DNA from: a virus
DNA length: 64,000 nt
IMG/VR virus record: IMGVR_UViG_3300025889_000087
Span: 1 to 64,000 of that record
Reading direction: 5' to 3' (one strand)
The first letter of the stretch is position 1; the number at the start of each line of letters is the position of its first letter. Made by a program: the position numbers and the translations under genes. The notes beneath the pieces are model-generated. The model did no database searches, had not been told where the DNA came from, and was given only the letters and a program-made list of their open reading frames with translations. This document shows positions 1 to 64,000 of the stretch, one piece after another.

Positions 1-607
1 TGTGGTCGCTTTCAGCAGACACGTCAGTGAAGGTCGAGGCCTCCGCGAAGGAAGACGACGTGATGCGGTCGAGCGACTCAAAGTCGTTCCCTGCGGGGGT
101 GTCGATGTCCTGAAGGAGCATCCGGTTGATGTGCTCGGTGTGGTGCTTTGCCATCTCCATCTTCATGACGGCGCGAGCATCACCGAGGCCGTCGTCCTTG
201 TCCGCGAGGAACATGGCCGTCTCCGTCAGGTCGAAGGTGTGGGCCACGGTCTTGGGCTTGGTGCTGACTTCCGCGAAGGTCGGCTTGCTCGTCTCGGGGA
301 GGGTGGCGTTCTCAGGAACACCGCCGCCCTTCGTGAAGTCGGGCTTGGCGGTGGTGACGCGCCATCCGCTCTTCTCCCAAGGCTTCTTGGGGAGGATGGA
401 GAAGGCGTTGAACTCTTGGTTCAGTTGGGACCACACCTTGCGGCCAAAGATGGCCTGATAGGTGCCGGAAGTGGACGACGCGAGGGGCGAGTCTGCCTTG
501 AGCAGATCGGTCCCTGCGTAGGCCCAAGCGTTCTGCCCGGAGCCTGCCCCGTAGTAGAGGCGTTCCATGTCTTCAATCGTTCGGATGTAGCCAGTGCTTC
601 CACTCAT
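1..607 (-). CDS. Major capsid protein, HK97-like, N-terminal part (cut by window edge)
   Basis: The frame is open from the start codon to the left edge, so only about 202 residues are visible. It lies directly downstream of the prohead protease, which is where HK97-type viruses place the major capsid gene. The N-terminus reads MSGSTGYIRTIEDMERLYYG; residues about 60-110 mix short basic and beta-prone segments (SILPKKPWEKSGWRV, then GGGVPENATLPET) that resemble the E-loop/N-arm side of an HK97 fold, but this is judged mainly from context. Two adjacent ATGs (610 and 607) are possible; 607 is preferred because GAGGTGA then sits at normal Shine-Dalgarno spacing. Loss of the C-terminus prevents a fold check here. 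Confidence 0.75.
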   Translation of the reverse strand, partial: MSGSTGYIRTIEDMERLYYGAGSGQNAWAYAGTDLLKADSPLASSTSGTYQAIFGRKVWSQLNQEFNAFSILPKKPWEKSGWRVTTAKPDFTKGGGVPENATLPETSKPTFAEVSTKPKTVAHTFDLTETAMFLADKDDGLGDARAVMKMEMAKHHTEHINRMLLQDIDTPAGNDFESLDRITSSSFAEASTFTDVSAESDH

Positions 608-623
608 CATATCACCTCAGTGT

Positions 624-1988
624 TCAGATTCCTCCGCGGAGGCTCGACTGTGCGAGATCCTCCAAGGCCCGCCACGCATCCAGTCCGTTGCCGAGGGCAG
701 CAAACTCTTCATGGGTGGGGACGCGGACTTGGCTCTCAGGGACGGCGACCGCCGACTTCACAATTTCCGTGTTCTCCTGCTTGAGCGTGGCGACTTCAGC
801 GCGGAGGGCCGCAATTTGCGACGTGTAGTCGCGGGACTTGTGGACTTCCATGGCGCGGGCCGTCTCAGCCTCGTATCGCTCGGACCACTCCTTCTCAACG
901 AGGGCCTTCACGGCCTCTTCGTCGCGGATGGCAGCGTAGGCGGAGTAGCCTCGCTCAAGGTTCTTCGGGGAAAGGTCGAGGCCGCCCTTGATGACGGCAC
1001 CGGGACCGGGGGTCGGGTGCTGCATACCGGGGACCTGCGGCTGCTTGATCACGTATTTGTTGGACCGAGCGTTGGGGAGGGAGGGGCGAGGCGCGAGGGT
1101 CGCGTCTTCGCCACTGCCGTAAAGGTCGCCCTGACCGCGGTGGCCGAAGCCGTGCTCGCCGTCCTCGCCAATCATGTAGGCCTTGCCGAGTCCGAAGTGG
1201 TCGCGCAGACCGTCAAGGTCCACGCCCGCTTCGTGAGCGAACTTCTCCAAGGTGTCGATGTAGGCGACGGCTGCCTGCTCGGCAATCTCCGCCTTCTCGG
1301 TCTTGTTGTCCTTGTCGGAGCAGATGTGGCAACCCTTGCACATCGCGCCCTTGCAGGACATCTTTTCGTCGCTCTTTTCTTCCATTCCCTTGGAGATGCG
1401 TGCGAGGGCATCGCGGATCTCAGTCAGGGTGTTCGTTTGTTCGCTCGTCATGTCTTGTTCACCATCCATTTTCAACAGGGTGTATCGGCTTTCGGGGTTG
1501 ATCCCCTTTTTGCACAGGGTGATTTCATGGAGTTCCATGTTGGTAATCTCCCTGTGCGCTCCGTGTTCGGGGGTGCTCTTGTTCACGCGGAACAGGGCTT
1601 GGCCCCCGATGGAGAATGCCCGCAGTTCGCCACTGCGGATTTGGTTTTGCACTTCGCGTGCCTTCTCGATGTCGTCGCGGATGCGGCAAACGACAAAGAG
1701 GCCGTGGTCGTCCACTTCGGACTTCCACACACGTCCTTCACTATCCGTGTAGGAGGGGAGGACTTCGCCAACCTGAATACCACTGTGCGCCAATTGCACG
1801 TTGCGGTAGGAGGGGTTTTCCATGAAGCCGCCGAACGCCTTCTTGAGAGCAGACACAGGGATTCGGTCGCCCTGCTTGTCCACCATGTCCACGGAGGCGT
1901 AGCCCGCGATCACCATGCCGCCATCGGCGGAAACAGACTTCAGAATGAAGTCCGCTCCAGTGGCGGTCCATGTCGCGGCGGTTGCCAT
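624..1988 (-). CDS. HK97-type prohead protease (U35 family) with C-terminal scaffold-like coiled coil
   Basis: This is the capsid maturation protease, which cleaves scaffold and capsid protein inside the prohead. The N-terminal 160 residues carry the family pattern: GYASVDMVDKQGDRI (29-43), a candidate catalytic His68 in VQLAHSG, candidate Ser126 in ELRAFSIGG, then LHEITLCKKGINPESRYTLL closing the domain. The remainder contains a small Cys cluster (CKGAMCKGCHIC) and a charged coiled coil near residues 370-420, as expected of a fused scaffold domain. The frame also offers a TTG three bases upstream; ATG at 1988 is preferred. A TATA-like element and palindrome lie just upstream, so protease and capsid genes may have their own promoter. 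Confidence 0.9.
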   Translation of the reverse strand: MATAATWTATGADFILKSVSADGGMVIAGYASVDMVDKQGDRIPVSALKKAFGGFMENPSYRNVQLAHSGIQVGEVLPSYTDSEGRVWKSEVDDHGLFVVCRIRDDIEKAREVQNQIRSGELRAFSIGGQALFRVNKSTPEHGAHREITNMELHEITLCKKGINPESRYTLLKMDGEQDMTSEQTNTLTEIRDALARISKGMEEKSDEKMSCKGAMCKGCHICSDKDNKTEKAEIAEQAAVAYIDTLEKFAHEAGVDLDGLRDHFGLGKAYMIGEDGEHGFGHRGQGDLYGSGEDATLAPRPSLPNARSNKYVIKQPQVPGMQHPTPGPGAVIKGGLDLSPKNLERGYSAYAAIRDEEAVKALVEKEWSERYEAETARAMEVHKSRDYTSQIAALRAEVATLKQENTEIVKSAVAVPESQVRVPTHEEFAALGNGLDAWRALEDLAQSSLRGGI

Positions 1989-2023
1989 CAAAACACTTCA
2001 CTTCGTGAAATGGTATTTAACCG
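1989..2023 (-). promoter_or_regulatory. Candidate internal promoter/operator for the capsid genes
   Basis: On the minus strand a TTAAATA element (complement of 2014-2020) lies about 30 bases before the protease ATG, the spacing expected for an archaeal TATA box driving a leaderless message. Between the two is the inverted repeat TTCAC-TTC-GTGAA (1997-2009). The TATA element overlaps the stop codon of the upstream gene. The TATA-then-palindrome design matches the five early promoters, although the palindrome sequence differs. Confidence 0.4.
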
Positions 2024-5000
2024 TTTATGGGCAAGTCGGGGGCTTCGTCGGCGTCCTGTTCGACCACGACTTCGCCCTCGTCCTTCATTTCTGCTCGCGT
2101 TTTGCGGGGAAAGCGCAGGGTAGCCCGTGCGCCCTCAACCTCAAGTTCACCTTCGATTTCCTCACCGACTCCATCCTTTGTGCTGATTCGCACATGGTTA
2201 GGCATTTCCGGCATTTCACCCGTGTTCAATTCCGCAGGGTCGAACATGGGAATACCCTCGTCGTCTGTAAGCGTGGTGGGACCACGAGGCGCGGTTAGCA
2301 TATCCATGAGGCCATTCCAACCACCACCAGTGATTGAGCCACTAATAGCAGCGAGCGTTGTCCCCGCCTTTGTTTCGACCGTATCATCGTCAATTGCTTC
2401 ATTGACGGTCCAACGCCCATCCTCAGTGCGCTCAAGGCCATATTCCTCAGCGTAGCGATCGAGCATTTGCGACGTGAGACCTTCGATTTTTTCAGTCAAT
2501 TCCTCCGTGCTCAGTGCCTTATCTTCCGCGCTGATGTGGCGTTTTGCGTGGACAAGGGCAACCGCCGTCGGATCTTCTTCACCATCGGGCTCAAGCAACG
2601 AAGCGCGTCTGAACAGGAAGGTATCGGCAGTGCGGAGAAGCGGTGGGTATGGACTGGCCTCGGCCATTCCCTTCTCAATCAGATTCACCGCCACCGGACC
2701 CCACAACCAAGCCTGCTTCCACGCATGGCGGGACAGGGGGCCTTCGGGTTCAATGCTCACAATATCGAGCCCCACCCCGTCCCATTCGCCCTTCACCAAA
2801 AGAGGCACGTTGTGTCCGGGGTATTCCAAAGCGACGTGAGTTCCACGATTCACCACAAAAGGCAGGGTTGTTCCTTTGGTGATGCCGTGGGTGTCGTCGG
2901 GAGCATAAAGCGTCCAAAGATGGTGCGCTTCTTTCCCCTTAGCAAATGTGGACTTCGCATCACGAATCCACATGTCCCCTTTGATTGTGGAGGCAACGTC
3001 CTTCAGTCCTTCATCATCCGTGAACTTGGTGTCAAGAGGCATGGGAAATGAAAGGGCGTCGTTGGTCGAATACATTGTCCGCAAGATTTGCAGCCGATCC
3101 TCCAACGGCTCCATGTGAATGTCGTCGCCCTTGTGGACGAGCAAATCGAAAGCACGAAGGTGCTTTCCTTGAAGCACTGCGTCAAAGGTGCAATCTCCCA
3201 TTTGCTCACAGACGGCCTCTTTGATTACGTCGGACAATTTCACTTCCTTTCCTTTCGCATCCTTTGCTATGACCTTGGAGCCTTTGCGCTCAACAATGAC
3301 GCGCTTTCCTTCCGGCTTCTTTTGGATGACCCATTGTCCACTAAAGCCACGCAATTCCTTGAGGTCATCCAGTTTGTAAATGGTGTGAGCAGGCACAATT
3401 GCCGTTTCAAACACACCTGTCGGTTCGTAATCATCGGCCTTCCAAATGTCCCCGCTGATAACTGGTGGGTGTCCCATGACGTTAGTGACAAACATGGCGG
3501 GCGCATCCCGCTCTTTCGGCGCAATAGGGCGTTGTGCGTGTGTAGGATCGACCGCGCCCAAATGCCCACCGTGAACGGTTTTCTGAATGGTCGTGAATGG
3601 TTGCTTCTTCACATCAAAGCGAATGCCGTTCGCATCCCTGTCCCACTTCCATGCGAGGGTAGCAGGCATTTCATGCCCCCAAGCGTCCATGTCGCCGGAC
3701 AAATAGACGGGTGGAGCAGTGGCTTCTGAATCAGGGTGAATTGGACCAATGTTGGCCTGTTGCGGCGCAATACCCCCGCCCACCATCATAGGGGCGAACG
3801 TCGTTGTGTTTGGGTTGTTGCCTCGCATCAATTGGTAATTCGCCGCTTGGGCCAATTGCTGCATGTTGCCTCGGTTAATCGTGTTCGCCATCAAATTGGA
3901 CGGCATGGTGTTGAACACATCCCCCCCATAACGCTCCATAATGCTGCGAGCCATTTCCTGCATAACGGTGCCGAGGTGCCCGTCCATTTGCGAGAAATGA
4001 GCGTTGTGGTAGTCGTGAAATGCTTCGTCACCGGGGTGTCGCTCGCGGGTGGGACCAATGCGTGGTGCGCCCATGTCGGTGTGAGCCGACACAATGCGCC
4101 CGAGAGGCTGCTGCGTAAGGGCCATGGACGGGATAACCATTCGCCCTTCGGACCCCCTCACTTCGCTCGGGTGCATATGCTGCCCGTGCGCAACGGTGGA
4201 CCAAAGACCACGGCGACGATTGAACGAGCGCACTCGCGGGTGCTCGGAACCTGCTTCCCACCCCGTCGCAATAGCGGGGCGGTGTGGGTGCATTTGCAGG
4301 TCAGGGTGATTTGCGGTTTTGGGGAAGAATGACGAGCCGCTGCCGTGGTATGAATCCTCAGCGTCACTGAGAGGGTGCTCCCTGCTCACCATGAACGACA
4401 TGAGTTCATCACCAAGCCAACCACGGAATGCGGCAGGGTATGAATCAACCATTATCTGACGCAGGGAATTGGCGTCACGTCCAACCCCGCCCCACCACTG
4501 GTATGGCTCCCACCAATGGTGTGTGTGCGAGGGGATGATGGCTCCCTCGTCATTGACGTATGGGGACTTGAAATGATGCAGGCCCTCCATAGGGTCAGGT
4601 GAAATTGGGCCGTGCCGATCCGAGGGACGTTCCCACCAACGAGCGAGAGGCATTGTCCGCTCAAACCAATTCCGCTTCGCCCTATCCCACGAAATGCCCG
4701 CACCGGCCTTCATGGCATTCATCAAGCGGCGTGCTTCGGGTGAGTCCCCGCCCTCCGCGCTTCCCATCTCCTTGAGAATGTCCATGAAGGCCATGCGCTG
4801 CTCAGGCGTCTGCCATTCAAGCCCGAACAAATAGGACAGGAGGCCGAGCCGACTCATGCTCTTCACAACACCTTTTTCCTTCTCAATGGACGCGCCCCAT
4901 TCTCGCATTTTGCGCTCACGGTATTCGTCGTCGCTCAGGAAATTATGCCTGTCCCTGTCCGTCATGTATAAATCGAGAAGGGACTCGGATGGGCGACCGA

Positions 5001-5517
5001 GAAGTTCTTCCATCTCACGAGGAACGACACCACGCCGCTCCATTTCCTGCATAGTGTTCAGAAGCATGTGCCCGTCTTCGTCCTCGTTGATGAGATAGAG
5101 CAAATGCTCCACGAAGTGGGGCTCGCCCCACTGCGCACCTTGGAGAAGGGGCATGGTGGCGTTTTCCCACGAAAGAGGGTGTCGCTTTCCGAATGGGTTT
5201 TCGTCGTGGGCCTGCGGCCAATCTTCTGCGTAGTTCGTAGTGAACCGCCGCTGACCCGCGATGTAGTCGTCATAGCCTCCCACGGGCAGGTTGAGATTGC
5301 TGACAATGGATGGTTTGTCGAGATCCTGCATTCGGTATGGCCCCTGCTCCATGGCGGGGAACATTCCCATGAGCATAGCGTCCTGCTTCTCGACGGCCCG
5401 ACCGTCGGCATAGAATGCCGCTGCGGCCTTCAGAAAGTCTGAGGGGTCAAAATCCACTTTAGTGTGAAATGCAACGAGGGAATCAGTGCGGATTCGCACG
5501 AACTCATCGCGGTTCAT
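2017..5517 (-). CDS. Large virion-operon protein with DNA-ligase-like nucleotidyltransferase domain
   Basis: A 1166-residue protein lying upstream of the protease in the capsid operon. Residues 1-650 are unrecognised and rich in His, Trp and Pro. Residues about 720-930 follow the layout of ATP-dependent DNA ligases: WVIQKKPEGKRVIVERKG matches motif I (KxDGxR, candidate nucleophile Lys734 in KPEGKR), FDAVLQ (778) sits where motif III DGEL is expected, AFDLLVHKGDDI (789-800) matches motif IIIa, RLQILR follows, and GDMWIRDAKSTF takes the place of motif IV. The Glu of motif III and the EG of motif IV are missing, so activity is doubtful. The C-terminus is acidic. ATG at 5517 is preferred to 5568 because it follows GACGGGGGCGATGAA and avoids a long overlap with the upstream gene. 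A tail, head-completion or DNA-end-handling role is possible; none is demonstrated. Confidence 0.7.
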   Translation of the reverse strand: MNRDEFVRIRTDSLVAFHTKVDFDPSDFLKAAAAFYADGRAVEKQDAMLMGMFPAMEQGPYRMQDLDKPSIVSNLNLPVGGYDDYIAGQRRFTTNYAEDWPQAHDENPFGKRHPLSWENATMPLLQGAQWGEPHFVEHLLYLINEDEDGHMLLNTMQEMERRGVVPREMEELLGRPSESLLDLYMTDRDRHNFLSDDEYRERKMREWGASIEKEKGVVKSMSRLGLLSYLFGLEWQTPEQRMAFMDILKEMGSAEGGDSPEARRLMNAMKAGAGISWDRAKRNWFERTMPLARWWERPSDRHGPISPDPMEGLHHFKSPYVNDEGAIIPSHTHHWWEPYQWWGGVGRDANSLRQIMVDSYPAAFRGWLGDELMSFMVSREHPLSDAEDSYHGSGSSFFPKTANHPDLQMHPHRPAIATGWEAGSEHPRVRSFNRRRGLWSTVAHGQHMHPSEVRGSEGRMVIPSMALTQQPLGRIVSAHTDMGAPRIGPTRERHPGDEAFHDYHNAHFSQMDGHLGTVMQEMARSIMERYGGDVFNTMPSNLMANTINRGNMQQLAQAANYQLMRGNNPNTTTFAPMMVGGGIAPQQANIGPIHPDSEATAPPVYLSGDMDAWGHEMPATLAWKWDRDANGIRFDVKKQPFTTIQKTVHGGHLGAVDPTHAQRPIAPKERDAPAMFVTNVMGHPPVISGDIWKADDYEPTGVFETAIVPAHTIYKLDDLKELRGFSGQWVIQKKPEGKRVIVERKGSKVIAKDAKGKEVKLSDVIKEAVCEQMGDCTFDAVLQGKHLRAFDLLVHKGDDIHMEPLEDRLQILRTMYSTNDALSFPMPLDTKFTDDEGLKDVASTIKGDMWIRDAKSTFAKGKEAHHLWTLYAPDDTHGITKGTTLPFVVNRGTHVALEYPGHNVPLLVKGEWDGVGLDIVSIEPEGPLSRHAWKQAWLWGPVAVNLIEKGMAEASPYPPLLRTADTFLFRRASLLEPDGEEDPTAVALVHAKRHISAEDKALSTEELTEKIEGLTSQMLDRYAEEYGLERTEDGRWTVNEAIDDDTVETKAGTTLAAISGSITGGGWNGLMDMLTAPRGPTTLTDDEGIPMFDPAELNTGEMPEMPNHVRISTKDGVGEEIEGELEVEGARATLRFPRKTRAEMKDEGEVVVEQDADEAPDLPING

Positions 5518-5530
5518 TTCATCGCCCCCG

Positions 5531-5995
5531 TCAGGCTTGGGTAGCGATTTTCTCCACGAGGTCAGCAATTTCGCTCAGCAGGCCGGAATCACCACCGCTC
5601 TTGTTGAGCGTGGTAAGCAATTCTTCCACTGGCGCGATGTTCCAATTCCCGTCTTTCCTGTCGCCACCGTCGCTCAATTGCATGTGAAGGCCCGTGCCCG
5701 TCTCATCATAGCCAGTCTTGGCGAAGGCGAAAATCTTCGCCTTCTCGCTGATAGGAGAGCGTTCGGGTGCTACGTCAGTGAAGGCGGGAATCATACCGTT
5801 GGTCTGAAATGGGTGTGCTTCCACAGGCGTGCCGCCCGAATGATCCATGAATTGCGGAGATGCGTTTTCAACCGAACTCTCCTGTTGGTATTTCATCACG
5901 CTATCCCTCCCAAGGACCGCTTCTTCAAGGCTCTTCACAATAGCGAGAAGTTCACCTTCGGGCGTGTTGCTTGGTTCGTGCCAACGGGGTTGCAT
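5531..5995 (-). CDS. Unknown virion-operon protein, 154 aa
   Basis: Not recognised. The sequence is mixed and mostly polar: an amphipathic stretch near the N-terminus (EGELLAIVKSLEEAVLG), a low-complexity middle, and a C-terminal helix (GLLSEIADLVEKIATQA). It lies between the ligase-like giant protein and a coiled-coil protein in the same co-directional run. ATG at 5995 follows GGTGA, whereas the in-frame TTG at 6001 has no better site. A small head or connector accessory protein is a guess from position only. Confidence 0.65.
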   Translation of the reverse strand: MQPRWHEPSNTPEGELLAIVKSLEEAVLGRDSVMKYQQESSVENASPQFMDHSGGTPVEAHPFQTNGMIPAFTDVAPERSPISEKAKIFAFAKTGYDETGTGLHMQLSDGGDRKDGNWNIAPVEELLTTLNKSGGDSGLLSEIADLVEKIATQA

Positions 5996-6001
5996 GTTCA
6001 A

Positions 6002-6370
6002 TCACCTGTAATTGCGACTTGACGGGCTAATTTTTGTGGGCATAGACGCTTCCGCTTCCTGCCATTCGCGGAGTCGTTCGTCGTGACTCTTGGAGATGAG
6101 AGCACCGTCGCCACTGTTGAATGCTGAGGTAAATGCCGGTCCGTCTGAAAAGTCGCGCTGAAGCGGGTCAAAGGTTTCTTCAGCAAGCGGGGTCATAGCC
6201 CGAAGCCAACCTGCCTTTTGCATAAGAGTAGCCGGATCGTCCATAGCCTTGACGAGCACCGCTTCGCGTCTTTCAAGGGATTCAATGCGAGAATTGAGGC
6301 GACGGATTTCGTCGGTCAATTCCTTGAGCAGTTCAGTCGTAGCCTCACCGACGCTCAATTCTTCAGTCAC
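6002..6370 (-). CDS. Small coiled-coil protein, 122 aa
   Basis: Residues 8-45 form a heptad-like coiled coil (TELLKELTDEIRRLNSRIES and following LERREAVLVKAM), followed by a polar tail. The start is GTG, four bases after the stop of the next gene upstream. Position between portal and protease suggests a minor head or scaffold-like role, but no family was recognised. Confidence 0.65.
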   Translation of the reverse strand: MTEELSVGEATTELLKELTDEIRRLNSRIESLERREAVLVKAMDDPATLMQKAGWLRAMTPLAEETFDPLQRDFSDGPAFTSAFNSGDGALISKSHDERLREWQEAEASMPTKISPSSRNYR

Positions 6371-6371
6371 T

Positions 6372-6941
6372 TCACATGCCCCCCATCATAGGTCCCGGCA
6401 TTGGCATAGCCCCCGGAGGCATACCTGCCGGTCCGGGCGCGGGCATGTTCGACAGGGAACCGGGACCGGGCATACCGGGCATACCGCCGCCCATTTCCAT
6501 TCCGGGCATGTGCTGCACCATTGGTGCATCTCGCAGGCGAATGACTTCGCACATGTTGCGCAGATCCTCGACCCGCTGACGCAGGGCCATGAGCGACTGA
6601 GCGTGGCCGAGAACCGTTTCGCCGTCGAGGTCCTCAGTGTAGCGGGATTGACCGATGGTTCCGATGTGCGCGGTGAGGTCGGTGGCAATATCTGTAAGCC
6701 GCTGCTCAACGTCAGCCAACGCTTCCTTGGACGAACCGTAGACCTTCCCTGATTGCATCAAAGCATCCATGTCCGCGGGTGAGGGACCGGCTGCGGGGGG
6801 AGGTGAAGGGGGGGCCGGAGGGGTGACTTGACCGGGCAGGGAGGCTAACTGTCCCGTCCCCTGATCGTCAGCCTTGCGAATGTCGGACATAATGGCGAGG
6901 GTCCTCATGCGGTCCGCAATAGAGGGGCTCCCACGATACAC
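6372..6941 (-). CDS. Met/Pro/Gly-rich protein with helical centre, 189 aa
   Basis: Not recognised. A Pro-rich linker (residues about 40-55) leads into a helical segment (about 60-135) with heptad character (ALADVEQRLTDIATDLTAHI). The last 50 residues are a low-complexity MPG/GMP run (MPGMEMGGGMPGMPGPG). The start is GTG at 6941, seven bases after the previous stop. Comparable Met/Pro/Gln-rich tails recur in several neighbours, which suggests they belong to one virion assembly. Confidence 0.65.
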   Translation of the reverse strand: MYRGSPSIADRMRTLAIMSDIRKADDQGTGQLASLPGQVTPPAPPSPPPAAGPSPADMDALMQSGKVYGSSKEALADVEQRLTDIATDLTAHIGTIGQSRYTEDLDGETVLGHAQSLMALRQRVEDLRNMCEVIRLRDAPMVQHMPGMEMGGGMPGMPGPGSLSNMPAPGPAGMPPGAMPMPGPMMGGM

Positions 6942-6947
6942 CGTAAA

Positions 6948-7370
6948 TCACTCCCGCTGAGGTCGCCAAAAGGTCGTGGAGCGACCGAGGCGGGACACGC
7001 CGAGAACGGTCGCGCCTTCGGTGCCGTCATAATCGCTGACGGTGTTCTTGTGAACCGCCACGTTGCCGAGAACCTGTCCGTCGCCAAGCACCCCATCGTC
7101 GCTCTTGGAGATGGCCGCCGTGGCCGCAAATGACTTTGCGAGGCTGAGGTCTCCTTCAAGCACCGACAGGGCGTTCTTCGCTGCCTCAAGGTGCTTTGCT
7201 ACGTCGTCCATGTTGTTGTGCGCAATTGCTTGCTGCATGGCCTCCATGCTCGCAACGGCACGACGCGCCATGGGGTCCATCTTCTGAATCAAGCCGAAGT
7301 CAAGGAAGCCTTCTGTCATCTCAACCAATCCTTGGGAAGCCACTATTGCACATGAAGGTTCCGTCTTCAA
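6948..7370 (-). CDS. Unknown small protein downstream of portal, 140 aa
   Basis: Mostly helical, alanine-rich (residues about 35-95), with a basic C-terminus ending FWRPQRE. The longest frame starts with a TTG that overlaps the portal stop as TTGA; an ATG at 7319 is the main alternative. The position directly after portal fits a small head protein, but no family was recognised. Confidence 0.6.
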   Translation of the reverse strand: MKTEPSCAIVASQGLVEMTEGFLDFGLIQKMDPMARRAVASMEAMQQAIAHNNMDDVAKHLEAAKNALSVLEGDLSLAKSFAATAAISKSDDGVLGDGQVLGNVAVHKNTVSDYDGTEGATVLGVSRLGRSTTFWRPQRE

Positions 7371-9163
7371 AAGCCCATTCTACGGTCCATATTATTCAAA
7401 CGCTCGTCCACGTTGCGTTCTTCGGGGGACTTTTCGGAATCACGCCGATCCTGCACCGTTTGACTCATGTGATGTTCACCCTCAAAGCGGTTCACGCGGT
7501 CAGGTGATTGGCCCGCACTACGGCGGCTATTGAGCCCCAATTGGGCATATCCCTGACGACGCAGGGGCGTAAGGTCTGTTCCGTTCGTGGTCGTCAGTGC
7601 TTCGGGAACCGGCACTGCGCCGTGGACGGCATCAGTCACAATGCGCTTTACGAGGTCGTCTGCCGTAAGCACGGGGAGCCAATCGCTCGTTTGCACTGGT
7701 CCACCGCCCGGTGGCGCAGGACCGCCTTCAGGACCCGGCCCCATTTGGGGAGGTGGGGGAGGTGCCTCCTTGTAGTCGAATTGGAGGTAGCCATCATCGT
7801 CACGCAGCCGCGCGTCATAGCCCGCCTGCTTCATTTGCAGCATATTGCGAATCGCCATTTCGTCGCGGCGCATCTGCATGATGTCGTCCTCTTCCTCGTG
7901 CGGCTTCAGGGTCATTTCCCATTCATCAATTTGAAATGCGGCGAGAAGAAGAGGGAACAGACGCCCGTTGTAGACGTTCTGACTGGCTGCAAGAGCGCGG
8001 TTTGTGACGACAATTTGCATACCCTCGTTGTTCAGGCCACCGCCGCTCACGTCGTTCATGAAGACGTTCGACACACCGTAAAAGGACGAGATGCGCTGCC
8101 GAATGTCGTCCTTAATTGGGATGTATTGCAGTTCCTCCAACGTGTCCATCATGCGAACGTATTCCAAACCACCGCGACCGCTCTCCGTTTCGACACCAAC
8201 TGTGGGGATGTATTGTGGGTCGCGCTCCAAATGCTCCTGAATGTTGCGAGCCGTGCGCTCGACCGTTTCAAGGTTGGACGACTTGATAACCATAACACCG
8301 CGAGGCATACGTCGCTTCTGATACGCCGCATACACATAATTGTCCATGGCGATTAGCGTGTTCACCTGACGCCACAGGGTCGCCACAGGCGAACGCCCAT
8401 ACAGTTTAGACGGCGACCATTTGCTCAAATGAATGACTTCGCCCTCGGTGTAGACCTGACCCGAACCAACACCTGCGAGATTCATGTAGTGGATAGGGAC
8501 GACGGGGAGACCAGTCTTCGGGCACTTCTCGTCCTTGTCGCTTGTGCGGAACGACCTATCGAGCAGACTCGTGTATTGCTTTCCACCCTTGACGCCACGC
8601 TTGTCCGCAACAATGCGCATGAAGATGGGGTCAGCGCGGGTAATTTCCTTGATGCGGTAGAACTGCGGCTTCCCCGTGTTCGGATCGACGAAGTATTCCT
8701 TGGTGAGAATGATGTATGCGTCGTCCACAATGTTGAGGTCCATTTCCACTTCGCGCATGACTTCAAGGAAAGACTGACCCATTCTGTTGTCTTCATTGAG
8801 CAGGGCATTGGCGTATTCCAATTGCCCATCATCGGCTCCACGCACTTCACCACCACACTTCATGCAATTGTCCACGTCACGCTTGTGCTCATTCTCACAT
8901 TCACGACACTTCTTGACGAACTTCGCTCGCCACTGCCAACCTTTCCTGAACGTCTCCGTTGCCAAGTGGTTGAGAATCGAGCGCAGAACGAGGCATTCGT
9001 ATGAAGCCGCATAAAGTGCGGGAATGGTGATGCCCTGAAGCAACGCCGGTTCCTGCACACCAGTGGTGAACAGGGGCATTTGCGGAGTCGGCGTTTCGTG
9101 CCGCTCCATGTCTACGCCAATTGCGGCAAAGAGACGATCAACCCGCTTCTTCTCATTCACCAT
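7367..9163 (-). CDS. Portal protein
   Basis: The portal forms the dodecameric ring at the capsid vertex through which DNA is packaged and ejected. The 598-residue length and the central pattern (EGEVIHLSKWSPSKLYGRSP, then VATLWRQVNTLIAMDNYVYA) are typical of the family, as is the helical crown segment that follows, with polar residues and PQYIPTVGVETESGRGGLEY. An unusual insertion near residues 85-105 holds four cysteines in a zinc-ribbon arrangement (CRECENEHKRDVDNCMKC). The C-terminus is Pro-rich (EAPPPPPQMGPGPEGG). The gene lies two genes downstream of the large terminase, the usual order, and overlaps its upstream neighbour by 11 bases. Confidence 0.88.
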   Translation of the reverse strand: MVNEKKRVDRLFAAIGVDMERHETPTPQMPLFTTGVQEPALLQGITIPALYAASYECLVLRSILNHLATETFRKGWQWRAKFVKKCRECENEHKRDVDNCMKCGGEVRGADDGQLEYANALLNEDNRMGQSFLEVMREVEMDLNIVDDAYIILTKEYFVDPNTGKPQFYRIKEITRADPIFMRIVADKRGVKGGKQYTSLLDRSFRTSDKDEKCPKTGLPVVPIHYMNLAGVGSGQVYTEGEVIHLSKWSPSKLYGRSPVATLWRQVNTLIAMDNYVYAAYQKRRMPRGVMVIKSSNLETVERTARNIQEHLERDPQYIPTVGVETESGRGGLEYVRMMDTLEELQYIPIKDDIRQRISSFYGVSNVFMNDVSGGGLNNEGMQIVVTNRALAASQNVYNGRLFPLLLAAFQIDEWEMTLKPHEEEDDIMQMRRDEMAIRNMLQMKQAGYDARLRDDDGYLQFDYKEAPPPPPQMGPGPEGGPAPPGGGPVQTSDWLPVLTADDLVKRIVTDAVHGAVPVPEALTTTNGTDLTPLRRQGYAQLGLNSRRSAGQSPDRVNRFEGEHHMSQTVQDRRDSEKSPEERNVDERLNNMDRRMGF

Positions 9164-10400
9164 TGTTTAGCCCCCTCTCCATGAGTTCGTCTTCGCTGAC
9201 GCCCCACGACTTGAGCAGGGACACTTGGGTGTGAGGCCCTGCCGTGTGATAAGCGATGTAGCGACCCGCCCATTCGTCGCCATTTGCACAACGAAGCAAT
9301 AGGTTGGCTTCGGGCTTTGCATTGTTGAGGTGCGGGAGGGCCACTTCGCAGGCTTTCAAGACCGCGCGGTCGCCCTCAATGACGAACTGCTCGCCCTCCC
9401 ACATGATGTTGCCCACGCCCAATGTGTGCTTCAACACGTCGGCATAATCCGGCCCACGCTTTGAGTCGAAAGGCAGAATCAAGCGGGGAGCATTGAGCGG
9501 CGTCATGCCGATTTCACCATCCATGTCCCACAAGTTGGCGATAAACCTGTCCACCGTCTTGAGCAGGATGGGTGGTTTGGTGCGACCATAGTAGAACGAG
9601 CGGTCGTCAGACCGACGACCCTTGCCGACGTTATGAATGTCGTAAAGGAAGCCGTGGGATTTGATGAGCGCGGATATTTCCGCCGACGTGCCTTGGAGGC
9701 CATGGGAAGTCATGGTTTGCACGTTCATATCACCGTATGCAGCAATCAGATCCGCAGCCTTTGCGAGAATGCCGCGCTCACGGCGGCTAAGGCGTGATTC
9801 TGCGCTCAACCTATCGCCCCATTCCTTCCATACGTCCTCTCGTTCTTCAGTCGTTTGTGCCCGACGAGAGGCTGCCACTGCTTTTCTGAACGGCAATTCC
9901 AAACGGTCAGGGTGCTGCGCGAGCATAGTGAAGTCTTGGTCACGGACGGAAATATGGCTCCAATCTTCCGTCTTCCACCAATCAAAATCAGAAAGAATGG
10001 CGTCCTGCTCCTGCTTCAACAAATTGAGCAGGCGAGGCACCATGTCCCCTTCGCCGTTCTCTTCCATAATTTTGATGATGGATTGGCCGTCTGTGCCGAA
10101 ATTGTCAATGAAGAAGGTCTTGGACACTTGCACGCGCGGGGTTGCGGTTGTGCCCGGTTGTTCCGTCGGAATGCCTTCGTTTGCGTTGCCCGTTAAGCCA
10201 GTGATTTGCGAACCGGCGGTAGCCTCGGGCGGCATAGCGTCGGCGGGTGTTTGTGCCTGAGCCTGCTCCTGCTCCCGCTCAGCCTCTTCCAATTCTTTCC
10301 GTTTGGTTTGCACTTTGGTGTCCGCAGCCTGCGTTAGCGGGTTTGCACCCATCAATTTCAGCAACATTCCCATATTTGACGCAGACACTTCTACCCTCAT
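9153..10400 (-). CDS. Terminase-portal intergenic protein with C-terminal LAGLIDADG-like domain
   Basis: The N-terminal 100 residues are a charged coiled coil with a linker (KRKELEEAEREQEQAQAQ). The middle is unrecognised. The last 130 residues look like a LAGLIDADG homing-endonuclease core: FIANLWDMDGEIG (286-298) in the place of the active-site helix, LGVGNIMWEGEQFVIEG (about 324-340), then ALPHLNNAKPEANLLL (354-369), which matches the family's LxPxLxxKxxQAxLxL signature. ATG at 10400 forms an ATGA overlap with the terminase stop and follows GGTGGG, so it is preferred to an upstream start at 10427. It may be a structural protein that captured an endonuclease domain. Confidence 0.65.
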   Translation of the reverse strand: MRVEVSASNMGMLLKLMGANPLTQAADTKVQTKRKELEEAEREQEQAQAQTPADAMPPEATAGSQITGLTGNANEGIPTEQPGTTATPRVQVSKTFFIDNFGTDGQSIIKIMEENGEGDMVPRLLNLLKQEQDAILSDFDWWKTEDWSHISVRDQDFTMLAQHPDRLELPFRKAVAASRRAQTTEEREDVWKEWGDRLSAESRLSRRERGILAKAADLIAAYGDMNVQTMTSHGLQGTSAEISALIKSHGFLYDIHNVGKGRRSDDRSFYYGRTKPPILLKTVDRFIANLWDMDGEIGMTPLNAPRLILPFDSKRGPDYADVLKHTLGVGNIMWEGEQFVIEGDRAVLKACEVALPHLNNAKPEANLLLRCANGDEWAGRYIAYHTAGPHTQVSLLKSWGVSEDELMERGLNNGE

Positions 10401-11839
10401 GCTGCCCACCCCAAACGTCGCGTCCATTCGGATCCGTCAAGCACCACGATGGCGTCTTTGAACTCCTTCGTGGCCTGCACTGAGAGGGCGAGGGCCATAA
10501 CGGTGTCGTCGTGTTTTCCGAGCGATTCCATCTTCCCGTTCGGGAGCATTGTGAACATGGACAATTCGTTCGTGAGCACGTCCATAAGGCGGCGCGTAGC
10601 CCCGTCGTCTTTGTAGGGGAGAATCAAATGCCGTTGCTCAAAGTGCAATTGCAGCGTGTGGATGACGGCTTCCTTCTTCATGCGACTCATGGTGAACGGC
10701 TTAACGGGAAGGTCGCTGATTTCCTTTAGCACCTGATGAAATGCTTGGGCGAAATTGTTCGTTTCAAGTTCGATAATCACGGGATTATACCGTGTATTTA
10801 ATTCAATGATTTTATCAATTTGCGAACTGAAATCCATGCCCTTCTCGCGGTGCATCCACACCACACGCTTGTGCTTGTTCTCATCCACGGCGAGCACGAC
10901 CATGCAGGTGTAGTCAGCGGAGCGATCGGGGCTGATAGCAGGGTCCCAACCGATGTAATAATTCACTTCCTCACGGTCTTCCTCGGGAATTGCGTAGGGG
11001 TCGAATTGAAATGCCCACGACGTGTCCTTGCATGGCTCCACCATATCTTCGGGGAACAGGCTCGCGTCACTGGCGATTGGACGACACAGGTATTCGCGCG
11101 TGAACGCAATAGAAGTCATTTCGCTACGTCGGGCCTGAAGAGCCTCAAGGCTCCATCGTTCGGGCCAAAGCGGATCGCCAGTCTGCTCACTGATAGCGGG
11201 ATATTCCTTGACCATATACCCCTTGAGCGTCTTCAGTTCTTGGTAAAGGTCGGTGTAAGAGAAGGGTGTGCCGACAATGCACATTTGCGCAGTGTGGTGA
11301 AGCACGGGCAGGAGAGCGGTGTAAAACCATGAAGCGATGTGGGCCAATTGCGTGGATGCTTCGGACGACAGAATGTCGTCAAGCACCACGATGTCGGGGT
11401 GAGCACCACGCACTGCCTTTCCGACCGACATAGCAGAAATCGAGGATTTGTTCGTCATCTTGAACTTCTGCTTCGCCCACCCACGCGAGGGCTTTAGGTG
11501 TGCGAGAACAGGCGTGGACATGATCAATTCGTCCATCTTCGCCATGTGGTCGATAGACTGATGCTGACTGTGGGAAAAGAACAGGACTTCCGTTCCGGGG
11601 TTATACGCCATTTTCCACAAAAGGTAGACGCGGTAAAACACGGATTTTCCGTGGTCGCGGGATGCAATCACGCAAGTTTTGTTGTGGCTCTCGGAGAGAT
11701 TGAACCATTCTTCATGAAAGTCTGCCAACTGGTAGCCGTCGTCCTTCCCGCATATTTCCTCAAAAAAGAACTTGAATGAACGGCGGCCCATTTCCCAATC
11801 GACTTTGTTCGCCAATTGGAGAACGGCCTCGCCGCTCAT
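10397..11839 (-). CDS. Terminase large subunit
   Basis: This is the DNA-packaging motor. Its ATPase half has Walker A ASRDHGKS (59-66) and Walker B DIVVLDD (149-155). Its nuclease half has the acidic residues of an RNase H-fold terminase nuclease: GWDPAISPDRSADYT with Asp299, IIELETNNF with Glu357/Glu359, and KHDDTVMALALS near residue 450. At 480 residues it is a normal full-length terminase. It overlaps both neighbours by four bases (ATGA), so translation is coupled through the packaging genes. Confidence 0.93.
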   Translation of the reverse strand: MSGEAVLQLANKVDWEMGRRSFKFFFEEICGKDDGYQLADFHEEWFNLSESHNKTCVIASRDHGKSVFYRVYLLWKMAYNPGTEVLFFSHSQHQSIDHMAKMDELIMSTPVLAHLKPSRGWAKQKFKMTNKSSISAMSVGKAVRGAHPDIVVLDDILSSEASTQLAHIASWFYTALLPVLHHTAQMCIVGTPFSYTDLYQELKTLKGYMVKEYPAISEQTGDPLWPERWSLEALQARRSEMTSIAFTREYLCRPIASDASLFPEDMVEPCKDTSWAFQFDPYAIPEEDREEVNYYIGWDPAISPDRSADYTCMVVLAVDENKHKRVVWMHREKGMDFSSQIDKIIELNTRYNPVIIELETNNFAQAFHQVLKEISDLPVKPFTMSRMKKEAVIHTLQLHFEQRHLILPYKDDGATRRLMDVLTNELSMFTMLPNGKMESLGKHDDTVMALALSVQATKEFKDAIVVLDGSEWTRRLGWAA

Positions 11840-13188
11840 TGGAGATCACCCTCGTTCCAACCACGAGGTAGGAGCGAGAAGTTCGTGTCGTCTTGCACAG
11901 GAGCATTCTGTTTGAGTAGCGCGTTTCTCATTCCGATGGGGAGAAGGGAAAGGTCGGAGTCGGATGCTTGCTTCATATCTCCACCCCTAAGTGCCTTCGT
12001 TGCCTCAAGGCGAGCATTCGTTGCTGCACTCATCGAACCAAGTTCTCGGGCCAATTCGGCAAAAGGCGTGTCTAAAATTGCTTGTGGGTCTTTTTTGTCG
12101 CCATTAGCGAGACTCGGTGGGAGAGATTCGCCAAACAAAGCCCCCCCTCCCTGATTATCGGCATTTCGACGCGCCGTTCGTGCGGCCTGCCTTCCCTGAG
12201 CAGCCTCAACCGTCGCATCCGGCTGCTGCGGCTGCGGCGGCTCCGGCTGCTGCGGCTGCGGCGGCTCCGGCTGCTGCGGCTGCGGCGGCTCTTGTGGGAC
12301 AGGGGTTGGGGGTTGTGGCTGCTTCCTCGGCTTGCGCTGCCGCTTCGGCACCTGCGAAGGCTCAAGCGGCTGAGGGGCTGCCGACGTTTCGCCGGGAGCA
12401 GGGAGCCGCAGTTGGCGTTTTCCCGGTGGGAGGGCACGCGGATCCCTCATTGGGACCTGACCCGGCTCAAGGGATTCGCGGGGGGCAGGGAGCAAACGCT
12501 GATTTCGCCCTTCGGAAAGGGCACGCTGACTCTCGGGTTCCGGCTCCGGTTCCGCCGCTTGACGCGGTTTGCGTTGTGCATAGGGTGTTCCGTCTTGCTT
12601 GATGCGCGGCCCCATGAACTTGTTCGTCCCTCGCGCGTCCTCTTGCGCATCCATCCTTGCCTGACGGGCCGAGGCGGTGGGTATTCGTGCCCTTTCCATG
12701 GTGGGTGGCTCGCCACTTACGCGGGAAGTCTCCGGTTCAGCAGCAGCAGCCGGTTCATCAGCCGGTGCGGCGTTCTCCTGAAGCGTGGGCGGGGCACCCT
12801 GAGCACGGCGAGTCTCTCGTTCCTGCTGCCTTTCCTGCCAACCCTGCTTGAAGGCGCGGCCCCAGTTGCCCATCTCACCCGCGATGCGACCTGCCCCGCG
12901 AGCAAGACCGGGAATAGCGCGAGCAGCCATCCCAACACCTGCTTCGCCAATGCCGGTTGCGGCTCGGTCGGCCATACCGTAAGCACTTTTGACTCCCTGC
13001 TTGGCACTTTCCATCATTTGTCCACGACGTTCAGCACGCTGCTGCCTCTTTTCCTGTTCATCGTATAAATTGTATTTCAGCAATTCCCATGCCGCATCAA
13101 AAGCCTGCTCAGGAGTCACTTCTTTACGCATTTGATGGCCGGTCATTTCGACACGGGCCTTGAGCAGAAGGTCGTCCCAACGGTCCAT
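11836..13188 (-). CDS. Pro/Gln/Glu-rich protein with an internal AFDAAW peptide
   Basis: Not recognised as a family. Residues 24-41 read VTPEQAFDAAWELLKYNL, which matches the peptide carried at the N-terminus of the tagged proteins elsewhere in the window. Residues 45-130 are helical and Ala/Gly-rich. Residues 130-340 are disordered and Pro-rich, including three perfect EPPQPQQP repeats. The C-terminal 100 residues look folded (AILDTPFAELARELGSMSAA). It overlaps the terminase start by ATGA. A scaffold, internal core or tape-like role is possible. Confidence 0.7.
   Translation of the reverse strand: MDRWDDLLLKARVEMTGHQMRKEVTPEQAFDAAWELLKYNLYDEQEKRQQRAERRGQMMESAKQGVKSAYGMADRAATGIGEAGVGMAARAIPGLARGAGRIAGEMGNWGRAFKQGWQERQQERETRRAQGAPPTLQENAAPADEPAAAAEPETSRVSGEPPTMERARIPTASARQARMDAQEDARGTNKFMGPRIKQDGTPYAQRKPRQAAEPEPEPESQRALSEGRNQRLLPAPRESLEPGQVPMRDPRALPPGKRQLRLPAPGETSAAPQPLEPSQVPKRQRKPRKQPQPPTPVPQEPPQPQQPEPPQPQQPEPPQPQQPDATVEAAQGRQAARTARRNADNQGGGALFGESLPPSLANGDKKDPQAILDTPFAELARELGSMSAATNARLEATKALRGGDMKQASDSDLSLLPIGMRNALLKQNAPVQDDTNFSLLPRGWNEGDLQ
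12221..12292 (-). repeat. Three 24-bp tandem repeats encoding EPPQPQQP
   Basis: Three nearly perfect copies of a 24-base unit (12221, 12245, 12269), in frame, within the Pro-rich region of the surrounding gene. They should vary in copy number by slippage without breaking the reading frame. Confidence 0.9.
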
Positions 13189-14100
13189 TCACTGAACCCC
13201 CCGGTATTGCAGGTAGGCCATGCCCTTGTGAATACGATCGGCAGAAGCCATCATGTCATCATCGGCGGATAGATTCATCATAACGCCCTGTTGCGCATCA
13301 GCCACCTGTTTCTGCCCCTGTTGCTGATTTTGCTTCGTCTTGGATCGGTTATAAATCGCCTGACCCACCGCTGAAAGCCCACCCGTAGCGAGCACCGCGA
13401 GCGGGTTATATCCGACACCTCCGGTCTTCGTCTGTTGAGCCTGCTGCATACCTGCTCCGGCTTGTGCCTGATACATGGCCGCCAATGCCTGTTGCCCTGC
13501 TTGTGATTGTGGGCCCTGCTGCATCATCTGCTGCTGCGGCTGCTGCGGCTGCTGCCCACCGGGTGTGGTCGGTGGGCCGCCGCCGGGTGTCGTCGGTGGG
13601 CCGCCGCCGGGTGTGGTTGGTGGGCCGCCGCCGGGTGTGGTTGGTGGTGAAGGAGGGAGGGGAATGTTGCCATTGGCGTCAGGACCTTGTGGGACAGGAG
13701 GGGTAGGGGTAGGGATGGGGCTGCCGCCGCCACCCTGTTGCATGACCGATTGTTGGCCTGCGCCGCCATCAACCGGCACTTCACCAGTCGCCGCTTGTGC
13801 TTGTTCCGCACCAACCGCCTGCGGAACAGGGATTTGTTCTGCTTGTTGTTCTTGCGCCAATCTTTCATCAAATCGGCGTTGGTCTTTCTCCCTTTTCCAA
13901 GCACCCTGCGTTTGCATTTGGTTTTGCATTTGCCGACCTTCTGCTCGGGCTTGCTGAAAGCCGGTCTTTAACGCGGTCCCCGCATTTCCAATTCCGCCTG
14001 CAAACCGACCGACGCCTGCCATGAAGCCTGCTTTTTCCAAGGCTTCTCGCTCTTGCATAAGTCGAATGCGAGCCATGCGATCTGCGTCAAATCTCGTCAT
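13189..14100 (-). CDS. Gln/Pro/Gly-rich virion-operon protein with GGGPPTTP repeats
   Basis: Not recognised. A basic helical N-terminus (RMARIRLMQEREALEKAGFM) leads into a glycine-rich helix and a coiled coil (about 50-85), then a disordered centre with PTTPGGGP repeats, and a Gln/Ala-rich helical C-terminus ending in IHKGMAYLQYRGVQ. The layout (basic head, alpha-helical glycine patch, disordered spacer) resembles the neighbouring 450-residue protein, so the two may be distant paralogues. The start overlaps the preceding gene's stop by ATGA. Confidence 0.7.
   Translation of the reverse strand: MTRFDADRMARIRLMQEREALEKAGFMAGVGRFAGGIGNAGTALKTGFQQARAEGRQMQNQMQTQGAWKREKDQRRFDERLAQEQQAEQIPVPQAVGAEQAQAATGEVPVDGGAGQQSVMQQGGGGSPIPTPTPPVPQGPDANGNIPLPPSPPTTPGGGPPTTPGGGPPTTPGGGPPTTPGGQQPQQPQQQMMQQGPQSQAGQQALAAMYQAQAGAGMQQAQQTKTGGVGYNPLAVLATGGLSAVGQAIYNRSKTKQNQQQGQKQVADAQQGVMMNLSADDDMMASADRIHKGMAYLQYRGVQ
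13561..13650 (-). repeat. 24-bp tandem repeats (three full, one partial) encoding PTTPGGGP
   Basis: Units start at 13561, 13585, 13609 and 13633 and differ by single bases. They are in frame within the host gene and form a Pro/Thr/Gly spacer. Confidence 0.9.
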
Positions 14101-15938
14101 TCAAACACCACCTTGAGAACCTGAAAGGTATCGAAATCCACATTCATGGATTTCGCAATTTCTTCCCAATGACCGCGACTGTTCAAGATAGCGGCAATTT
14201 CCGAAGAAGGAACGCCGAAGTGAGTCGCCGCGAGGGCGATGTCTGTTGGGTTGGATGCGGAGAATGCCGTGCTCGGCATGGCCTTCACAATGCGCTGATC
14301 CTGAAGGGCCATTTCGCGCTGCACGTCCTCAAGAACGGCGTCGATTTCCTCTTTGCCGAAAAGGCCACCAAAGACGCGACCCGCACCGCGACCGAGAGAT
14401 TGTGCGAGCCTTTCACCCATAGAAGGTCCCCTATCGGCTGCTACGGCCTCGTTCCGTGGAGGCCTCATCACTTCATCAATGTTCGGGGCAACGGGAGTCG
14501 GAACAGGAGTCGGAATTGACTCAGGCTGCGGTTGCGGTTGCGGGTGCTGCACAGGTGGCGCAGGGGGTGCGACGGGTGGGTGCTGCACAGGCTGCCGCTG
14601 CACCGGAACGGGTGGTGCCTGTGGTTCGACAGGAACGGGAGGGGCCACCGGCTGCGGGCGCGTGACCGCGGGCGGCTGCTCGGGCGGCACAGGTCGTTCG
14701 GGCTGAACGGCACGGGCTTGTGGGCGAATGAGCGTGGATGGGTCTTTGACATGCTCCGGCACAAAACCCGGATTTTGCTGATTCAGGTAATTCACTATAC
14801 CGGACACGAGCCTATCTCTTCTGTTTCTCCCCTGCCCCATTTGCATATAAAATGCCTGTCCGTTGTCAGGAAGCATGTCTTTGTAGTGGGTTCTGAAGGC
14901 ATCGTAAAGAGCGCCACCATAGTGTGGGTAATTCGCCATAGAACGATCGAGAATGTCCACCCCACGCTTAGTCTGCAAAGCCCCTTCAGGCAGGTATGTG
15001 GAGTAGTCGTATGCGGTGTATGTTGGGGCCTGCTGCTGCTCAACCATTTGCTCAGCCGCGTCGGGCTGCTGCACATGCGGGCTCGTGTTGCGAATGTTGT
15101 AAGTGTGCTGAAGCGGCGTCAATTGGTGAGGCATGTATTTGCTCAGCACGGGGTGGCTCGCCCACACCTGACGCACAATGTCCGGCGTCAAATTGTCGCG
15201 CGTGTAGCCCTGACGCGCGAGCGAATCCATGAGATCGTAAATGTGCTTCCCCGCCTCGTGATTGATGTAGACTGAGTTCGGCTGAACACGGTGGGACTCG
15301 ATGAACTCCTTTGTGTCCCGACCGCCGCGCATTTGCTTCAAACCCTCGGCGTATGGTCGCGCCCAAGACTCAGGGAACTTGTTCTCCTTGTCCCTGTTGC
15401 CGATACGCAGGTGCATTTGCCCCTGAGCGTCCACAATCCACGGGTTGTCCTTTTGCATCGGTCCCCATTGTCCGTTTCGCCACGTCTGATTGAGAACGGT
15501 CCGTCCAAGGTCTGACTCAAACGGTGCAGGTAGCGGGGCGGGGATTTTGCTTGGGTCCTTACCCGACATCATCGCCTCCTGTCGCTTCGCTTCCCAAATG
15601 GCGTTTTGCGAATTGACGGCTGCGTTGATTGTGCCTGCTCCTGCGCTAATGGCTGCTTGAAGGGCGTTTTGGTAAAGGTCCTCCATCCCCGGCTGCGGTC
15701 CCGCGTGGACAATGGCCGCGGTGTTTGCATCAATGAGGCCCTGATAGATGGCCTCCCACACCGCGTCTGCTTCAACACCAGTGAGATTTCCGCCGCCAAT
15801 GTCTTCCATAGGGCGCGGCATGGCCTCAAGCCCACCGGGGCCAGTCATGCCGATCAATTGCTGAATCAAGGTGTCGAAGTCGTAGTGCCCTTCACCCTTC
15901 GTGATAATGCACGAACTGAGAATAGCCCACGGACTCAT
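14097..15938 (-). CDS. Large proline-linker protein of the virion operon, 613 aa
   Basis: Not recognised. The N-terminal 400 residues look folded (for example YINHEAGKHIYDLMDSLARQ and YPHYGGALYDAFRTHYKDML). A disordered Pro/Val/Gln linker spans about 410-490 (PVPVEPQAPPVPVQRQPVQH). The C-terminal 120 residues hold a glycine helix (LGRGAGRVFGGLFGKEE) and a compact helical domain with TDIALAATHFGVPSSEIAAI, which has the look of a helix-turn-helix. Position between terminase and a charged protein suggests a structural or internal virion role. Confidence 0.7.
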   Translation of the reverse strand: MSPWAILSSCIITKGEGHYDFDTLIQQLIGMTGPGGLEAMPRPMEDIGGGNLTGVEADAVWEAIYQGLIDANTAAIVHAGPQPGMEDLYQNALQAAISAGAGTINAAVNSQNAIWEAKRQEAMMSGKDPSKIPAPLPAPFESDLGRTVLNQTWRNGQWGPMQKDNPWIVDAQGQMHLRIGNRDKENKFPESWARPYAEGLKQMRGGRDTKEFIESHRVQPNSVYINHEAGKHIYDLMDSLARQGYTRDNLTPDIVRQVWASHPVLSKYMPHQLTPLQHTYNIRNTSPHVQQPDAAEQMVEQQQAPTYTAYDYSTYLPEGALQTKRGVDILDRSMANYPHYGGALYDAFRTHYKDMLPDNGQAFYMQMGQGRNRRDRLVSGIVNYLNQQNPGFVPEHVKDPSTLIRPQARAVQPERPVPPEQPPAVTRPQPVAPPVPVEPQAPPVPVQRQPVQHPPVAPPAPPVQHPQPQPQPESIPTPVPTPVAPNIDEVMRPPRNEAVAADRGPSMGERLAQSLGRGAGRVFGGLFGKEEIDAVLEDVQREMALQDQRIVKAMPSTAFSASNPTDIALAATHFGVPSSEIAAILNSRGHWEEIAKSMNVDFDTFQVLKVVFE

Positions 15939-17629
15939 CGCTTCCCCACCACACCTGCCGTGAGCAGCGTGGTTGGGTCTTCAAACCGCCACGCTGCCCG
16001 CTCTTCATCACGAACCTCCGTCGGCCCTGTGGGGTCAGAAGCACGCTCGGGGCTTGCCTGAGCCCCGCGCTTTGATTGGTGGTCGTTCTCCGGCGACGAC
16101 TTCAGGGGGTCGCCCGCGAGAGGGTCATGAACCAACGAGCCGGTTTTATCGGCGTTCTTGGGAGGCTTGAACTGACTCAAGGACGTGCCCTTGGGTGCGC
16201 TCACGTTGAAATTGGTGCCCTTCGGCTCTCGCCCAATAGTCTGAATCTTCCCCTGAAGACCGCGCGTGTCGCGGTGAACGGTGATGTCGCGCGGGAGCGC
16301 ACCCTGCTCACGACGCATTCGCTCGTTCGCCAATTTGCGCTCATAAGCCACCGGATCGCGAATACGGAGAGGGATGCCGGAGGCACGAGGGTTCCCGCTG
16401 AACATACGGCGAGGGCTGAACGCCTGTCGCTTCGTTTCACGGTCAATGGACTGTTCAGCAGCCGCAGCGCGACGAGCCGTTTTTCCCTTGATGTCACGGC
16501 TTGCCTCCTTTTCCCCTTCCTTCATCTTCCGCTTTCGCTGCCGTCGCTTCTTTTCCTTGGACCTCTTCTCATCCTCTTCGGATTCGTCGTCATCCTCGTA
16601 TTTGCGCCCACGGACCTTACGCTTTGCCTTGATAATGTCGCTAAGCACCGTTGGTCGATCGGCGGAGGCGTTCTTTGCTTGCCAAGATTCGGGGTCGTTC
16701 GGGTATTGCACGAATGCACTGAACTCACCGACACCTTCCCTCAATTCATTGAGGGGTTCAGCGATGCGGTCGGGGTGAAAATCATGCTGCTCCAAAGCAA
16801 TATGCGGTGGGACGGGAACAAATGCCCGGATGTCTTTACCACCCAATTCTTCTGCAATTATTCGGCGGTAGTTTTCTGCCGTCCTGCGCATGGCTTCTCG
16901 GATTTTGGCGTTGTCGGCCCCATACCAATTCTCGTGCATTTGCTCAAAAGTCAATGGATCAAGGTCGTCAGTTGGTTTGATTGTTTTATTTTGGGCGTGT
17001 TGCCCATCAACCATCATCGGGGCAATAAGTTGCTTGCCGTCCGCCATCCTGTTCCCAATGAAGCCACCAACCATTCGGTGGCCCATTTCATATGCCCTAT
17101 CGGAAAAATCTTGCATGTCCGCAGCCGCAGCATCCGTTTGGCGCTCGACCTGTTCATCGGGCGAAATCTTCAGCAGGTGCCATACGTCTTCGACAATTTC
17201 CCTGCTTCGACCGAAGATGAGGCCCGGTCCTTCACGACGAACGGGACCGACCTGTCCACCATTGGACGCCGCAATACCTGAAGGCGTCCCCATGTCAAGT
17301 CCAGTGCCCGCTTCTGCGAGCATGGACTCAGCCTCAGTTTGCGGTGTCGAATTGAGGGTGTCCGCGATTTGCTCCGGCTTGACTGAAATGTGAGGAAGGT
17401 CGCCGCTCATTTCACGCAGTGCCTTCTTTCGCCGCGCTTCAGCATCGACCTGTTCTCGGAAGGATTCGGACACCGCACCTTCTTGTGAATGGTGTGAGAG
17501 CCCGTCGGCATTCTCGTTGGGGTTCACGTCGTAGTCGCCAACCATTTCACGACCGTTGAATCCCCCGGTGAACTCCTGAACGCGCATGGCCTCTTGGCCC
17601 ACGCCACGTCGAGGATTCCCCATCGGCAT
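15935..17629 (-). CDS. Highly charged virion-operon protein, 564 aa
   Basis: Not recognised. A central lysine/arginine-rich segment (about residues 330-400, including EDEKRSKEKKRRQRKRKMKE) suggests nucleic-acid contact inside the virion. The N-terminal third includes REIVEDVWHLLKISPDEQVE, which weakly recalls the AFDxAWSVVK peptide but lacks its Phe-Asp. The C-terminus is disordered. It overlaps its downstream neighbour by ATGA. A core or internal DNA-associated protein is a reasonable but unproven reading. Confidence 0.65.
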   Translation of the reverse strand: MPMGNPRRGVGQEAMRVQEFTGGFNGREMVGDYDVNPNENADGLSHHSQEGAVSESFREQVDAEARRKKALREMSGDLPHISVKPEQIADTLNSTPQTEAESMLAEAGTGLDMGTPSGIAASNGGQVGPVRREGPGLIFGRSREIVEDVWHLLKISPDEQVERQTDAAAADMQDFSDRAYEMGHRMVGGFIGNRMADGKQLIAPMMVDGQHAQNKTIKPTDDLDPLTFEQMHENWYGADNAKIREAMRRTAENYRRIIAEELGGKDIRAFVPVPPHIALEQHDFHPDRIAEPLNELREGVGEFSAFVQYPNDPESWQAKNASADRPTVLSDIIKAKRKVRGRKYEDDDESEEDEKRSKEKKRRQRKRKMKEGEKEASRDIKGKTARRAAAAEQSIDRETKRQAFSPRRMFSGNPRASGIPLRIRDPVAYERKLANERMRREQGALPRDITVHRDTRGLQGKIQTIGREPKGTNFNVSAPKGTSLSQFKPPKNADKTGSLVHDPLAGDPLKSSPENDHQSKRGAQASPERASDPTGPTEVRDEERAAWRFEDPTTLLTAGVVGKR

Positions 17630-18865
17630 TCAGCAATTCCACCTTTTCAGTGCAGCACCCTTCGGGGTGAGTTTCCCGCCCTTGCTCGTCGGGCCCTTGA
17701 CGCCGCTCATGCGGGCGCAGAACGACTTTCGCCGCTTTGCTTTCTCCGAACCGGGTTTGAGGGTAGACGGCTTCTCGGTGACGGGGGGCTTCAGGTTCGC
17801 GCCCTCTTCACGCTTGAACTTCGCACGGCCCTTGGCGTTGAGGCCACCCTCGCGGCTATGCCGGTTGGGGTTATAGCCGTGAAATGGCTTGTCCGATTTT
17901 TTCCGCAATACATCGGCCCATGAAATACCATTGATGTAAGACGCGGTGAACATACCTGATGGATCGGAAAGGGGCTGCTGCGGCTCACAAGCGTCCCATT
18001 CATCCAAAATGCTTTCTAACGCGGAGACGAACTCCCTGTGAATTGCGATTGATTGGCGGGCTCGTTGTTGATTGGAGGGCAATTCTTCCATCGCCCTCAT
18101 GCGTGCTTCGGGGTCCTCATAGCCCATGATGATTTTTTGCGCTCTCCCATTCAGCCATTCTTCATCCTCGGGAATGGTGTTCGTTAGGTAATGTTCAATG
18201 TTCATCTGAATGTTTTCCCAAAGTTCCGCGCAACTATACGTTTCCCAAGGGTCGAACAGATCGCGTGTGTAATCATCCAATCCTCGGATTTTCGCGCAAA
18301 AGTCGTCCGCAGCCGCAAGGGCTTTCATCCGTGCTTCTTCGCAACAAGGGTCGCCTGTATCAATACCGAGCGTGGCATCTTCGACATCTTCCCCGACATC
18401 CTCCCCGACATTTTCCAAATCAAATCCTTGATCGCCCATTGTTTGGCGGGGAAAAATAGAGCGAGAAGGCATGTAGTCGAGTCCCTCTTTCAACAAATCT
18501 TCACGAATGTAAAACGCCTTCGCCAGTGTGAGGCACGAATCACAGTCGCACATTTTCACCATGGTTGGCTTCCCTCCGACTCCTTGCGGTTTTGAACGCT
18601 TGCGGCGTGTCGCCGCCTTCTTCTCCTGCGGACTCATGCTACGGGTGGTTTTAGGGGTGTCGGAGGACACCTTCTTTGATGGGCGGCACTTCGGGTAGCC
18701 CCGAGAGGAAGTGTCGGCCTCATCACGCCCGCAGGGCGGGTGCTTCCCGTCCTTGTCCTTCCGGCTTACGTCCACCCATTCTTCCTTGAACCAACGCCGA
18801 AGGTCCTTTTCAATCAAAAGTTCGGAGAATGGGGCGGTCAATCTTTGCCCCCCTTCCTTTTCCAC
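17630..18865 (-). CDS. Cys-rich protein with two marine-phage-type Lys/Arg domains
   Basis: Residues about 20-85 form a basic domain (DLRRWFKEEWVDVSRKDKDG, then CGRDEAD, YPKC and a KKAATRRKRSK end). Residues about 330-411 form a second one (GGLNAKGRAKFKREEGANLK, then KAKRRKSFCARMSG). Both are common in marine phage proteins of unknown function; I believe the second is catalogued as DUF6321. The centre contains CDCDSC and CC clusters and the phrase GMFTASYINGISWADVLRKK (from about residue 304), shared with the protein encoded at 27163-29316. The longest frame begins GTG at 18865; a TTG at 18841, after AGGGGGG and overlapping the previous stop as TTGA, is an attractive alternative. Confidence 0.75.
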   Translation of the reverse strand: MEKEGGQRLTAPFSELLIEKDLRRWFKEEWVDVSRKDKDGKHPPCGRDEADTSSRGYPKCRPSKKVSSDTPKTTRSMSPQEKKAATRRKRSKPQGVGGKPTMVKMCDCDSCLTLAKAFYIREDLLKEGLDYMPSRSIFPRQTMGDQGFDLENVGEDVGEDVEDATLGIDTGDPCCEEARMKALAAADDFCAKIRGLDDYTRDLFDPWETYSCAELWENIQMNIEHYLTNTIPEDEEWLNGRAQKIIMGYEDPEARMRAMEELPSNQQRARQSIAIHREFVSALESILDEWDACEPQQPLSDPSGMFTASYINGISWADVLRKKSDKPFHGYNPNRHSREGGLNAKGRAKFKREEGANLKPPVTEKPSTLKPGSEKAKRRKSFCARMSGVKGPTSKGGKLTPKGAALKRWNC

Positions 18866-19035
18866 CCGCCGCCTTTGCTCTTATACCACTTCGCGGCCCA
18901 ACCGTTTGCGTAGGCTGAGGGATAGACCTTGAACTTGGATCGGGCCTTCGATTTTGCCTGCGACCACAGGCCGGGGTTGGTCGGAGCATTTTCGCCCTTA
19001 ACAACGGACCAAGCGATTTCAAAGGCTTCGTTCAT
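18838..19035 (-). CDS. AFDxAW-tagged small basic protein (DUF5872-like)
   Basis: The first 15 residues, MNEAFEIAWSVVKGE, are the same N-terminal peptide as in the array at 31-39.7 kb. The remaining 50 residues read WSQAKSKARSKFKVYPSAYA then NGWAAKWYKSKGGGWKRKGG, a short basic domain common in marine phage and giant-virus proteins (I believe DUF5872), probably nucleic-acid binding. ATGA overlap with the upstream gene couples their translation. Confidence 0.8.
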   Translation of the reverse strand: MNEAFEIAWSVVKGENAPTNPGLWSQAKSKARSKFKVYPSAYANGWAAKWYKSKGGGWKRKGGKD

Positions 19036-19262
19036 TGGTATTCCTCCCTTATATCATCAGGAAAGCCATAGGGGTCGTGAATCACTCTTCCGGTCAGGTC
19101 CACAAGTGAAGACTCAACGTGTTCATTCGGGTCGAAGCAATCAGCGCAAATGATCGTATCGCCATCCAAGTCGATGAAATCATCGGTTTCCTTTCCGCAC
19201 ACTTCACAATAATACGGGTCGCTCTTGACGACAGACCAAGCGGCTTCAAAGGCTCCGCTCAT
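19032..19262 (-). CDS. AFDxAW-tagged zinc-ribbon protein, 76 aa
   Basis: It starts MSGAFEAAWSVVKSDPYY, the shared N-terminal peptide, and continues as a zinc ribbon with CEVCGKETD and CADCFD (four cysteines in two CxxC pairs). The tail is acidic. It overlaps the HMG-CoA lyase gene upstream and the DUF5872-like gene downstream by ATGA on both sides. The zinc ribbon gives no specific activity. Confidence 0.8.
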   Translation of the reverse strand: MSGAFEAAWSVVKSDPYYCEVCGKETDDFIDLDGDTIICADCFDPNEHVESSLVDLTGRVIHDPYGFPDDIREEYQ

Positions 19263-20107
19263 GCAATTGCTACGATGGCTTCCCCGTCTTTATGCGTGTC
19301 GGCTCGTATGTCGTTCACCACAGACAGTGCAGCGTCAAGATTACCCACGCCGGTATTCGCGCCCCATGCTCGCAAATGATGGACAAGAACTTCAGTCGCA
19401 AGATTCGCCCCGCTTTTTTCAGCAAACGGGCAGCCACCAAGACCACCGATAGAGGAATCGAATTGACTGATGCCTGCAAAGATGCCTGCACGAACCAGTC
19501 GGAGAGGCTTTGCTACATCACCCCTGTGGTGAAGATGGAGGGCAGGTTCGACTCCTGCTTCTCGTGCGAGTTGGGCGAAGAGCACCACGTCTTTCTCAGT
19601 CCCAACGCCCACAGTGTCGGCAAACACAACCGTGTTCCCGAACATAGCAGCATCGCGCACCACTGATCGAATAGTGCCTTCGGAAAACACACCGGAATAC
19701 GGAGAGCCAAACGCCATAGAAACGTAGACACGCACGTTTTCCTTGGGGTAGCCGTTGAGGAACGTCCACAATTCATGGACTTTTTCGCTGCGCGTCTTCC
19801 CCATGTTTTTCATGCTGAAATGCTCACAGGGGCTCAAAACGATATTGATTTTCTCGACACCGACTTTGAGAGCCCGCTCAAAACCTCGGCGGTTCATCAC
19901 CAACGCTGAGCCACGACCGCTAAACACTTCTTCTGCGTCTGCCATTTGCGGCACCAATTTTGGGTGCGCAAATGACACTTCTTCGACGTGAACCAAACCC
20001 GCGTCGTAAAGGCAGCGAATCAATTCTCGCTTTTTTTCGCTCGGCACAAAGTCGGACAACGATTGCAGACCGTCACGAGGACCCACCTCGTAGACGGTCA
20101 CGCGCAC
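19259..20107 (-). CDS. Hydroxymethylglutaryl-CoA lyase homologue
   Basis: HMG-CoA lyase splits HMG-CoA into acetyl-CoA and acetoacetate. The 282 residues cover the whole TIM-barrel enzyme: YEVGPRDGLQ (6-15, catalytic Arg11/Asp12), SFAHPKLVPQMADAEEV, SMAFGSPYSG, FADTVGVG, LHLHHRGD with His191/His193 in the metal-binding HxH, and the family signature GGLGGCPFAEKSG with catalytic Cys226. The metal/catalytic residues recognisable here are all present; HDT after the second His is changed to HRG. The start is GTG. It sits between virion genes with 4- and 10-base overlaps, so it is a stable operon member. In archaea HMG-CoA is also the mevalonate precursor, so the enzyme could redirect isoprenoid carbon or serve leucine catabolism. 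Confidence 0.85.
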   Translation of the reverse strand: MRVTVYEVGPRDGLQSLSDFVPSEKKRELIRCLYDAGLVHVEEVSFAHPKLVPQMADAEEVFSGRGSALVMNRRGFERALKVGVEKINIVLSPCEHFSMKNMGKTRSEKVHELWTFLNGYPKENVRVYVSMAFGSPYSGVFSEGTIRSVVRDAAMFGNTVVFADTVGVGTEKDVVLFAQLAREAGVEPALHLHHRGDVAKPLRLVRAGIFAGISQFDSSIGGLGGCPFAEKSGANLATEVLVHHLRAWGANTGVGNLDAALSVVNDIRADTHKDGEAIVAIA

Positions 20108-20535
20108 GAGAAGGGCCCCCTCAGACGGTTATAGACGAATGCTGCTTTAGGGGGAATTGCAGAATACCACTGTGCAAGCATTGGCGTTTGGGAATAGGAC
20201 AGGGACATTGGCTTGAATGCTTCTTGGAGAGCGATAAGATGCTCCGCGACTTCCTCACGCGGGACATTTGGTTGGGCCCATTCTCCTTCGGTGGAGAGAT
20301 CGAGAATGCACATTCGATAGAGAATGATGGCTCCGTTGGCTTCAGCCGCGCAATCGTCATGCGTATGCAGGCCGAACGCATCCAAGCCCTCTTTCCACAC
20401 CTTCACGACCTGCTCCAAGGCATCGCAGAAAAGGAGGGCGTCTTGAACCGTCTGAATGTTGTCGGACGACGCAATCAGCCGACCATGATCAGAATCCTTG
20501 AGCATGAGGGCCGCAATTGAGCGGTAGTCCGACAT
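20098..20535 (-). CDS. Unknown protein, 145 aa
   Basis: Not recognised. It is helical and mostly polar, with FGLHTHDDCAAEANGAIILY and LSYSQTPMLAQWYSAIPPKA as the most distinctive segments. ATG at 20535 is chosen because GAGGAAGG lies just upstream; the frame extends further but would overlap the neighbour. The last codons overlap the HMG-CoA lyase start by 10 bases, so the two are probably translated together. Confidence 0.65.
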   Translation of the reverse strand: MSDYRSIAALMLKDSDHGRLIASSDNIQTVQDALLFCDALEQVVKVWKEGLDAFGLHTHDDCAAEANGAIILYRMCILDLSTEGEWAQPNVPREEVAEHLIALQEAFKPMSLSYSQTPMLAQWYSAIPPKAAFVYNRLRGPFSCA

Positions 20536-20572
20536 AACCCTTCCTCGCATCATATGGTAATGAGGGAAGCGG

Positions 20573-21283
20573 TCATCCCTCGTCAAGAACCCCCGCTTCG
20601 GTGAGAGCATTTCGCAGGACGCGCCATTCTTCAGGGGACTTCTCGGAGAAGTGGGCCTGAATCACGGTCAGGACGTTCACCTGCTGCGACTCTTCAATGG
20701 TCGTAGCAGCCGTCAGGTATTCCGCCAAGTCGGAGAGCGTGTCGCGGATTTCACGGTGCAATTTCACCGCGGTGTCCAAGCCCTTGAAGTCAAGAATGCC
20801 CGACTCGACGCGCTCCGCATTCATCAAATCCATGTGATCGTTGAACACGTCGTTCAGCCGGTTCAGGTTCCGCTCAGTCCGCCGCATGGCGTCACTGACG
20901 CTCGTAATCGCGTTGGGAATGTTCTCAATCTGCGCTTGGCGTTGAATGATGGGCGCGGCGTGCCGTTCCATGTGGTGAGACACTGCCGTTTCCGTCATTT
21001 CCAATTCGACGGCCATGTCTGCAATACCGGCAATACCTCCGAGCACGGCTGCCTCAATTGCACTGCGCTCAGGATGGGTGCAAATGGGGCATTCAGAATT
21101 GCTTGCATTGTGGTATTCGCCGGAATGGCGGCGCATGTGTCGATGAGCCGTTCCTTCAGCCCACGACTGGTCGCGATCCAAATCCCCGACTTCAAGCAGA
21201 CCGATTCGCACGTTCTGCTCGTATTCATCACGGCGCGGGTGTTGGCAGAAGGGGCAATTGCGCCGAGTCTGCCTCCCCGTCAT
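20573..21283 (-). CDS. Duplicated zinc-finger/HTH protein, candidate small terminase or regulator
   Basis: The N-terminal 110 residues hold two copies of one motif: CPFCQHPRRDEYEQNVRIG ending in HRHMRRH, and CPICTHPERSAIEAAVLGG ending in VSHHMERH. Each resembles a Cys-Cys...His-His zinc unit wrapped round a helix-turn-helix (MAVELEMTETAVSHH). The rest is a long helical rod (about 120-205). DNA-binding head plus oligomerising coiled coil is the design of many small terminase subunits, and no other small terminase is visible in the virion operon. A transcription regulator is the alternative. Confidence 0.7.
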   Translation of the reverse strand: MTGRQTRRNCPFCQHPRRDEYEQNVRIGLLEVGDLDRDQSWAEGTAHRHMRRHSGEYHNASNSECPICTHPERSAIEAAVLGGIAGIADMAVELEMTETAVSHHMERHAAPIIQRQAQIENIPNAITSVSDAMRRTERNLNRLNDVFNDHMDLMNAERVESGILDFKGLDTAVKLHREIRDTLSDLAEYLTAATTIEESQQVNVLTVIQAHFSEKSPEEWRVLRNALTEAGVLDEG

Positions 21284-21284
21284 G

Positions 21285-21425
21285 CTACATACACGCTCTC
21301 ATGCTCTTAAGGCCCTTTCGGGATGTGTTGATTGCAGAACATGCCGTTTTCACGGGTCGGTGTGGCCTTGCACTGATTGCCGGAGCGGGTCGTGGCTTGG
21401 CATTGGTTGAATACCTTCGGCTCAT
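21285..21425 (-). CDS. Possible 46-aa basic microprotein
   Basis: An ATG at 21425 is preceded by CAGGAGGTTCGTG, one of the stronger Shine-Dalgarno sites in this operon, and the frame runs to a TAG two bases from the next start. The product is basic (MSRRYSTNAKPRPAPAISAR) with two cysteines. There is no similarity to lean on; the ribosome site and the otherwise empty 200-base gap are the only support. Confidence 0.35.
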   Translation of the reverse strand: MSRRYSTNAKPRPAPAISARPHRPVKTACSAINTSRKGLKSMRACM

Positions 21426-21481
21426 CACGAACCTCCTGTGTTTGTTGAAGGGCCTGCATCGGAGGCAGGTATTGCGGCCCC

Positions 21482-21730
21482 TCAAGTCCGAAAGGATGCG
21501 AATTGCCGAATGGCGACCGAGAAAGTCAAAATGAGTCCAAAGAACGCGCTCATCATCTGCCCTGCCGAGAGGCTACCGCCCTTCCACACGAGGATAACGA
21601 AAGCCACGAGCATGAACGTGATGATGTAGATCATCGTTGCGCTTTCAACGAGCATCTTTCGTGGACTGAACAAATCCACGCTCGCACTGGCCCAATTCAT
21701 TTCAGCGGGACGTTCCTTTGCTTTTTCCAT
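21482..21730 (-). CDS. Small two-helix membrane protein, 82 aa
   Basis: Two predicted membrane spans: ESATMIYIITFMLVAFVILV (about 29-48) and MMSAFFGLILTFSVAI (about 59-74), separated by a short polar turn, with charged ends. Size and topology would suit a holin-like or virion membrane-interacting protein, but archaeal-virus lysis proteins are too poorly known to name it. ATG at 21730 is preferred to the TTG at 21736. Confidence 0.65.
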   Translation of the reverse strand: MEKAKERPAEMNWASASVDLFSPRKMLVESATMIYIITFMLVAFVILVWKGGSLSAGQMMSAFFGLILTFSVAIRQFASFRT

Positions 21731-21732
21731 CG

Positions 21733-22368
21733 TCAAATCATCACCGCCCCTGCTGCACCGCCAACCTTAGCCGCAGTGGCACCAAAACCACCTTGGGTTT
21801 GAATTGCGTTGCCCATCATACCTCCAATCAAGTTCCCAAAGAATCCCGGCTGCTGCTGTTGCGGCATCATCCCACCCTGCTGATGAGCCATGAGGAACAT
21901 TTGGATTTGCTGCTGATTGGCCGTAATAGAGGACTGTGCCGCCTGTTGCACCTGCTGAAGTGTAAGGGCCAAGTTCTCCTGCGAAAGCGTCTGCAATTGG
22001 TGAGGCATTGACGCAAAGTCCACCTTCATGTGGTCGCCTTCCTGCTTAAGCGTTGCAGCGGCGAAGAACTCCTTGAGCGAGAGCATGACGACTTCGCTAA
22101 TCAAATCCATGACAAGGCCCATGTTTTGCGTCACAACGAATGCCGACACGGGATCATGAAGGCCGAGAAGGCGGGAAGTGGCGATGACCGGATCGTTGGC
22201 TTGTTGCTGCATCATGGGGTTCTGAGCAAAAGCCATCATAGCGGTCGGGTCTTGCCCCCATCCCATGGGTTGCTGCTGCATCATGCCCATGCCACCCATG
22301 CCACCCATGCTACCAACGCCGAATTGCTGCGGCTGCGGTTGGTTGTTGTTTCTACCGAAAAGTCCCAT
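21733..22368 (-). CDS. Gln/Met-rich protein, 211 aa
   Basis: The N-terminal 60 residues are low complexity (SMGGMGGMGMMQQQPMGWG). The middle is folded and hydrophobic-helical (VIATSRLLGLHDPVSAFVVT, then LISEVVMLSLKEFFAA). The C-terminus combines Gln runs with glycine-rich helices that may insert in membrane (FFGNLIGGMMGNAI, KVGGAAGAVMI). Not recognised; the composition resembles the other virion-operon proteins. Confidence 0.65.
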   Translation of the reverse strand: MGLFGRNNNQPQPQQFGVGSMGGMGGMGMMQQQPMGWGQDPTAMMAFAQNPMMQQQANDPVIATSRLLGLHDPVSAFVVTQNMGLVMDLISEVVMLSLKEFFAAATLKQEGDHMKVDFASMPHQLQTLSQENLALTLQQVQQAAQSSITANQQQIQMFLMAHQQGGMMPQQQQPGFFGNLIGGMMGNAIQTQGGFGATAAKVGGAAGAVMI

Positions 22369-22377
22369 TCATTCACC

Positions 22378-23274
22378 TCATGCGGTCAGCATTGTTTCAG
22401 GCACCGCCATTTGCCTTTGCGGATTCAAACCAACTGCTACTTGTTGGCTCATTTGCTCCATTTGCAGTGCTCGCAAATCAAAGGTAATCGTGACGAGATC
22501 GGCAACGCCAGTCATCGGGTTCGGATGTTGGTTGATGACTACACCCTTTGAATGTTGGGCATCCATTTGCACCATGCGGAAGAATTGCTCGTATTTCATC
22601 AGCGACTCCGGCGTAGAGCGATTCTGCTTTGTGCTGCCACTCATACCGGGAACACGGAGGAAACGGGTGCCCTTTGACGTAGCAGGGGCGAAGCCGTCTT
22701 CAGCCAACTGGTGCTCTTCGACAAGACACCGCAACGTGTGGTAGATGTGCAGGTGGGCGGGACATAGCGTCGAGTTCATCTCATCCCCGTGGTCCCCGTG
22801 TGTGCGTGCGTGAGGCTTTCGTGCCTGCCCCGTGTCCTCGTCAAACCAATAAATGTCGGCCAATGAGAGTCCGGTGCGTTCATCTGAAATGTGATTATAG
22901 GCATTGTCGCCCTCAAGGAAACGGCGCACGTCCACGCCGCAACAGGCACATTCGTGCGCTGCGTTATAACGATACACCTTGAACAGACCAAGGTTGTAAT
23001 TTGGTGGACGGAGAGCCTTTCGCAGAATCTTGATGTTCTTACGGCGAGCCTTACCCGGATTCTTTGGATTGGTCTTGAGACGCACTTCAACTGTCGGCAT
23101 CATCATGTCTTCGTCCATGCCCGAACCCTGAGATCCCGCGCTCGCCATTTCAGCCCGCTGCTGCGCTTTGAGCAATTCAAAGGCCACGCCGGTATGTCCG
23201 GCGAGGGAGCGCAGTTCATCGTCGGAAAGACCTTTCAGGCTCATGCCGCCGCCCATAAACGGGATGAATTGCAT
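22378..23274 (-). CDS. Unknown Cys/His-containing virion-operon protein, 298 aa
   Basis: Not recognised. A basic segment (PKNPGKARRKNIKILRKALR, about 70-90) precedes a CACCGVDVRRFLEGDNAYNH motif that could bind metal together with later His/Cys residues (THGDHGDEMNSTLCPAHLHI). The C-terminal third is helical. The order of elements recalls small treble-clef or HNH-like metal sites, but the expected His-Asn-His spacing is not clear, so no activity is assigned. Confidence 0.65.
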   Translation of the reverse strand: MQFIPFMGGGMSLKGLSDDELRSLAGHTGVAFELLKAQQRAEMASAGSQGSGMDEDMMMPTVEVRLKTNPKNPGKARRKNIKILRKALRPPNYNLGLFKVYRYNAAHECACCGVDVRRFLEGDNAYNHISDERTGLSLADIYWFDEDTGQARKPHARTHGDHGDEMNSTLCPAHLHIYHTLRCLVEEHQLAEDGFAPATSKGTRFLRVPGMSGSTKQNRSTPESLMKYEQFFRMVQMDAQHSKGVVINQHPNPMTGVADLVTITFDLRALQMEQMSQQVAVGLNPQRQMAVPETMLTA

Positions 23275-23324
23275 GACTTCCCCGTTCTATGTGAGGGCTG
23301 ACATAATGAAAAGGCTTCCGCTGC

Positions 23325-24053
23325 TCAAAGCAAGTCTACGGTATCAATCACTGCTCTTTCCACATTCAATCCAAATTGCGCAGCAATTGCTTCTACGTTA
23401 GTCGCCACCGCGGCTTTCCTCAGCCTCCGCAATTCATGTTGAAAAGGGAGGACTAAGGGGTGCTGCCGCTTGAAGCCATGCTCCCACATGTTCGCTGCCT
23501 GAAGATCCCACCAAAGGTCCATTTTATTCAGCAAAAGGCAGACCACCTTCGGTTTGAACATCTTCGCTCGTTTGCGTTGAACGCGGTTCAGCGTTTCGGG
23601 AATGTGTTTGTTCGTTATCAAGTCCACAATGTATTGAAAACCCGCCACGGCTTCTTGGCGAAGGTATTCCGAATAGAGAATCCGATGGTCGATGACATAG
23701 AACACAATGCTCACGTTGCGTTCGACCATATCTTCAGCCCACAGGTTCCAATAACGGCTTTCACCGCCAACGTCGGCTGAAGTCACGGGGACCTTCCGCC
23801 CATTCCACCGGACCTGCTTCTTTGTGCTATGAGGGCGATCCACCTTCCCGTGCCGCACGGGGTGGGTTGTCCGCAATTCGTGAGGAATGGGCTCGATGTC
23901 GCCGGGAACGGTCAAGAATTGGTCGAGAGTCGTTTTACCGCTAAGGGAGGGGCCATAGACACCAAAGCGGTGAGGGCGAATGATGCGATAGAGGTATGCC
24001 GCCAATTGCGCCGAGCCCATCAGGACGTGGCCGACGAAGATCCAAGACGACAT
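23325..24053 (-). CDS. Ras/Arf-like small GTPase with N-terminal membrane segment
   Basis: A P-loop GTPase with its motifs in order: G1 GPSLSGKT (34-41), G3 DVGGE (94-98), and G4 NKMD (176-179) at the end of a hydrophobic strand (KVVCLLLNKMDL). The length of 242 fits a single small-GTPase domain. Residues 4-25 (WIFVGHVLMGSAQLAAYLYR) could be a membrane anchor. The G3 form DVGGE, where Ras has DTAGQ, is closer to Arf and bacterial MglA than to translation GTPases. It is next to two small membrane proteins in the same run, so a membrane-surface switch is plausible. GTPases of this class are very unusual in viruses. Confidence 0.75.
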   Translation of the reverse strand: MSSWIFVGHVLMGSAQLAAYLYRIIRPHRFGVYGPSLSGKTTLDQFLTVPGDIEPIPHELRTTHPVRHGKVDRPHSTKKQVRWNGRKVPVTSADVGGESRYWNLWAEDMVERNVSIVFYVIDHRILYSEYLRQEAVAGFQYIVDLITNKHIPETLNRVQRKRAKMFKPKVVCLLLNKMDLWWDLQAANMWEHGFKRQHPLVLPFQHELRRLRKAAVATNVEAIAAQFGLNVERAVIDTVDLL

Positions 24054-24062
24054 GACTTCCCC

Positions 24063-24290
24063 TCAACCGCGGTGAAACATCCAGTCCCACACGGTCGTTG
24101 GGGTCACGCTCAAAAATGCGTCGAGGCCAACCATGACAAGGAACGTCAGGCAATTGCCGACGACAAAGGAGAGAATAGCCTTGAAGGTCCACGTCATGCG
24201 CTCAAGACGCCGCTCATATGCGTTTTCAGCAAGAATGCTCGCCATCGCTTCCGCTTGGCGTTCCTGCTGCGTGTTGAACGGCCACGCCAT
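24063..24290 (-). CDS. Single-span membrane protein, 75 aa
   Basis: A charged N-terminal helix (residues 8-32) precedes one membrane span, FKAILSFVVGNCLTFLVMVG (36-55). Ten bases separate it from the GTPase start downstream. Not recognised. Confidence 0.65.
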   Translation of the reverse strand: MAWPFNTQQERQAEAMASILAENAYERRLERMTWTFKAILSFVVGNCLTFLVMVGLDAFLSVTPTTVWDWMFHRG

Positions 24291-24299
24291 GAATCCCCC

Positions 24300-24731
24300 T
24301 CACTGGGCGTCCTTCTTTTCACCTTCGTTTTGTTGAGGGACGCCGAATTGCGACATGCCAATGCCATAAGGAGGGTATTCATTTCGCTGCGTGTCCTTCC
24401 GAATACGTCGTTGCTGAAGGCGGGCCTGCTGCTGATACCACTTGTCGTAGCGTGACTCTTGGGCAAACTCCGCACGCATGGCGAGCGAATCACGAAGACC
24501 ACCGACGTGAAAGAGCACCATAGAAATGCACAGGAACCCGAAGGTAATGAGGCCGTATTGCAGCCCCATTTCAGCGGGGCCTGCATCCGGCAAATACCAG
24601 TCGAGATGGCTCAGCGTGACTGATACGCCTACGAGCAACGATTGCCACAAAAGCATGGCGATCAGGTTGATGTCAATACGGTTCTCATCCAATGCGGCCC
24701 ATGGTGGTATGGGCGGGTTGTTTTGCTGCAT
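24300..24731 (-). CDS. Two-span membrane protein with charged tail, 143 aa
   Basis: Two membrane spans (INLIAMLLWQSLLVGVSVTL, about 21-40; GLQYGLITFGFLCISMVLFH, about 56-75) are followed by a highly charged Arg/Gln-rich tail of about 60 residues. With the 75- and 82-residue neighbours it forms a cluster of small membrane proteins next to the GTPase. Not recognised. Confidence 0.65.
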   Translation of the reverse strand: MQQNNPPIPPWAALDENRIDINLIAMLLWQSLLVGVSVTLSHLDWYLPDAGPAEMGLQYGLITFGFLCISMVLFHVGGLRDSLAMRAEFAQESRYDKWYQQQARLQQRRIRKDTQRNEYPPYGIGMSQFGVPQQNEGEKKDAQ

Positions 24732-24874
24732 TATTTTGCCCCCTTGTCTTGTTGATGAGCAAAATAGAACGCAAGAACGTGATTGACGAAGGAGGACTTC
24801 GACTCACGCCCACGCGCGGCTTCCATCTTTGCGAACAAATCGTCCGCCATAACGACGGAGACGTGTCGGCTCAT
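24731..24874 (-). CDS. Ribbon-helix-helix DNA-binding protein, 47 aa
   Basis: MSRHVSVVMADDLFAKMEAA then RGRESKSSFVNHVLAFYFAH has the CopG/Arc design: a short basic strand, a helix, a turn, and a second helix. Such proteins bind operators as dimers. ATG at 24874 is chosen because GGGAGGG lies upstream; the longer frame starting at 24934 would add an unlikely extension. It is the only clear transcription regulator of the virion operon and is a candidate ligand for one of the palindromes described below. Confidence 0.75.
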   Translation of the reverse strand: MSRHVSVVMADDLFAKMEAARGRESKSSFVNHVLAFYFAHQQDKGAK

Positions 24875-24912
24875 CAGCCCTCCCACGCTTGTTATGCCTA
24901 TGAAGGTTCTCA

Positions 24913-25992
24913 TCAGTGATATAGCACAGACCACCCAACCGCGAATGCGTCTTGGGATTTGCCGAACAGTTTTCCCTGCTCCATGTATCGTTGTTGTGGG
25001 TAGTGCTTGAACCAGTCCAAACCGGGAATGTTGGCATACGCAATCATTTCAGGTCGAGGGCCTCGTTCCGCTCCTTTGCCCCCGCTTCTGTCCATTCGTG
25101 TATTCAACACAGTGTCGAACCCCTCGGCGTCGTAAAACGGGCGAGCAAATGCTGAATTGAAAGCAACAACCGGAAGCCCCTGCCTCGCCAAGCCCCCCGC
25201 CCATTCGGCCATTGGTTGCTGAAGATCGTCAAAGCCACCCGGCGTGTAGGTCCCCCGTTCCATGTAATACGGCGAGTCAAGAACGAGGAAATCCTCTTCG
25301 GGGATAATGAGGCCGTTTTCCATCACTTCTTCAATGCCCATGTTGCGCAAATCCCAACCCTGCATCAATGGTGCGTAGTGTGAATAATCCCAAGATGGGG
25401 GATATTTGATGGGGCTTCCGTATGGGAGATCGGTGTAATTTCCGAAATCACCCCGCGCACCCCCCTGCCAACCTGATTGTTGCATCATCAGCCACATTTG
25501 CGCCATCAGCATTTTCTCTTCGGGACTCCTTTCTTCTTGAGGGGGCAGGTTGAGCATAAGATCATTCACTGAGCCCTGACTCGGGGGCCATGAACCCATC
25601 CCCGTCGGCGTTCCGCCGCGAAGCCTCTCATAGTATGTCTCCTTGTCCACGACATCATCTTCATTGGTGAATTGCGACCAATCAACGCTAAATCCGTCAG
25701 GATTCTGAATGTGAGCGAACGCATTTATGAGGTTCGGGTTGAGGTCGGACAACAAAGCCCGTTCGGGTTGCAGGTTCAGGGGAATGTTCCCACCGCCAAG
25801 GAATGGATCGACAAGGCGACGATGACGACCCACACGATTGAATGCGTCACGGAGGGGGCCAATGTAGTGAGGTCGGCCCTTGCTTCCTTGCCACCTTAGC
25901 GGGGAAGGGACGCGGGTTTTTCCCGTAATGTCTTGCATGGCTGCCCACGCTGCTTTTTCAGGTGTCATTTTGCGACCGCGAACTTCCATCAT
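24913..25992 (-). CDS. D12-class (Dam-like) adenine-N6 DNA methyltransferase
   Basis: It carries the class order: PLRWQGSKGRP (31-41) in the place of the RYxGGK motif, SAM-binding VDPFLGGGN (61-69), LSDLNPNLINAF, and the catalytic tetrad as DSPYY (239-243), where the usual DPPY has Pro changed to Ser. A long insertion between motifs contains the target-recognition region. The last residues, DAFAVGWSVLYH, resemble the AFDxAW peptide found elsewhere, although at the C-terminus. ATG at 25992 or 25989 follows TGGGGGA and is preferred to an upstream start that overlaps the previous gene. Confidence 0.82.
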   Translation of the reverse strand: MMEVRGRKMTPEKAAWAAMQDITGKTRVPSPLRWQGSKGRPHYIGPLRDAFNRVGRHRRLVDPFLGGGNIPLNLQPERALLSDLNPNLINAFAHIQNPDGFSVDWSQFTNEDDVVDKETYYERLRGGTPTGMGSWPPSQGSVNDLMLNLPPQEERSPEEKMLMAQMWLMMQQSGWQGGARGDFGNYTDLPYGSPIKYPPSWDYSHYAPLMQGWDLRNMGIEEVMENGLIIPEEDFLVLDSPYYMERGTYTPGGFDDLQQPMAEWAGGLARQGLPVVAFNSAFARPFYDAEGFDTVLNTRMDRSGGKGAERGPRPEMIAYANIPGLDWFKHYPQQRYMEQGKLFGKSQDAFAVGWSVLYH

Positions 25993-26002
25993 AATTCCCC
26001 CA

Positions 26003-27166
26003 TCATGCCTTCGTCCCCGCCCAATTTGGCCCAAACTGCAATTGCATGGCCCGCTCCATCTCGTCTTCGGTCAATTGCCGTTTGCCGTTTTTATCATGGT
26101 GTAGATAAGCGATGGTGACTGTCGGGTCCCAACAGGCACGGCAACCAAGGTCGCCCGTGCGCGGGTCAATGTTTGAATTGCAGTTCGACTTTGTTCCCCT
26201 CAGTGTTTTGGGACAAACGACCGAGTTCCTGCCCACCGCGTCGTATGTGGATGCTGAAATGCGCGGATGGCGCAGCAAATCAGCGATATTCGTTCCTGCG
26301 TATTCCGCATCGGGGCTGAGGGTGTCCATGGTTTCCCGTCCGGGCAACGAAATGCGCACGTTCACGTTTGATGGGAAAGCGTCGTCTTCCCACCCGCGAG
26401 CGTCGAGGAATTGCTCAAGGAAAGGCAATTGGCGAGTCGCCATCCAAAACCGCATATTCTCATGGGGCAGGGCTTGAGCCGCCAGATCGCTCACCTGCGA
26501 ATAGGAGCCGGGTCCCCGTGCGTCACCGGCAGTGAAAACGCGCACTGGAACACCGCTTGCCGATTCACGCCGCGAGATGTTTTGACTTGCGTCGTTATAG
26601 AGGACTTCTTGCATTCCCGACATGAAGGGATCAGAATCACCGAGGGCTTGGTCTATTCTCGCCCACAGGTTGTTTTGGACGTTGTTCATCGGATAACGGT
26701 TTTCACAAGCGTAGCAGTGTCCACACGCTGAGTCAGGGTCATTCCGCGTGGCGTAAATGCAGGCTTCGGGTGGGAAATCCATGATACCAATACCGGGCAT
26801 GGCCTCGGTGGTCGTGAAGCGCGAAAAGGCATCCCGTGCTCCCTGCTTCGTCGCGGGCAGGTTCAAGTCCCGAGCGACTTCAGACCACGGGGCAATTTCA
26901 CGACCTTCAAGTGGATAATCGACCAAACGCGGCTTCCCGTCGTCGTCACGCAACCAATCCCGCCATTTCCCTTGATTTGCGTTAAGCCAATCGAAGATTT
27001 CCTGATTACCACCACCGCCCTGTGCATATGTTCCCGACTGTTGCGGTGTCGGGTGGCTCCCGCCATACCGCTTATCCCACCAAAACATCTCATCCGGATC
27101 GCCCAATGCCTTCAGCAACACCCCGACGAGGGGCTCAAGGGCAATTGAACGGAGAATTATGCTCAC
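26003..27166 (-). CDS. Gp88-like cysteine-rich phage protein
   Basis: The layout follows the phage Gp88 family (PF17338 in my recollection): an opening cysteine cluster (CIYATRNDPDSACGHCYAC), a paired N-rich helix, a VRVFTAGDARGPGSYSQVSD segment equivalent to the family's RxHxSGDF, the FWMATRQ strand, and a closing cluster (VCPKTLRG, NCNSN, GCRACWD) followed by VTIAYLHH. The family is of unknown function; the cysteines suggest metal or Fe-S binding. The start is GTG, overlapping the upstream stop as GTGA. It lies between a methyltransferase and a metallopeptidase-motif protein. Confidence 0.65.
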   Translation of the reverse strand: MSIILRSIALEPLVGVLLKALGDPDEMFWWDKRYGGSHPTPQQSGTYAQGGGGNQEIFDWLNANQGKWRDWLRDDDGKPRLVDYPLEGREIAPWSEVARDLNLPATKQGARDAFSRFTTTEAMPGIGIMDFPPEACIYATRNDPDSACGHCYACENRYPMNNVQNNLWARIDQALGDSDPFMSGMQEVLYNDASQNISRRESASGVPVRVFTAGDARGPGSYSQVSDLAAQALPHENMRFWMATRQLPFLEQFLDARGWEDDAFPSNVNVRISLPGRETMDTLSPDAEYAGTNIADLLRHPRISASTYDAVGRNSVVCPKTLRGTKSNCNSNIDPRTGDLGCRACWDPTVTIAYLHHDKNGKRQLTEDEMERAMQLQFGPNWAGTKA

Positions 27167-29316
27167 TGTCTTTCCCCCTCAAATTGTTGAAACACCCGAG
27201 CAATTTCAGCGGTCACGGGGTCCCACTCTTCTCGGGGCTTGGGGCTGAAAAACCTTCCACGGGATGTAATAGGCTTGCTTGTGACAACATAGACACTTCC
27301 AACTGGCTTTTCGGGATTTTCCGTCGTGCTATATCCAACCCTATGCACATTTTCTTTCAATTCGCCATGTCGGTCGTAAATATCCACGAAATCGTCGTCT
27401 GCGTAGTTTTGGTTCCTTCGGGCAACGTCCTTCACATTATTCGGACGAATCCATTCCCCCGTTTCGGTATTCAAAATAGGAGAGAGGATGGGATCTAAAT
27501 CATGGACTATCGGAAACCAACTATTCTGTAAGTCCGGTCTTTCGGCAATTTCTTCCTCGGTAGCGTCCCTGCTGAATGAAGGCTCATTGAGCAATTGGTT
27601 TTGCCGTCGGAAGTCTTCGGCCAACCGACGACGTAGCATAAGCCGCCCAAGTTCCATACGGAACTCTTCGGGCAAATCCATGAGCGTTTTCGGCAAACCT
27701 TCGCTCTCCCCCGTCGGAGACTCCAAATTAACGGGAATAGCGTCCAAATAATCGTTTAACGGTTTGAGCATTGGGCGAGCGACCCTCTCGACCGCCTTCA
27801 TGCGTTCGGAAATGCTCGCGTTTTCCAAGGTCCGATCTGTCACGAATTGCCCACTGTTCAGCATCCAATCGTAGACCTTTCCGAGAAATGCCTCGGTCAA
27901 ATTGTTCCGAATGCGTTCGCGTGCAGGAATCAAGAACTTCTCTCTATCCCATCTTTCGTAGCCCATAAGCGAGGATAAAGCGGGGTTGTCGGGGTCACGC
28001 CAGTCGATGGATGGGCGGTGAGCGGCTCGATTTGAAAGACGCGCACCGGGAATGCCCTTTGAGTCACTTCCGTCCTGCCACGTTCCCTTACGTTCCAATC
28101 CTTCAATGTCCATACCTGCACGCTTGCGTGCTTCGATGAGGCGGCGCATGGCGACCTTACGCTCATTTTTTCCGACGTTGTAGTGATGGAGCCAACGGGT
28201 AAGGGCATAACCGGGGTCGAACGGCTCTTGGGCAGTGAAAGCAGCACGTTCATGTGCCGCGGACTCTTGGGGGGATGACTGTTTTCTGCGATGCGTCATA
28301 ATTGGCAGGTCCGGATCAACTTCAGCGGGTTGCCTCCAAGCAAAGGCGAACTTTGGGTCATCGAGCAGCCGTCCGCGGAACTCATCCTGCTTTTTCTGCG
28401 GGCGCATTTGTATGGCTGACCTCCAACCGTTGTCGCTCACTTCGGTCACAATGCGCCCATCGTCCATGTTGATGCCTGCGGGGAAATCTTGTGCGGGTCC
28501 CCTCCAACTGTCAATTTCGCCCTGAGTCGCAATATGCCCCGATTCGTGGCGATCGGTAGAAAGAATACCGCGCAGGTCTCTTTCGGTTTCATCATCTAAC
28601 AGACTATTTCTCGCAATTCTGTAATCTCTATCGGTCCAACCGCGCGAAGCCGACGGAAGGTATGTGTAGGCAGGACCATTTCGTGTCGCGGTCCCAAGCG
28701 CGTCTATTTCTGCGAGCGACCAATCACTTCCCTTATCTTGCCATCCAAACGGTCGCCTGCGCCCATCCCGCGCGACACTGTGAACCCCCCTATGCTGACC
28801 CATTTTCTGCAATACGTTGGACCATGAAATGCCGTCAATGTCCGAAGCGGTGAACATGCCGTCGCCCATTTTGCCCTCGGCGCATTCATTCCACGCACGG
28901 TCGGCTACGACCGCCGCTTCATACCACTCCCGTGTATTTCTCAACATCTGCTGAAAACGGGCTTCATTGTTCCCCGCCATTAGCAGCATTTCAGCACGAA
29001 CCCTCGGGTCTTTGACTTCGGGGCCTTCTGCGAGTTCATGATCGAGATGATTCCGCCACATCTGACAGAAATTAGGCTGATGGATTCTCGACATGACTTC
29101 TGACCTGATGCCCAAACGATTCATCACTTCTTGCGCATAAACCTCGGCTGAGCGGAGGCAGCATTCGTCAATGCCTTCGTTGCCCATGACCTCGGGCGTT
29201 TCGTCGTCGCCCTCGACCTCAATTTCATTGTCAAGCAACGTCGGAATAGCCGCCGATGCAGGGTGGGTGAATACCCGCGGCCCGCCATTGGGTGAGCCGG
29301 GGCCGCGCATCACCAT
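27163..29316 (-). CDS. First gene of virion operon: large protein with HExxH motif
   Basis: A 717-residue protein. A zinc-metallopeptidase motif HESGH (257-261) lies in DRHESGHIATQGEI. Residues about 40-170 are related to the Cys-rich protein encoded at 17630-18865: both have a DECC/ECAE-type Cys segment followed by GMFTASDIDGISWSNVLQKM (from about 153). The rest is unrecognised and highly charged. The open frame continues back to 29463 inside the thermosome gene, so the start must be internal; ATG at 29316 (or 29310) lies just inside the divergent intergenic region and is preferred. Confidence 0.7.
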   Translation of the reverse strand: MVMRGPGSPNGGPRVFTHPASAAIPTLLDNEIEVEGDDETPEVMGNEGIDECCLRSAEVYAQEVMNRLGIRSEVMSRIHQPNFCQMWRNHLDHELAEGPEVKDPRVRAEMLLMAGNNEARFQQMLRNTREWYEAAVVADRAWNECAEGKMGDGMFTASDIDGISWSNVLQKMGQHRGVHSVARDGRRRPFGWQDKGSDWSLAEIDALGTATRNGPAYTYLPSASRGWTDRDYRIARNSLLDDETERDLRGILSTDRHESGHIATQGEIDSWRGPAQDFPAGINMDDGRIVTEVSDNGWRSAIQMRPQKKQDEFRGRLLDDPKFAFAWRQPAEVDPDLPIMTHRRKQSSPQESAAHERAAFTAQEPFDPGYALTRWLHHYNVGKNERKVAMRRLIEARKRAGMDIEGLERKGTWQDGSDSKGIPGARLSNRAAHRPSIDWRDPDNPALSSLMGYERWDREKFLIPARERIRNNLTEAFLGKVYDWMLNSGQFVTDRTLENASISERMKAVERVARPMLKPLNDYLDAIPVNLESPTGESEGLPKTLMDLPEEFRMELGRLMLRRRLAEDFRRQNQLLNEPSFSRDATEEEIAERPDLQNSWFPIVHDLDPILSPILNTETGEWIRPNNVKDVARRNQNYADDDFVDIYDRHGELKENVHRVGYSTTENPEKPVGSVYVVTSKPITSRGRFFSPKPREEWDPVTAEIARVFQQFEGERQ

Positions 29317-29403
29317 ATCCGGTCCACGGCTCCTGCAATTGAAAACCTTCCCCACTGTGAGGGGTGTGAAGGTTAATAGGGCTGATATGGCCCCCGACAA
29401 ACA
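29317..29403. promoter_or_regulatory. Divergent promoter region between virion operon and thermosome, with inverted repeat
   Basis: An inverted repeat has arms AACCTTC (29344-29350) and GAAGGTT (29368-29374), extended inward by CCC and GGG. TTAATA (29373-29378) lies about 29 bases before the thermosome ATG, right for an archaeal TATA box and a leaderless transcript. Its overlap with one repeat arm suggests that a bound repressor would block it. Only 87 bases separate the two divergent genes. Confidence 0.5.
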
Positions 29404-30975
29404 ATGATGCCGAACGGTCAGCAGCCAATCTTCATTCTCCGCGAAGGAACCGACCGGAAGCACGGTCGTGTTGCACAGTCAAACAACATCGCCGCGGCCC
29501 GTGCCGTGGCTGACGCCGTGCGAACCACCCTTGGTCCCAAAGGCATGGACAAAATGTTGGTTGATGAGGGCGGCGATGTCATCATCACCAATGACGGCGC
29601 GACCATTCTCCGCGAAATGGACATCGACCACCCCGCGGCCAAGATGATCATTGAAGTCAGCAAAACGCAGGAGCAGGAATGTTTTGACGGGACAACCACC
29701 GCCGTCGTGCTTAGCGGTGAATTGCTGAAGCAGGCTGAGGAATTGCTCTCACAGGGCATTCACCCGACCACCATTTGCGACATTTTCCGCAAGGTCGGGA
29801 CCGAGGCCGTGAAGGCGTTATCCGGCTTCAGCAGCCATTCCGACGAAGCCATGTTGCTTAGCGTGGCTCGCACCGCCCTCACCGGAAAGTCGTCGGGCGA
29901 CCTGAAAGAGCACCTCGCCTCCATTTGCGTTGAAGCCGTTGAGCGACTCGACAAGCAGGACGGCTCAATCAACCTTGACGAAATTATGGTGGTGAAGGCC
30001 CTCGGTGGAGAAGCGACGGACTCATCCCTCATCCAATCCATCGTTCTCGACAAGGAACGCGCTCACCCGTCCATGCCGAAGACGCTGACGAACGCTCGTA
30101 GGGCCATCTGCGTCCTGTCCTGTCCGCTCACAGTGCAGACTACCACTATGGATGCAAACATTCAGATCACCGACCCGTCTCAAATTGCCGCGTTCTTGGA
30201 GCAGGAAGAGGCTTCTTTGCGCGAAATGGTGGATAAAATCGCCTCGTCAGGCGCGAAAGTCGTTGTGTGTCAGAAGGAAATTGACGACCTCGCCAAGCAC
30301 TACCTCGCCAAGCGACACATCATCGGCGTGGAGAAGGTCAAGAAGTCGGACATCGAAGCCCTGTCCCGCGCCACTGGCGCGGCCATTGTTGGCAACCTCG
30401 ATGACCTCGACACTGCCGCCCTCGGAACCTGCGACAACGTAATGGAGCAACGGGTGGGAGAATTGCCCATGATGTTCTTTGAGGGCTACGAAAAGAACCC
30501 ACCAGTCACACTCGTGCTTCGTGGCGGCACTGCGCCGTTCATTGAAGAAGTCGAGCGAGCCTTTGATGATGCCGTGGGCGTCGTCAAGGTGGCCCACGAA
30601 GACGAACAAGTCGTCCCCGGTGGTGGTTCCGTGTTCGCTGCCCTCGCTCAGTCCATCCTCACGAATGCAAACACCAAGGTGGGGCGCGAACGCATGGCTG
30701 CCGAGGCTTTCGCTGACGCGCTTCTCGTAATCCCACGCACTCTCGTGGAGAACGCGGGTCTTGATCCGGTGGACGAGATTATGACACTGCGTTCGGCCCA
30801 CGCTGAAGGGAAGGTGACGTGGGGTGTGGACGTGTTCGCGGGTGGCCTCATGGACATGGCCGAGAGCGACGTGTGGGAGCCACTGCGCGTTGTGTCGCAG
30901 GCCATCAAGTCAGCCGTCGAAACGTCAATCATGATTCTGCGCATTGACGACGTGATTTCGTCCAAGAAGGCGTGA
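29404..30975 (+). CDS. Group II chaperonin (thermosome) subunit
   Basis: A full-length ATP-driven folding chamber subunit, 523 residues. Motifs: [13 protein letters not shown] (42-54), NDGATIL (63-69), [14 protein letters not shown] (95-108) with the ATP-site Asp95, VVPGGG (about 403-408), WGVDVFAGG near residue 475. The usual EVGDGTTT is ECFDGTTT here, a substitution beside the nucleotide site. The C-terminus lacks the Gly/Met tail of many cellular thermosomes. It is the only plus-strand gene between two minus-strand operons and ends four bases from the stop of the array. Viral thermosomes are known from marine archaeal viruses and probably assist capsid folding. Confidence 0.95.
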
Positions 30976-30979
30976 TGAA

Positions 30980-31597
30980 TCACACAGGCCAACCAAGCGA
31001 CTGAAGGATTTCCCTTCTTCGATTGATGGCTCGTTCACGCAGGTGCTCAGGCAACCGCTCAACACCACGGGTCATCCACCGCATCCAGTCAATCTGTTCG
31101 TCAGGTATGGGAACGAGGAACTCGGGCGGAATGGGCGGGTTCATGTGAAATGTTCCCCATCCTCCGAGTTCACGAATGCCCTGATAATTCGGGAACCATG
31201 GTGCTTCCTCACGAATACCGAGGATTGTTGGCTTCCCCCTTTCTCGCGCCCTTGGCGTTCGCCATTCAAGCGGTTCGGTGATAGCAAGAAGTGGTCTATC
31301 TCCACGATCCATTACGGACCGTATGGCGTAGTTCTCGGCTACGGATTGGTTAGGACTCGACCAAACAATGCGCGTGTTCCTTATCTCCGGATCTGTCACC
31401 ATGGGGTTGAAATTGCGCAAAACGTCGTATTCGGGGGTGTCGCCAAACTCACCCATGCTCACAATCTGCGGCTGAATCCCCTCTTCCATGATGCGCTCAA
31501 GGGCCCGCGTGTTGGTCCCATGAAAAGAACGAATGCCGGGAGGCAATTCGCGCTCAGCCTTCACAATGTCCCACGCGAGGGAGAAGGCGGTCCTCAC
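30980..31597 (-). CDS. Tagged ADP-ribosyltransferase-like protein (last gene of array)
   Basis: The tag reads MRTAFSLAWDIVKAERELP. The body opens with IRSFHGTNTRALERIMEEGI (an H-G-T strand and helix typical of ADP-ribosyltransferase-fold proteins), continues with RIVWSSPNQSVAENYAI (the S-containing strand and NAD-cleft helix) and ends with IPPEFLVPIPDEQIDW, a pattern also seen in the protein at 33804-34238. GTG at 31597 forms a GTGA overlap with the upstream gene and follows GGAGG; an upstream start would overlap by 52 bases. ART fold is moderately supported; target unknown. Confidence 0.7.
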   Translation of the reverse strand: MRTAFSLAWDIVKAERELPPGIRSFHGTNTRALERIMEEGIQPQIVSMGEFGDTPEYDVLRNFNPMVTDPEIRNTRIVWSSPNQSVAENYAIRSVMDRGDRPLLAITEPLEWRTPRARERGKPTILGIREEAPWFPNYQGIRELGGWGTFHMNPPIPPEFLVPIPDEQIDWMRWMTRGVERLPEHLRERAINRRREILQSLGWPV

Positions 31598-32457
31598 TGC
31601 CAACCCTCCACTTCGTCTTCCATCCGTTCTCGTAGCCCGCGCCATTTAATTTCGTGCATCCGTTGGCGATAATACGGGTCCTCTTGGTTGTGTGACCACA
31701 ATTGCTTCGCTTCCCACGATTGAACCGGGTCAGGTCGGTTGTCGATTTCCATTCCGTAATTTTGCTCCAATTCACGGGCCAAGTCGCGCATAGCCTCGCC
31801 TATGCCTCTTCGTTGGTATTCATGTTGCACCGCAAGATCCGAACCACTGTGGGCATAATCAGACAAGAATGGACGTAAGAGTTCAAACATTTCCGGCTCC
31901 CACCAGTCCTCAACTGCCGCAATTGCTTCTTTGGTGTCTTCGGGGACATCATCTCGTTCCAATACAAAGTCCCGTATGTATCGTCCGCGATCTTCCATAT
32001 CGTCAAAAGGATCACTGTGCCTATAACCGTAAATCCTCAAATGCCCAATGGGGTTTTCAGTCGCTTGTGCAAATGGCGAAGGGGCGACACCCTGCGTTTC
32101 ACGGGAAGGGAAGACTTTGACGGCAATTCCGTCGTCGAAACCGCCGCCATACGCAACCATAGGCCATTCTATGCCGTCGCGATCAACGTGCGTTGCGTGA
32201 AATAGGCGATCTCGCAAGCCGGGGTTATCGAGGGTATAGCCCCAACCACCATATCCTTGTGTGCCGTCTTCGTTGATTCCATGCCGTTCCATCAACACGG
32301 CATTATCCCTGTCCGCTTCGTCGGTGAACGCGCTCAATTCATCCAAAAGAGCGCGGCGTTCAGCCAACGCCTGCGTGTATTCGGGTCCAATTTCACGAAT
32401 TGAATTGAGATCCAGTGGGGCTTTCACCACCAACCACGCGGTGTCGAAAGCGTTCAT
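31594..32457 (-). CDS. Tagged GNAT-like acetyltransferase, 287 aa
   Basis: The tag MNAFDTAWLVVKAPLDLNSI is followed by a helical region and a C-terminal GNAT-like core: LAVQHEYQRRGIGEAMRDLA carries the acetyl-CoA loop pattern (Q/RxxGxG/A) at the start of a helix. The tail, YYRQRMHEIKWRGLRERMED, is nearly identical to that of the protein at 32918-33817, so the two are recent paralogues. ATGA-type overlaps on both sides. The substrate is not predictable. Confidence 0.75.
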   Translation of the reverse strand: MNAFDTAWLVVKAPLDLNSIREIGPEYTQALAERRALLDELSAFTDEADRDNAVLMERHGINEDGTQGYGGWGYTLDNPGLRDRLFHATHVDRDGIEWPMVAYGGGFDDGIAVKVFPSRETQGVAPSPFAQATENPIGHLRIYGYRHSDPFDDMEDRGRYIRDFVLERDDVPEDTKEAIAAVEDWWEPEMFELLRPFLSDYAHSGSDLAVQHEYQRRGIGEAMRDLARELEQNYGMEIDNRPDPVQSWEAKQLWSHNQEDPYYRQRMHEIKWRGLRERMEDEVEGWQ

Positions 32458-32921
32458 TCTTCCATCACCCCAATGTCCGAAGTGCCGTGCTTTTCACGCA
32501 TCCTTTGAGCAAATCCTTCACCAAGATCCGTTTTCATTGACCTGACCGGATCAAAAAAGGTCTTCCCTTGAGATTGAGCCAAACGCACGATGAGATGCAA
32601 AAGGGCTTCCTGATACCCTTTTCCTCTATACCCACTCTTTGTCGATATTGTATAGGGATAGATGCCGTGGTCGAAATATGGCGCAATAATGTGGTGAGCC
32701 CTCCAATCGTCGTCTTCATCCATGATGTAGGCCGAACCGACGCCCGCTCCATCCTCACTCAAGCGGGCAAAAGCAGGCAATCGTTCCTGTGTTTCAGGGT
32801 CGATGAAGTCCGCTTCCAAGCGTTGATAGGGGTAGCCCCCGATTTCCTCGGTTGTTTCACGGATTGAGTCAAAGTCAAGCGGGGCCTTCATCAAAGACCA
32901 AGCGCGGTCGAAGGCGGTCAT
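32454..32921 (-). CDS. Tagged GNAT-like protein, 155 aa
   Basis: The tag MTAFDRAWSLMKAPLDFDSI is followed by a compact GNAT-like domain: beta-strand region LPAFARLSEDGAGVGSAYIM, a strand with PYTISTKSGYRGKGYQEALL (acetyl-CoA loop RGKG) and a following helix and strand. It is shorter than its two GNAT neighbours and lacks their common tail. Overlaps neighbours by four bases at each end. Confidence 0.72.
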   Translation of the reverse strand: MTAFDRAWSLMKAPLDFDSIRETTEEIGGYPYQRLEADFIDPETQERLPAFARLSEDGAGVGSAYIMDEDDDWRAHHIIAPYFDHGIYPYTISTKSGYRGKGYQEALLHLIVRLAQSQGKTFFDPVRSMKTDLGEGFAQRMREKHGTSDIGVMEE

Positions 32922-33817
32922 TGTTGATCCCCCATCCGCTCACGAAGACCGCGCCACCAAATCTCATGCAATCGGTCGCGGTAGTTCGGGTCGTTTTGGT
33001 TCGCCGCCCACATGCGCTGCGCGTCAAAGGACTGGTTGGGGTCGGGCCTCAAATCCACCTCTAAATCGTCGGGAAGGTAATTGTCGTTGAGTTCGCTTAG
33101 GAAATCGCGCATGGCCGTGGCTATGCCTTTGCGTTGATAAGAAGGTTTAACGTCGAGCATTGAACCTTCCGAGTATTCATAGAGCATGTCGCTCGCCGTC
33201 TCGTAATTGGCTTCTATTTCATCCAATTCGTGGTCCGTGTATTCTTCCGGGTTGTGTTCTGCGCGAATCCGAGCATCGAATGGGTTTTCAGACAAGCCCA
33301 TTCTTTCGGTGATGATGCCTTCAAGGATTGAGCCTCGGTCTCCATGACCTGCGGCAGTGACAGAAAGCGAACCTACCCGATTTGGTAAGTAGTCACCATA
33401 AAACCACCTGTCGCCAATCTGCGCACCATGCCCCCTACCAATTTCCTTTATGGGGCCTTGTCCTCCGCCGACATATGCTGCCACTTCGGCACCTCCGCCC
33501 CCCAGTCCGTAGGTAATCATTGGAAACTTGTTGCCCTTTTTGTCGTAGTGGTTTGCACGGTAAATCGAGCCGTGGTGTCGGGCCATCCCGATGATGTGCT
33601 CCAACGAAGAAAGTTCTTCGATGAGTTTGACCCAATCTTGATAGGGGATGTCTCCCATGATGCCGTGAGTCGTCGTCTTATAATCTTCCTCAAGCAAACT
33701 CCGAAGCATGTTCGCTCTTTCCGTCATAGCCCAAAAGTAGTCATCGCCCAGTCTTTGCACTGAGTCAAGATCCAGTGGGGCTTTCACCACCAACCATGCA
33801 CAATCAAACGGGCTCAT
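32918..33817 (-). CDS. Tagged GNAT-like acetyltransferase, 299 aa
   Basis: The tag MSPFDCAWLVVKAPLDLDSV starts at ATG 33817, after CGGGGGACGACG; an upstream extension in the frame lacks the tag and would overlap the next gene heavily. The C-terminal region has VKPSYQRKGIATAMRDFLSE, the GNAT acetyl-CoA loop and helix, then NYRDRLHEIWWRGLRERMGD, shared with the protein at 31594-32457. The middle has a glycine-rich stretch (GLGGGGAEVAAYVGGGQG). Confidence 0.75.
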   Translation of the reverse strand: MSPFDCAWLVVKAPLDLDSVQRLGDDYFWAMTERANMLRSLLEEDYKTTTHGIMGDIPYQDWVKLIEELSSLEHIIGMARHHGSIYRANHYDKKGNKFPMITYGLGGGGAEVAAYVGGGQGPIKEIGRGHGAQIGDRWFYGDYLPNRVGSLSVTAAGHGDRGSILEGIITERMGLSENPFDARIRAEHNPEEYTDHELDEIEANYETASDMLYEYSEGSMLDVKPSYQRKGIATAMRDFLSELNDNYLPDDLEVDLRPDPNQSFDAQRMWAANQNDPNYRDRLHEIWWRGLRERMGDQQ

Positions 33818-34238
33818 CGTCGTCCCCCGTTTTTCGTCGCATTTGCTCCTGCAATTCCTCACTAAACCACGGGTTTTCGTATTGCATCGCGTTGGGCCAG
33901 TCGATGTCTTCGGGCGGAATTGGCTCGTTCGACACAAACGACGCCATCTCAGGGTCAATGCCGAGTATTCGTGCGAGAATGGGGGAATGGTCTATACCCG
34001 GCCTCATGCGGGGGTCGCCTTCATCACGCCAAAACGGGAGGGTGATGATTTGTCGGCTTTGTGGCCGCGTCATACCGATCCACTTCGCCGCCCCGTCTTC
34101 GTCACGAGAAGCGTAGACTTCACCAAAATTGGACTTGATTCCTTGGGCTGCAATAGGACCAAGGTTTTCCATAGGCGTGGCGTGGTAATACCACGGTGCC
34201 TTGACGAGCGACCACGCTCGGTCGAAGGCATCCGCCAT
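33804..34238 (-). CDS. Tagged ADP-ribosyltransferase-like protein, 144 aa
   Basis: Tag MADAFDRAWSLVKAP runs directly into WYYHATPMENLGPIAAQGIK, the H-x-T strand and following helix of an ADP-ribosyltransferase/RNA 2-phosphotransferase-like fold, then GEVYASRDEDGAAKWIGM for the second conserved strand and helix. The end PIPPEDIDWPNAM resembles the ending of the protein at 30980-31597. The domain is minimal in size. Activity is unproven. Confidence 0.72.
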   Translation of the reverse strand: MADAFDRAWSLVKAPWYYHATPMENLGPIAAQGIKSNFGEVYASRDEDGAAKWIGMTRPQSRQIITLPFWRDEGDPRMRPGIDHSPILARILGIDPEMASFVSNEPIPPEDIDWPNAMQYENPWFSEELQEQMRRKTGDDDEPV

Positions 34239-34256
34239 GGTTCATGCACCCCTCGC

Positions 34257-35060
34257 TCATCGTTTGAACATTCCGCGACCAAACATGAAGTCCCATATTT
34301 CAGGGTCAATGTTGTGTTGCTGACCTGTGGGTATGGGCCTTCCTTCTTCGCCGCCTGCATAAAACAGGCCCCATTGTTGAGGTGGACCAGTATAGCCGTC
34401 AATGTTGGTTGCCCCTAAATCGGAAAGCACACGTCTCCGCAATTCGGGGTCACGCAATATCGTTCGCTGCATCATCATGGCCGCGCTTGGTGGTTTGAAC
34501 ACCTGAGAAGCGTATTCAGGTATAATCACCCAATCTTTGCCATGTTCTTGAAGACGCTGACCCCATTTTTCAACATCTCCTTCGCCAAAAAGGCCACGAT
34601 AGAGAGAAAAGGCCAAATTGTTCAATTCATCTTTCTCGCTCCCATCCCAATTTATGTGGCTCGTTCCGTCATTTCCCATTTGCATAGGAGGGACATAGAC
34701 CCGCTCGGGGTTCACTTCAGGCAACGTGAACGAATGGACATCACGGGTATTCCCTCCATGCTGTTCTTTGTCCCATCCCGCGTATTGCTGCGCCGTCAGC
34801 AATTGCGGCGAAAAGAAGCGACCGCTTGGATCGCCCGCACGGTATAGGGTCTGCCCAGTGAACGGGAAAAATGGTGCTAAATTGCTCGGCTCATTGACTT
34901 GAGCCATGATGAGTTCGGGCATGATGTCTTCCAAAAAATCATGGTCTTCGCCCGCCCAATCCCACGGCTGCCTGCGTCGGTGTGCGTCAAAAATCCTGAA
35001 GGCCTCGTCCTCGGTGATGGGGGCTTTGATGATCGCCCATGCGGCGTCGAAGGGCGTCAC
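34257..35060 (-). CDS. Tagged ADP-ribosyltransferase-like protein, 267 aa
   Basis: Tag MTPFDAAWAIIKAPITEDEA. Near residue 70 TLYRAGDPSGRFFSPQLLTA and QQYAGWDKE match the Y-R-(A/G) strand, FSP strand and following helix of R-S-E-type ADP-ribosyltransferases, followed by VHSFTLPEVNPERVYV. A catalytic Glu could not be fixed. GTG at 35060 gives a GTGA overlap with the preceding gene after GGAGG, so it is preferred to the TTG two codons upstream. Confidence 0.7.
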   Translation of the reverse strand: MTPFDAAWAIIKAPITEDEAFRIFDAHRRRQPWDWAGEDHDFLEDIMPELIMAQVNEPSNLAPFFPFTGQTLYRAGDPSGRFFSPQLLTAQQYAGWDKEQHGGNTRDVHSFTLPEVNPERVYVPPMQMGNDGTSHINWDGSEKDELNNLAFSLYRGLFGEGDVEKWGQRLQEHGKDWVIIPEYASQVFKPPSAAMMMQRTILRDPELRRRVLSDLGATNIDGYTGPPQQWGLFYAGGEEGRPIPTGQQHNIDPEIWDFMFGRGMFKR

Positions 35061-35815
35061 CACCAATCATCCTCCGTGATTCCCACATCGTTAGCGGCCT
35101 GTCGCTGCCATTCCTCCAAATTGTCCCATTCGCCGTGCATTTCAATGGGTGACGCATCTTCATGGGAAAAAGATTCCACGAAATCATCGTATTCGGACGT
35201 TCTATACACATCATCGGTTGCCTGATGTTGAGGCGGATTGCGGTTAAACCGCTCAAGCGATTCATTGTTCCGGTAGGCAATCAAACGCTGCAAAGCCTCC
35301 CGTGCGTGTTTTTCCCGTTGGTCGGGTGTGAAAGCGGCTCCCGAAGTCACTTCAGGGTCAAGCCGCGCCTTTCCTTCATTGATGAACTCCTGAAGCAATT
35401 CAATAACGCGGTCGTGCGGAAGCCTCACGCTCCCCACATCGTTCCAATCTTCCAACATAACACCAAAGCCGGGACTGAAAGGGTCTTCACGCAACATTCC
35501 CGGTTCGTCTTCTCCATATTCGCTTGGGTCAATGACGCTGATGCTCGGAATTGTCCTCCGCATTGGCGGTGCTTCAATACCGCGTGAGTCAATCAATTGT
35601 CTGTTGGCGGGGTTCATGTATCGCGCAGCCGAACCGAAGAGCGCGTATTGGAGGGCGGCGTCGAGATTGTTTGAAAAATACCGTGGGTCGTCCCTCGCGT
35701 CCCCGCCGCTGAACAACATTTCGTCGTCTTCAATTGTCCTAACGAGGCCCCTGTCGCCCGCATAAACGTCAATGGGGGCTTTGATGATCGCCCAAGCAGC
35801 GTCGAAGGCGGTCAT
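35057..35815 (-). CDS. Tagged protein of the RYWT/YALFGS subfamily, 252 aa
   Basis: Tag MTAFDAAWAIIKAPIDV. The body contains MLFSGGDARDDPRYFSNNLD followed by AALQYALFGSAARY and RRTIPSISVIDP. The same three blocks, in order, occur in the proteins at 35812-36471 and 38416-39090, defining a three-member paralogous subfamily. The arrangement (L-Y/F-x-G strand, FS/WT strand, A..YA helix) suggests an ADP-ribosyltransferase-like fold. The C-terminus is acidic and unrelated to the paralogues. Confidence 0.72.
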   Translation of the reverse strand: MTAFDAAWAIIKAPIDVYAGDRGLVRTIEDDEMLFSGGDARDDPRYFSNNLDAALQYALFGSAARYMNPANRQLIDSRGIEAPPMRRTIPSISVIDPSEYGEDEPGMLREDPFSPGFGVMLEDWNDVGSVRLPHDRVIELLQEFINEGKARLDPEVTSGAAFTPDQREKHAREALQRLIAYRNNESLERFNRNPPQHQATDDVYRTSEYDDFVESFSHEDASPIEMHGEWDNLEEWQRQAANDVGITEDDWW

Positions 35816-36471
35816 CGCAATACCCCAAGCCGTTGGTGCCCTGCCCCCTGTTCAAGCATTTCAAGCAAAAGCCGGTAAAGGTGGGCCTGTTGGTCTATGA
35901 ACCCGCCGAAATCATATCCTCCCGTAGCATTCCGGTCAAACTGTTTTGCGCCCTCAACCAATTCCCCCGTATATGGATTTGAGAATGTAGGTTGCGTTCC
36001 CCACGCCAACCTCCCTTGCCCGTCCGCCAACTCGCGCAACAAGATTTGCAGCATTTCATTGTCGGGTAATGTGCGGTAGCGGACCCGTGGGGGTTGGCTC
36101 AATGATGGGGCATAAAAACCACTATTCCCCCTCCGAACGGTCTTGTCCGCATCAATACCAATCCAATTCATGTTCTCGGGTTCTCCCGTTAAAAACTCAG
36201 GATCGTGAATGAGGCGGACTGTTTCGTCCGTGGGGGTAGCAATCCGCAATTCAGGTATTCCTGTCCGGTATTTCCTCTCCCCTCCACTTCCTGAGCCAAA
36301 TACGGCGTAGGCAAGAGCCGTTGATTTGTCGGGTGTCCAATACCGCGTATCTTGTCCCCCGCGTTTATTGCCCTGATAAAGCGTGTCGCCTTCTTCGCCG
36401 GACAAAACACGAAAACCCGGCATGACGTAGGGCATTTTTACGATGTCCCAAGCGGCGTCGAAGGCGGTCAT
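35812..36471 (-). CDS. Tagged protein of the RYWT/YALFGS subfamily, 219 aa
   Basis: Tag MTAFDAAWDIVKMPYVM. LYQGNKRGGQDTRYWTPDKS then TALAYAVFGSGSGG and GIPELRIATP align with the other two members of this subfamily. The C-terminal half is helical (PDNEMLQILLRELADGQGRL). ATG at 36471 follows GTGAGGTATG; the longer frame adds only MRYD. ADP-ribosyltransferase-like fold is the working hypothesis. Confidence 0.7.
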   Translation of the reverse strand: MTAFDAAWDIVKMPYVMPGFRVLSGEEGDTLYQGNKRGGQDTRYWTPDKSTALAYAVFGSGSGGERKYRTGIPELRIATPTDETVRLIHDPEFLTGEPENMNWIGIDADKTVRRGNSGFYAPSLSQPPRVRYRTLPDNEMLQILLRELADGQGRLAWGTQPTFSNPYTGELVEGAKQFDRNATGGYDFGGFIDQQAHLYRLLLEMLEQGAGHQRLGVLR

Positions 36472-36472
36472 A

Positions 36473-36685
36473 TCATACCTCACCTACCCAATCCCAATTT
36501 GCATCAAGGAATCGCTGTTCTATTCTATCCTTTGCCCCATTCTCTCGTTGAACAATAGCCACTTGATGTGTTCCCACCCCATCGGGTATCATATCATACC
36601 CCACCAATTGAACCTGTTCGCCTGTGTGTTTGTTCCTCAGAACTCCCTGCTTGAGCAAAGCCCAAGCGGTGTCGAAGGCGGTCAT
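36473..36685 (-). CDS. Tagged minimal protein, 70 aa
   Basis: Tag MTAFDTAWALLKQGVLRN. The rest is a small beta-rich domain (GEQVQLVGYDMIPDGVGTHQ, then VAIVQRENGAKDRIEQRFLD). It is one of the smallest members of the array and shows that the tag can precede a very short cargo. Not recognised. Confidence 0.65.
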   Translation of the reverse strand: MTAFDTAWALLKQGVLRNKHTGEQVQLVGYDMIPDGVGTHQVAIVQRENGAKDRIEQRFLDANWDWVGEV

Positions 36686-37176
36686 AGAAGCCCCCTCCTT
36701 CGCAGTTCCTCCATAATCGCAGGGTGTTCCATGCCCTCAACGAGCATGGCTCCGTATTCGTTTTCCGGTCCCCCCAAGTGAACAAACTCGTCCTGTATTG
36801 CTTCGTGGCCTTCTTCGTGCATGATTGACTCGATGATGCGCCGAATCATTTCATCTTCAGAAAGTCTTCGCCCTCCGAGTTCTTCGTTTCTGTTGCCCGG
36901 ATCGTCCCAAGAATGGATAGGATGTGCGAGATTTACGGCTGCGACGTATTTATCGTCCGTGGCGTAAAGATTAGAAAAAGGCCCACGTTCACGTTCTTCC
37001 GGCTTTCTGCTCCGTTCTCTCCATCGAATGTTTGTCTTAGGCCATTTCATCGGAACCCAATTTTGCATCCTGCTATGAAAAGCGGCTTCTCGACTTCTCT
37101 CGTTCCCGTTTTCCAAATCCGCTCCAAAATAGAAGTCGGCCTTCAAAATCGCCCAAGCGGCGTCGAAGGCGGTCAC
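36682..37176 (-). CDS. Tagged putative zinc metallopeptidase, 164 aa
   Basis: Tag MTAFDAAWAILKADFYFG. Helix RRIIESIMHEEGHEAIQDEF contains HEEGH (His120, Glu121, His124), the zincin active-site motif. A third ligand could be Glu or His in the following EFVHLGGPENEY or VEGMEHPAI. The preceding PFSNLYATDDKYVAAVNLAH supplies likely strands. GTG at 37176 overlaps the previous stop as GTGA. A short zinc protease injected with the genome is possible; the protein could also be inactive. Confidence 0.7.
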   Translation of the reverse strand: MTAFDAAWAILKADFYFGADLENGNERSREAAFHSRMQNWVPMKWPKTNIRWRERSRKPEERERGPFSNLYATDDKYVAAVNLAHPIHSWDDPGNRNEELGGRRLSEDEMIRRIIESIMHEEGHEAIQDEFVHLGGPENEYGAMLVEGMEHPAIMEELRRRGLL

Positions 37177-37802
37177 AACGGCTCCCCCCATTCTTCCCGC
37201 AGTTCCTCGGCTAAACGCTTGGGGCGATTGACGGGCTCAATAGGCACTGGTGGGCGGTCTTCCTCAATGACCGGCCAATAGGTGCCTTCGGGATAGGTGG
37301 TGTGGATGTAGCCGGTGTTAAACGCATTCGTTGGCCGAACCCCTGTTTGTCCCTCCCAAAAGTCCATGCCCTCAAGACTTTGCAGGTTGCTTGGAGCAAT
37401 CCTTCTCATCAGCCCGAGGGCCCCCCGATCGGCGAGAATGGCCGCCAAATCGTAAATGGCGGTCATGTAGCCGCGGTTCCGATAAGGATTCCACGTCGAA
37501 GTGCCACCCGACGAGAACACCTGCGACGGCTCGTGTAGTGGGGCGGCGGGACGGTTGAAGGTTGCTTGAGAGCGGTCAATTTCATTTTGTCCATACGGTC
37601 CGGGGCCTCGGATGGCGACATGCACGTTTTCCCCTATGACCTGAGCCGTCATGGGGTGCTCTTCGCCCGTCACCGGATCCAAGAAGCGGGCCACCGGCTC
37701 GGGTGGCGTTTTCGTTGAACTCCACTTGACGTTTTGCGGATTTACAGAATCCACGATGAGGGGGGCCTTCATGACCGACCAAGCGGTGTCAAATGCCGTC
37801 AT
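37173..37802 (-). CDS. Tagged GNAT-like protein, 209 aa
   Basis: Tag MTAFDTAWSVMKAPLIVDSV. The region STWNPYRNRGYMTAIYDLAA followed by ILADRGALGLMRRI has the loop-helix of a GNAT acetyl-CoA site (RNRGY), with preceding strands EHPMTAQVIGENVHVAIRGP. Similarity to the other GNAT-like members is limited to this core. The C-terminus is Pro-rich. Confidence 0.68.
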   Translation of the reverse strand: MTAFDTAWSVMKAPLIVDSVNPQNVKWSSTKTPPEPVARFLDPVTGEEHPMTAQVIGENVHVAIRGPGPYGQNEIDRSQATFNRPAAPLHEPSQVFSSGGTSTWNPYRNRGYMTAIYDLAAILADRGALGLMRRIAPSNLQSLEGMDFWEGQTGVRPTNAFNTGYIHTTYPEGTYWPVIEEDRPPVPIEPVNRPKRLAEELREEWGEPL

Positions 37803-38422
37803 CGCAACACCCCAAGCCGCTCCAATTCAAAATAGGTGCGGTCCGGCATATCCCTACCCTCCCTGTATCGGATTTCCTCTCCGTCGGAGAATACCGGAAT
37901 GACTTCTTCAAGATGCTGAGGCGCAATCGGACGAACCGACATCGTAGCGCGGTAGCCAATTCCGGGTTGAAAATCGGGGTCTTGCCACACAGGACCCGGC
38001 GGGGTAATACGCGATCCAATAATGGACATGGGGCGTCCATGCCACGCATCGGAAAAGAATTGGGCCATCAGTAGCGGGTGAAGGTCGTTGTTGAAAGGGC
38101 CTTTCTGTTGCCATTGTCTTAGACTGACGGGTTGCCTTTGGTGACGAAACGTATAGACGGCTTCGTCATGGGGCCATTCGGGATATTTGAACGCCTCGCC
38201 CCTTTCTGCCTGTTGTATCGCTTCCATCACGGCTTTGCTATCAGGGGCAGGGCGACCGTAATGCGGCAAAACCGGACGTGGGACAATTCCTTCTTCAAGA
38301 ACCTGATCGACAAAATCAGAAGGAATGGCGCGGTAGGCACGGAATTGGTCTTTTCCGCCCCATGAGGGCGTGACTTCGACCGCCTTCACGACCGACCAAG
38401 CGGTGTCGAAAGCGTTCACCAT
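37799..38422 (-). CDS. Tagged protein, possibly ADP-ribosyltransferase-like, 207 aa
   Basis: Tag MVNAFDTAWSVVKAVEV. FRAYRAIPSDFVDQVLEEGI followed by VPRPVLPHYGRPAP looks like the first strand and helix of an ADP-ribosyltransferase-like fold (YRA, vl..Gi). A later strand IGYRATMSVRPIAPQHLEEV resembles the terminal strand with acidic residue. ATG at 38422 overlaps the upstream gene by 7 bases; the frame extends further but without a better ribosome site. Assignment is weak. Confidence 0.62.
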   Translation of the reverse strand: MVNAFDTAWSVVKAVEVTPSWGGKDQFRAYRAIPSDFVDQVLEEGIVPRPVLPHYGRPAPDSKAVMEAIQQAERGEAFKYPEWPHDEAVYTFRHQRQPVSLRQWQQKGPFNNDLHPLLMAQFFSDAWHGRPMSIIGSRITPPGPVWQDPDFQPGIGYRATMSVRPIAPQHLEEVIPVFSDGEEIRYREGRDMPDRTYFELERLGVLR

Positions 38423-39090
38423 ACGTCCAACCCCCACTGCCGATTGCGATAGGTGCGCGAAGTGCCTGCGTTGTCTTGGCCCCCAGTGTCCAAACGCCCC
38501 GGTTCCTCCAAACCTTCAAGTCGTTCTGCCGCCCCCATAAGATGTTCCCGTATTTGCTGCTCCGTCGCGTTTTGCGCCGATGTGTCACCCACATAGACCC
38601 CTTCGTCGGTCATCCGCCGTTGGATTCCGTGTTCACCGAGAAGACGGATCATGTCGTAGATGTGGTTGCTCAATTCCGCTTTTGGCATAGGCGTGTAATT
38701 GATGGGGGCCTGATCGACGGCAAAATCATAATCGGGGTTCAGCGGCTCGCTCATCACTGCTCCCCTTTCCCCGGTCCATGTTTCAGGGTCTCCAAATAGA
38801 ACATTTTGCGGAGAACGGTCAAAGTCCAAAGGGCCGGGGTCCTCAGCGACCATGACTTGCGGAATGGTTTGACGCATGGTCTGCATCCCCGTGCCCGAAC
38901 CGAATAGAGCATAGCGCAGTGCCTCATCGAAATTGCGCGTCCAATAGCGCGGATCGTCGCCCTGATGCCCACCGGAATAGAGAGGGCCCTTGATGGACTC
39001 ACGGTCGTCAAGGAACGGTTCGTAGTCGTCGTCTATGACGAACCACGGGGCCTTGACGACCGACCAAGCGTCGTCAAACGCTCGGCTCAT
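38416..39090 (-). CDS. Tagged protein of the RYWT/YALFGS subfamily, 224 aa
   Basis: Tag MSRAFDDAWSVVKAPWFV. LYSGGHQGDDPRYWTRNFDE then ALRYALFGSGTGMQ and RQTIPQVMVAEDP match the subfamily at 35057-35815 and 35812-36471. The C-terminal half is unrelated to them. ATG at 39090 is preceded by an 18-base sequence that also precedes the gene at 39599. Confidence 0.72.
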   Translation of the reverse strand: MSRAFDDAWSVVKAPWFVIDDDYEPFLDDRESIKGPLYSGGHQGDDPRYWTRNFDEALRYALFGSGTGMQTMRQTIPQVMVAEDPGPLDFDRSPQNVLFGDPETWTGERGAVMSEPLNPDYDFAVDQAPINYTPMPKAELSNHIYDMIRLLGEHGIQRRMTDEGVYVGDTSAQNATEQQIREHLMGAAERLEGLEEPGRLDTGGQDNAGTSRTYRNRQWGLDVW

Positions 39091-39131
39091 GTGATTCCGC
39101 ACGAACCGCGGAGAGAAAAACGTGGCGGTCA
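39088..39131 (-). repeat. Copy 1 of a ~44-base duplicated gene-start segment
   Basis: Positions 39088-39105 and 39597-39614 are identical over 18 bases (beginning CATGTGATTCCGCACGAA), and the next 26 bases (to 39131 and 39640) match imperfectly. In copy 2 the segment encodes the C-terminus of the 53-residue first array protein; in copy 1 the same sequence is in a non-coding or relict frame. Confidence 0.75.
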
Positions 39132-39599
39132 GAACTCGGCTCCTTCCAAGTCTTCCAAAACACGATGCGGGCTTCCCTTGGGGGCGGCTTGCTTACGGGC
39201 CCTTGGGCGAGGCATACGAGATACGGAACCGTAGCCCCCGTAATCCTCGGAAGATGGCTTCTCCCTCTTTGACTTAAAACCGTGGTCGAAGAATGGACCC
39301 TCATAATCTCCCCTTGCGCTCAAATCAAGACCACTTGTCAAACCTGTGTGGGGGCCATGTTCCGAATCGCCCAATCCGAGTCTTTGGCGGGCGAAATCTC
39401 GCTGATAGTCTGCGGCAAGCAGCGCGTAAATGAGAGCATTCGGATCGACTGTCCCCAAATTGTGCGCACCCGAACCCATGTTGTTGGCGAGGTTCATACG
39501 TTCCTCGGTATCAGGGTGAACCTGTGAGTTAATGCGGTTGAATGCCTGATGGTTGGGGTTCGCCTTAACGATAGACCAAGCCGACTCAAACGCTCCCAT
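39129..39599 (-). CDS. Tagged unknown protein, 156 aa
   Basis: Tag MGAFESAWSIVKANPNHQ. The body has a short helical segment (DPNALIYALLAADYQRDFAR) and a disordered basic tail (KSKREKPSSEDYGG, PRPRARKQAAPKG). No fold recognised. It overlaps the 53-residue tagged gene upstream by 14 bases. Confidence 0.68.
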   Translation of the reverse strand: MGAFESAWSIVKANPNHQAFNRINSQVHPDTEERMNLANNMGSGAHNLGTVDPNALIYALLAADYQRDFARQRLGLGDSEHGPHTGLTSGLDLSARGDYEGPFFDHGFKSKREKPSSEDYGGYGSVSRMPRPRARKQAAPKGSPHRVLEDLEGAEF

Positions 39600-39747
39600 G
39601 TGATTCCGCACGAATCACAGGGATAAAAACGTCGCGGTGAGTCAGGGCCCTCACCAACCATCCCCCCATATTGCCTTCCCATCGACGGTGACTTGCTTCG
39701 TCCCATACCGAGAATGCGGCATCGAAGGCATCCACGCAATACCCCAT
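39586..39747 (-). CDS. First gene of array: tagged microprotein, 53 aa
   Basis: MGYCVDAFDAAFSVWDEASH carries a variant of the tag (AFDAAFSVW), and the body is only about 35 residues (RDVFIPVIRAESHGSV at the end). ATG at 39747 follows GGAGC; the frame extends to 39837 but no ribosome site supports that. It is promoter-proximal and may be a decayed member: a frame-shifted copy of its last 15 codons survives at about 39088-39131. Confidence 0.6.
   Translation of the reverse strand: MGYCVDAFDAAFSVWDEASHRRWEGNMGGWLVRALTHRDVFIPVIRAESHGSV
39597..39640 (-). repeat. Copy 2 of the ~44-base duplicated gene-start segment
   Basis: Partner of 39088-39131. The duplication covers the start codon of one tagged gene and the end of the previous one, as expected if gene units in this array were copied by unequal recombination. 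Confidence 0.75.
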
Positions 39748-39778
39748 GAGCCGCTCCTTGAAAAAAAAATCCGGCGGG

Positions 39779-39840
39779 AATGGGACTCCGGATCGGCCAA
39801 AAGACGGGACTCCTAACACCCCTGTGAGTCCTAACAAAAA
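39779..39840 (-). promoter_or_regulatory. Repeat-bearing leader of the tagged-gene array
   Basis: Between the array's first gene and the terminator, ACTCCTAAC (39809-39817) and AGTCCTAAC (39827-39835) form a direct repeat, and GGGACTCC occurs twice (39782 and 39806). A/T-rich tracts flank them. No convincing TATA box is seen on the minus strand. This is the likely control region of the array. Confidence 0.35.
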
Positions 39841-40734
39841 AAGTCTCAGATTTTTTCCGTGTAGCGTCTGTGGTTAGGGAGGCCGCGCAGCAAAAAAAAA
39901 AAATGTGCCCGCAGGCAAGCCTGCGGGCCATTTTGTTTTTTTTCGCTACACTGCGCGGCAGGCCCGACCGCAGGTCGGGCCGCACGCTCGGCGTGGCGGG
40001 CTCGGCGGCATAGCCGCATAGCGGCGCAGTGCTGCGCTTTTGCTGCGTTGGCTCGGCCACCCGTGGTGCTTTGTGGTGGGTGGCGGTGGCCCGCCCATCC
40101 CCGCAATAGGCTCGCCGTCCCCCGTTTAGCACGCCTCACCCGCCCTCGCTCGGCCCGATCCTGCTCTCGACGGGCCATCCATGGGCTCAAATCGCTGCAC
40201 GGTGGGCCTTTTGCGGCTATGTGGCCCGCTCGCCCACCCTGTGGCTCGTGCTCCCTCACCAGTGGCCCGCCCTCAGCCGAGCCTGCCCCGACGCCCGGTC
40301 AGGCCGCTTTTGCTGCTACACGGTGCCTCCATGGGCGCAAAACGGGCATATGCCGGTATGTGGCCCGCCCCACCCCCTTCTGCGCAGATTTCCGCGCTCC
40401 GAGCCGTCGCCGCGCCACACCGCAGGGGTGCCGGACGGGCAGACTTTCGGTCACGGCCACGCAGAATGGGTGCGGTGAGCCCGTCGAGGCCATGTGCGGG
40501 GCATGAGTCCATGCTCATGGCCCATGCCCATGCCATGCTCATGGGGTCGGCTTTCTTCACTTTCTTCACTTTATTCATTCATATTTTTCTCTCCCCTTCC
40601 CCTCTATACCCCTTTTCAGGGGTGTATCTCATAGGTGATGGATGATGAAAGTGATGAAAGATTGAGGTTCAGTGGGCCGTTCACGGTAGCCCACCCAAAA
40701 ACCGCTACGCTGCACCACGAAACGCTGCGCTTGA
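39841..40734. other. Non-coding hairpin-rich region, candidate replication origin
   Basis: About 900 bases with no credible gene between the two divergent operons. It holds at least three strong inverted repeats: 39907-39928 (10-bp arms, loop AA), 39961-39981 (9-bp arms GGCCCGACC, loop GCA) and 40024-40037 (GCGCAG arms followed by TTTT). Four copies of GTGGCCCGC (near 40084, 40219, 40263, 40351) and two partial ~45-base direct repeats containing CCATGGGC are spread across it. It ends with a CATGCTCATGG-repeat patch (about 40510-40545) and a pyrimidine-rich, A/T-rich tract (CTTTCTTCACTTTCTTCACT and onward to about 40618). Repeats plus an unwinding-like tract beside the replication operon fit an origin. 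Confidence 0.5.
39882..39959. terminator. Bidirectional terminator-like hairpin
   Basis: A 10-bp GC-rich stem (39907-39916 with 39919-39928, loop AA) is flanked by about 12 A on the left and a T-rich run on the right, so a U-rich tail would follow the hairpin in either direction. Outside this a 9-bp pair GCCGCGCAG (39882-39890) and CTGCGCGGC (39951-39959) can close the structure. Confidence 0.55.
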
Positions 40735-40758
40735 TTCATATACACCCCATGGTGTAGG
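40735..40758 (+). promoter_or_regulatory. Early promoter/operator copy 1
   Basis: TTCATATACACC is followed by CCAT and GGTGTAGG. The TATA element begins 44 bases before the helicase ATG, leaving a short leader that contains the GGAGG ribosome site. The palindrome ACACC-N4-GGTGT is perfect here. Confidence 0.75.
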
Positions 40759-40778
40759 AAGGGCGACCGGAGGCCGAT

Positions 40779-45971
<5,193 letters not shown>

Positions 45972-45987
45972 GCAGGAGAGGGCGTGG

Positions 45988-46212
45988 ATGGGACGCTTCT
46001 CAAGCATCTTCGGCGGTGGCGATCGGCCCCTGCTCCCTATCACGGTGCAGGACCTTGAGTCGCTCCTTGAGCGCAGGAAGGGCCGACCTGACTCCCCGGT
46101 TATCCTCACTGTTGGTGGCGAACGGCACGTTTTGCTGCGATTGGATGACTACGAACGCATCATGCGTGTGGTCGGCTCGATAGAAGCACTGGTCGCCGCC
46201 ATGGACGACTGA
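45988..46212 (+). CDS. Small protein with Phd/YefM-like look, 74 aa
   Basis: Residues 30-70 (PVILTVGGERHVLLRLDDYE, then RIMRVVGSIEALVAAM) resemble the strand-strand-helix of Phd/YefM antitoxins. No toxin-like partner is visible next to it, so a toxin-antitoxin role is not claimed. It follows the helicase by 16 bases in the same direction. Confidence 0.65.
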   Translation: MGRFSSIFGGGDRPLLPITVQDLESLLERRKGRPDSPVILTVGGERHVLLRLDDYERIMRVVGSIEALVAAMDD

Positions 46213-46297
46213 CCTTTTGCGGATATGGCTCCAATCTCGGCTCGGCTGAGCCGTTCATCACGAACAACGGAGGGTTTAAGTGTGCATACGTTCTCGG

Positions 46298-46315
46298 GGC
46301 ATGGACAACCATGCC
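46298..46315 (+). terminator. Hairpin between helicase unit and DUF932 gene
   Basis: GGCATGG (46298-46304), loop ACAA, CCATGCC (46309-46315): a perfect 7-bp stem in the intergenic region upstream of promoter copy 2. It lacks a clear U-run, so it may be an attenuator or processing structure instead. Confidence 0.35.
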
Positions 46316-46356
46316 GTCGGGCGAACGGGGCACTGACCCTGCACCACAACGAGGGG

Positions 46357-46379
46357 TTCATATACCCCACACGGTGTGG
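46357..46379 (+). promoter_or_regulatory. Early promoter/operator copy 2
   Basis: TTCATATACCCC then ACAC and GGTGTGG. The element begins 31 bases before ATG 46388, so the transcript would be leaderless. The operator half-site GGTGT is in the same register as in the other four copies. Confidence 0.75.
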
Positions 46380-46387
46380 ACTGGCTG

Positions 46388-48073
46388 ATGCCCCGAGCAG
46401 CAACAACCACCGATGCCCCGCAGCAGACCGCCCACATGGTTGTCGTCGGCCACTTCACTGGCCTGACCGACACCCATGTTGAGGTCACGTTCCCCGCGCT
46501 GAGCGGGGACCGCACCCTCTCCATTCAGCGCACGGATCTCCGTGCCTCCGGCTCAACCGGCGTTGCCGTCCCCGGCTCTCCGGCCCGCGCCGTGTCCTTC
46601 GCCTGCGCCGTCTGCCCCACCTGCAACAACGCGCCCGCCGACCGCCGCTCCGTGTCCTTCAGCACGGACAACGACGGAAACGAGGTTCGCACCGTCACCA
46701 AGTGCGACGGCTGCGACGGCAAGGGCCACATCAGCGACTTCGGCACTGACACTCCCGTCATCGACCCCGACCACGCCGACATCGTGGACCACCTGACAAA
46801 CGGCAACCTGCCCCCCGGCGCTGAGCCCGTGTTCCGCTCCATGCAATCCGGTGGCCGCAGTGGCCGCATGGACCAGTGGGACGTTGAAATCACGGCCCGC
46901 CCCCTCATGGCGATGACCCCGAGCGGCGTCCCCGTGCCTGTGTCCCCCCTGATTGTGCAGCACTTCAATGAGGCATACGCCTCCGACGACATGCCCCACG
47001 GCGCACCCATCGGACGCACCAAGACCGGCACCTACGCCACCGTGCAGCACCGCACCGCCCTTCAGCCCTTCATCGACCACTGCGAGTCTGCGGGCCTCTC
47101 CTACACGGCATGGGGCGCGAACCGCGGCCAAGACGCCTATGTGGACATCATGCTCGCGGAGAACGGCACCAAGGAAGAAGTGATTGCGAACCTGAAGGCC
47201 CTCTCCCAAGCGGCGGGCAACGGCACCAACACCCACCCAAGCGGTGCCTTCGGCATGAGCGGCCTCCGCGAGAACCCCGACGCCATCATCCGCTTCGGCA
47301 TCCAAATCCACCACACCTTCGACGGTGCGTTCACCGTTCGCGGCATCGCTGAGCGTGTGGCCTGCCTCAACGGCATGGTCGCCACCAACGCCGAGGACCT
47401 GCTCTCCGTGCAGCACAAGAAGGGCGTCATGGACCGCATCAACTGGTCCGGCATGGCCCCGCTGCTCGCAGACGCCGCGCTCCGCCTTTACACGGAGATG
47501 CAGAACGTCGTGCGCATGAACCTGCTCCCCCTCGCCCCCGAGGACTGGGAGGCTTTGCTCGTGCTCGCTGAGCAGCGCGGCATCCTCTCGTGGCCCTCGC
47601 TCGGTCAGCAGAACCAACTGACCGGCGGTCGCGTCTTCCGCGCCGCTGCTCAGGGATGGCAGAACCCCGCGCTCCCATGGGTCGCCGTGGGCGGCAACGA
47701 CGGCGATGTCGTCGGCAGCCTCAACCACGCGCTCAACGTCTTCACGGGCATCATCACCCATCAGGTCGAGGCCCACGACGCCCACGGTCGCGTGACCGGC
47801 GGGAAGGCGATTTCCGTGGCCCGCACGCAGGACATGCTTCAGCGCGTCCACATGCTGATGCGCGAGGTTCAGGACAACGCCGAAGCCGCCGCCAGTGCTG
47901 CCGGTGCCTCCGACGACGTGGGCTCGTGGGTCTTCCACCACGGCATCCCCATGCTCGCCAACGTGGCCCACGAGGACGCTGACGAGGGGCACATCCTCCC
48001 CCGCATCACCGTGAACCCCGGTCAGGACACCGAGCGCAGCGTGCAACTGCTCTCCGCCATCCCCACGGCCTGA
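46388..48073 (+). CDS. DUF932-family protein with DnaJ-type zinc finger
   Basis: The central and C-terminal regions match the phage/plasmid DUF932 pattern: IIRFGIQIHHTFDGAFTVRG, then RVACLNGMVATNAEDLLSVQ and HKKG. DUF932 has no established biochemical role. An N-terminal insertion holds two cysteine pairs, CPTCNNAP and CDGCDGKGH (CxxCxGxG), as in DnaJ zinc fingers. The open frame continues to a GTG at 46376 inside the promoter element; ATG 46388 agrees with a leaderless transcript from copy 2 and is chosen. Confidence 0.78.
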   Translation: MPRAATTTDAPQQTAHMVVVGHFTGLTDTHVEVTFPALSGDRTLSIQRTDLRASGSTGVAVPGSPARAVSFACAVCPTCNNAPADRRSVSFSTDNDGNEVRTVTKCDGCDGKGHISDFGTDTPVIDPDHADIVDHLTNGNLPPGAEPVFRSMQSGGRSGRMDQWDVEITARPLMAMTPSGVPVPVSPLIVQHFNEAYASDDMPHGAPIGRTKTGTYATVQHRTALQPFIDHCESAGLSYTAWGANRGQDAYVDIMLAENGTKEEVIANLKALSQAAGNGTNTHPSGAFGMSGLRENPDAIIRFGIQIHHTFDGAFTVRGIAERVACLNGMVATNAEDLLSVQHKKGVMDRINWSGMAPLLADAALRLYTEMQNVVRMNLLPLAPEDWEALLVLAEQRGILSWPSLGQQNQLTGGRVFRAAAQGWQNPALPWVAVGGNDGDVVGSLNHALNVFTGIITHQVEAHDAHGRVTGGKAISVARTQDMLQRVHMLMREVQDNAEAAASAAGASDDVGSWVFHHGIPMLANVAHEDADEGHILPRITVNPGQDTERSVQLLSAIPTA

Positions 48074-48110
48074 GCCCCACGATACGGCACGAACCACGGA
48101 GGACGGAAGC

Positions 48111-48635
48111 ATGAGCACCCTCAGCACCCCCGACGCGCCCGAGCAGGTCGTCGTCGTGTTCCGCATCAACAAGACGGGCGCGAGCCCCGACGGCATCAGC
48201 GGGCACGACCTGATGACCGGACTCCTTCGGGCGTCCCTGCCGCCGCAGGAGAGCACGGTCATGGCCCTGCTCCCCTATGTGCCCCTGCCCCCCGGTGAGA
48301 AGAGCCGCGACATGGTGGCGGCCCTCAACGCCAAGGGGCAGCGCGTGATCGTCCACTGGCCCTCGGTCATCAAGGACACGCGCCCGTCCACCATGGACGA
48401 GCACGGGTCCCTGCTCGCGGACATGCTGCACCACGGCTATGCCCCCGAGGTCATCGAGGCTCGGCAGGTGGACGCGCTGCGCCGCCGCGCCGAGGTCCCG
48501 ATGGACGCACCCGAGCCCGAGGCTGAGCCCGAGATTGAGGACGACACGACCGTCGAGGTTGAGTCGTTCACCATCAACGGCACAATCGGCGGCGAGGTGG
48601 GCTTCGGCTCCGGCTTCACGGAGGAATGGGCTTGA
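48111..48635 (+). CDS. Unknown acidic-tailed protein, 174 aa
   Basis: Not recognised. An N-terminal 110-residue domain with VVVVFRINKTGASPDGISGH and alternating strands and helices precedes an acidic Glu/Pro linker (APEPEAEPEIEDDTTVEVES) and a glycine-rich tail. GGAGGACGGAAGC lies before the ATG. Acidic tails of this sort are frequent in this operon. Confidence 0.65.
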   Translation: MSTLSTPDAPEQVVVVFRINKTGASPDGISGHDLMTGLLRASLPPQESTVMALLPYVPLPPGEKSRDMVAALNAKGQRVIVHWPSVIKDTRPSTMDEHGSLLADMLHHGYAPEVIEARQVDALRRRAEVPMDAPEPEAEPEIEDDTTVEVESFTINGTIGGEVGFGSGFTEEWA

Positions 48636-48925
48636 AGGTCGTCGTCGTGACCCGCATTGAGGGAGGCATCCCTGAGATTATCCACGTCAGCGATAGCATC
48701 GCAAACGCGAGGAAGGCCCTCGGTGAAGGAGCAGTGCGCCGTTCGGCAGACGGTGTTGGGCAATTGTGGGAAGAAGGGTATTACCTTGATTCTGATGTCG
48801 AATGGCGTGTCGATGAAGCCACCATGGACCCCGCCGCTTTTGAGCGGATGGGAGCGAAGCGGTATGGGGCTCTTTTCGCCTTGATGCTCGCAGCCCACGA
48901 GCACAACAAGGAGGCAGACGCATGA
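48626..48925 (+). CDS. Unknown protein, 99 aa
   Basis: An alpha/beta protein starting MGLKVVVVTRIEGGIPEIIH, with a helix rich in Ala at the C-terminus. It overlaps the previous gene by 10 bases and the next by 4, so it is translationally coupled. Not recognised. Confidence 0.68.
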   Translation: MGLKVVVVTRIEGGIPEIIHVSDSIANARKALGEGAVRRSADGVGQLWEEGYYLDSDVEWRVDEATMDPAAFERMGAKRYGALFALMLAAHEHNKEADA

Positions 48926-49377
48926 GCGCACGACAGGCGGTGACGATCGAGCGGCAGGACATGGACCTGTTCATGGACGCGCTCGGCTTCACCGAGGCCG
49001 ATGTCCCCGGATGCACGGAGGTGTGCTATGAGGCCCCTTACGGTGAGCAGGGATGCCGCGCCCGCATCTATTCGTCAATCAGCACGAACGACGGAACGAG
49101 TCGCCTCCTTGGGCGCGATGCCATCCGCGTGGTGTGCATCGACCCCGACGGCAACGTGTTCCTCAAGCCGTTCCCTCGCGTTCACCGCATAACGACGTGG
49201 AGGAAGAACCTGCTAAGCCGCATTGACTCCCTGTTCGCGGCACCCGAGGATTACGGGTGGACCGAACCCATCCCCTGCTCCTGCGGTGGCCTGCTGCGGG
49301 TCAAGCCGGGACGGCACGGCCCGTTCATGGGCTGCTCGGCCTTCCCCGTTTGTCGTGAAACACGGAGGGTTGCTTGA
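48922..49377 (+). CDS. Protein with C-terminal topoisomerase-type zinc finger, 151 aa
   Basis: The last 35 residues, CSCGGLLRVKPGRHGPFMGC then SAFPVCRETRR, form a C4 finger of the kind found at the C-terminus of type IA topoisomerases (CxC...GxFxGCSxFPxC), which binds single-stranded DNA. The N-terminal 110 residues are unrecognised. No topoisomerase domain is present, so this is a stand-alone DNA-binding finger. Confidence 0.72.
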   Translation: MSARQAVTIERQDMDLFMDALGFTEADVPGCTEVCYEAPYGEQGCRARIYSSISTNDGTSRLLGRDAIRVVCIDPDGNVFLKPFPRVHRITTWRKNLLSRIDSLFAAPEDYGWTEPIPCSCGGLLRVKPGRHGPFMGCSAFPVCRETRRVA

Positions 49378-49658
49378 TGGCGAAGCGGAGCGGATTCACC
49401 CCGGCGACGTGGGACTCGCTGCCCCGAGGAAAGGCCGTCAAGACCGCACGGCGCGTGTGGTTGGCCGTCAAGCAGACCACAGGCACCCCACCCACGTTGC
49501 TTCGATACATTCCCCCGAGCGTGACCGCCGAGGACGGCACACGCCTCAACACGTCCCGATGGGTGATTCATCACGAACACGGGAAGGTGCATCTCATCGG
49601 GTCGTCGGACCGGGTAATTGCGGATATAGAGAGCGGAGCCATGGAGGCGATGTCGTGA
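49377..49658 (+). CDS. Unknown protein, 93 aa
   Basis: ATG 49377 overlaps the previous stop as TGATG. The product has a basic N-terminus (MAKRSGFTPATWDSLPRGKA) and a beta-rich middle. Not recognised. Confidence 0.62.
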   Translation: MAKRSGFTPATWDSLPRGKAVKTARRVWLAVKQTTGTPPTLLRYIPPSVTAEDGTRLNTSRWVIHHEHGKVHLIGSSDRVIADIESGAMEAMS

Positions 49659-49876
49659 GCGTCAGCATCGGGCAACACTGGATAAACAATTGGACCCGCG
49701 AGATCCTCATCGTGACCGAAGTGCGCGAAGGCGCGACCCTCTCAACAGGCATCGTGAGCACCCATAACACGAGCACCGGAAAGCCGGAGCACTGGTCCCA
49801 TGGGTTCTTCCTTGAAGCACACAAAGAGGTGGGTTCATATACACCCGACGGTGTGGATGATTTGCCGGAGGCGTGA
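49655..49876 (+). CDS. Unknown protein, 73 aa
   Basis: The start is a GTG that forms a GTGA overlap with the previous gene; the frame continues upstream but only as an antiphase reading of the two preceding genes. The body is beta-rich (IGQHWINNWTREILIVTEVR). Promoter copy 3 lies within its 3-prime end, encoding SYTPDGVDD. Not recognised. Confidence 0.62.
   Translation: MSVSIGQHWINNWTREILIVTEVREGATLSTGIVSTHNTSTGKPEHWSHGFFLEAHKEVGSYTPDGVDDLPEA
49834..49856 (+). promoter_or_regulatory. Early promoter/operator copy 3
   Basis: TTCATATACACC then CGAC and GGTGTGG, inside the 3-prime end of the preceding gene. The element begins 45 bases before ATG 49879, leaving a short leader with a GGAGG site. 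Confidence 0.75.
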
Positions 49877-49878
49877 AC

Positions 49879-50121
49879 ATGACACTGTATCTCAATGACC
49901 TGCTAACCATCGTGAACGAATTGGGTTGCCTTCAGTTGGACCAAGTGGAGTCCCTGTCTGAAGGTAGCACCGACCAAGACGACTACAACCACAACGCCCT
50001 GCGGGAGATTGTTCGCGCCCTTCGGCGCATTCAGAACCGCCTCGACCCCGAGGGTGATGATGTGGTGGACCTGTGGGGCGACATCGCCCACGCTGAGGCT
50101 CTCATGGAGGTGGACGAATGA
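49879..50121 (+). CDS. Small helical acidic protein, 80 aa
   Basis: MTLYLNDLLTIVNELGCLQL then a helical acidic body (REIVRALRRIQNRLDPEGDD). GGAGGCGTGAAC precedes the ATG. It is the first gene after promoter copy 3. Not recognised. Confidence 0.65.
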   Translation: MTLYLNDLLTIVNELGCLQLDQVESLSEGSTDQDDYNHNALREIVRALRRIQNRLDPEGDDVVDLWGDIAHAEALMEVDE

Positions 50122-50369
50122 GCGCATCCTGCGACTTCAGCGATCTCGGCAACGTCGCCATGGAGAAGGTGAACGGGCAGCGCGTTGTGTGTTTCATGCC
50201 GAACGGCAAGGACACCGCCGAGCGTGATGCGAACCTGCTCAAGATGGACCGCCGACTCACGGCGTGGTCCGAGGAACGCGGATGGACCCGCGGCATCCTC
50301 CTAACCAACACCACGCGCTATCCTGTCCCCTGCGTCATTGTGCAGGTCCCATGGGAGGTGAGCGCATGA
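50118..50369 (+). CDS. Unknown protein, 83 aa
   Basis: Mixed alpha/beta protein (MEKVNGQRVVCFMPNGKDTA, then RRLTAWSEERGWTRG, PVPCVIVQVPWEVSA). It ends with the VSA tail created by the 17-base junction repeat. Four-base overlap with the next gene. Not recognised. Confidence 0.62.
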   Translation: MSASCDFSDLGNVAMEKVNGQRVVCFMPNGKDTAERDANLLKMDRRLTAWSEERGWTRGILLTNTTRYPVPCVIVQVPWEVSA

Positions 50370-50370
50370 G
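50354..50370 (+). repeat. Gene-junction repeat, copy 1
   Basis: GGAGGTGAGCGCATGAG occurs identically at 50354-50370, 50575-50591 and 51497-51513. Each copy is the Shine-Dalgarno site plus overlapping stop/start (ATGA) of a gene junction, and gives the upstream protein the ending VSA. Confidence 0.85.
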
Positions 50371-50590
50371 CGAGATTCACAACGCCCGTTGCTGCGGCTG
50401 CAATCGCCGCATTGACGTGAACGGACAAGTTCGGCGTCGAGGTTCGTTGGACTTCAACAACATGAGGCAAGTGCGCGAGGCCGCGAAGAACCACCGTTGG
50501 TTCTGCACGAATTACACGGGCGACTTTCACATCACCGCGACGTGGTATCACGACGGCACGGCGGAGTGGTATGTGGAGGTGAGCGCATGA
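50366..50590 (+). CDS. Small zinc-binding protein, 74 aa
   Basis: MSEIHNARCCGCNRRIDVNG, followed by NHRWFCTNYTGDFH, supplies a CCxC and a distant Cys/His, enough for one zinc site. Its start lies inside the first junction repeat and its end in the second. No further function can be read. Confidence 0.62.
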   Translation: MSEIHNARCCGCNRRIDVNGQVRRRGSLDFNNMRQVREAAKNHRWFCTNYTGDFHITATWYHDGTAEWYVEVSA

Positions 50591-50591
50591 G
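50575..50591 (+). repeat. Gene-junction repeat, copy 2
   Basis: Identical to 50354-50370 and 51497-51513; joins the 74-residue and 137-residue zinc proteins. Confidence 0.85.
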
Positions 50592-51000
50592 CGATTCGGC
50601 ACGAATGACCTGTGGCTGCACCACCGACGAGGTGCCGTGGGAGGACCGCGTTCTCGGTGAAGCCTGCGGCTGCACGTCCTGTGTGTCCTGTGCCCTCATC
50701 GACACGCAGGACCCGAACCCAAGCAATTGGCGTTGTTGCGCGGTCCAGTGCTCAGCAGGTCCGTCCTGCAACGCGGCTCCGCATCGCCGCAAAACCACGG
50801 TTCACGACCGCCGCGGCTATTCCTTTCAGGAGCACCCTCGCCGGGTGCTTTGGTTTTGCACGTCCCGGTGCCTCATGATCTACCTGATAAGAAGAGAATA
50901 CGTTGCCTTTGCGTTCGATCCCCGATGGGGCCATGGTCCAATTGTCGGGTTGTCTTCATATACACTACACGGTGTGGCTGAGCCGGAGGACTCTCAATGA
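50587..51000 (+). CDS. Cysteine-rich zinc protein, 137 aa
   Basis: About 16 cysteines in several CxC/CxxC pairs (TCGCTTDEVPW, CGCTSCVSC, CCAVQCSAGPSC, FCTSRC). The middle (GYSFQEHPRRVLWFCTSRCL) has the look of a treble-clef or FCS-type finger. Promoter copy 4 lies in its last codons. Probably nucleic-acid or protein binding. Confidence 0.65.
   Translation: MSDSARMTCGCTTDEVPWEDRVLGEACGCTSCVSCALIDTQDPNPSNWRCCAVQCSAGPSCNAAPHRRKTTVHDRRGYSFQEHPRRVLWFCTSRCLMIYLIRREYVAFAFDPRWGHGPIVGLSSYTLHGVAEPEDSQ
50955..50977 (+). promoter_or_regulatory. Early promoter/operator copy 4
   Basis: TTCATATACACT then ACAC and GGTGTGG, inside the end of the preceding gene. It begins 42 bases before ATG 50997; GGAGG lies in the leader. 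Confidence 0.75.
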
Positions 51001-51512
51001 ACATCTTCGTGCTCGACCAAGACCCGAACGTGGCCGCCTTCGACCACGACGACGTGCGCGTCGTCAAGATGGTGCTTGAGGCAGGACAGATGCTCGCCAC
51101 GAGCCTCCGTGCTCACGGCATGACCGACGAGGACATGCTCGCCGCAGGCATCGTCACCAAGGCAGGAACGCCATGGCGAGCCACGCACAAGCACCACCCC
51201 TGCACCCTTTGGGCCTCGGAGACCCGCGCCAATTTCGTGTGGCTCTCCCACCACGCCACGGCGTTGTGCGCAGCATACACCACACGCTTCGATCGCATCC
51301 ACGCCTCGACTGTCCCAATTTACCACATGACTCAGCACAAATGGCTGATACCTGACGGGCCGCTCACGCCGTTCGCGCTCGCTATGCCGGACGACTTCAA
51401 GAGCGACGACCCGGTGGCTTCCTATCGTGCCTATTACCTGTCGAAGCCCAACGTCCGTTGGTCCCATGTCCCTGTCCCTGATTGGGCACGAACCGTGGAG
51501 GTGAGCGCATGA
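50997..51512 (+). CDS. Pyrimidine-dimer glycosylase-like phage protein
   Basis: MNIFVLDQDPNVAAFDHDDV then VVKMVLEAGQMLATSLRAHG, THKHHPCTLWASETRANFVW and LSHHATALCAAYTTRF follow a conserved phage family that databases usually link to pyrimidine dimer DNA glycosylase (Pyr_excise/T4 DenV region). C-terminal ASYRAYYLSKPN and a terminal PDW complete it. It may repair UV damage in surface water. It is the first gene after promoter copy 4. The annotation of this family is by similarity, not biochemistry. Confidence 0.7.
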   Translation: MNIFVLDQDPNVAAFDHDDVRVVKMVLEAGQMLATSLRAHGMTDEDMLAAGIVTKAGTPWRATHKHHPCTLWASETRANFVWLSHHATALCAAYTTRFDRIHASTVPIYHMTQHKWLIPDGPLTPFALAMPDDFKSDDPVASYRAYYLSKPNVRWSHVPVPDWARTVEVSA

Positions 51513-51513
51513 G
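51497..51513 (+). repeat. Gene-junction repeat, copy 3
   Basis: Third identical copy of GGAGGTGAGCGCATGAG, joining the glycosylase-like gene to the next gene. Confidence 0.85.
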
Positions 51514-52123
51514 GTTCCGTCGGGAGGACGGCACAATGATCGTGAGGTATGCCTTTGACGAAGGCCACGAGCAATACGTCTATCCCGTCGTCTATGACGG
51601 CGTGTCTGAAGCGATGGATTGGGAATACACACAACGTCTGTTTAATGACGAGAAAACCCTCCCTTATCTCCCCGGAATCAGCAAGCGTTCGCTTGCTCAA
51701 CAGGCGAAGTGGTATCACGAGCAATACGAGAATGGCTTTCATCTTGGACTCGCTCTTCGGATGCGAGGGCACAAGAAAAGGAAGATTGTGGGAATGGAAT
51801 ACCCTACCGACAAGAAGGGAAACAGAACGTCTTGGTCGAAAGTCTTGGTGTATTCGATGACGGTCCGTGAAATGACGCGGAAGGCGGAGCGTTTCGCCAC
51901 CGCCTTCAACCGTCTAAACAAGGTCTTGGTGGCCGAGGTGTATGGCCCGTTGAACGTGACTGAATACCCCGGAGCCCCCGCGGAGAATTGCTACGAGGTG
52001 GGCGTCCAATTCACGACGAAATACAGGCTCGGTCATTTGCAGCCCCGCCCCTCGTTCAAATTGAGCCTGCTTGAAGGGTGCGATTGGTTGGATAATTTCT
52101 ACGGTCGTCGGGAGGTGGTCTAA
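51509..52123 (+). CDS. Unknown protein, 204 aa
   Basis: Not recognised. A compact alpha/beta protein with a Trp/Tyr-rich N-terminal half (EQYVYPVVYDGVSEAMDWEY) and basic helical middle (RMRGHKKRKIVGMEYPTDKK). The ATG lies in the third junction repeat. Confidence 0.62.
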   Translation: MRFRREDGTMIVRYAFDEGHEQYVYPVVYDGVSEAMDWEYTQRLFNDEKTLPYLPGISKRSLAQQAKWYHEQYENGFHLGLALRMRGHKKRKIVGMEYPTDKKGNRTSWSKVLVYSMTVREMTRKAERFATAFNRLNKVLVAEVYGPLNVTEYPGAPAENCYEVGVQFTTKYRLGHLQPRPSFKLSLLEGCDWLDNFYGRREVV

Positions 52124-52357
52124 GTGATTGGTGATGAATGGCGGGAGCCTTGGTGGATGAGCGAGGAAGCGTCCGACGCCAACGTCCCCGAGGGCGACAT
52201 GAGGACCGCTGAAGAGAAGGCCGAGGACGACGAGGCCAACGCCGATCCTCACCACTGCTGCGGTGGCTATTCCCAGTGGTGCTCCTGCACCCAACCCAAT
52301 TTCTCCATGAGCGTATCAACGTGGGGCTATTCCTTTTGGCAATTCACGGAGGCTTGA
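52124..52357 (+). CDS. Small acidic Cys-containing protein, 77 aa
   Basis: A GTG start directly abuts the previous TAA. The N-terminus is acidic (MIGDEWREPWWMSEEASDAN); the C-terminal half has HHCCGGYSQWCSCTQPNF, enough for a metal site. Not recognised. Confidence 0.58.
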   Translation: MIGDEWREPWWMSEEASDANVPEGDMRTAEEKAEDDEANADPHHCCGGYSQWCSCTQPNFSMSVSTWGYSFWQFTEA

Positions 52358-52359
52358 GC

Positions 52360-53706
52360 ATGAAGGCATACCAATGGCAGAAGGAGGCACTGGAAGCGTG
52401 GAAGGAGAGCAAAGGGCGGATGACCGTTGCTGCCGTGACCGGAGCAGGAAAGACGCACTTCGCTGATATGGTGGTTCAGCACGAATCACGGAGGTTCGGC
52501 AGGAAGGATTACCTGTGCGTCCACGTCGTGGTGCCGACCCGTGCCCTCATGGAGCAGTGGCGGGACGCTATCGACGCCGCGTTTGTCCCTGACGCGAAGC
52601 CGCAAAAGCGCATTGGGCGAACAGGCGGTGGCTCGATCGAGGGGTGGCCGAATTGCGTCGTCTATGAGCGGGTGGTTCAGTGGAACATCGTGAGCCTCAA
52701 CGCCATGCGCGAAGGAAAGCACACATGGGCTCCTTACGACGCCGACAATCTCGTGATTGTGGATGAATGCCACAACCTGCGCGGGGAGAAGAGCAGCCGT
52801 GCCCTCGACAACATCCCCGAGGACGCGAAGGTGCTCGGCCTCTCCGCCACGCCCCATCCCTCTCCTGAAGCGGCACAAATCGTGGAGCGACTGTGTGGCC
52901 CCATCGGCTATCGGTATCGGTATGCTCAGGCCCTTCAAGACGGCGTTATCCCACCGTTCGTGCTGAAAGCCGTGGCCCTGCCGCTGAGCCCGGAGGAACG
53001 GTCCGAGGTGGCCTCCATCACGGACACGCTGAAGTCCGTCATGCGCTCAGCCGACCGGGAATACGGTGCCGAGAGGAACCGCCTGCTCGCTATCGCCAAG
53101 GCATGTGGTCTCAAGAGGAAGCGTGTGCTCAACGCCGCTCGATCTCGCATCCACATGGCCCTTCGTGTCGTGAACCACCATGGGGCCGACGTGCCGACCA
53201 TGCTCTTTCACAACACCACCGAAGCGGTGGACCGGCTCGCTGAATTGTCGCACCATCTCAACCCGGCGGTGTATCATAGCAACCTGAGCGGGGACAGTCC
53301 CTTTGCTGATTTGGAGGATTTCGTGTCAGGCACCACGAACCACCTGTATTCGTGCCTCGCGCTCACTGAGGGGTTCAACGTGCCCCGAGTCAAGGTGGCG
53401 ATTATGATGAGCGGCCCCAACGCGCCGCTGAAGCGTATTCAGACGCTCGGTCGGTGCCTCCGTGGGCGCAGTGATGAGCCAAACATCATCTATTTCTTTT
53501 ACATCAAGGGAACCAAGGACGAGGACGGCCTGCACAACCTGTTGATGGAAGGCGACATCCCTCCCGAAGTCGTTGAGCATTACGCCATGAACGACGAATG
53601 GATGGAGCCAACGGGTCCTCCCGCAGTGGCGAGGAATTGGTGGCAACAATTGTGCGACGACGTGGACAACATGACCGCCGACGACTTCTTCGCAGACTGG
53701 GAATGA
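52360..53706 (+). CDS. SF2 DNA/RNA helicase (XPB/UvsW-like)
   Basis: Domain 1 has TGAGKT (27-32, motif I), IVDECHN (DECH box at 135-138) and LSATPHP (motif III). Domain 2 has TEGFNVPRVKVAIM (motif V) and QTLGRCLRGRS (motif VI, ending in the arginine finger). It is short (448 residues) and without extra domains, like phage UvsW or archaeal XPB-type repair helicases. ATG at 52360 removes a 28-codon extension that overlaps the previous gene. Complements the SF1 helicase. Confidence 0.9.
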   Translation: MKAYQWQKEALEAWKESKGRMTVAAVTGAGKTHFADMVVQHESRRFGRKDYLCVHVVVPTRALMEQWRDAIDAAFVPDAKPQKRIGRTGGGSIEGWPNCVVYERVVQWNIVSLNAMREGKHTWAPYDADNLVIVDECHNLRGEKSSRALDNIPEDAKVLGLSATPHPSPEAAQIVERLCGPIGYRYRYAQALQDGVIPPFVLKAVALPLSPEERSEVASITDTLKSVMRSADREYGAERNRLLAIAKACGLKRKRVLNAARSRIHMALRVVNHHGADVPTMLFHNTTEAVDRLAELSHHLNPAVYHSNLSGDSPFADLEDFVSGTTNHLYSCLALTEGFNVPRVKVAIMMSGPNAPLKRIQTLGRCLRGRSDEPNIIYFFYIKGTKDEDGLHNLLMEGDIPPEVVEHYAMNDEWMEPTGPPAVARNWWQQLCDDVDNMTADDFFADWE

Positions 53707-53757
53707 ACGATGCTTCCTTTATCACCCCCACCCCCTTCGGATAGGACAGTGAGCAAT

Positions 53758-54180
53758 ATGGCGAACAGGAAAGCACCAACCAAGATCAACCGGAAGAAAT
53801 TGAAGGCCCTGATGGCTGAGAACGAGTCCATGGGGGCAGGACACATCGCCCGCCTCTATTTGGACTCGCTCGGGAAGAAGGCCGACCGACCGAAGCATCA
53901 GTCGGTCTACAACCTCGTGCGCGAATTGCGCGGTGACGCCTTCAAGAGCCCCGTGAAGCCCACGAAGGACAACCCATACGCCCCGGACGCCAAAACGAAG
54001 GCCATGGAGGATGTGCCGTTCGTGACGGCGCGGGAACTGTTGGCGGCTCGCACGGTCAAGGAGGAAGACCCTTACGCCAACGACCCAATCATCATCAACC
54101 TGCGCTCGCGCATCGCTCATTACGAGCACGTCGTCGCTGACCTGAAGAATGCACTGCGCCTCATCATTAAGCACAAGTGA
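53758..54180 (+). CDS. Basic, possibly HTH-containing protein, 140 aa
   Basis: MANRKAPTKINRKKLKALMA then ENESMGAGHIARLYLDSLGK form a basic N-terminus and a helix-turn-helix-like segment. The C-terminus is a coiled coil (NLRSRIAHYEHVVADLKNAL). ATG 53758 follows GGACAGTGAGCA; the frame also opens at 53710. A small DNA-binding dimer is likely; no family identified. Confidence 0.6.
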   Translation: MANRKAPTKINRKKLKALMAENESMGAGHIARLYLDSLGKKADRPKHQSVYNLVRELRGDAFKSPVKPTKDNPYAPDAKTKAMEDVPFVTARELLAARTVKEEDPYANDPIIINLRSRIAHYEHVVADLKNALRLIIKHK

Positions 54181-54189
54181 GGGAGAATT

Positions 54190-54537
54190 GTGCATCCATT
54201 CCTCGCCCGATACCGGAAGGCGTTCGATGTCGTCATGGGCGCGAGCACACGTCGTGTGCGCGACTGGGAGGACATCATCAAGGAATTGCACGCCGATCGC
54301 GGTGCGCTGCTTGGCTCCGAGCGGTTCTCGGAGATGGGCGGTGTCGAACGTGCCCGCGCCCTTCGTGCGGTGGACGATGAAATCGCCTCGGCCTATGCGA
54401 CCATCGAGGCCATTCTTCAGGACAGGGAGCGGGTGCTCCGTGTCCCACGTCGCTTCCGCCATCGGGCGCGTTCCATCAGAAGGAAAGCGATTCAGGCTGA
54501 GGATGAAGTGACCGGACTCAAGGTTGGTGATGAATGA
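54190..54537 (+). CDS. Helical basic protein, 115 aa
   Basis: Starts with GTG after GGGAGAATT. Almost entirely helical with a heptad-like stretch (RARALRAVDDEIASAYATIE) and a basic C-terminus (RVPRRFRHRARSIRRKA). Not recognised. Confidence 0.6.
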   Translation: MHPFLARYRKAFDVVMGASTRRVRDWEDIIKELHADRGALLGSERFSEMGGVERARALRAVDDEIASAYATIEAILQDRERVLRVPRRFRHRARSIRRKAIQAEDEVTGLKVGDE

Positions 54538-54812
54538 TGCAAGATTGGGGTATTCGATACGAGAGCGACACGAGCGGCTTCATGCTGAGCCTGAGCGGAC
54601 CGCTTGGAGGTGGTTGGCACAGTGCTCTCATGGAGGTGGATGGAGGATTGCTGAGCCCGGAGGTCGAAGCGGTCGCCCGCGAGATTTTGGAGGAACAGGG
54701 ATTCTATCGCCCTCACGACAATTGGACGTGGGAACCCGTGAACACGGTCTACATGAAGAAGTCCACGATTTATCACGAATTGCGCGTTAGGAAGGTGCCG
54801 CAGGATGACTGA
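54534..54812 (+). CDS. Unknown protein, 92 aa
   Basis: ATG overlaps the preceding stop. An alpha/beta protein with GPLGGGWHSALMEVDGGLLS and a terminal basic segment. Not recognised. Confidence 0.6.
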   Translation: MMQDWGIRYESDTSGFMLSLSGPLGGGWHSALMEVDGGLLSPEVEAVAREILEEQGFYRPHDNWTWEPVNTVYMKKSTIYHELRVRKVPQDD

Positions 54813-54957
54813 GGATGTCCCCGTCCTGCCGGACATTTGCCCTGATTGCGGGCGTCCCATGGAGGAAGCAGGAATGCGCCTCTCGGTCCTTGACGGAGAG
54901 GAACGCCCGATCCTGCGCTGCCCGCAGTGCCGCCTTTGGCAATTCAAGAAGGTGTGA
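54805..54957 (+). CDS. Zinc-ribbon microprotein, 50 aa
   Basis: Begins MTEDVPVLPDICPDCGRPME and has a second pair CPQCRLW, a classic two-CxxC zinc ribbon with nothing else. Start overlaps the previous stop by 8 bases; the TGA at 54955-54957 lies two bases before the next ATG. Nucleic-acid binding is likely. Confidence 0.68.
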   Translation: MTEDVPVLPDICPDCGRPMEEAGMRLSVLDGEERPILRCPQCRLWQFKKV

Positions 54958-54959
54958 AC

Positions 54960-55595
54960 ATGCCCCTTCCTCCCCCCGATGAGAGGGACGCTGAATGGGC
55001 GTTCCGTTTGTGGAGCACCCTCGTGGTTCAGGACGAACGACGGAGCGGTGGTGTGTGGGACATGCCGGGTGTCGGTCGCTATCGGCGCATGGCTCCCGAC
55101 CGCCTCACGCTCGTGGAGATTCACGGTGATGCTATGGAACCTGACGCCCTCGGCGTGTCCTTGATGGATAAGCACGATTGGATTAGCCTTCTCGGTGCCT
55201 TCATCGGTTGGACGGTGGACGCCGAGGTGGAGGTAATCAAGGCCATGGAGGACGCCGCCAACGCGGGCGAGCCCGCCTTGGAGCATATCGGGAAGGTCGC
55301 CGTCTGTCCCTCCTGCTCGCTCATTTACACGCTCCATGGACCACAGGCAGGAGAGCGGTTGTTCATCGGTGAAGAAGGTGAATGCCTCAACAGGAATTGC
55401 GAGGAAATCCTGCCCGAGCCCTTCCGCGGTGTCCTTTCCGTCGTGGACGATCGAGCCGCCATCGCTAAGATGGAGGCTGAGGAAATGTTGCGTATTGCGA
55501 TTGATGAGGACGAATACCCTGTCCCCGAAGGGTTCCCCGAACCCGACTTCCCCATCGTTGATGACGAACCGCAGGACGGAACGTCTGAGGAATGA
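54960..55595 (+). CDS. Acidic protein with central Cys pair, 211 aa
   Basis: Not recognised. Residues 115-150 hold CPSCSLIYTLHGPQ and a later CLNRNCEE, possibly a zinc ribbon. The ends are strongly acidic (DDEPQDGTSEE). ATG 54960 follows GGTGTGAAC. Confidence 0.62.
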   Translation: MPLPPPDERDAEWAFRLWSTLVVQDERRSGGVWDMPGVGRYRRMAPDRLTLVEIHGDAMEPDALGVSLMDKHDWISLLGAFIGWTVDAEVEVIKAMEDAANAGEPALEHIGKVAVCPSCSLIYTLHGPQAGERLFIGEEGECLNRNCEEILPEPFRGVLSVVDDRAAIAKMEAEEMLRIAIDEDEYPVPEGFPEPDFPIVDDEPQDGTSEE

Positions 55596-55600
55596 GCACT

Positions 55601-55623
55601 TTCATATACCCCATCCGGTGTGG
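55601..55623 (+). promoter_or_regulatory. Early promoter/operator copy 5
   Basis: TTCATATACCCC then ATCC and GGTGTGG. It begins 30 bases before ATG 55631, giving a leaderless transcript. It lies just after the previous stop codon. Confidence 0.75.
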
Positions 55624-55630
55624 ACGAACC

Positions 55631-56392
55631 ATGTCCAAGAAGGAGTTCGGCGCGTTTGTCGAGAACATGAGCGATGATGAATTGAGAGCCGTCACTGGCG
55701 TGGGTGCCGTCCTGCGCGATTTCGGCACGGCTATGGAGGCCGAGTGGCAAAGCCGCTTCGGTCGCCTGCTCAACGCCGATGAGCGGAAGGAGAACGGCGG
55801 AAAGCCGAACGTGGTTGCGAATCCAGTCGTGGACATCGAGGTCCCCGGCATCATTTCCCTCATGCTCCGCCCCGGAGGGGACAACAACAAGACCCGCGGC
55901 AACGGCTACGCCAACGACGTGGGGCTTTCGGACAAGGTGAAGACGGGGAACGTCCCACCCACCCTGCTCGCTGAGATCCTCGTGGACAAGATGGCGACCA
56001 TGCTCGGCGGCAACATCGCTGCGAAGGCTCTCGTTGAATTGCAGGAGGCGCTGCGAGCCTGCATGAAGGTGGAGGACGGGTCCTTCACCTTCGACAAAAA
56101 GGCAGCCCCTCCCCTCCAACACCCCGTCGAGGTGGCCGAATGGATGGCCGCTCTCAAGACGGAGTTCGTCGGAACGACCGCAGGCGCAACGCACGTCAGC
56201 ATGGAAGTCGTTCCCATCCCAATGTCCACCCGCGAAGAGGCCGTCGGCGTGCCGGAAGGCGGCGAGCACATCCCCGTGCCCGCCCTTGAAGGAGTCTCGG
56301 AGAAGGGCATGACGGGGGGATTGAGTCCCTCAGACGCCGACGAGGGCGGCTCCCCCGTTCACGACGAAGCACAGGGCGTGGTCCTATGGTGA
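55631..56392 (+). CDS. Unknown protein, 253 aa
   Basis: Not recognised. It starts MSKKEFGAFVENMSDDELRA; an in-frame ATG at 55592 would translate the promoter element and is rejected. The centre is helical (LLAEILVDKMATMLGGNIAA, then KALVELQEALRACMK), the C-terminus acidic and disordered. First gene after promoter copy 5 and cotranscribed with the methyltransferase. Confidence 0.65.
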   Translation: MSKKEFGAFVENMSDDELRAVTGVGAVLRDFGTAMEAEWQSRFGRLLNADERKENGGKPNVVANPVVDIEVPGIISLMLRPGGDNNKTRGNGYANDVGLSDKVKTGNVPPTLLAEILVDKMATMLGGNIAAKALVELQEALRACMKVEDGSFTFDKKAAPPLQHPVEVAEWMAALKTEFVGTTAGATHVSMEVVPIPMSTREEAVGVPEGGEHIPVPALEGVSEKGMTGGLSPSDADEGGSPVHDEAQGVVLW

Positions 56393-57807
56393 GGCAAATT
56401 GTTCTCGGTGATTGCATCGACCGGCTGATGAACGACGTTGAGGCAGGTTCGGTCGATTTGGTCTATCTCGACCCACCGTTCTTCTCAAACCGCCAATACG
56501 AGGTGATTTGGAAGGATCGCTTTGAGACCGCTTCCTTCCGTGACCGATGGGAGGGGGGCATTGAAACCTATGTGTCGTGGCTCGTGGACCGCCTGCGCGT
56601 GTGCCACCGTGTGCTCAAGGACACGGGCGTTCTCGTGTGTCATCTCGATTGGCACTCATCGCATTACATCAAGGTCGAATTGGACCGCCTGTTCGGCTAT
56701 TCGCACTTCGTGAATGAAATTGTGTGGCGCAGGATTCAGGCCCCGAAGGGCATGAACCCCACGTCCTTCGACGTGGCCGACGACCGCCTTCTCGTTTATC
56801 GCAAAGGAGAGAAATACACCTTCAACGTGCAATACCGCCCGCTCGACAAATACGAGGTGGAGAAGACGTTCCCATCGGTGGACGCAGCAGGCCGTCGCTA
56901 TTCGACACGCCCACTGATTGCGTCGAACACGCAGGGAGGAAAGAGCCCGATGTATGAATACAAGGGATTCACCCCGCCTCGGCGTTGGCTGATGACCGAG
57001 GAAAACCTTCGGGAAATAGATCGGAAAGGCCGCATCCACTGGCCTGATAGGGAGGGCGGACTTCCTCGGCAAATCCAATACGCCGACGAATCCAAAGGTA
57101 AGCGAATCGACACGGTGTGGAATGACATCAAGCCCATTCCCTCTCAATCCAAGGAGCGCATGGGCTATCCGACTCAGAAGCCGCTCGCCCTCTTGGAGCG
57201 CATCATCAAGACGTTCACCACGAACGACTCACTGGTTCTCGACCCGTTCTGTGGTTGCGGGACCACCATTCACGCAGCCCACAGGCTGCACCGTAATTGG
57301 ATTGGTATTGACGTTAGCCCCGTCGCCGTGGACCTGATGCGCCGCCGGTTGGTGGAGCACGAGAACCTGATGGCCGGACGCGACTTCACCATTGAGGGCA
57401 TTCCGACGAGCGAGGACTCGCTGCTTGAGATGAACCCGACTCAGTTCGCAGACTGGTGCTGCCAACGCCTTGGAGGAACGCCGAACCCCGTTCGCGTTGG
57501 GGACATGGGCGTCGATGGATGGGACCGCGACGGCGACCCTATCCAAGTCAAGCAGCACAAGAAGGCCATTGGTCGCAACGTCGTGGACAATTTCAACGCG
57601 GCAATTCGCCGCGAGGGAAAGACGAAGGGCAGCATCGTGGCCCTGTCCTTTGGGAAGGGCGCACGGGGAGAAGCCGCACGTCTGCTTCGTGAGGAAGGGT
57701 TGGAGATCGTGTTGGTCGAGGCAACAGACCTGCTCAGCGAACAGGAGAAGTCCTTCCAAGAGTTTCTCAGCAACCACGACTTCGGTCTCGGACGGTGGGT
57801 ATCGTGA
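56386..57807 (+). CDS. DNA methyltransferase fused to Mrr-like nuclease domain
   Basis: The N-terminal 330 residues are a beta-class amino methyltransferase: YLDPPF (27-32, catalytic DPPF) precedes the SAM-binding DPFCGCGTT (286-294), with PTQKPLALLERII between them. The C-terminal 120 residues, GVDGWDRDGDPIQVKQHK with Asp384 and Gln387-Lys389, fit the D-(x)-QxK active site of Mrr/type-IV-like restriction endonucleases, followed by a typical strand (GSIVALSFGKGA). Methylation and cleavage in one chain suggests a single-gene modification/restriction enzyme. It overlaps the preceding gene by 7 bases and the next by GTGA. Confidence 0.85.
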   Translation: MVRQIVLGDCIDRLMNDVEAGSVDLVYLDPPFFSNRQYEVIWKDRFETASFRDRWEGGIETYVSWLVDRLRVCHRVLKDTGVLVCHLDWHSSHYIKVELDRLFGYSHFVNEIVWRRIQAPKGMNPTSFDVADDRLLVYRKGEKYTFNVQYRPLDKYEVEKTFPSVDAAGRRYSTRPLIASNTQGGKSPMYEYKGFTPPRRWLMTEENLREIDRKGRIHWPDREGGLPRQIQYADESKGKRIDTVWNDIKPIPSQSKERMGYPTQKPLALLERIIKTFTTNDSLVLDPFCGCGTTIHAAHRLHRNWIGIDVSPVAVDLMRRRLVEHENLMAGRDFTIEGIPTSEDSLLEMNPTQFADWCCQRLGGTPNPVRVGDMGVDGWDRDGDPIQVKQHKKAIGRNVVDNFNAAIRREGKTKGSIVALSFGKGARGEAARLLREEGLEIVLVEATDLLSEQEKSFQEFLSNHDFGLGRWVS

Positions 57808-58085
57808 GCGACGGAGGACGTTTCAATCAGCGCGTTGAGTGCCGAATTGATGCCTCCTTCACACCGGGAGAGGAAGTCCACCTGCTGACGCAGGACGCCC
57901 ATGGCTCCCGCATCCTCAACGTGCGCGTCTATCGTGTCGCGCCTTCTGCACAAGGGCACGTCGGCTACACGAGGAAGGGCTTCTATCTCACCAAGGACGA
58001 GGCAATCGCACTGCGTGATGCGTTGAACGATCTGATTGCCGACGAAGCCTTTGAGCCGTTCAGCATGAATGAGGTGAAGGAATGA
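57804..58085 (+). CDS. Small protein, possibly PC4-like, 93 aa
   Basis: GTG start within a GTGA overlap. RVECRIDASFTPGEEVHLLT, then GYTRKGFYLTKDEAIALRDA, recalls the PC4/Sub1 single-stranded DNA-binding fold (strands then GFxLTxxEAxxLxxAL helix). The match is by eye and weak. Confidence 0.6.
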   Translation: MSDGGRFNQRVECRIDASFTPGEEVHLLTQDAHGSRILNVRVYRVAPSAQGHVGYTRKGFYLTKDEAIALRDALNDLIADEAFEPFSMNEVKE

Positions 58086-58465
58086 CGGATGAGGAATTGG
58101 TGTGGGTCCACCCGCAGACTGGTGAAGAATACCGCGAGGGTGATGTCGTCCCATGGGTGGACTTGAATGGGCTCCGGTCATTCAACGAAACAATTGTCAA
58201 GGTCAATGACCCCGGCTTTGCGGGCATCGCAGTGGTTCGTGATGGACCACACCAAATACCAATGCCCGGTGATGCGGTGGACGACCCCGAAGCCATTGTT
58301 GGATGGATTGTCGATCCGCGAGCGGCGGAGGAAGGCGTATGTGCCATCGGCCCCGCTTCACAGGTGTGGCGTTGGGACTATGCTCGGCGTGAAGCAGCAA
58401 AGGCCATGTCAGTGCGTTTGGGTTCCATGGTGATGGACGACGACGACCCGGAGGATTGGTGCTGA
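58082..58465 (+). CDS. Unknown acidic protein, 127 aa
   Basis: A beta-rich N-terminal domain (ELVWVHPQTGEEYREGDVVP) and a helical acidic C-terminus (RREAAKAMSVRLGSMVMDDD). Four-base overlap upstream. Not recognised. Confidence 0.6.
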   Translation: MTDEELVWVHPQTGEEYREGDVVPWVDLNGLRSFNETIVKVNDPGFAGIAVVRDGPHQIPMPGDAVDDPEAIVGWIVDPRAAEEGVCAIGPASQVWRWDYARREAAKAMSVRLGSMVMDDDDPEDWC

Positions 58466-58905
58466 TGGACCTTCAATTCCGAGCGGGGACCCCCGAATGG
58501 CGCGAGTTTTACTTTCTCCTTTGTGATGAATTGTTAGACGATCTCAACCTATCCGAAGCCATTGGTGATTATGCGAAGGACTTGTGGAGCGCGACTGTGC
58601 TCAAGGTCCCTCGCGCACCCCTCCCTCTCGTGGTTGATTGCGTGTATATTACCGCCAAGATGACCGGCAACCGGCGCAGCATTCGCGTCATCAAGAAAGC
58701 CACGGTGCGATTGTGGGGTCGTAAAATTGACATCTTGCCTCTCGACAAGCGACGTGAGGAAAAACGGCGTTGGGTATGGGACAAGGAGCAAACCATCCGA
58801 AGCGTTCTCGCGCTTGATGATGAATTGTGGGACGACTTCGTAAGCGAATGGGCTCCAAACGGAGAGGAAAAAATCGTCGCTGACTCCTATTGGGAGGAAG
58901 AATGA
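58465..58905 (+). CDS. TFB/TFIIB-like cyclin-box protein, 146 aa
   Basis: Residues 20-88 follow a TFIIB/TFB cyclin repeat: DELLDDLNLSEAIGDYAKDL then WSATVLKVPRAPLPLVVDCV and YITAKMTGNRRSIRVIKKAT, equivalent to LNLSEEV...A...L..GKSPTGVAAAALYIA...RTQREVA. Only one repeat is present and there is no zinc ribbon, so it could not act alone as a full TFB. It could be a promoter-selective adapter or a competitor of host TFB at the viral promoters. ATG 58465 overlaps the preceding stop as TGATG. Confidence 0.6.
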   Translation: MDLQFRAGTPEWREFYFLLCDELLDDLNLSEAIGDYAKDLWSATVLKVPRAPLPLVVDCVYITAKMTGNRRSIRVIKKATVRLWGRKIDILPLDKRREEKRRWVWDKEQTIRSVLALDDELWDDFVSEWAPNGEEKIVADSYWEEE

Positions 58906-60347
58906 TGCTCAGCGACGGGCCCTCATTTGCGACTGTGGCTGCCTCCTGTCGGCAGGCATACACTGGTGCAGTGCGGCCCGTCATCGTCCTTGAGCGAATC
59001 TTCAAACACGCACCAAAGCACCACCCCATGCTCGTCCAATTCCTTTACGAAGACGGGCGGGTGGAGCAGCGACTCGGGGACGAGGACCTGCGCGAAATCT
59101 ATTTGCATTTGACGGATGCTTACCCCGAGGAAGTGGTCGAGCAACCCGATCTCATTCAGGTCCTCGCAGACCTATCCCCGACGGAGCAAACCACGGTGGC
59201 CCTCGGCTTCATCATGGCCTCTATGCGGAGCCTCTATGCGGCAGACAACAACCGAACGCGGGCTATTGTCATTGATTCGCTCCTTCGTCGCATTTGCACA
59301 CGGGACGCATATTGGCTCATCATCCGTCTCACGCGAAGGAGGAATCCGTTCAACCGGAGCCATTTCGTTCGTGCTCTCGCAAATCATCACGAAATACCCA
59401 TAGGCCGCGTCCGTCGTGAGGCCATGTTCACGCGGTTGGATAGGGTGGCTGAGATGTTGAGCACTGGGGCTGAGATGGTAGGTGTGCCGTCCATCGGTTC
59501 TCCGCTCATCATACCCATGCCGAGGAAAACAACCGACCTTGGAGCGCAGGCATTCAGTGCAGACGTTGAGGTGTTGCGTGGCGAACGACTGACGGTTCAC
59601 AAGACGAAAAACCTGACGACGATTATGGACGTGAACGGCGTTGAAGTCGGGGGCATAGACGGCTCCGAGGCATTGTTCCCACTGCTCCCCGATGGAGGGA
59701 TCTATCTCATCGAACGGGTGCCGCAGGATGACTTTCCCTTGTCTATCGTGGACGTTCTTCGATCCGTGGACGGTGTGCATGAGCAGGACTTTGTGGCTCG
59801 TCGGACGTGGCTATTCGACAAGTTCCCCCATTCACTGGTGAAGGACATGGTGTATATCGAGAACGAGAATCAAGCGAGGGCAGCCGTTCCTGCGCAGGCC
59901 GTCGCCTTTCTCCACTTTCACAACGGCCACCTTGGCTACGCAAGCGGGGCCGATGAAGTCGTGCGCTTCACCACAAAAAGCGAGGGTTTGGTGTTCAGGG
60001 TCATTTGCGGCATTTGGACCGAGGACCCCGCTCGTGGCCTGAGCCTCAGCCGATGGCGTATTGCTGCGCGTGATGGTCCCGATGGCTATTACGAGGTGGG
60101 AGATCTTGAGGCCGAGCCTGAAACGGAGAGGCGGCTCGCTCGCATGGTGGTTGATGGGAAAGCCACTGTCGGTGAGCAGGTCGTGATGAAAGGCCCGACC
60201 TTCGTTGATGTGGAGGTTGTTCACGCTGACTTTGACGAGCGGGGACTCGTGGTGTTCGGGACGATTCAGAACATTGTTCCCAACGCAGGCATCAGCGACG
60301 TAGCGGGTGTCGAGGAAGTTGAATGGCTCTCGGGGGTGACGGTATAA
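58902..60347 (+). CDS. Catalytically degenerate ATP-dependent DNA ligase homologue
   Basis: The whole archaeal ligase layout is present. Residues 120-190 match the DNA-binding domain (RAIVIDSLLRRICTRDAYWL, then LANHHEIPIGRVRREAMFTR), followed by PLIIPMPRK where ligases have the PMLA turn. Motif I is VLRGER (224-229), so the nucleophilic Lys is Val224 and the Asp is Arg226. Motif III is YLIERV, IIIa is SIVDVLRSVDG with RRTWL following, motif IV is AFLHFHNGH and motif V is VVRFTTK. The OB-fold end (YYEVGDLEAEPETERRLARM) also aligns. Self-adenylation looks impossible, so it may work as a DNA clamp, accessory or structural pseudo-ligase. Two tandem ATGs (58902, 58905). Confidence 0.75.
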   Translation: MMLSDGPSFATVAASCRQAYTGAVRPVIVLERIFKHAPKHHPMLVQFLYEDGRVEQRLGDEDLREIYLHLTDAYPEEVVEQPDLIQVLADLSPTEQTTVALGFIMASMRSLYAADNNRTRAIVIDSLLRRICTRDAYWLIIRLTRRRNPFNRSHFVRALANHHEIPIGRVRREAMFTRLDRVAEMLSTGAEMVGVPSIGSPLIIPMPRKTTDLGAQAFSADVEVLRGERLTVHKTKNLTTIMDVNGVEVGGIDGSEALFPLLPDGGIYLIERVPQDDFPLSIVDVLRSVDGVHEQDFVARRTWLFDKFPHSLVKDMVYIENENQARAAVPAQAVAFLHFHNGHLGYASGADEVVRFTTKSEGLVFRVICGIWTEDPARGLSLSRWRIAARDGPDGYYEVGDLEAEPETERRLARMVVDGKATVGEQVVMKGPTFVDVEVVHADFDERGLVVFGTIQNIVPNAGISDVAGVEEVEWLSGVTV

Positions 60348-60712
60348 TGGACTACGACGACATCACAATGTTGCTCGCAGCCAAGCACGCCCGCTTCCGT
60401 ATTTCATCACGTCTGACAACGCACACGGCGACGGGCTACGACATTCGACCCGAATGTGTTCTGTTCGGGCGGCAGGAAATACCCGAGCGCGTGAGGGACA
60501 TGCTCAGCGATCATGGCCTCCCCGCTCAGAACCGATACACCGACGTGGCGCATCTTCAGCGGCTCCTTCGTATCTTCAAGGACTGGCGCGATTTCACAAA
60601 GGACCCCGACGGCTTCATCGAGGTGCTTCATTTTTTGGGACGACTCCCTCCCCTCACAACGCACGAAGACGTGCTCGCGGCTTTGGAGGTGTTGGAAAGT
60701 GCATCTGTTTGA
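60347..60712 (+). CDS. Unknown protein, 121 aa
   Basis: ATG overlaps the previous TAA as TAATG. Mostly helical (VAHLQRLLRIFKDWRDFTKD and THEDVLAALEVLESASV). It lies between the pseudo-ligase and the clamp-loader genes. Not recognised. Confidence 0.6.
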   Translation: MDYDDITMLLAAKHARFRISSRLTTHTATGYDIRPECVLFGRQEIPERVRDMLSDHGLPAQNRYTDVAHLQRLLRIFKDWRDFTKDPDGFIEVLHFLGRLPPLTTHEDVLAALEVLESASV

Positions 60713-61271
60713 TGATGAACCGCGGGAGGTTCGGGATTGGTGGGTGGTCTGCCCCGGTGCAACACCCCCAATTCTCGCTACCGATGATGAATCGCTGAGC
60801 GTGTTTGACACAACCCGTGTCTTCCTTAGCGAATACGACAGGGAGAGGGTCGCCAGTCTGCTGAAGAACGGGAAGTGGCGGCAAATCTACATCGTGGAGA
60901 CCCTGTTCCTGACCCTTCCTCAGAACCCCATATTCGGTATTGCGCTTTTGGAATTGTGCGAGCGCATTCCCCACGACCTGATGTCCGACATTCTCGCTCT
61001 CTCGCACAATGGGACGGGGCGGCACCGCATTTTGTTCCCGCCTAAGAGGAATAAGATCACCCCCTCTTTGCTGAAGGCGTTCGGATTGCGTGGTTCTGAG
61101 GAAGAATGGGTGCCCGTTCTTGCAGAAAACGAAGCCTTCGTGCGCATGGTAGCAGGTGCAATCAAGCCCGAAGACTGGTCCAAAATCCCATTCAAGCGGG
61201 AGCAAATCACGACCGCTTCGTTTAATACCCCAACCCCTGTGGGCGGGATGCAACCGGAGGAACGCGCATGA
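60699..61271 (+). CDS. Unknown protein next to clamp loader, 190 aa
   Basis: GTG start with GGAGGTGTTGGAAA upstream. A helical segment (IVETLFLTLPQNPIFGIALL) and LSHNGTGRHRILFPPKRNKI are its main features. No P-loop is present. Being upstream of RFC with a 4-base overlap it might be a clamp-loader or clamp-associated factor, but nothing in the sequence proves this. Confidence 0.6.
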   Translation: MHLFDDEPREVRDWWVVCPGATPPILATDDESLSVFDTTRVFLSEYDRERVASLLKNGKWRQIYIVETLFLTLPQNPIFGIALLELCERIPHDLMSDILALSHNGTGRHRILFPPKRNKITPSLLKAFGLRGSEEEWVPVLAENEAFVRMVAGAIKPEDWSKIPFKREQITTASFNTPTPVGGMQPEERA

Positions 61272-62209
61272 CTCAACTTTGGCTCAAATACCGACCCGAC
61301 ACCATGCGGAACATGGTGGGCCTTGAGGCATTGAAGAAGGATTCAGCCTCTTGGGTCGTCGGTGGCAACCTGCGTTGCGGCGGCGTCATCTTCTATGGGA
61401 AGCCGGGGACGGGAAAGACGACCGCTGCCCGTGCCTTCGCAAAGGACGCGCTCGGTTCGTCCTTTGAGGCCAATTTCCACGTCTTCAACGCCTCGGACGA
61501 CCGAGGCATCGCCTTTGTGCGCGACCGCCTGAAGCCTCTCGCTGAGCAGAAGGCCACGGGTCACGGCTTCAAGGTCATCAATCTCGATGAGGCGGATGGC
61601 CTCACGGTGGACGCGCAGGAAGCCATGCGCCAAGTCATCGAAACGACGAGCCCCCACGTCCTGTGGATCCTCACCTGCAACCGCGTGGGCCGTATCATTC
61701 CGGCTCTCCGCTCCCGACTCCCCTCGTATCAGTTCGGTGGGCTTGAGGGCGATGAGTCTGAAGCCTTCCTTGAGCATGTGATGCGCAGCGAGTCGTTCCC
61801 CGAACAGTGGATTACGCATGTTCCTGCGCTCATCAAGCACACCAACGGGGACATGCGGGCCTGCCTGAAAACGCTCCAAGTCTGCGACCCGAGCGACGAT
61901 TCCTCGCTCATCGTGATGCTCAACGCGAACCGCACGGAGGTCCACAACGTCCACGCCCTCGTTTGCGACAAACAGTGGGCGGTTGCGCTTGAGCGCATCG
62001 AGCACGTCGGCCCCATGGGCCGCGACGACTTCATCACTTCCTTCCACGACTCCATCATGCTTCGCCTGAAAGACGGGACCATCGAAGCAAACGTCGCGCT
62101 GCTGCAATTGCTCATCCTCGGGCAGTGGGCCGCGCGTTCCTCGGACTGGGTAGCCGGGGATTTCCTATTCCTCCGAGCCATGCTCGGGGATTACATGAAG
62201 AGGTGCTGA
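61268..62209 (+). CDS. rfcS: Replication factor C small subunit (clamp loader)
   Basis: Archaeal/eukaryotic AAA+ clamp loader subunit that opens PCNA onto primed DNA. LWLKYRPDTM (4-13) is the RFC N-terminal box, GKPGTGKTT (44-52) Walker A, NLDEAD (105-110) Walker B, LTCNR (sensor 1), and LRSRLPSYQF replaces the usual arginine-finger SRC box (C changed to L). The length of 313 is normal for RfcS. No large subunit or sliding clamp is visible in the window. Together with the RecA-like gene it marks the replication module. Confidence 0.92.
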   Translation: MTQLWLKYRPDTMRNMVGLEALKKDSASWVVGGNLRCGGVIFYGKPGTGKTTAARAFAKDALGSSFEANFHVFNASDDRGIAFVRDRLKPLAEQKATGHGFKVINLDEADGLTVDAQEAMRQVIETTSPHVLWILTCNRVGRIIPALRSRLPSYQFGGLEGDESEAFLEHVMRSESFPEQWITHVPALIKHTNGDMRACLKTLQVCDPSDDSSLIVMLNANRTEVHNVHALVCDKQWAVALERIEHVGPMGRDDFITSFHDSIMLRLKDGTIEANVALLQLLILGQWAARSSDWVAGDFLFLRAMLGDYMKRC

Positions 62210-62210
62210 A

Positions 62211-63548
62211 ATGAGCAGGGACATCGGAAATGCGTGCATGAAGGAAGCGGCTGAGATTCTCGGAACGGATCTCGCGGGGGCTGAATCAGCCTTCGGGTCG
62301 TGGATGAACGAAACATTCCCCGAGATGTGGGAAGAGGCCGGGACGGTCGCGGGTCTTGATGATGAAGACTTCGACCAATTCGCTGACCTTTTCGTTCTCG
62401 CGGTTCGGCCCGTCGGCAGCGGCGGCGTCGGTGGCGGAAAGGGCGAAGTGTGGGTCGGGGCCTTCATCGGCTTCGACCGCCGCATCGACATGATGCGCCG
62501 GAAGCGCGAAATGGCGGTGGACATCGCCACCGCTGACTTGTCGGGTGCCATCAAGAACGGCTTCTCTTACAACGGGAGCAAGGTGGGCATCGGTCGCGCC
62601 TTTACCGCTGAGGGTGTGTGGCGCGTCGAGCACGGGTCGGGCATTTATGTCAGTGACCGACCTGCCAATGAGCGTCCTTCTTGGGTCATTTCCCTCAACG
62701 AGAAGGTGGACATCGCCATGCTGAAGCCGGACAACACGCCGACTCTCGCATACATGGTGAAGAGCGTGTGGACCTTTCACGGCAACGCCCAAGAGAAGTT
62801 CCTTGAGGAAGGACCCATCACGATCAAGGTCGAGGGTCAGTGGGAAGCCGCTGAGCACGACTGGCGACTGTGGGAGCCTGTCTGCGTCAAGGGCGAGTTC
62901 GACCCCGAGGGGTGGAACGGGAGCGGGGCCACCCTCAGCATCAGCAATCCCGGTTCGGAATACGGCCTCGGTTGGGCACCGGAGCAAAACCGCGAAGCCC
63001 TCGCCAACCTGTTCAAGCCTGAGCAATTCCTCACAACCTGTGGAGATGCGCTCGTGAATCTTGGGGACCTGCTCTCCCACCACATAGAGAACCGCACGGG
63101 TTCTTATGTGGACCGCAACGGAGTGCAGCGATACGACGGTCCTCTCGTGGTTGTCGTGGGCGGAGTCATGGACGTGAACCACGAAGGCCGTGAGTCACAG
63201 TGGGACTCCACTGGACGCGACTTCTACATGTCCGTGTCCAATCAGGTGCTCCGTCGGGAAGACCCGAACGCCCGCGTAGGCGTCAGCGTCTCCGGCCTTC
63301 ACAACGACCGTTTCAACGCCTTGAAGGTGCTCAAGAACGGCGAATGGCTCCCTTATGCTCGCGGTTCCCGCGTGTGGATTGTGGGTCGCACTGACTCTTA
63401 CACCAACACCAACGGCGAAGAAGTGGTGAAGGTGCAGGCTCAGGGCATTTACGCGGTTCCCAACAAGTCCATTCCGGCGCAGAAGCCCTCGGCGGACGCA
63501 AACGATCTCGGCAGCCTCTCCGGCTTCGGTGTAGGGGGTGACGAATGA
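62211..63548 (+). CDS. OB-fold, RPA-like single-stranded DNA-binding protein candidate
   Basis: Of 445 residues, the C-terminal third reads LVVVVGGVMDVNHEGRESQW and RGSRVWIVGRTDSYTNTNGE then VVKVQAQGIYAVP, alternating strands of the kind seen in OB folds, and the tail is disordered with a Gly/Asp end (GSLSGFGVGGDE), as in single-stranded DNA-binding proteins. The N-terminal domain is unrecognised. It lies between clamp loader and RecA-like ATPase, a good place for an RPA/SSB. Assignment is by context plus shape. Confidence 0.6.
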   Translation: MSRDIGNACMKEAAEILGTDLAGAESAFGSWMNETFPEMWEEAGTVAGLDDEDFDQFADLFVLAVRPVGSGGVGGGKGEVWVGAFIGFDRRIDMMRRKREMAVDIATADLSGAIKNGFSYNGSKVGIGRAFTAEGVWRVEHGSGIYVSDRPANERPSWVISLNEKVDIAMLKPDNTPTLAYMVKSVWTFHGNAQEKFLEEGPITIKVEGQWEAAEHDWRLWEPVCVKGEFDPEGWNGSGATLSISNPGSEYGLGWAPEQNREALANLFKPEQFLTTCGDALVNLGDLLSHHIENRTGSYVDRNGVQRYDGPLVVVVGGVMDVNHEGRESQWDSTGRDFYMSVSNQVLRREDPNARVGVSVSGLHNDRFNALKVLKNGEWLPYARGSRVWIVGRTDSYTNTNGEEVVKVQAQGIYAVPNKSIPAQKPSADANDLGSLSGFGVGGDE

Positions 63549-64000
63549 TGTCGGGAACAGGATTCCTTGACGGATTCAAGGCCAAGTCGGGCTCCTTTGA
63601 GCCCGCCCCGAAGGCGGAGAAACCGCCTGCGGAGAAGAAGGCCGCTCCGGCCCCCGTGGAGGCCGCTCCTGCGCCTGCGAAGGCCAAGGCAGACCCTCCG
63701 ACCCTTCCGACCCCTCCACCGGCCCCTGTGGCCTCTCAGACGGGCGGAAGTGCGGCGAGCCGCCTCATCCGTGCTGCGCGAGCCGCGGCGAGCCGCGACC
63801 TGCAATACGTCATGTGCGGCATCGCCGGACATCCCAAGACAGGAAAGACGGGTATGGTCCTCGACTCCCTGACCTCCAAAGAAATTGAGGCGGGTGCTGA
63901 GATTTGGCACATTGACTTCGACCTCGGCGGTGAAACGACGAAGGCTGCTCACCACAAGGACAAGGCGGCGAACATCGTCGTCATCAATCCTTGGGTGTTC
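63545..64000 (+). CDS. RecA/RadA-like P-loop ATPase (Sak4-type?), N-terminal part (cut by window edge)
   Basis: A disordered Ala/Pro/Lys-rich N-terminus of about 70 residues precedes the ATPase: GIAGHPKTGKTGMVLD with Walker A GHPKTGKT (about 94-101), followed by IWHIDFDLGGE. This is the pattern of phage RecA-like annealing/recombination ATPases such as Sak4 and archaeal RadA paralogues. The protein runs off the right edge, so Walker B and family-specific loops cannot be checked. The start overlaps the preceding gene's stop (ATGATG). Confidence 0.75.
   Translation, partial: MMSGTGFLDGFKAKSGSFEPAPKAEKPPAEKKAAPAPVEAAPAPAKAKADPPTLPTPPPAPVASQTGGSAASRLIRAARAAASRDLQYVMCGIAGHPKTGKTGMVLDSLTSKEIEAGAEIWHIDFDLGGETTKAAHHKDKAANIVVINPWVF

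Follow-up and report, generated by a model that had tools for sequence, protein, structure and literature searches.

The Magrovirales have been described with a gene set of terminase, portal protein, family B DNA polymerase, clamp-loader-like AAA ATPase and chaperonin in a genome of ~90–100 kb (PMC10768690), and they have been linked to the Poseidoniales, marine archaea (PMC10768690, PMC10160649). In 2023 HMGCL was included among the auxiliary metabolic genes (AMGs) of magroviruses, and magrovirus AMGs were called sporadic in distribution (PMC10160649); in the ICTV profile of the Aoguangviridae, HMG-CoA lyase exemplifies the modulation of host metabolism (PMC10768690). An initial sequence-only reading of the DNA studied here held that no role of this enzyme in a virus had been described; these two publications contradict it. 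Another virus-encoded relative is the HMGL-like protein of Klosneuvirus KNV1, a giant virus of eukaryotes: it has the HMGL fold (A0A1V0SKU2, 282 aa, TM-score 0.87) and is 26% identical.

The window analyzed here, a stretch of 64,000 nucleotides, is part of a magrovirus-like virus record of 96,109 bases. The record carries the terminase, portal, family B DNA polymerase, clamp-loader-like AAA ATPase and chaperonin together, and by this gene content the virus is an archaeal tailed virus of the Magrovirales type. By analogy with the literature on this virus group, its host would belong to the Poseidoniales. The Aoguangviridae and other magroviruses share the order, by gene content, and the same annotated enzyme, assigned to host-metabolism modulation or leucine degradation. 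The published magrovirus HMG-CoA lyases are known by annotation, and the likeness rests on annotation and gene content rather than on the sequence of the type record (ON649702).

The HMG-CoA lyase family (HMGL) gene is a complete ORF with a stop codon (Table 1). It is encoded on the minus strand, a detail that the earlier reading had left out; read on the plus strand, this interval is interrupted by stops. A chance ORF can be excluded because the protein matches the HMGL-like family of Pfam (4.7e-15), the hydroxymethylglutaryl-CoA lyase family of NCBIfam (2.2e-57, 194.5 bits) and human HMGCL, the closest solved structure by sequence (2cw6, 6.6e-38), because relatives occur on at least 157 IMG/VR contigs, and because the dN/dS ratio between the window and its nearest relative, contig L015, is 0.08. 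The gene is under purifying selection.

Table 1. Positions of the viral HMGL gene, its active-site codons and surrounding genes in the window.
Feature	Position	Strand	Remarks
Viral HMGL of type 1 (HMG-CoA lyase family)	19259..20107	-	282 aa, GTG start; profile and structure matches
R11 and D12 codons (human Arg41, catalytic; Asp42, metal)	20072..20077	-	unchanged across 65 viral and 32 cellular proteins
H191-L192-H193 codons (human His233 and His235, metal)	19529..19537	-	followed by viral-specific H194 and two-residue insertion
GGCPFA loop with C226 (human Cys266)	19421..19438	-	alignment
Small ORF, AFDxAW start, weak zinc-finger-like match	19032..19262	-	overlaps HMGL stop (ATGA)
Small ORF, AFDxAW start, partial DUF5872 match	18838..19035	-	profile match
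DUF5872/DUF6321 protein, directly after insertion site	17630..18865	-	relatives near HMGL in 32 viral loci
170-aa ORF, function unknown, upstream of HMGL	20098..20610	-	adjoins DUF6321 gene in relatives without HMGL here
Terminase large subunit (context)	10397..11839	-	same strand as HMGL; profile match
Portal protein (context)	7367..9163	-	same strand as HMGL; profile match
Thermosome-type (group II) chaperonin (context)	29404..30975	+	profile match

The gene had been placed in a virion operon, translationally coupled to virion genes and expressed late. The gene does overlap its neighbours: its stop codon shares an ATGA with the start that follows (19262/19259), and it has 10 bp in common with the preceding ORF. 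However, the directly coupled genes, the small AFDxAW-tagged ORF downstream and the 170-aa ORF upstream, are of unknown function, and the portal and terminase genes lie on the same strand 7–13 kb further downstream. The 'virion operon' status is therefore only partly demonstrated, and late expression is suggested only by strand and neighbour overlap. A recognisable metabolic enzyme was not found among the HMGL neighbours, and the neighbours that recur across viral loci provide no metabolic partner.

Several other features of the record deserve mention. The DUF5872 match is split across two overlapping minus-strand ORFs in different frames (Table 1), likewise in L015; either the gene is split or frameshifted, or the assembly is in error. 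A GTPase-like protein (23325–24053, minus; GPSLSGKTTL) gave no Pfam or PHROGs match; in 21 related viral loci, relatives of it are found close to HMGL. Between 13104 and 39593 on the minus strand, 17 late-strand ORFs start with approximately M-x-AFDxAWxxxKA and continue with unrelated sequence. Fourteen of these 17 form one cluster at 31–40 kb, and the motif, which is also present in related viruses, looks like a shared N-terminal tag for sorting, packaging or processing. At least four DNA methyltransferase genes occur in one record (24913–26034, minus; 56386–57807, plus; L257:4328–6583, plus; L257:12274–13467, plus), one of them encoding a fusion with a restriction endonuclease domain of the Mrr type. 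A UvrD/RecB-type helicase protein of 1730 aa (40779–45971, plus) has a GC3 of 0.84 and lies where GC reaches 65–70%, compared with ~55% in the late region.

Within NCBIfam, hydroxymethylglutaryl-CoA lyase was by far the best family for the window protein, and all 48 type 1 members scanned matched it as well. The score of 194.5 bits falls short of the curated cut-off of 246 for NF004283, and for this reason we refer to a member of the HMGL family and not to a proven HMG-CoA lyase. A structure model built from 72 aligned sequences reached a mean pLDDT of 94.8. In a comparison of this model with the PDB the top eight entries were all HMG-CoA lyases (Z 34.3–35.6 over 262–269 residues, ~2 Å), followed among the DRE-TIM enzymes by an aldolase at Z 26.8; Foldseek agrees that HMG-CoA lyase is the closest fold. 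Isopropylmalate, homocitrate and citramalate synthases were rejected as identities, their models scoring 1.8e-05 or worse against 2.2e-57 and their structures Z ≤25.8 against ~35. Profiles and fold thus bear out the proposed membership in the HMG-CoA lyase family over the synthases, which the earlier reading had named as an alternative.

In human HMGCL the residues Arg41, Glu72, Tyr167 and Cys266 are catalytic, and Asp42, His233, His235 and Asn275 are involved in magnesium binding (PMC6941031). The viral equivalents are R11, E42, Y128 and C226 for catalysis and D12, H191, H193 and N235 for the metal. The register of the two histidines (H191/H193 = H233/H235) was taken from a profile-profile alignment, which places HxH in register with a two-residue insertion after it in the viral forms, and from a later alignment; one MAFFT alignment was shifted by two residues. 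All eight residues are invariant in 65 viral homologues (49 type 1 and 16 type 2). The active site is hence intact, with R11/D12, H191-x-H193 and C226 of GGCPFA at the residues originally named, and no relative has lost it. A lost catalytic tyrosine was also considered and rejected: human Tyr167 corresponds to the invariant viral Tyr128, not to the variable Tyr137. It is conceivable that the protein is a non-catalytic structural or regulatory part of the virion that merely retains the HMGL fold, as its late-strand position amid genes of unknown function might indicate. Against this speak the purifying selection and the fact that none of the 65 divergent homologues shows a change at any catalytic or metal position, and we consider it highly improbable. 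The conserved residues would fit an aldol lyase of the HMG-CoA lyase family that is competent in catalysis and depends on a divalent metal.

Cellular HMGLs (a comparison set of 32–80 sequences, bacterial plus the human chain) differ markedly from the viral proteins outside the active site. The human enzyme 2cw6 and those of Brucella (1ydn), Pseudomonas (2ftp) and Bacillus (1ydo) share with the viral forms the fold (Z ~35), the catalytic and metal residues and the GGCP loop, but identity is only 30–41%. The cellular GLQNE is not kept: after EVGPRDGLQ the viral proteins have no NE, E47 being replaced by L, I or M; Ser201 is Val in 65 of 65 viral HMGLs; the cellular segment HxHDTxGxALAN is HxHH[KR]G or a shorter variant; and the conserved C-terminal tail is absent. 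With these cellular-conserved features missing, the viral enzymes may differ in exact substrate, on the side facing the substrate or its acyl carrier. Type 1 (49), type 2 (16) and cellular HMGLs (32) each formed one group in a maximum-likelihood tree (97 sequences), in which the branch leading to the cellular group has a length of 1.2 and support of 100/100. Marine archaeal and bacterial lyases had been named as the relevant comparison. The tree separates the viral types from the sampled bacterial and human lyases; archaeal cellular sequences, including those of Poseidoniales, are absent from it.

Two alternatives bear on this divergence. The viral protein could be a lyase of HMGL mechanism with a rebuilt substrate or carrier side, its natural substrate being some other 3-hydroxy acid, either free or attached to a different carrier: the replacements at E47, Ser201 and the HDT..ALAN segment and the missing tail surround an invariant core, and the long branch to the cellular HMG-CoA lyases points the same way. 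However, HMG-CoA lyase is still the closest fold and sequence family by a wide margin, and the equivalents of S75 and N138 are kept in the viral proteins, so that a changed substrate seems to us a serious but less likely option. The gene could also be an ordinary host lyase that was recently captured and is carried by chance, with no importance across the lineage. HMGL genes are frequent in bacteria and mobile on plasmids, and the comparison set contained no Poseidoniales homologues. Yet the best cellular identity was ~41% among the matches listed, all of them bacterial; phage and plasmid collections gave distant matches only, at ~41% identity or less. The two viral groups are moreover well supported and apart from every sampled cellular HMGL, and together with the near-universal distribution described below this makes a recent capture unlikely.

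To limit bias in assessing the distribution, viruses were picked by terminase and portal and then scored for HMGL. The gene was present in 20 of 36 sampled records (the window counted) and in all eight records of at least 90 kb; every matched record carried exactly one copy. Of the contigs that continue past the terminase for 23 kb or more on the side in question, 13 of 15 contained HMGL, and of those that continue for less than 17 kb, 3 of 14 (Fisher p 0.0007 for contig reach against HMGL, with cut-offs picked after seeing the data and the terminase position estimated from the portal in some records). Most absences can therefore be attributed to fragmentary contigs, in contrast to the published description of magrovirus AMGs as sporadic (PMC10160649). 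In the sampled magroviruses HMGL is a near-universal, near-core gene, and the sporadic view of magrovirus metabolic genes has to be qualified for HMGL.

The type of HMGL does not always follow the virus that carries it. The terminase of the window is 71–100% identical to those of a group mostly carrying type 2 HMGL and just 38–47% identical to the terminases of type 1 viruses, but the window and L015 carry type 1. In two contigs whose terminase is 89% identical, G011 and G001, the gene order is the same and the 170-aa ORF adjoins the DUF6321 gene with no HMGL between. G011 instead has a type 2 HMGL, 43% identical, ~25 kb from its terminase and beyond the chaperonin gene; the end of the G001 contig falls inside the chaperonin gene. 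These comparisons show that HMGL has been exchanged between viruses. Apparently one type was lost and the other acquired at a different position, a replacement suggesting that types 1 and 2 can stand in for each other functionally. We found no mention in the open papers available of the viral–cellular divergence, the two exclusive types, the near-universality or the swap, though this does not prove that none exists.

The products of HMG-CoA lyase are acetyl-CoA and acetoacetate. In leucine breakdown HMG-CoA is the final CoA intermediate ahead of this cleavage, and it is also the precursor of mevalonate. HMG-CoA synthase, HMG-CoA reductase and a carboxyltransferase-type acyl-CoA carboxylase were all absent from 28 large records; with these partner pathway genes missing, the substrate would be a host metabolite. 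We favour the reading that the viral HMGL is an active lyase cleaving host HMG-CoA, to which we assign a probability of roughly 55%. The viral enzyme would convert host HMG-CoA to acetyl-CoA and acetoacetate; as HMG-CoA arises in both leucine breakdown and mevalonate synthesis, this would make acetyl units available and at once deplete the precursor of isoprenoid lipids in archaea. By this route the virus may divert mevalonate or leucine carbon, as the sequence-only reading had proposed. A more far-reaching picture, in which an old HMGL family of the magroviruses' own, near-core and present in two exclusive, exchanged forms, has altered its substrate specificity and reshapes the acetyl-CoA and isoprenoid metabolism of archaea that are abundant in the surface ocean, is offered here tentatively, and we hold it to be rather improbable as a whole. 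One metabolic enzyme kept by nearly all these viruses would mark a host step that is repeatedly altered by infection; this step would concern either leucine carbon and acetyl-CoA or, at the HMG-CoA/mevalonate branch point, the membrane lipids of archaea.

Follow-up and report, generated by a model that had tools for sequence, protein, structure and literature searches.

The open reading frame at 23325..24053 (minus strand) of the 64,000-nucleotide stretch analyzed here (the window, positions 1 to 64,000 of a source record of 96109 bases) is predicted, from its motifs and a structural model, to encode a small GTPase of the Ras/Arf superfamily (TRAFAC), set in a block of genes for membrane and soluble proteins that is conserved among related viruses. 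We assign a joint probability of roughly 0.4 to the reading that this Arf-like GTPase is a core gene of a tailed-virus group, the magroviruses of marine Poseidoniales, and that its product, through presumed GTP binding and membrane attachment, runs a membrane module, perhaps for egress. Arf-like GTPases are best known from eukaryotic membrane traffic, and to our knowledge the route by which tailed archaeal viruses leave their cells is largely unknown. The conserved block of GTPase and membrane proteins, in viruses of hosts seemingly without such switches, suggests a virus-made machine at the cell membrane. For an abundant group of marine archaeal viruses it would be a concrete exit candidate with dedicated membrane proteins; it would also mean that a virus controls an Arf-like switch in a prokaryotic order seemingly without one, which bears on how broadly such membrane switches operate beyond eukaryotes.

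Motifs and predicted fold of the viral GTPase

The frame runs from an ATG at 24053 to a stop at 23325 and encodes 242 aa. Motifs were assessed in an alignment of 51 sequences (A2), consisting of the window protein and members from 50 of 84 collected loci (L023, which has no in-frame start codon, was omitted and L082 was added), with 93 to 37% identity to the window protein. GPSLSGKT, DVGGE and NKMD, read as small-GTPase motifs in the initial annotation, do occur in the order and spacing claimed. All lie on the minus strand: the G1/P-loop GPSLSGKT (residues 34–41, 23931..23954), with G34, G39, K40 and T41 each in 51/51; the switch I/G2 pair Arg61-Thr62 (23868..23873), each residue likewise in 51/51; G3 DVGGE (residues 94–98, 23760..23774), with D94 and G97 in 51/51; and G4 NKMD (residues 176–179, 23517..23528), with N176, K177 and D179 in 51/51. 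A G5-like AAQFG (residues 224–228, 23370..23384), absent from the initial list, follows the family pattern [SA][AST][QRK]-x-G, with G228 in 51/51. Because the key residues are invariant in all 51 sequences, chance occurrence of the motifs is excluded. The family G3 pattern is D-x-[GA]-G. At residue 98, which corresponds to the catalytic Gln, 35 members carry Q, 10 carry D and 6, among them the window protein, carry E. The gene is under purifying selection (dN 0.039, dS 1.45 and dN/dS ~0.03, window versus L001). Near-identical loci are present in the collection (for example L002/L003/L011 and L070/L084), and counts of loci are thus not counts of independent events.

Taken singly, the window protein gave no significant GTPase match in Pfam, NCBIfam or PHROGs, no listed match to Pfam Arf (PF00025) at E <= 10 and a weak best match in a single-sequence PDB search (Rab-like IFT22, E 0.012). 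Across the family, 30/51 members matched Pfam Arf at E <= 1 (best 2e-4), and the members with printed scores (L030 at 19.3 and L082 at 19.8) did not reach the cut-off of 22.3 bits. A sequence-profile search of the PDB returned the Asgard protein GerdArfR1 as the best solved relative (E 1.6e-6); hits to RecA in that search were discarded because they covered just the P-loop, 14 residues that recur in fusion chains. The identification as a GTPase is firm through the family profile and the model, not through the window protein by itself.

An AlphaFold2 model built from 13 sequences had a pLDDT of 70.5, and that from 51 sequences reached a pLDDT of 85.8 and a pTM of 0.83. Small GTPases headed the 1206 PDB matches that Foldseek gave at E <= 0.001. 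Among the matches listed, Arf6 (2a5d) was the best (Z 18.6, 2.2 Å over 161 residues), and Arf6, Arl3, Arl1 and Arf1 came first (Z 18.6 to 17.7), the leading Arf/Arl matches mostly at an rmsd of 2.2–2.6 Å across ~160 residues. GerdArfR1 (Z 17.4), an SRP/SR-receptor complex (6frk_v, 16.7), a RagA-like protein (16.1) and Rab5 (16.0) were next, in a ranking that covers the families listed and in which differences of <1 Z are ties. The model, the Foldseek matches and a structural realignment together back the Ras/Arf-superfamily assignment made initially. A kinase or other P-loop class, the structural outcome that had been named as contradicting this assignment, did not appear in the model and was rejected, the top structural matches being small GTPases.

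In its modeled fold the viral GTPase is Arf-like, but it is not a filed Arf. It shares with Arf/Arl proteins (PF00025) the fold (Z 18.6 to 17.4), the DxGG(Q) switch II, the NKxD motif and a putative hydrophobic N-terminal helix ahead of the G domain. It differs from them in that identity is ~20%, the protein is viral with fixed viral partners, E or D replaces the catalytic Gln in 16/51 members and two predicted helices (residues 129–165) lie in the region of the third and fourth core strands. Rab/Ras GTPases of giant viruses (Edafosvirus, Mimivirus and others) are also virus-encoded small GTPases and gave the top BFVD structural matches; unlike the protein studied here, they are Rab/Ras-like and belong to viruses of eukaryotic hosts, with 9–19% identity among the 50 matches listed.

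The model and hydropathy place a hydrophobic helix, a possible membrane anchor, at residues 2–25 (23979..24050, minus strand). The model pLDDT over its first 20 residues is ~55–66, and its hydrophobic moment is 0.27 in the window protein and 0.15 to 0.49 among the 11 members printed. A Kyte–Doolittle value of 1.6 over 19 residues was reached at the N-terminal segment by 0/84 relatives. The N-terminal segment noted initially is therefore hydrophobic as described, and falls below a classical transmembrane (TM) helix.

A conserved gene block and its spread among related viruses

A first IMG/VR scan found 16 relatives of the GTPase, and a profile of 13 sequences found relatives encoded by 252/267 candidate IMG/VR stretches. 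The 84 loci comprise the best 80 of these 252 relatives, the first-scan loci and three loci from GTDB genomes. Profiles of the window's neighboring genes were run against the ORFs at each of the 84 loci and recovered a block of constant order and strand. In the window (minus strand throughout), it begins with a 143-aa membrane protein (24300..24731), which has one to two TM stretches in most relatives and was found in 81/84 loci; in the three others the contig starts <520 nt from the GTPase. A 75-aa single-TM protein follows (24063..24290), detected in 53/84 loci with a first seed and, after a second seed, in the same place in 84/84. Beyond the GTPase lie a 298-aa Cys/His-rich, probably metal-binding protein (22378..23274), a 211-aa Gln/Met/Gly-rich protein (21733..22368), an 84-aa TM protein (21482..21736) and a 236-aa Cys/His-rich protein that ends the block (20573..21283), each present in 84/84 loci. 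Spacing in the window is operon-like, with genes mostly ~10 nt apart or overlapping and 50 nt after the GTPase. Co-conservation of the GTPase with the membrane genes at 24063–24731 and 21482–21730, proposed initially as a check, is thus complete apart from the three truncated loci. Three partner families searched against PDB profiles gave nothing at E <= 0.1, and block members gave weak matches only in PHROGs and Pfam, with no structural annotation.

That the window derives from a tailed virus is confirmed by its terminase large subunit (TerL; 10397..11839, minus strand; phrog_38, 4.8e-76) and portal protein (7367..9163, minus strand; phrog_18178, 4.5e-56), both encoded on the same strand as the GTPase. 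TerL served as the denominator for gene presence. Of 77 TerL loci, the 35 on records of at least 20 kb were searched, and the GTPase was found in 25/35, 9.3–12.6 kb upstream of TerL. Nine of the ten misses have 0.1 to 7.9 kb of sequence upstream of TerL, and the tenth carries an unrelated TerL (24% identical). All 25/25 informative TerL relatives hence encode the GTPase (L168 was counted across record ends), which is not a sporadic capture.

The window resembles Magrovirales (Aoguangviridae and Apasviridae) in genome size, terminase and portal, Poseidoniales host, GroEL and, by eye, an HMG-CoA-lyase-like gene. GroEL is encoded near the terminase/portal region of the window, an arrangement described for magroviruses (ICTV Aoguangviridae, PMC10768690). 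The ICTV profiles of Apasviridae and Aoguangviridae do not mention a GTPase, and a word search found no GTPase words in passages of PMC10160649. In the open-access papers searched, we encountered no small GTPase attributed to these viruses, and an earlier description is possible. What is new here is the core-gene and gene-block setting; the small GTPase as a kind of protein is known. A tblastn search with the GTPase gave no match in the Phages collection, a result of little weight because that collection lacks both of the magrovirus records looked up by name. In the related halovirus HVTV-1 (bases 1–100000 of 102319), no block homologue was found at E <= 1, the sole match at that threshold being the DNA methyltransferase neighbor.

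Cellular relatives and proposed role

The proposed host, marine group II (MGII, Poseidoniales), is supported by a 106-kb contig from a Poseidoniales single cell, whose GTPase and TerL, ~9.2 kb apart, share 49% and 76% identity, respectively, with those of the window; because this contig carries both genes, the virus group can be tied to a Poseidoniales host. Within 145 genomes of the order, the viral GTPase profile matched in 1/145, this being the virus in the infected cell. Pfam Arf (PF00025) matched 0/40 Poseidoniales-order genomes and an ArvA profile 0/140, the latter having recovered 6/6 source genomes in a positive control that included sequences used to build it. Roc matches were found in 2/140, one of them over the cut-off; G067 is the sole genome of the 140 with over-cut-off Roc-type GTPase matches (L107 and L109–L111). 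Some Poseidoniales genomes are incomplete, and a single absence carries little weight. In the wider phylum (Thermoplasmatota), 45 of 194 genomes matched the viral profile; apart from the virus itself, these matches were weak (E 1.6e-5 to 9e-4). The initial statement that MGII archaea and their relatives have small GTPases thus holds for the wider phylum, which does have ArvA-type GTPases, and is not supported for MGII by these Arf, ArvA and Roc searches. The suggestion that the gene was captured from such a host is not supported: the Poseidoniales searches for the viral profile, Arf and ArvA gave no cellular match, and recent host capture was rejected.

The 19 cellular loci fetched all encode one GTPase family. 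Pfam searches for both OapB and OapC at three of them identified the two as neighbors each time, and OapB also neighbors the GTPase at a fourth; because of these neighbors the family is identified as ArvA/OapA. ArvA/OapA of other Thermoplasmatota is the closest cellular sequence found, and Mills et al. 2024 (PMC10927574) showed that it is required for, and drives, vesicle formation in Haloferax. Viral and ArvA proteins are alike in the IGIYGPxxxGKTTL and IPHE-x-R-like switch I elements, length (~220–240 aa) and an N-terminal helix, but the likeness is limited to the P-loop and switch I, over which alone the profiles align in hhalign (95.5% over 43 columns). The ArvA G3 is DTPG (D84, T85, P86 and G87 invariant in 14 aligned ArvA-like sequences), whereas the viral G3 is D-x-[GA]-G, and the viral block lacks ArvB (OapB) and ArvC (OapC): neither matched in five block neighbors at E <= 10, and the Cys/His protein scored 1.0% against OapC in hhalign. 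Membership in ArvA was rejected because of the different G3 and the missing ArvB/C. Judged from sequence, common ancestry of the two is possible.

In the mechanism we propose, the N-terminal helix would anchor the GTPase at the host membrane, GTP binding would shift switch I and II and so draw in the membrane and soluble proteins encoded alongside it, and the complex would remodel or open the host membrane late in infection, leading to egress, lysis or vesicle formation. The virus would in this way supply a membrane-GTPase function seemingly missing in the host. Because the catalytic Gln position is Q, E or D, hydrolysis of GTP may be slow or depend on a partner. Lysis, motility and superinfection exclusion, the uses suggested initially, are candidate roles. 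We favor a membrane role because of the motifs, the model, the strict block, its place on the portal and TerL strand, the core presence and the purifying selection, and because the nearest cellular sequence found is a vesicle GTPase, with no ArvA or Arf match in the hosts. Against it count the partners, which have no detectable known fold or membrane-remodeling role; the N-terminal helix, which is weakly hydrophobic, of low moment and of low model confidence; the short span of the ArvA similarity and the printed Arf scores below the Pfam cut-off; and the linkage to virion genes, which fits a role in the virion or its assembly equally well. An extension of the idea, in which the viruses introduced an Arf/ArvA-type vesicle-forming GTPase system into an order that had lost or never had it, for budding, wrapping or release of particles or vesicles through the archaeal membrane, is unlikely; if true, a prokaryotic tailed virus would encode a coat-like membrane-remodeling machine.

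A function in the virion, with the GTPase and small membrane proteins acting in head or tail assembly or carried for entry and GTP serving as an assembly or delivery checkpoint, is the strongest rival because the block lies on the portal/terminase strand. Its position 9.3–12.6 kb upstream of TerL and invariant order suit such a module too, and the Gln/Met-rich protein could be structural. TM proteins are, however, unusual in tailed virions, yet every one of the 84 blocks encodes them, and the absence of structural annotation for any block member in PHROGs or Pfam also counts against this reading, which we hold to be fairly unlikely. The structural matches also allow a receptor or targeting GTPase resembling SR-beta, in which an N-terminal membrane segment precedes an Arf-like domain, that would place viral membrane proteins. 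The SRP/SR-receptor complex is among those matches, SRPRB was weakly matched by 9/51 members (best 0.01) and the gene order pairs the GTPase with TM proteins; since Arf/Arl structures score higher and the block neighbors scanned include no SR-alpha-like partner, we hold it to be quite improbable.

A further reading is a membrane GTPase complex for superinfection exclusion or counter-defense, comparable to the GTPases of prokaryotic conflict systems, that would block other viruses or the defenses of the host. Defense genes are usually patchy, whereas this block is present in 84/84 loci, the GTPase occurs in every informative TerL record and purifying selection on it is strong. Weak matches to DO-GTPase2 (5/51 members, best E 0.063) and to EAD7 (2/22 members of the Cys/His family, best 0.0033, the window member being under the cut-off) point toward it, as does a membrane location, which would suit exclusion proteins; it is nonetheless decidedly improbable. 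That the gene is a recently captured host GTPase of minor importance to the virus is highly implausible and largely contradicted already: ArvA-type GTPases do exist in other Thermoplasmatota, but they were not found in Poseidoniales, and the gene is core in divergent relatives (to 37% identity) within an invariant block.

Variable genes and atypical loci around the block

Upstream of the block, the genes for a Dam-type DNA methyltransferase and a gp88-like protein (24913–26034 and 26003–27166, minus strand) are variable, lying on the same strand in 33/84 and 42/84 loci, respectively. On the other side, an HMG-CoA-lyase-like gene identified by eye (19259–20107, minus strand) stands amid virion genes, with a variable position and presence in 13/84 loci, and a protein of 411 aa containing the domains DUF6321 and DUF5872 (17630–18865, minus strand) is patchy (20/84 loci). 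The GTPase and the entire viral block also occur in Asgard and Cytophagaceae metagenome-assembled genome contigs (L083 and L084), probably mis-binned virus; L084 matches the IMG/VR locus L070 in both length and contig size. In L048, ~0.87 kb of extra DNA (6750–7615), perhaps an inserted gene, separates the GTPase from the Cys/His gene, giving an offset of 1614 where the other loci have a median of 755.

Follow-up and report, generated by a model that had tools for sequence, protein, structure and literature searches.

Short peptides that bring unrelated proteins into a common container are known from several settings. The cargo-loading peptides of encapsulins and the encapsulation peptides of microcompartments are short and modular, stand at either the N- or the C-terminus, and recruit unrelated enzymes into a protein shell; those of microcompartments form a helix. 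Phage polyvalent proteins, for their part, deliver diverse effector domains. Among the tailed phages, the internal proteins of T4 and its ADP-ribosyltransferase Alt carry a short N-terminal capsid-targeting sequence (CTS) that takes them into the prohead (Mullaney and Black 1996, as in PMC5694885). The account of T4 given in that source describes few cargoes and a CTS of 10-20 residues that is removed by a protease (PMC5694885). In phage P1, an N-terminal signal loads the anti-restriction protein DarB into the head, and the first 30 residues are sufficient (PMC9024508), while many head proteins of giant phages such as SPN3US are ejected and have targeting regions at the N-terminus (PMC5694885).

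The locus described here belongs to an uncultivated tailed virus. The window (the whole stretch of DNA that was analysed, 64,000 nucleotides) is part of a virus record of 96,109 bases. Its minus strand carries the portal, the large subunit of the terminase (10397-11839), which served as the reference for strand and kinship, the head maturation protease (624-1991; phrog_23555, E 1.7e-19) and a putative major capsid protein (1-612), cut at the contig end and assigned from its position after the protease and from its conservation. Genes for PolB, helicases and methyltransferases lie on the plus strand, together with those for a clamp and a clamp loader, which were read from the sequence. The virus is similar to Magrovirales viruses in having PolB and in having structural and replication genes that run in opposite directions, a likeness of gene content; compared with described phages, the best match of its terminase large subunit was to a Bacteroides phage, at 29% identity.

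The preliminary description had proposed an archaeal host, and the viral PolB and a virus-encoded group II chaperonin (thermosome; 29404-30975, plus strand; E 7e-171) support this, as do the clamp and clamp-loader genes. The thermosome gene adjoins the gene array described below and is present in 10 of 12 virus records. Compared with cellular genomes, the protein matches various euryarchaeal and DPANN archaea at about 50% and Poseidoniales at 35%, a spread over several archaeal groups that singles out no one host lineage. Two other genes of the window merit mention. An HMG-CoA-lyase-like enzyme (19259-20107, minus strand; Pfam HMGL-like, E 4.7e-15) lies inside the late structural module, where a metabolic gene is odd, and is about 40% conserved in relatives of both of the virus lineages discussed below. 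A P-loop protein (GPSLSGKTT; 23325-24053, minus strand) is conserved in 12 of 12 virus records and has no Pfam match.

A gene array with a shared N-terminal peptide

Fourteen consecutive genes on the minus strand, from 39599 to 30980, encode proteins that begin with the same peptide, M-x-A-F-D/E-x-A-W-x-h-h-K (hereafter the tag). They were found by a six-frame search with re-selection of starts according to the pattern M-x(1-4)-[AP]-F-[DESN]-x-A-W-x-h-h-K, and in a position-specific scan with a threshold of 10 all of them scored between 27.0 and 35.5. Applied to 12 virus records, the same scan gave a single match in total on reversed sequence, as against dozens on the real sequence. Fifteen genes had originally been counted. 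Fourteen of these stand, but the fifteenth (39586-39747, minus strand), which encodes 53 aa with the degenerate tag AFDAAFSVWDE, is doubtful, with a score of 8.6 that falls under the threshold.

By blastp and phmmer, the bodies that follow the fourteen tags fall into nine families. Four are GNAT-like paralogs: 37173-37802 (209 aa), 32918-33817 (299 aa; Pfam E 0.038), 32454-32921 (155 aa; E 0.0088) and 31594-32457 (287 aa; E 0.0038). The Pfam matches of the last three (E 0.004-0.04) are under the curated cut-off; the family also has a profile match to AAC(3)-I (E 0.0085) and contains an RRRGYATA motif. Three further proteins, 38416-39090 (224 aa), 35812-36471 (219 aa) and 35057-35815 (252 aa), have LYxGGxxGDDPRYWT in common; the model of the last was of low confidence, and a fold search with it gave no match. 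The remaining seven are singletons within the array.

One of these singletons (30980-31597, 205 aa) appears to be a KptA/Tpt1-like member of the ART superfamily. Its body, in which the HGT...GLxP motif was sought for the ART fold, has a weak profile match to KptA (E 0.04), and the top 17 Foldseek matches of its model (pLDDT 74) are all KptA/Tpt1, the best with an E of 0.009, a probability of 0.99 and a TM of about 0.3. A protein of 164 aa (36682-37176) contains a HEEGH (HExxH-type) motif read from the sequence, for which a Pfam search gave no support, and another of 144 aa (33804-34238) is ART-like by its motif YYHATPMENL, with no match in Pfam. There is also a small protein of 70 aa (36473-36685), and three bodies have no assigned family: 39129-39599 (MGAFESAWSIVKA..., 156 aa, score 31.3), whose body and tag recur together in the related virus G001 (40653-41126); 37799-38419 (MNAFDTAWSVVKA..., 206 aa), with four members in different viruses; and 34257-35060 (MTPFDAAWAIIKAP..., 267 aa). 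Placing 30980 and 36682 in one family was rejected, because they were joined only through chaining at lax thresholds. Individual effector assignments of the tagged bodies are weak, at the values just given for the GNAT-like and ART-like proteins. The bodies had been described as unrelated from gene to gene, which is correct between the nine families but not among the GNAT-like and LYxGG paralogs.

Three further tagged genes lie in the window outside the array, all on the minus strand. Two are neighbors, encoding a small zinc-ribbon-like protein (19032-19262) and a DUF5872-like protein (18838-19035). The third encodes a P/Q-rich protein beside the terminase gene (11836-13188) with a tag near its N-terminus; a GTG start at 13119 gives a product (13119-11836) that begins MTPEQAFDAAWELLKYN, and a tagged homologue occurs in G001. 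A weaker tagged gene is found at 77744-77469 of the full record.

The tag was also followed through related viruses taken from IMG/VR, where, as had been anticipated, it sits on non-homologous bodies. At E 1e-4 the bodies of the 372 distinct tagged proteins cluster into 184 families, and across thresholds into about 174-212. The tag is thus independent of the body, and its conservation is not a by-product of homology between full-length proteins. Family matches of tagged representatives include NUDIX, D12 methyltransferase, GP88, DUF6321, DUF5872, TFIIB zinc ribbon and ParB-like proteins, and the tagged bodies vary strongly between viruses.

The tag peptide and its distribution

Over 262 tags the fixed-column consensus has F at 99%, A at 94%, W at 98% and K at 99%, in columns that are partly demanded by the search pattern itself. 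Past position +1 behind the tag no residue is conserved in this set and hence no protease site is apparent; the earlier suggestion that the head protease trims the tag found no support, though a protease gene is present. The codons of the tag vary at synonymous sites (e.g. GCC/GCA/GCT/GCG and TTT/TTC) while the residues are fixed, which indicates selection on the peptide and not on the DNA. The mean helical hydrophobic moment is 0.476, while 200 shuffles reached at most 0.298, and AlphaFold2 places the tag of the ART-like protein 30980-31597 as a helix at residues 4-16 with moderate confidence; the tag is predicted to be a short amphipathic helix.

In all fourteen array genes the tag stands at the extreme N-terminus, as first described, but this does not hold for the relatives. 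There, C-terminal tags occur (G005, 64856; G010, 15945), and in G012 a tag lies at a fusion junction ahead of a GP88 domain (33927). Given such copies, the tag is not a signal peptide, a secretion signal or a start-site artefact, and it appears to be an element for docking that can be recognised at more than one place in a protein. A tag or tag-like segment is seen at both protein ends in G005:C1 near 64856 and in G010:C1 at 15904-16338, both on the minus strand. No copy of the tag above threshold was found in the protease or the capsid protein.

All tagged records with a findable terminase or portal belong to two related lineages of uncultivated tailed viruses. Relative to the window, their terminase large subunits are 74-97% or 42-47% identical and their portals 76-100% or 50-53%. 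The strict tag pattern had no match in 84,980 cellular genomes (species), which provides no provirus or host link. Tagged genes have a late orientation, with 132 of 134 on the terminase strand, compared with 622 of all 928 called genes (622:306). Between the two lineages the major capsid protein is the most conserved structural protein (68-93%, with 68-69% identity from one lineage to the other), followed by the portal (about 51%), the terminase large subunit (about 43%) and the protease (37%). Because the two lineages have almost identical tags, the surface that binds them should be conserved too, and the major capsid protein and the portal would be the best candidates for the docking partner.

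Exchange of the tag with covalent portal linkage

The portal protein of the window (7367-9163, minus strand) ends in a tail domain of about 100 residues, recognised by profile and alignment, that in other viruses is a separate tagged gene. In the window's lineage, 66 distinct viruses have this domain fused onto their portal, while the portal ends early in 38. Searched with a profile built from the fused tails, 30 distinct detached tails were recovered; the tag stands ahead of the tail domain in 29, and the thirtieth has a diverged KKSFDMVWHMVKEDG. No tail gene was found in six split loci, most of them with short flanks. Fused portals carry at the tag's aligned position only a degenerate remnant, for example PPTMDDILKR or GAFGLFKR. 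A tagged gene follows the portal at a distance of up to 1.5 kb in 37 of the 38 split cases versus 3 of the 66 fused ones, though the fused and split counts are not independent, since they reflect only two independent portal switches. In the tree of the portal core there are at least two changes between the states, one involving a clade of 37 and the other L101, which lies inside a fused group. Re-fusion with erosion of the tag within the clade of 37 is possible; in either direction the rule is the same, a tag when the tail is separate and none when it is fused.

That detached tails are tagged and fused ones are not argues that the tag takes the place of a covalent link to the portal, the behavior expected of a prohead-targeting signal. 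The C-termini of portals generally face the head interior; compare the portal of phage P22. On the simplest reading, the tag would bring its bearer to where the portal tail belongs, be it the portal or the prohead interior. Downstream of the portal in L285, L286, L287 and L276-L278, tagged cargo genes, DUF5872-like and others, lie between the portal core and the detached tail, and the portal boundary in split-portal viruses looks like a site of cargo insertion.

Other domains alternate between tagged and untagged forms. The window encodes a DUF5872/DUF6321 protein (17630-18865, minus strand) whose C-terminal domain, by homologue comparison, relatives encode on its own, often with a tag. In the window the DUF6321 domain follows a degenerate segment (GISWADVLRKK) within the fused protein; L070, L072 and L088 have it as a tagged gene of its own. 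Similarly, a GP88-family protein (26003-27166, minus strand) has a degenerate N-terminal tag in the window, and its orthologues in L073, L126, L023 and L090 have an intact one. Homologues of DUF6321, GP88 and the D12 methyltransferase also occur untagged, so that none of these three functions requires the tag; because the untagged copies include separate ones of DUF6321 and GP88, the tag is optional for these two. The D12 methyltransferase has a proper N-terminal tag in G025 and L073. In the window (24913-26034, minus strand) its C-terminus, DAFAVGWSVLYH, is weakly tag-like; although this is conserved in G001, it scores only 3.5 and is not claimed as a C-terminal tag.

A proposed prohead-docking signal and its precedents

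We propose, with a probability of about 0.78, that the peptide acts as a transferable signal for capsid targeting (prohead docking), by which late bearers would be co-assembled into the virion and the effectors among them probably then ejected. The tag, A-F-D/E-x-A-W-x-h-h-K, would form a short amphipathic helix and bind a conserved component of the head interior, for which the major capsid protein and the portal are the likeliest choices; this binding would co-assemble the bearer into the virion. Products of late genes would bear it: modular effectors aimed at the host (ART-like, GNAT-like and HExxH proteins, D12 methyltransferases, NUDIX proteins and zinc ribbons), internal proteins encoded in the head cluster and, in certain viruses, the domain that others have within the portal. 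The preliminary description had envisaged an amphipathic docking helix that loads the prohead, and this idea is well supported by the portal-tail swap, the bias to the late (terminase) strand, the modularity of bodies over 174-212 families and the helical moment. Together with the free codons, the varied position of the tag, and the experimental precedent of short targeting sequences in T4 and P1, these observations strongly suggest targeting to the head. Injection of the tagged proteins, with effectors probably ejected along with the DNA at the next infection, is likely: host-directed enzymes that are made late are easiest to understand as cargo packaged for the cell infected next, like T4 Alt.

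An alternative that we consider unlikely, yet the best of those weighed, is that the tag is a helix docking on the portal or its tail domain, building a complex at the portal, for instance a conduit for DNA ejection, in which the small proteins are structural and not effectors. Replacement of covalent linkage to the portal would be explained, as would the tagged P/Q-rich proteins that adjoin the terminase gene, but the bodies are enzyme-like, vary between viruses and fall into 174-212 families, unlike conserved conduit proteins. Distinctly less probable is a localisation or host-binding helix that acts in the producing cell, on a host receptor, a membrane or the virus factory, with detached tails recruited to the assembly site and not packaged. 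A localisation tag could well be amphipathic, and would be modular too; however, the tagged genes are co-oriented with structural genes, a fused portal tail needs no tag, and none of the 84,980 cellular genomes holds the strict pattern. We give very little credence to a chaperone- or immunity-binding helix, through which one viral protein, such as the thermosome, would keep tagged effectors inactive or unfolded. The thermosome gene does adjoin the array and recurs in most of the records examined, but it had no match in the many-tagged G025 and G017 (records that are possibly incomplete), and such binding leaves unexplained why a tag is needed on a detached portal tail but not on a fused one. 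Finally, a common translation-start or recombination sequence that merely happens to encode the peptide would suit the head-to-tail gene overlaps and frequent swaps, but is refuted by the codon variation at fixed residues and at odds with the C-terminal and internal copies.

Returning to the prohead-docking signal, we somewhat favor a broader version of it, in which one nearly invariant helix of 12 residues would be a universal address that directs proteins into the head, so that any gene acquiring it could become virion cargo, yielding an open-ended and quickly swapped injected arsenal and even an outsourced part of the portal. To our knowledge, no virus has been described in which a single address loads hundreds of cargo families, and we are aware of nothing comparable, at the scale of whole genomes, in archaeal viruses; a literature search, thin on subscription journals, found neither the AFDTAW peptide nor a shared tag in archaeal viruses. 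If the proposal is true, the tag is a label for virion cargo that can be read from sequence, and it singles out several hundred proteins, most of them in no recognisable family, as candidate injected effectors of viruses that infect uncultivated archaea. It would also provide a small peptide with which foreign proteins could be loaded into capsids, and makes testable the old question of which head component recognises capsid-targeting sequences.

Like the T4 CTS, the tag is a short N-terminal peptide common to several proteins with different bodies, here of putative internal location. The likeness is in the way of working, and no sequence kinship with the T4 CTS is claimed. The tag differs from the CTS in having one strongly conserved consensus for hundreds of cargo families, in showing no cleavage site that can be recognised, in occurring also at C-termini or internally, and in trading places with a covalent link to the portal. 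The Dar proteins of P1 are without a common consensus (PMC9024508), whereas the consensus here is nearly invariant. Propeptides of the SPN3US type are mostly longer than 100 residues and are cleaved (PMC5694885), in contrast to a tag of about 12 residues with no sign of cleavage. Polyvalent proteins join their domains in one large polypeptide, where these viruses have separate genes with a common tag. And while the peptides of encapsulins and microcompartments load protein shells, the container proposed here is the head of a tailed virus.
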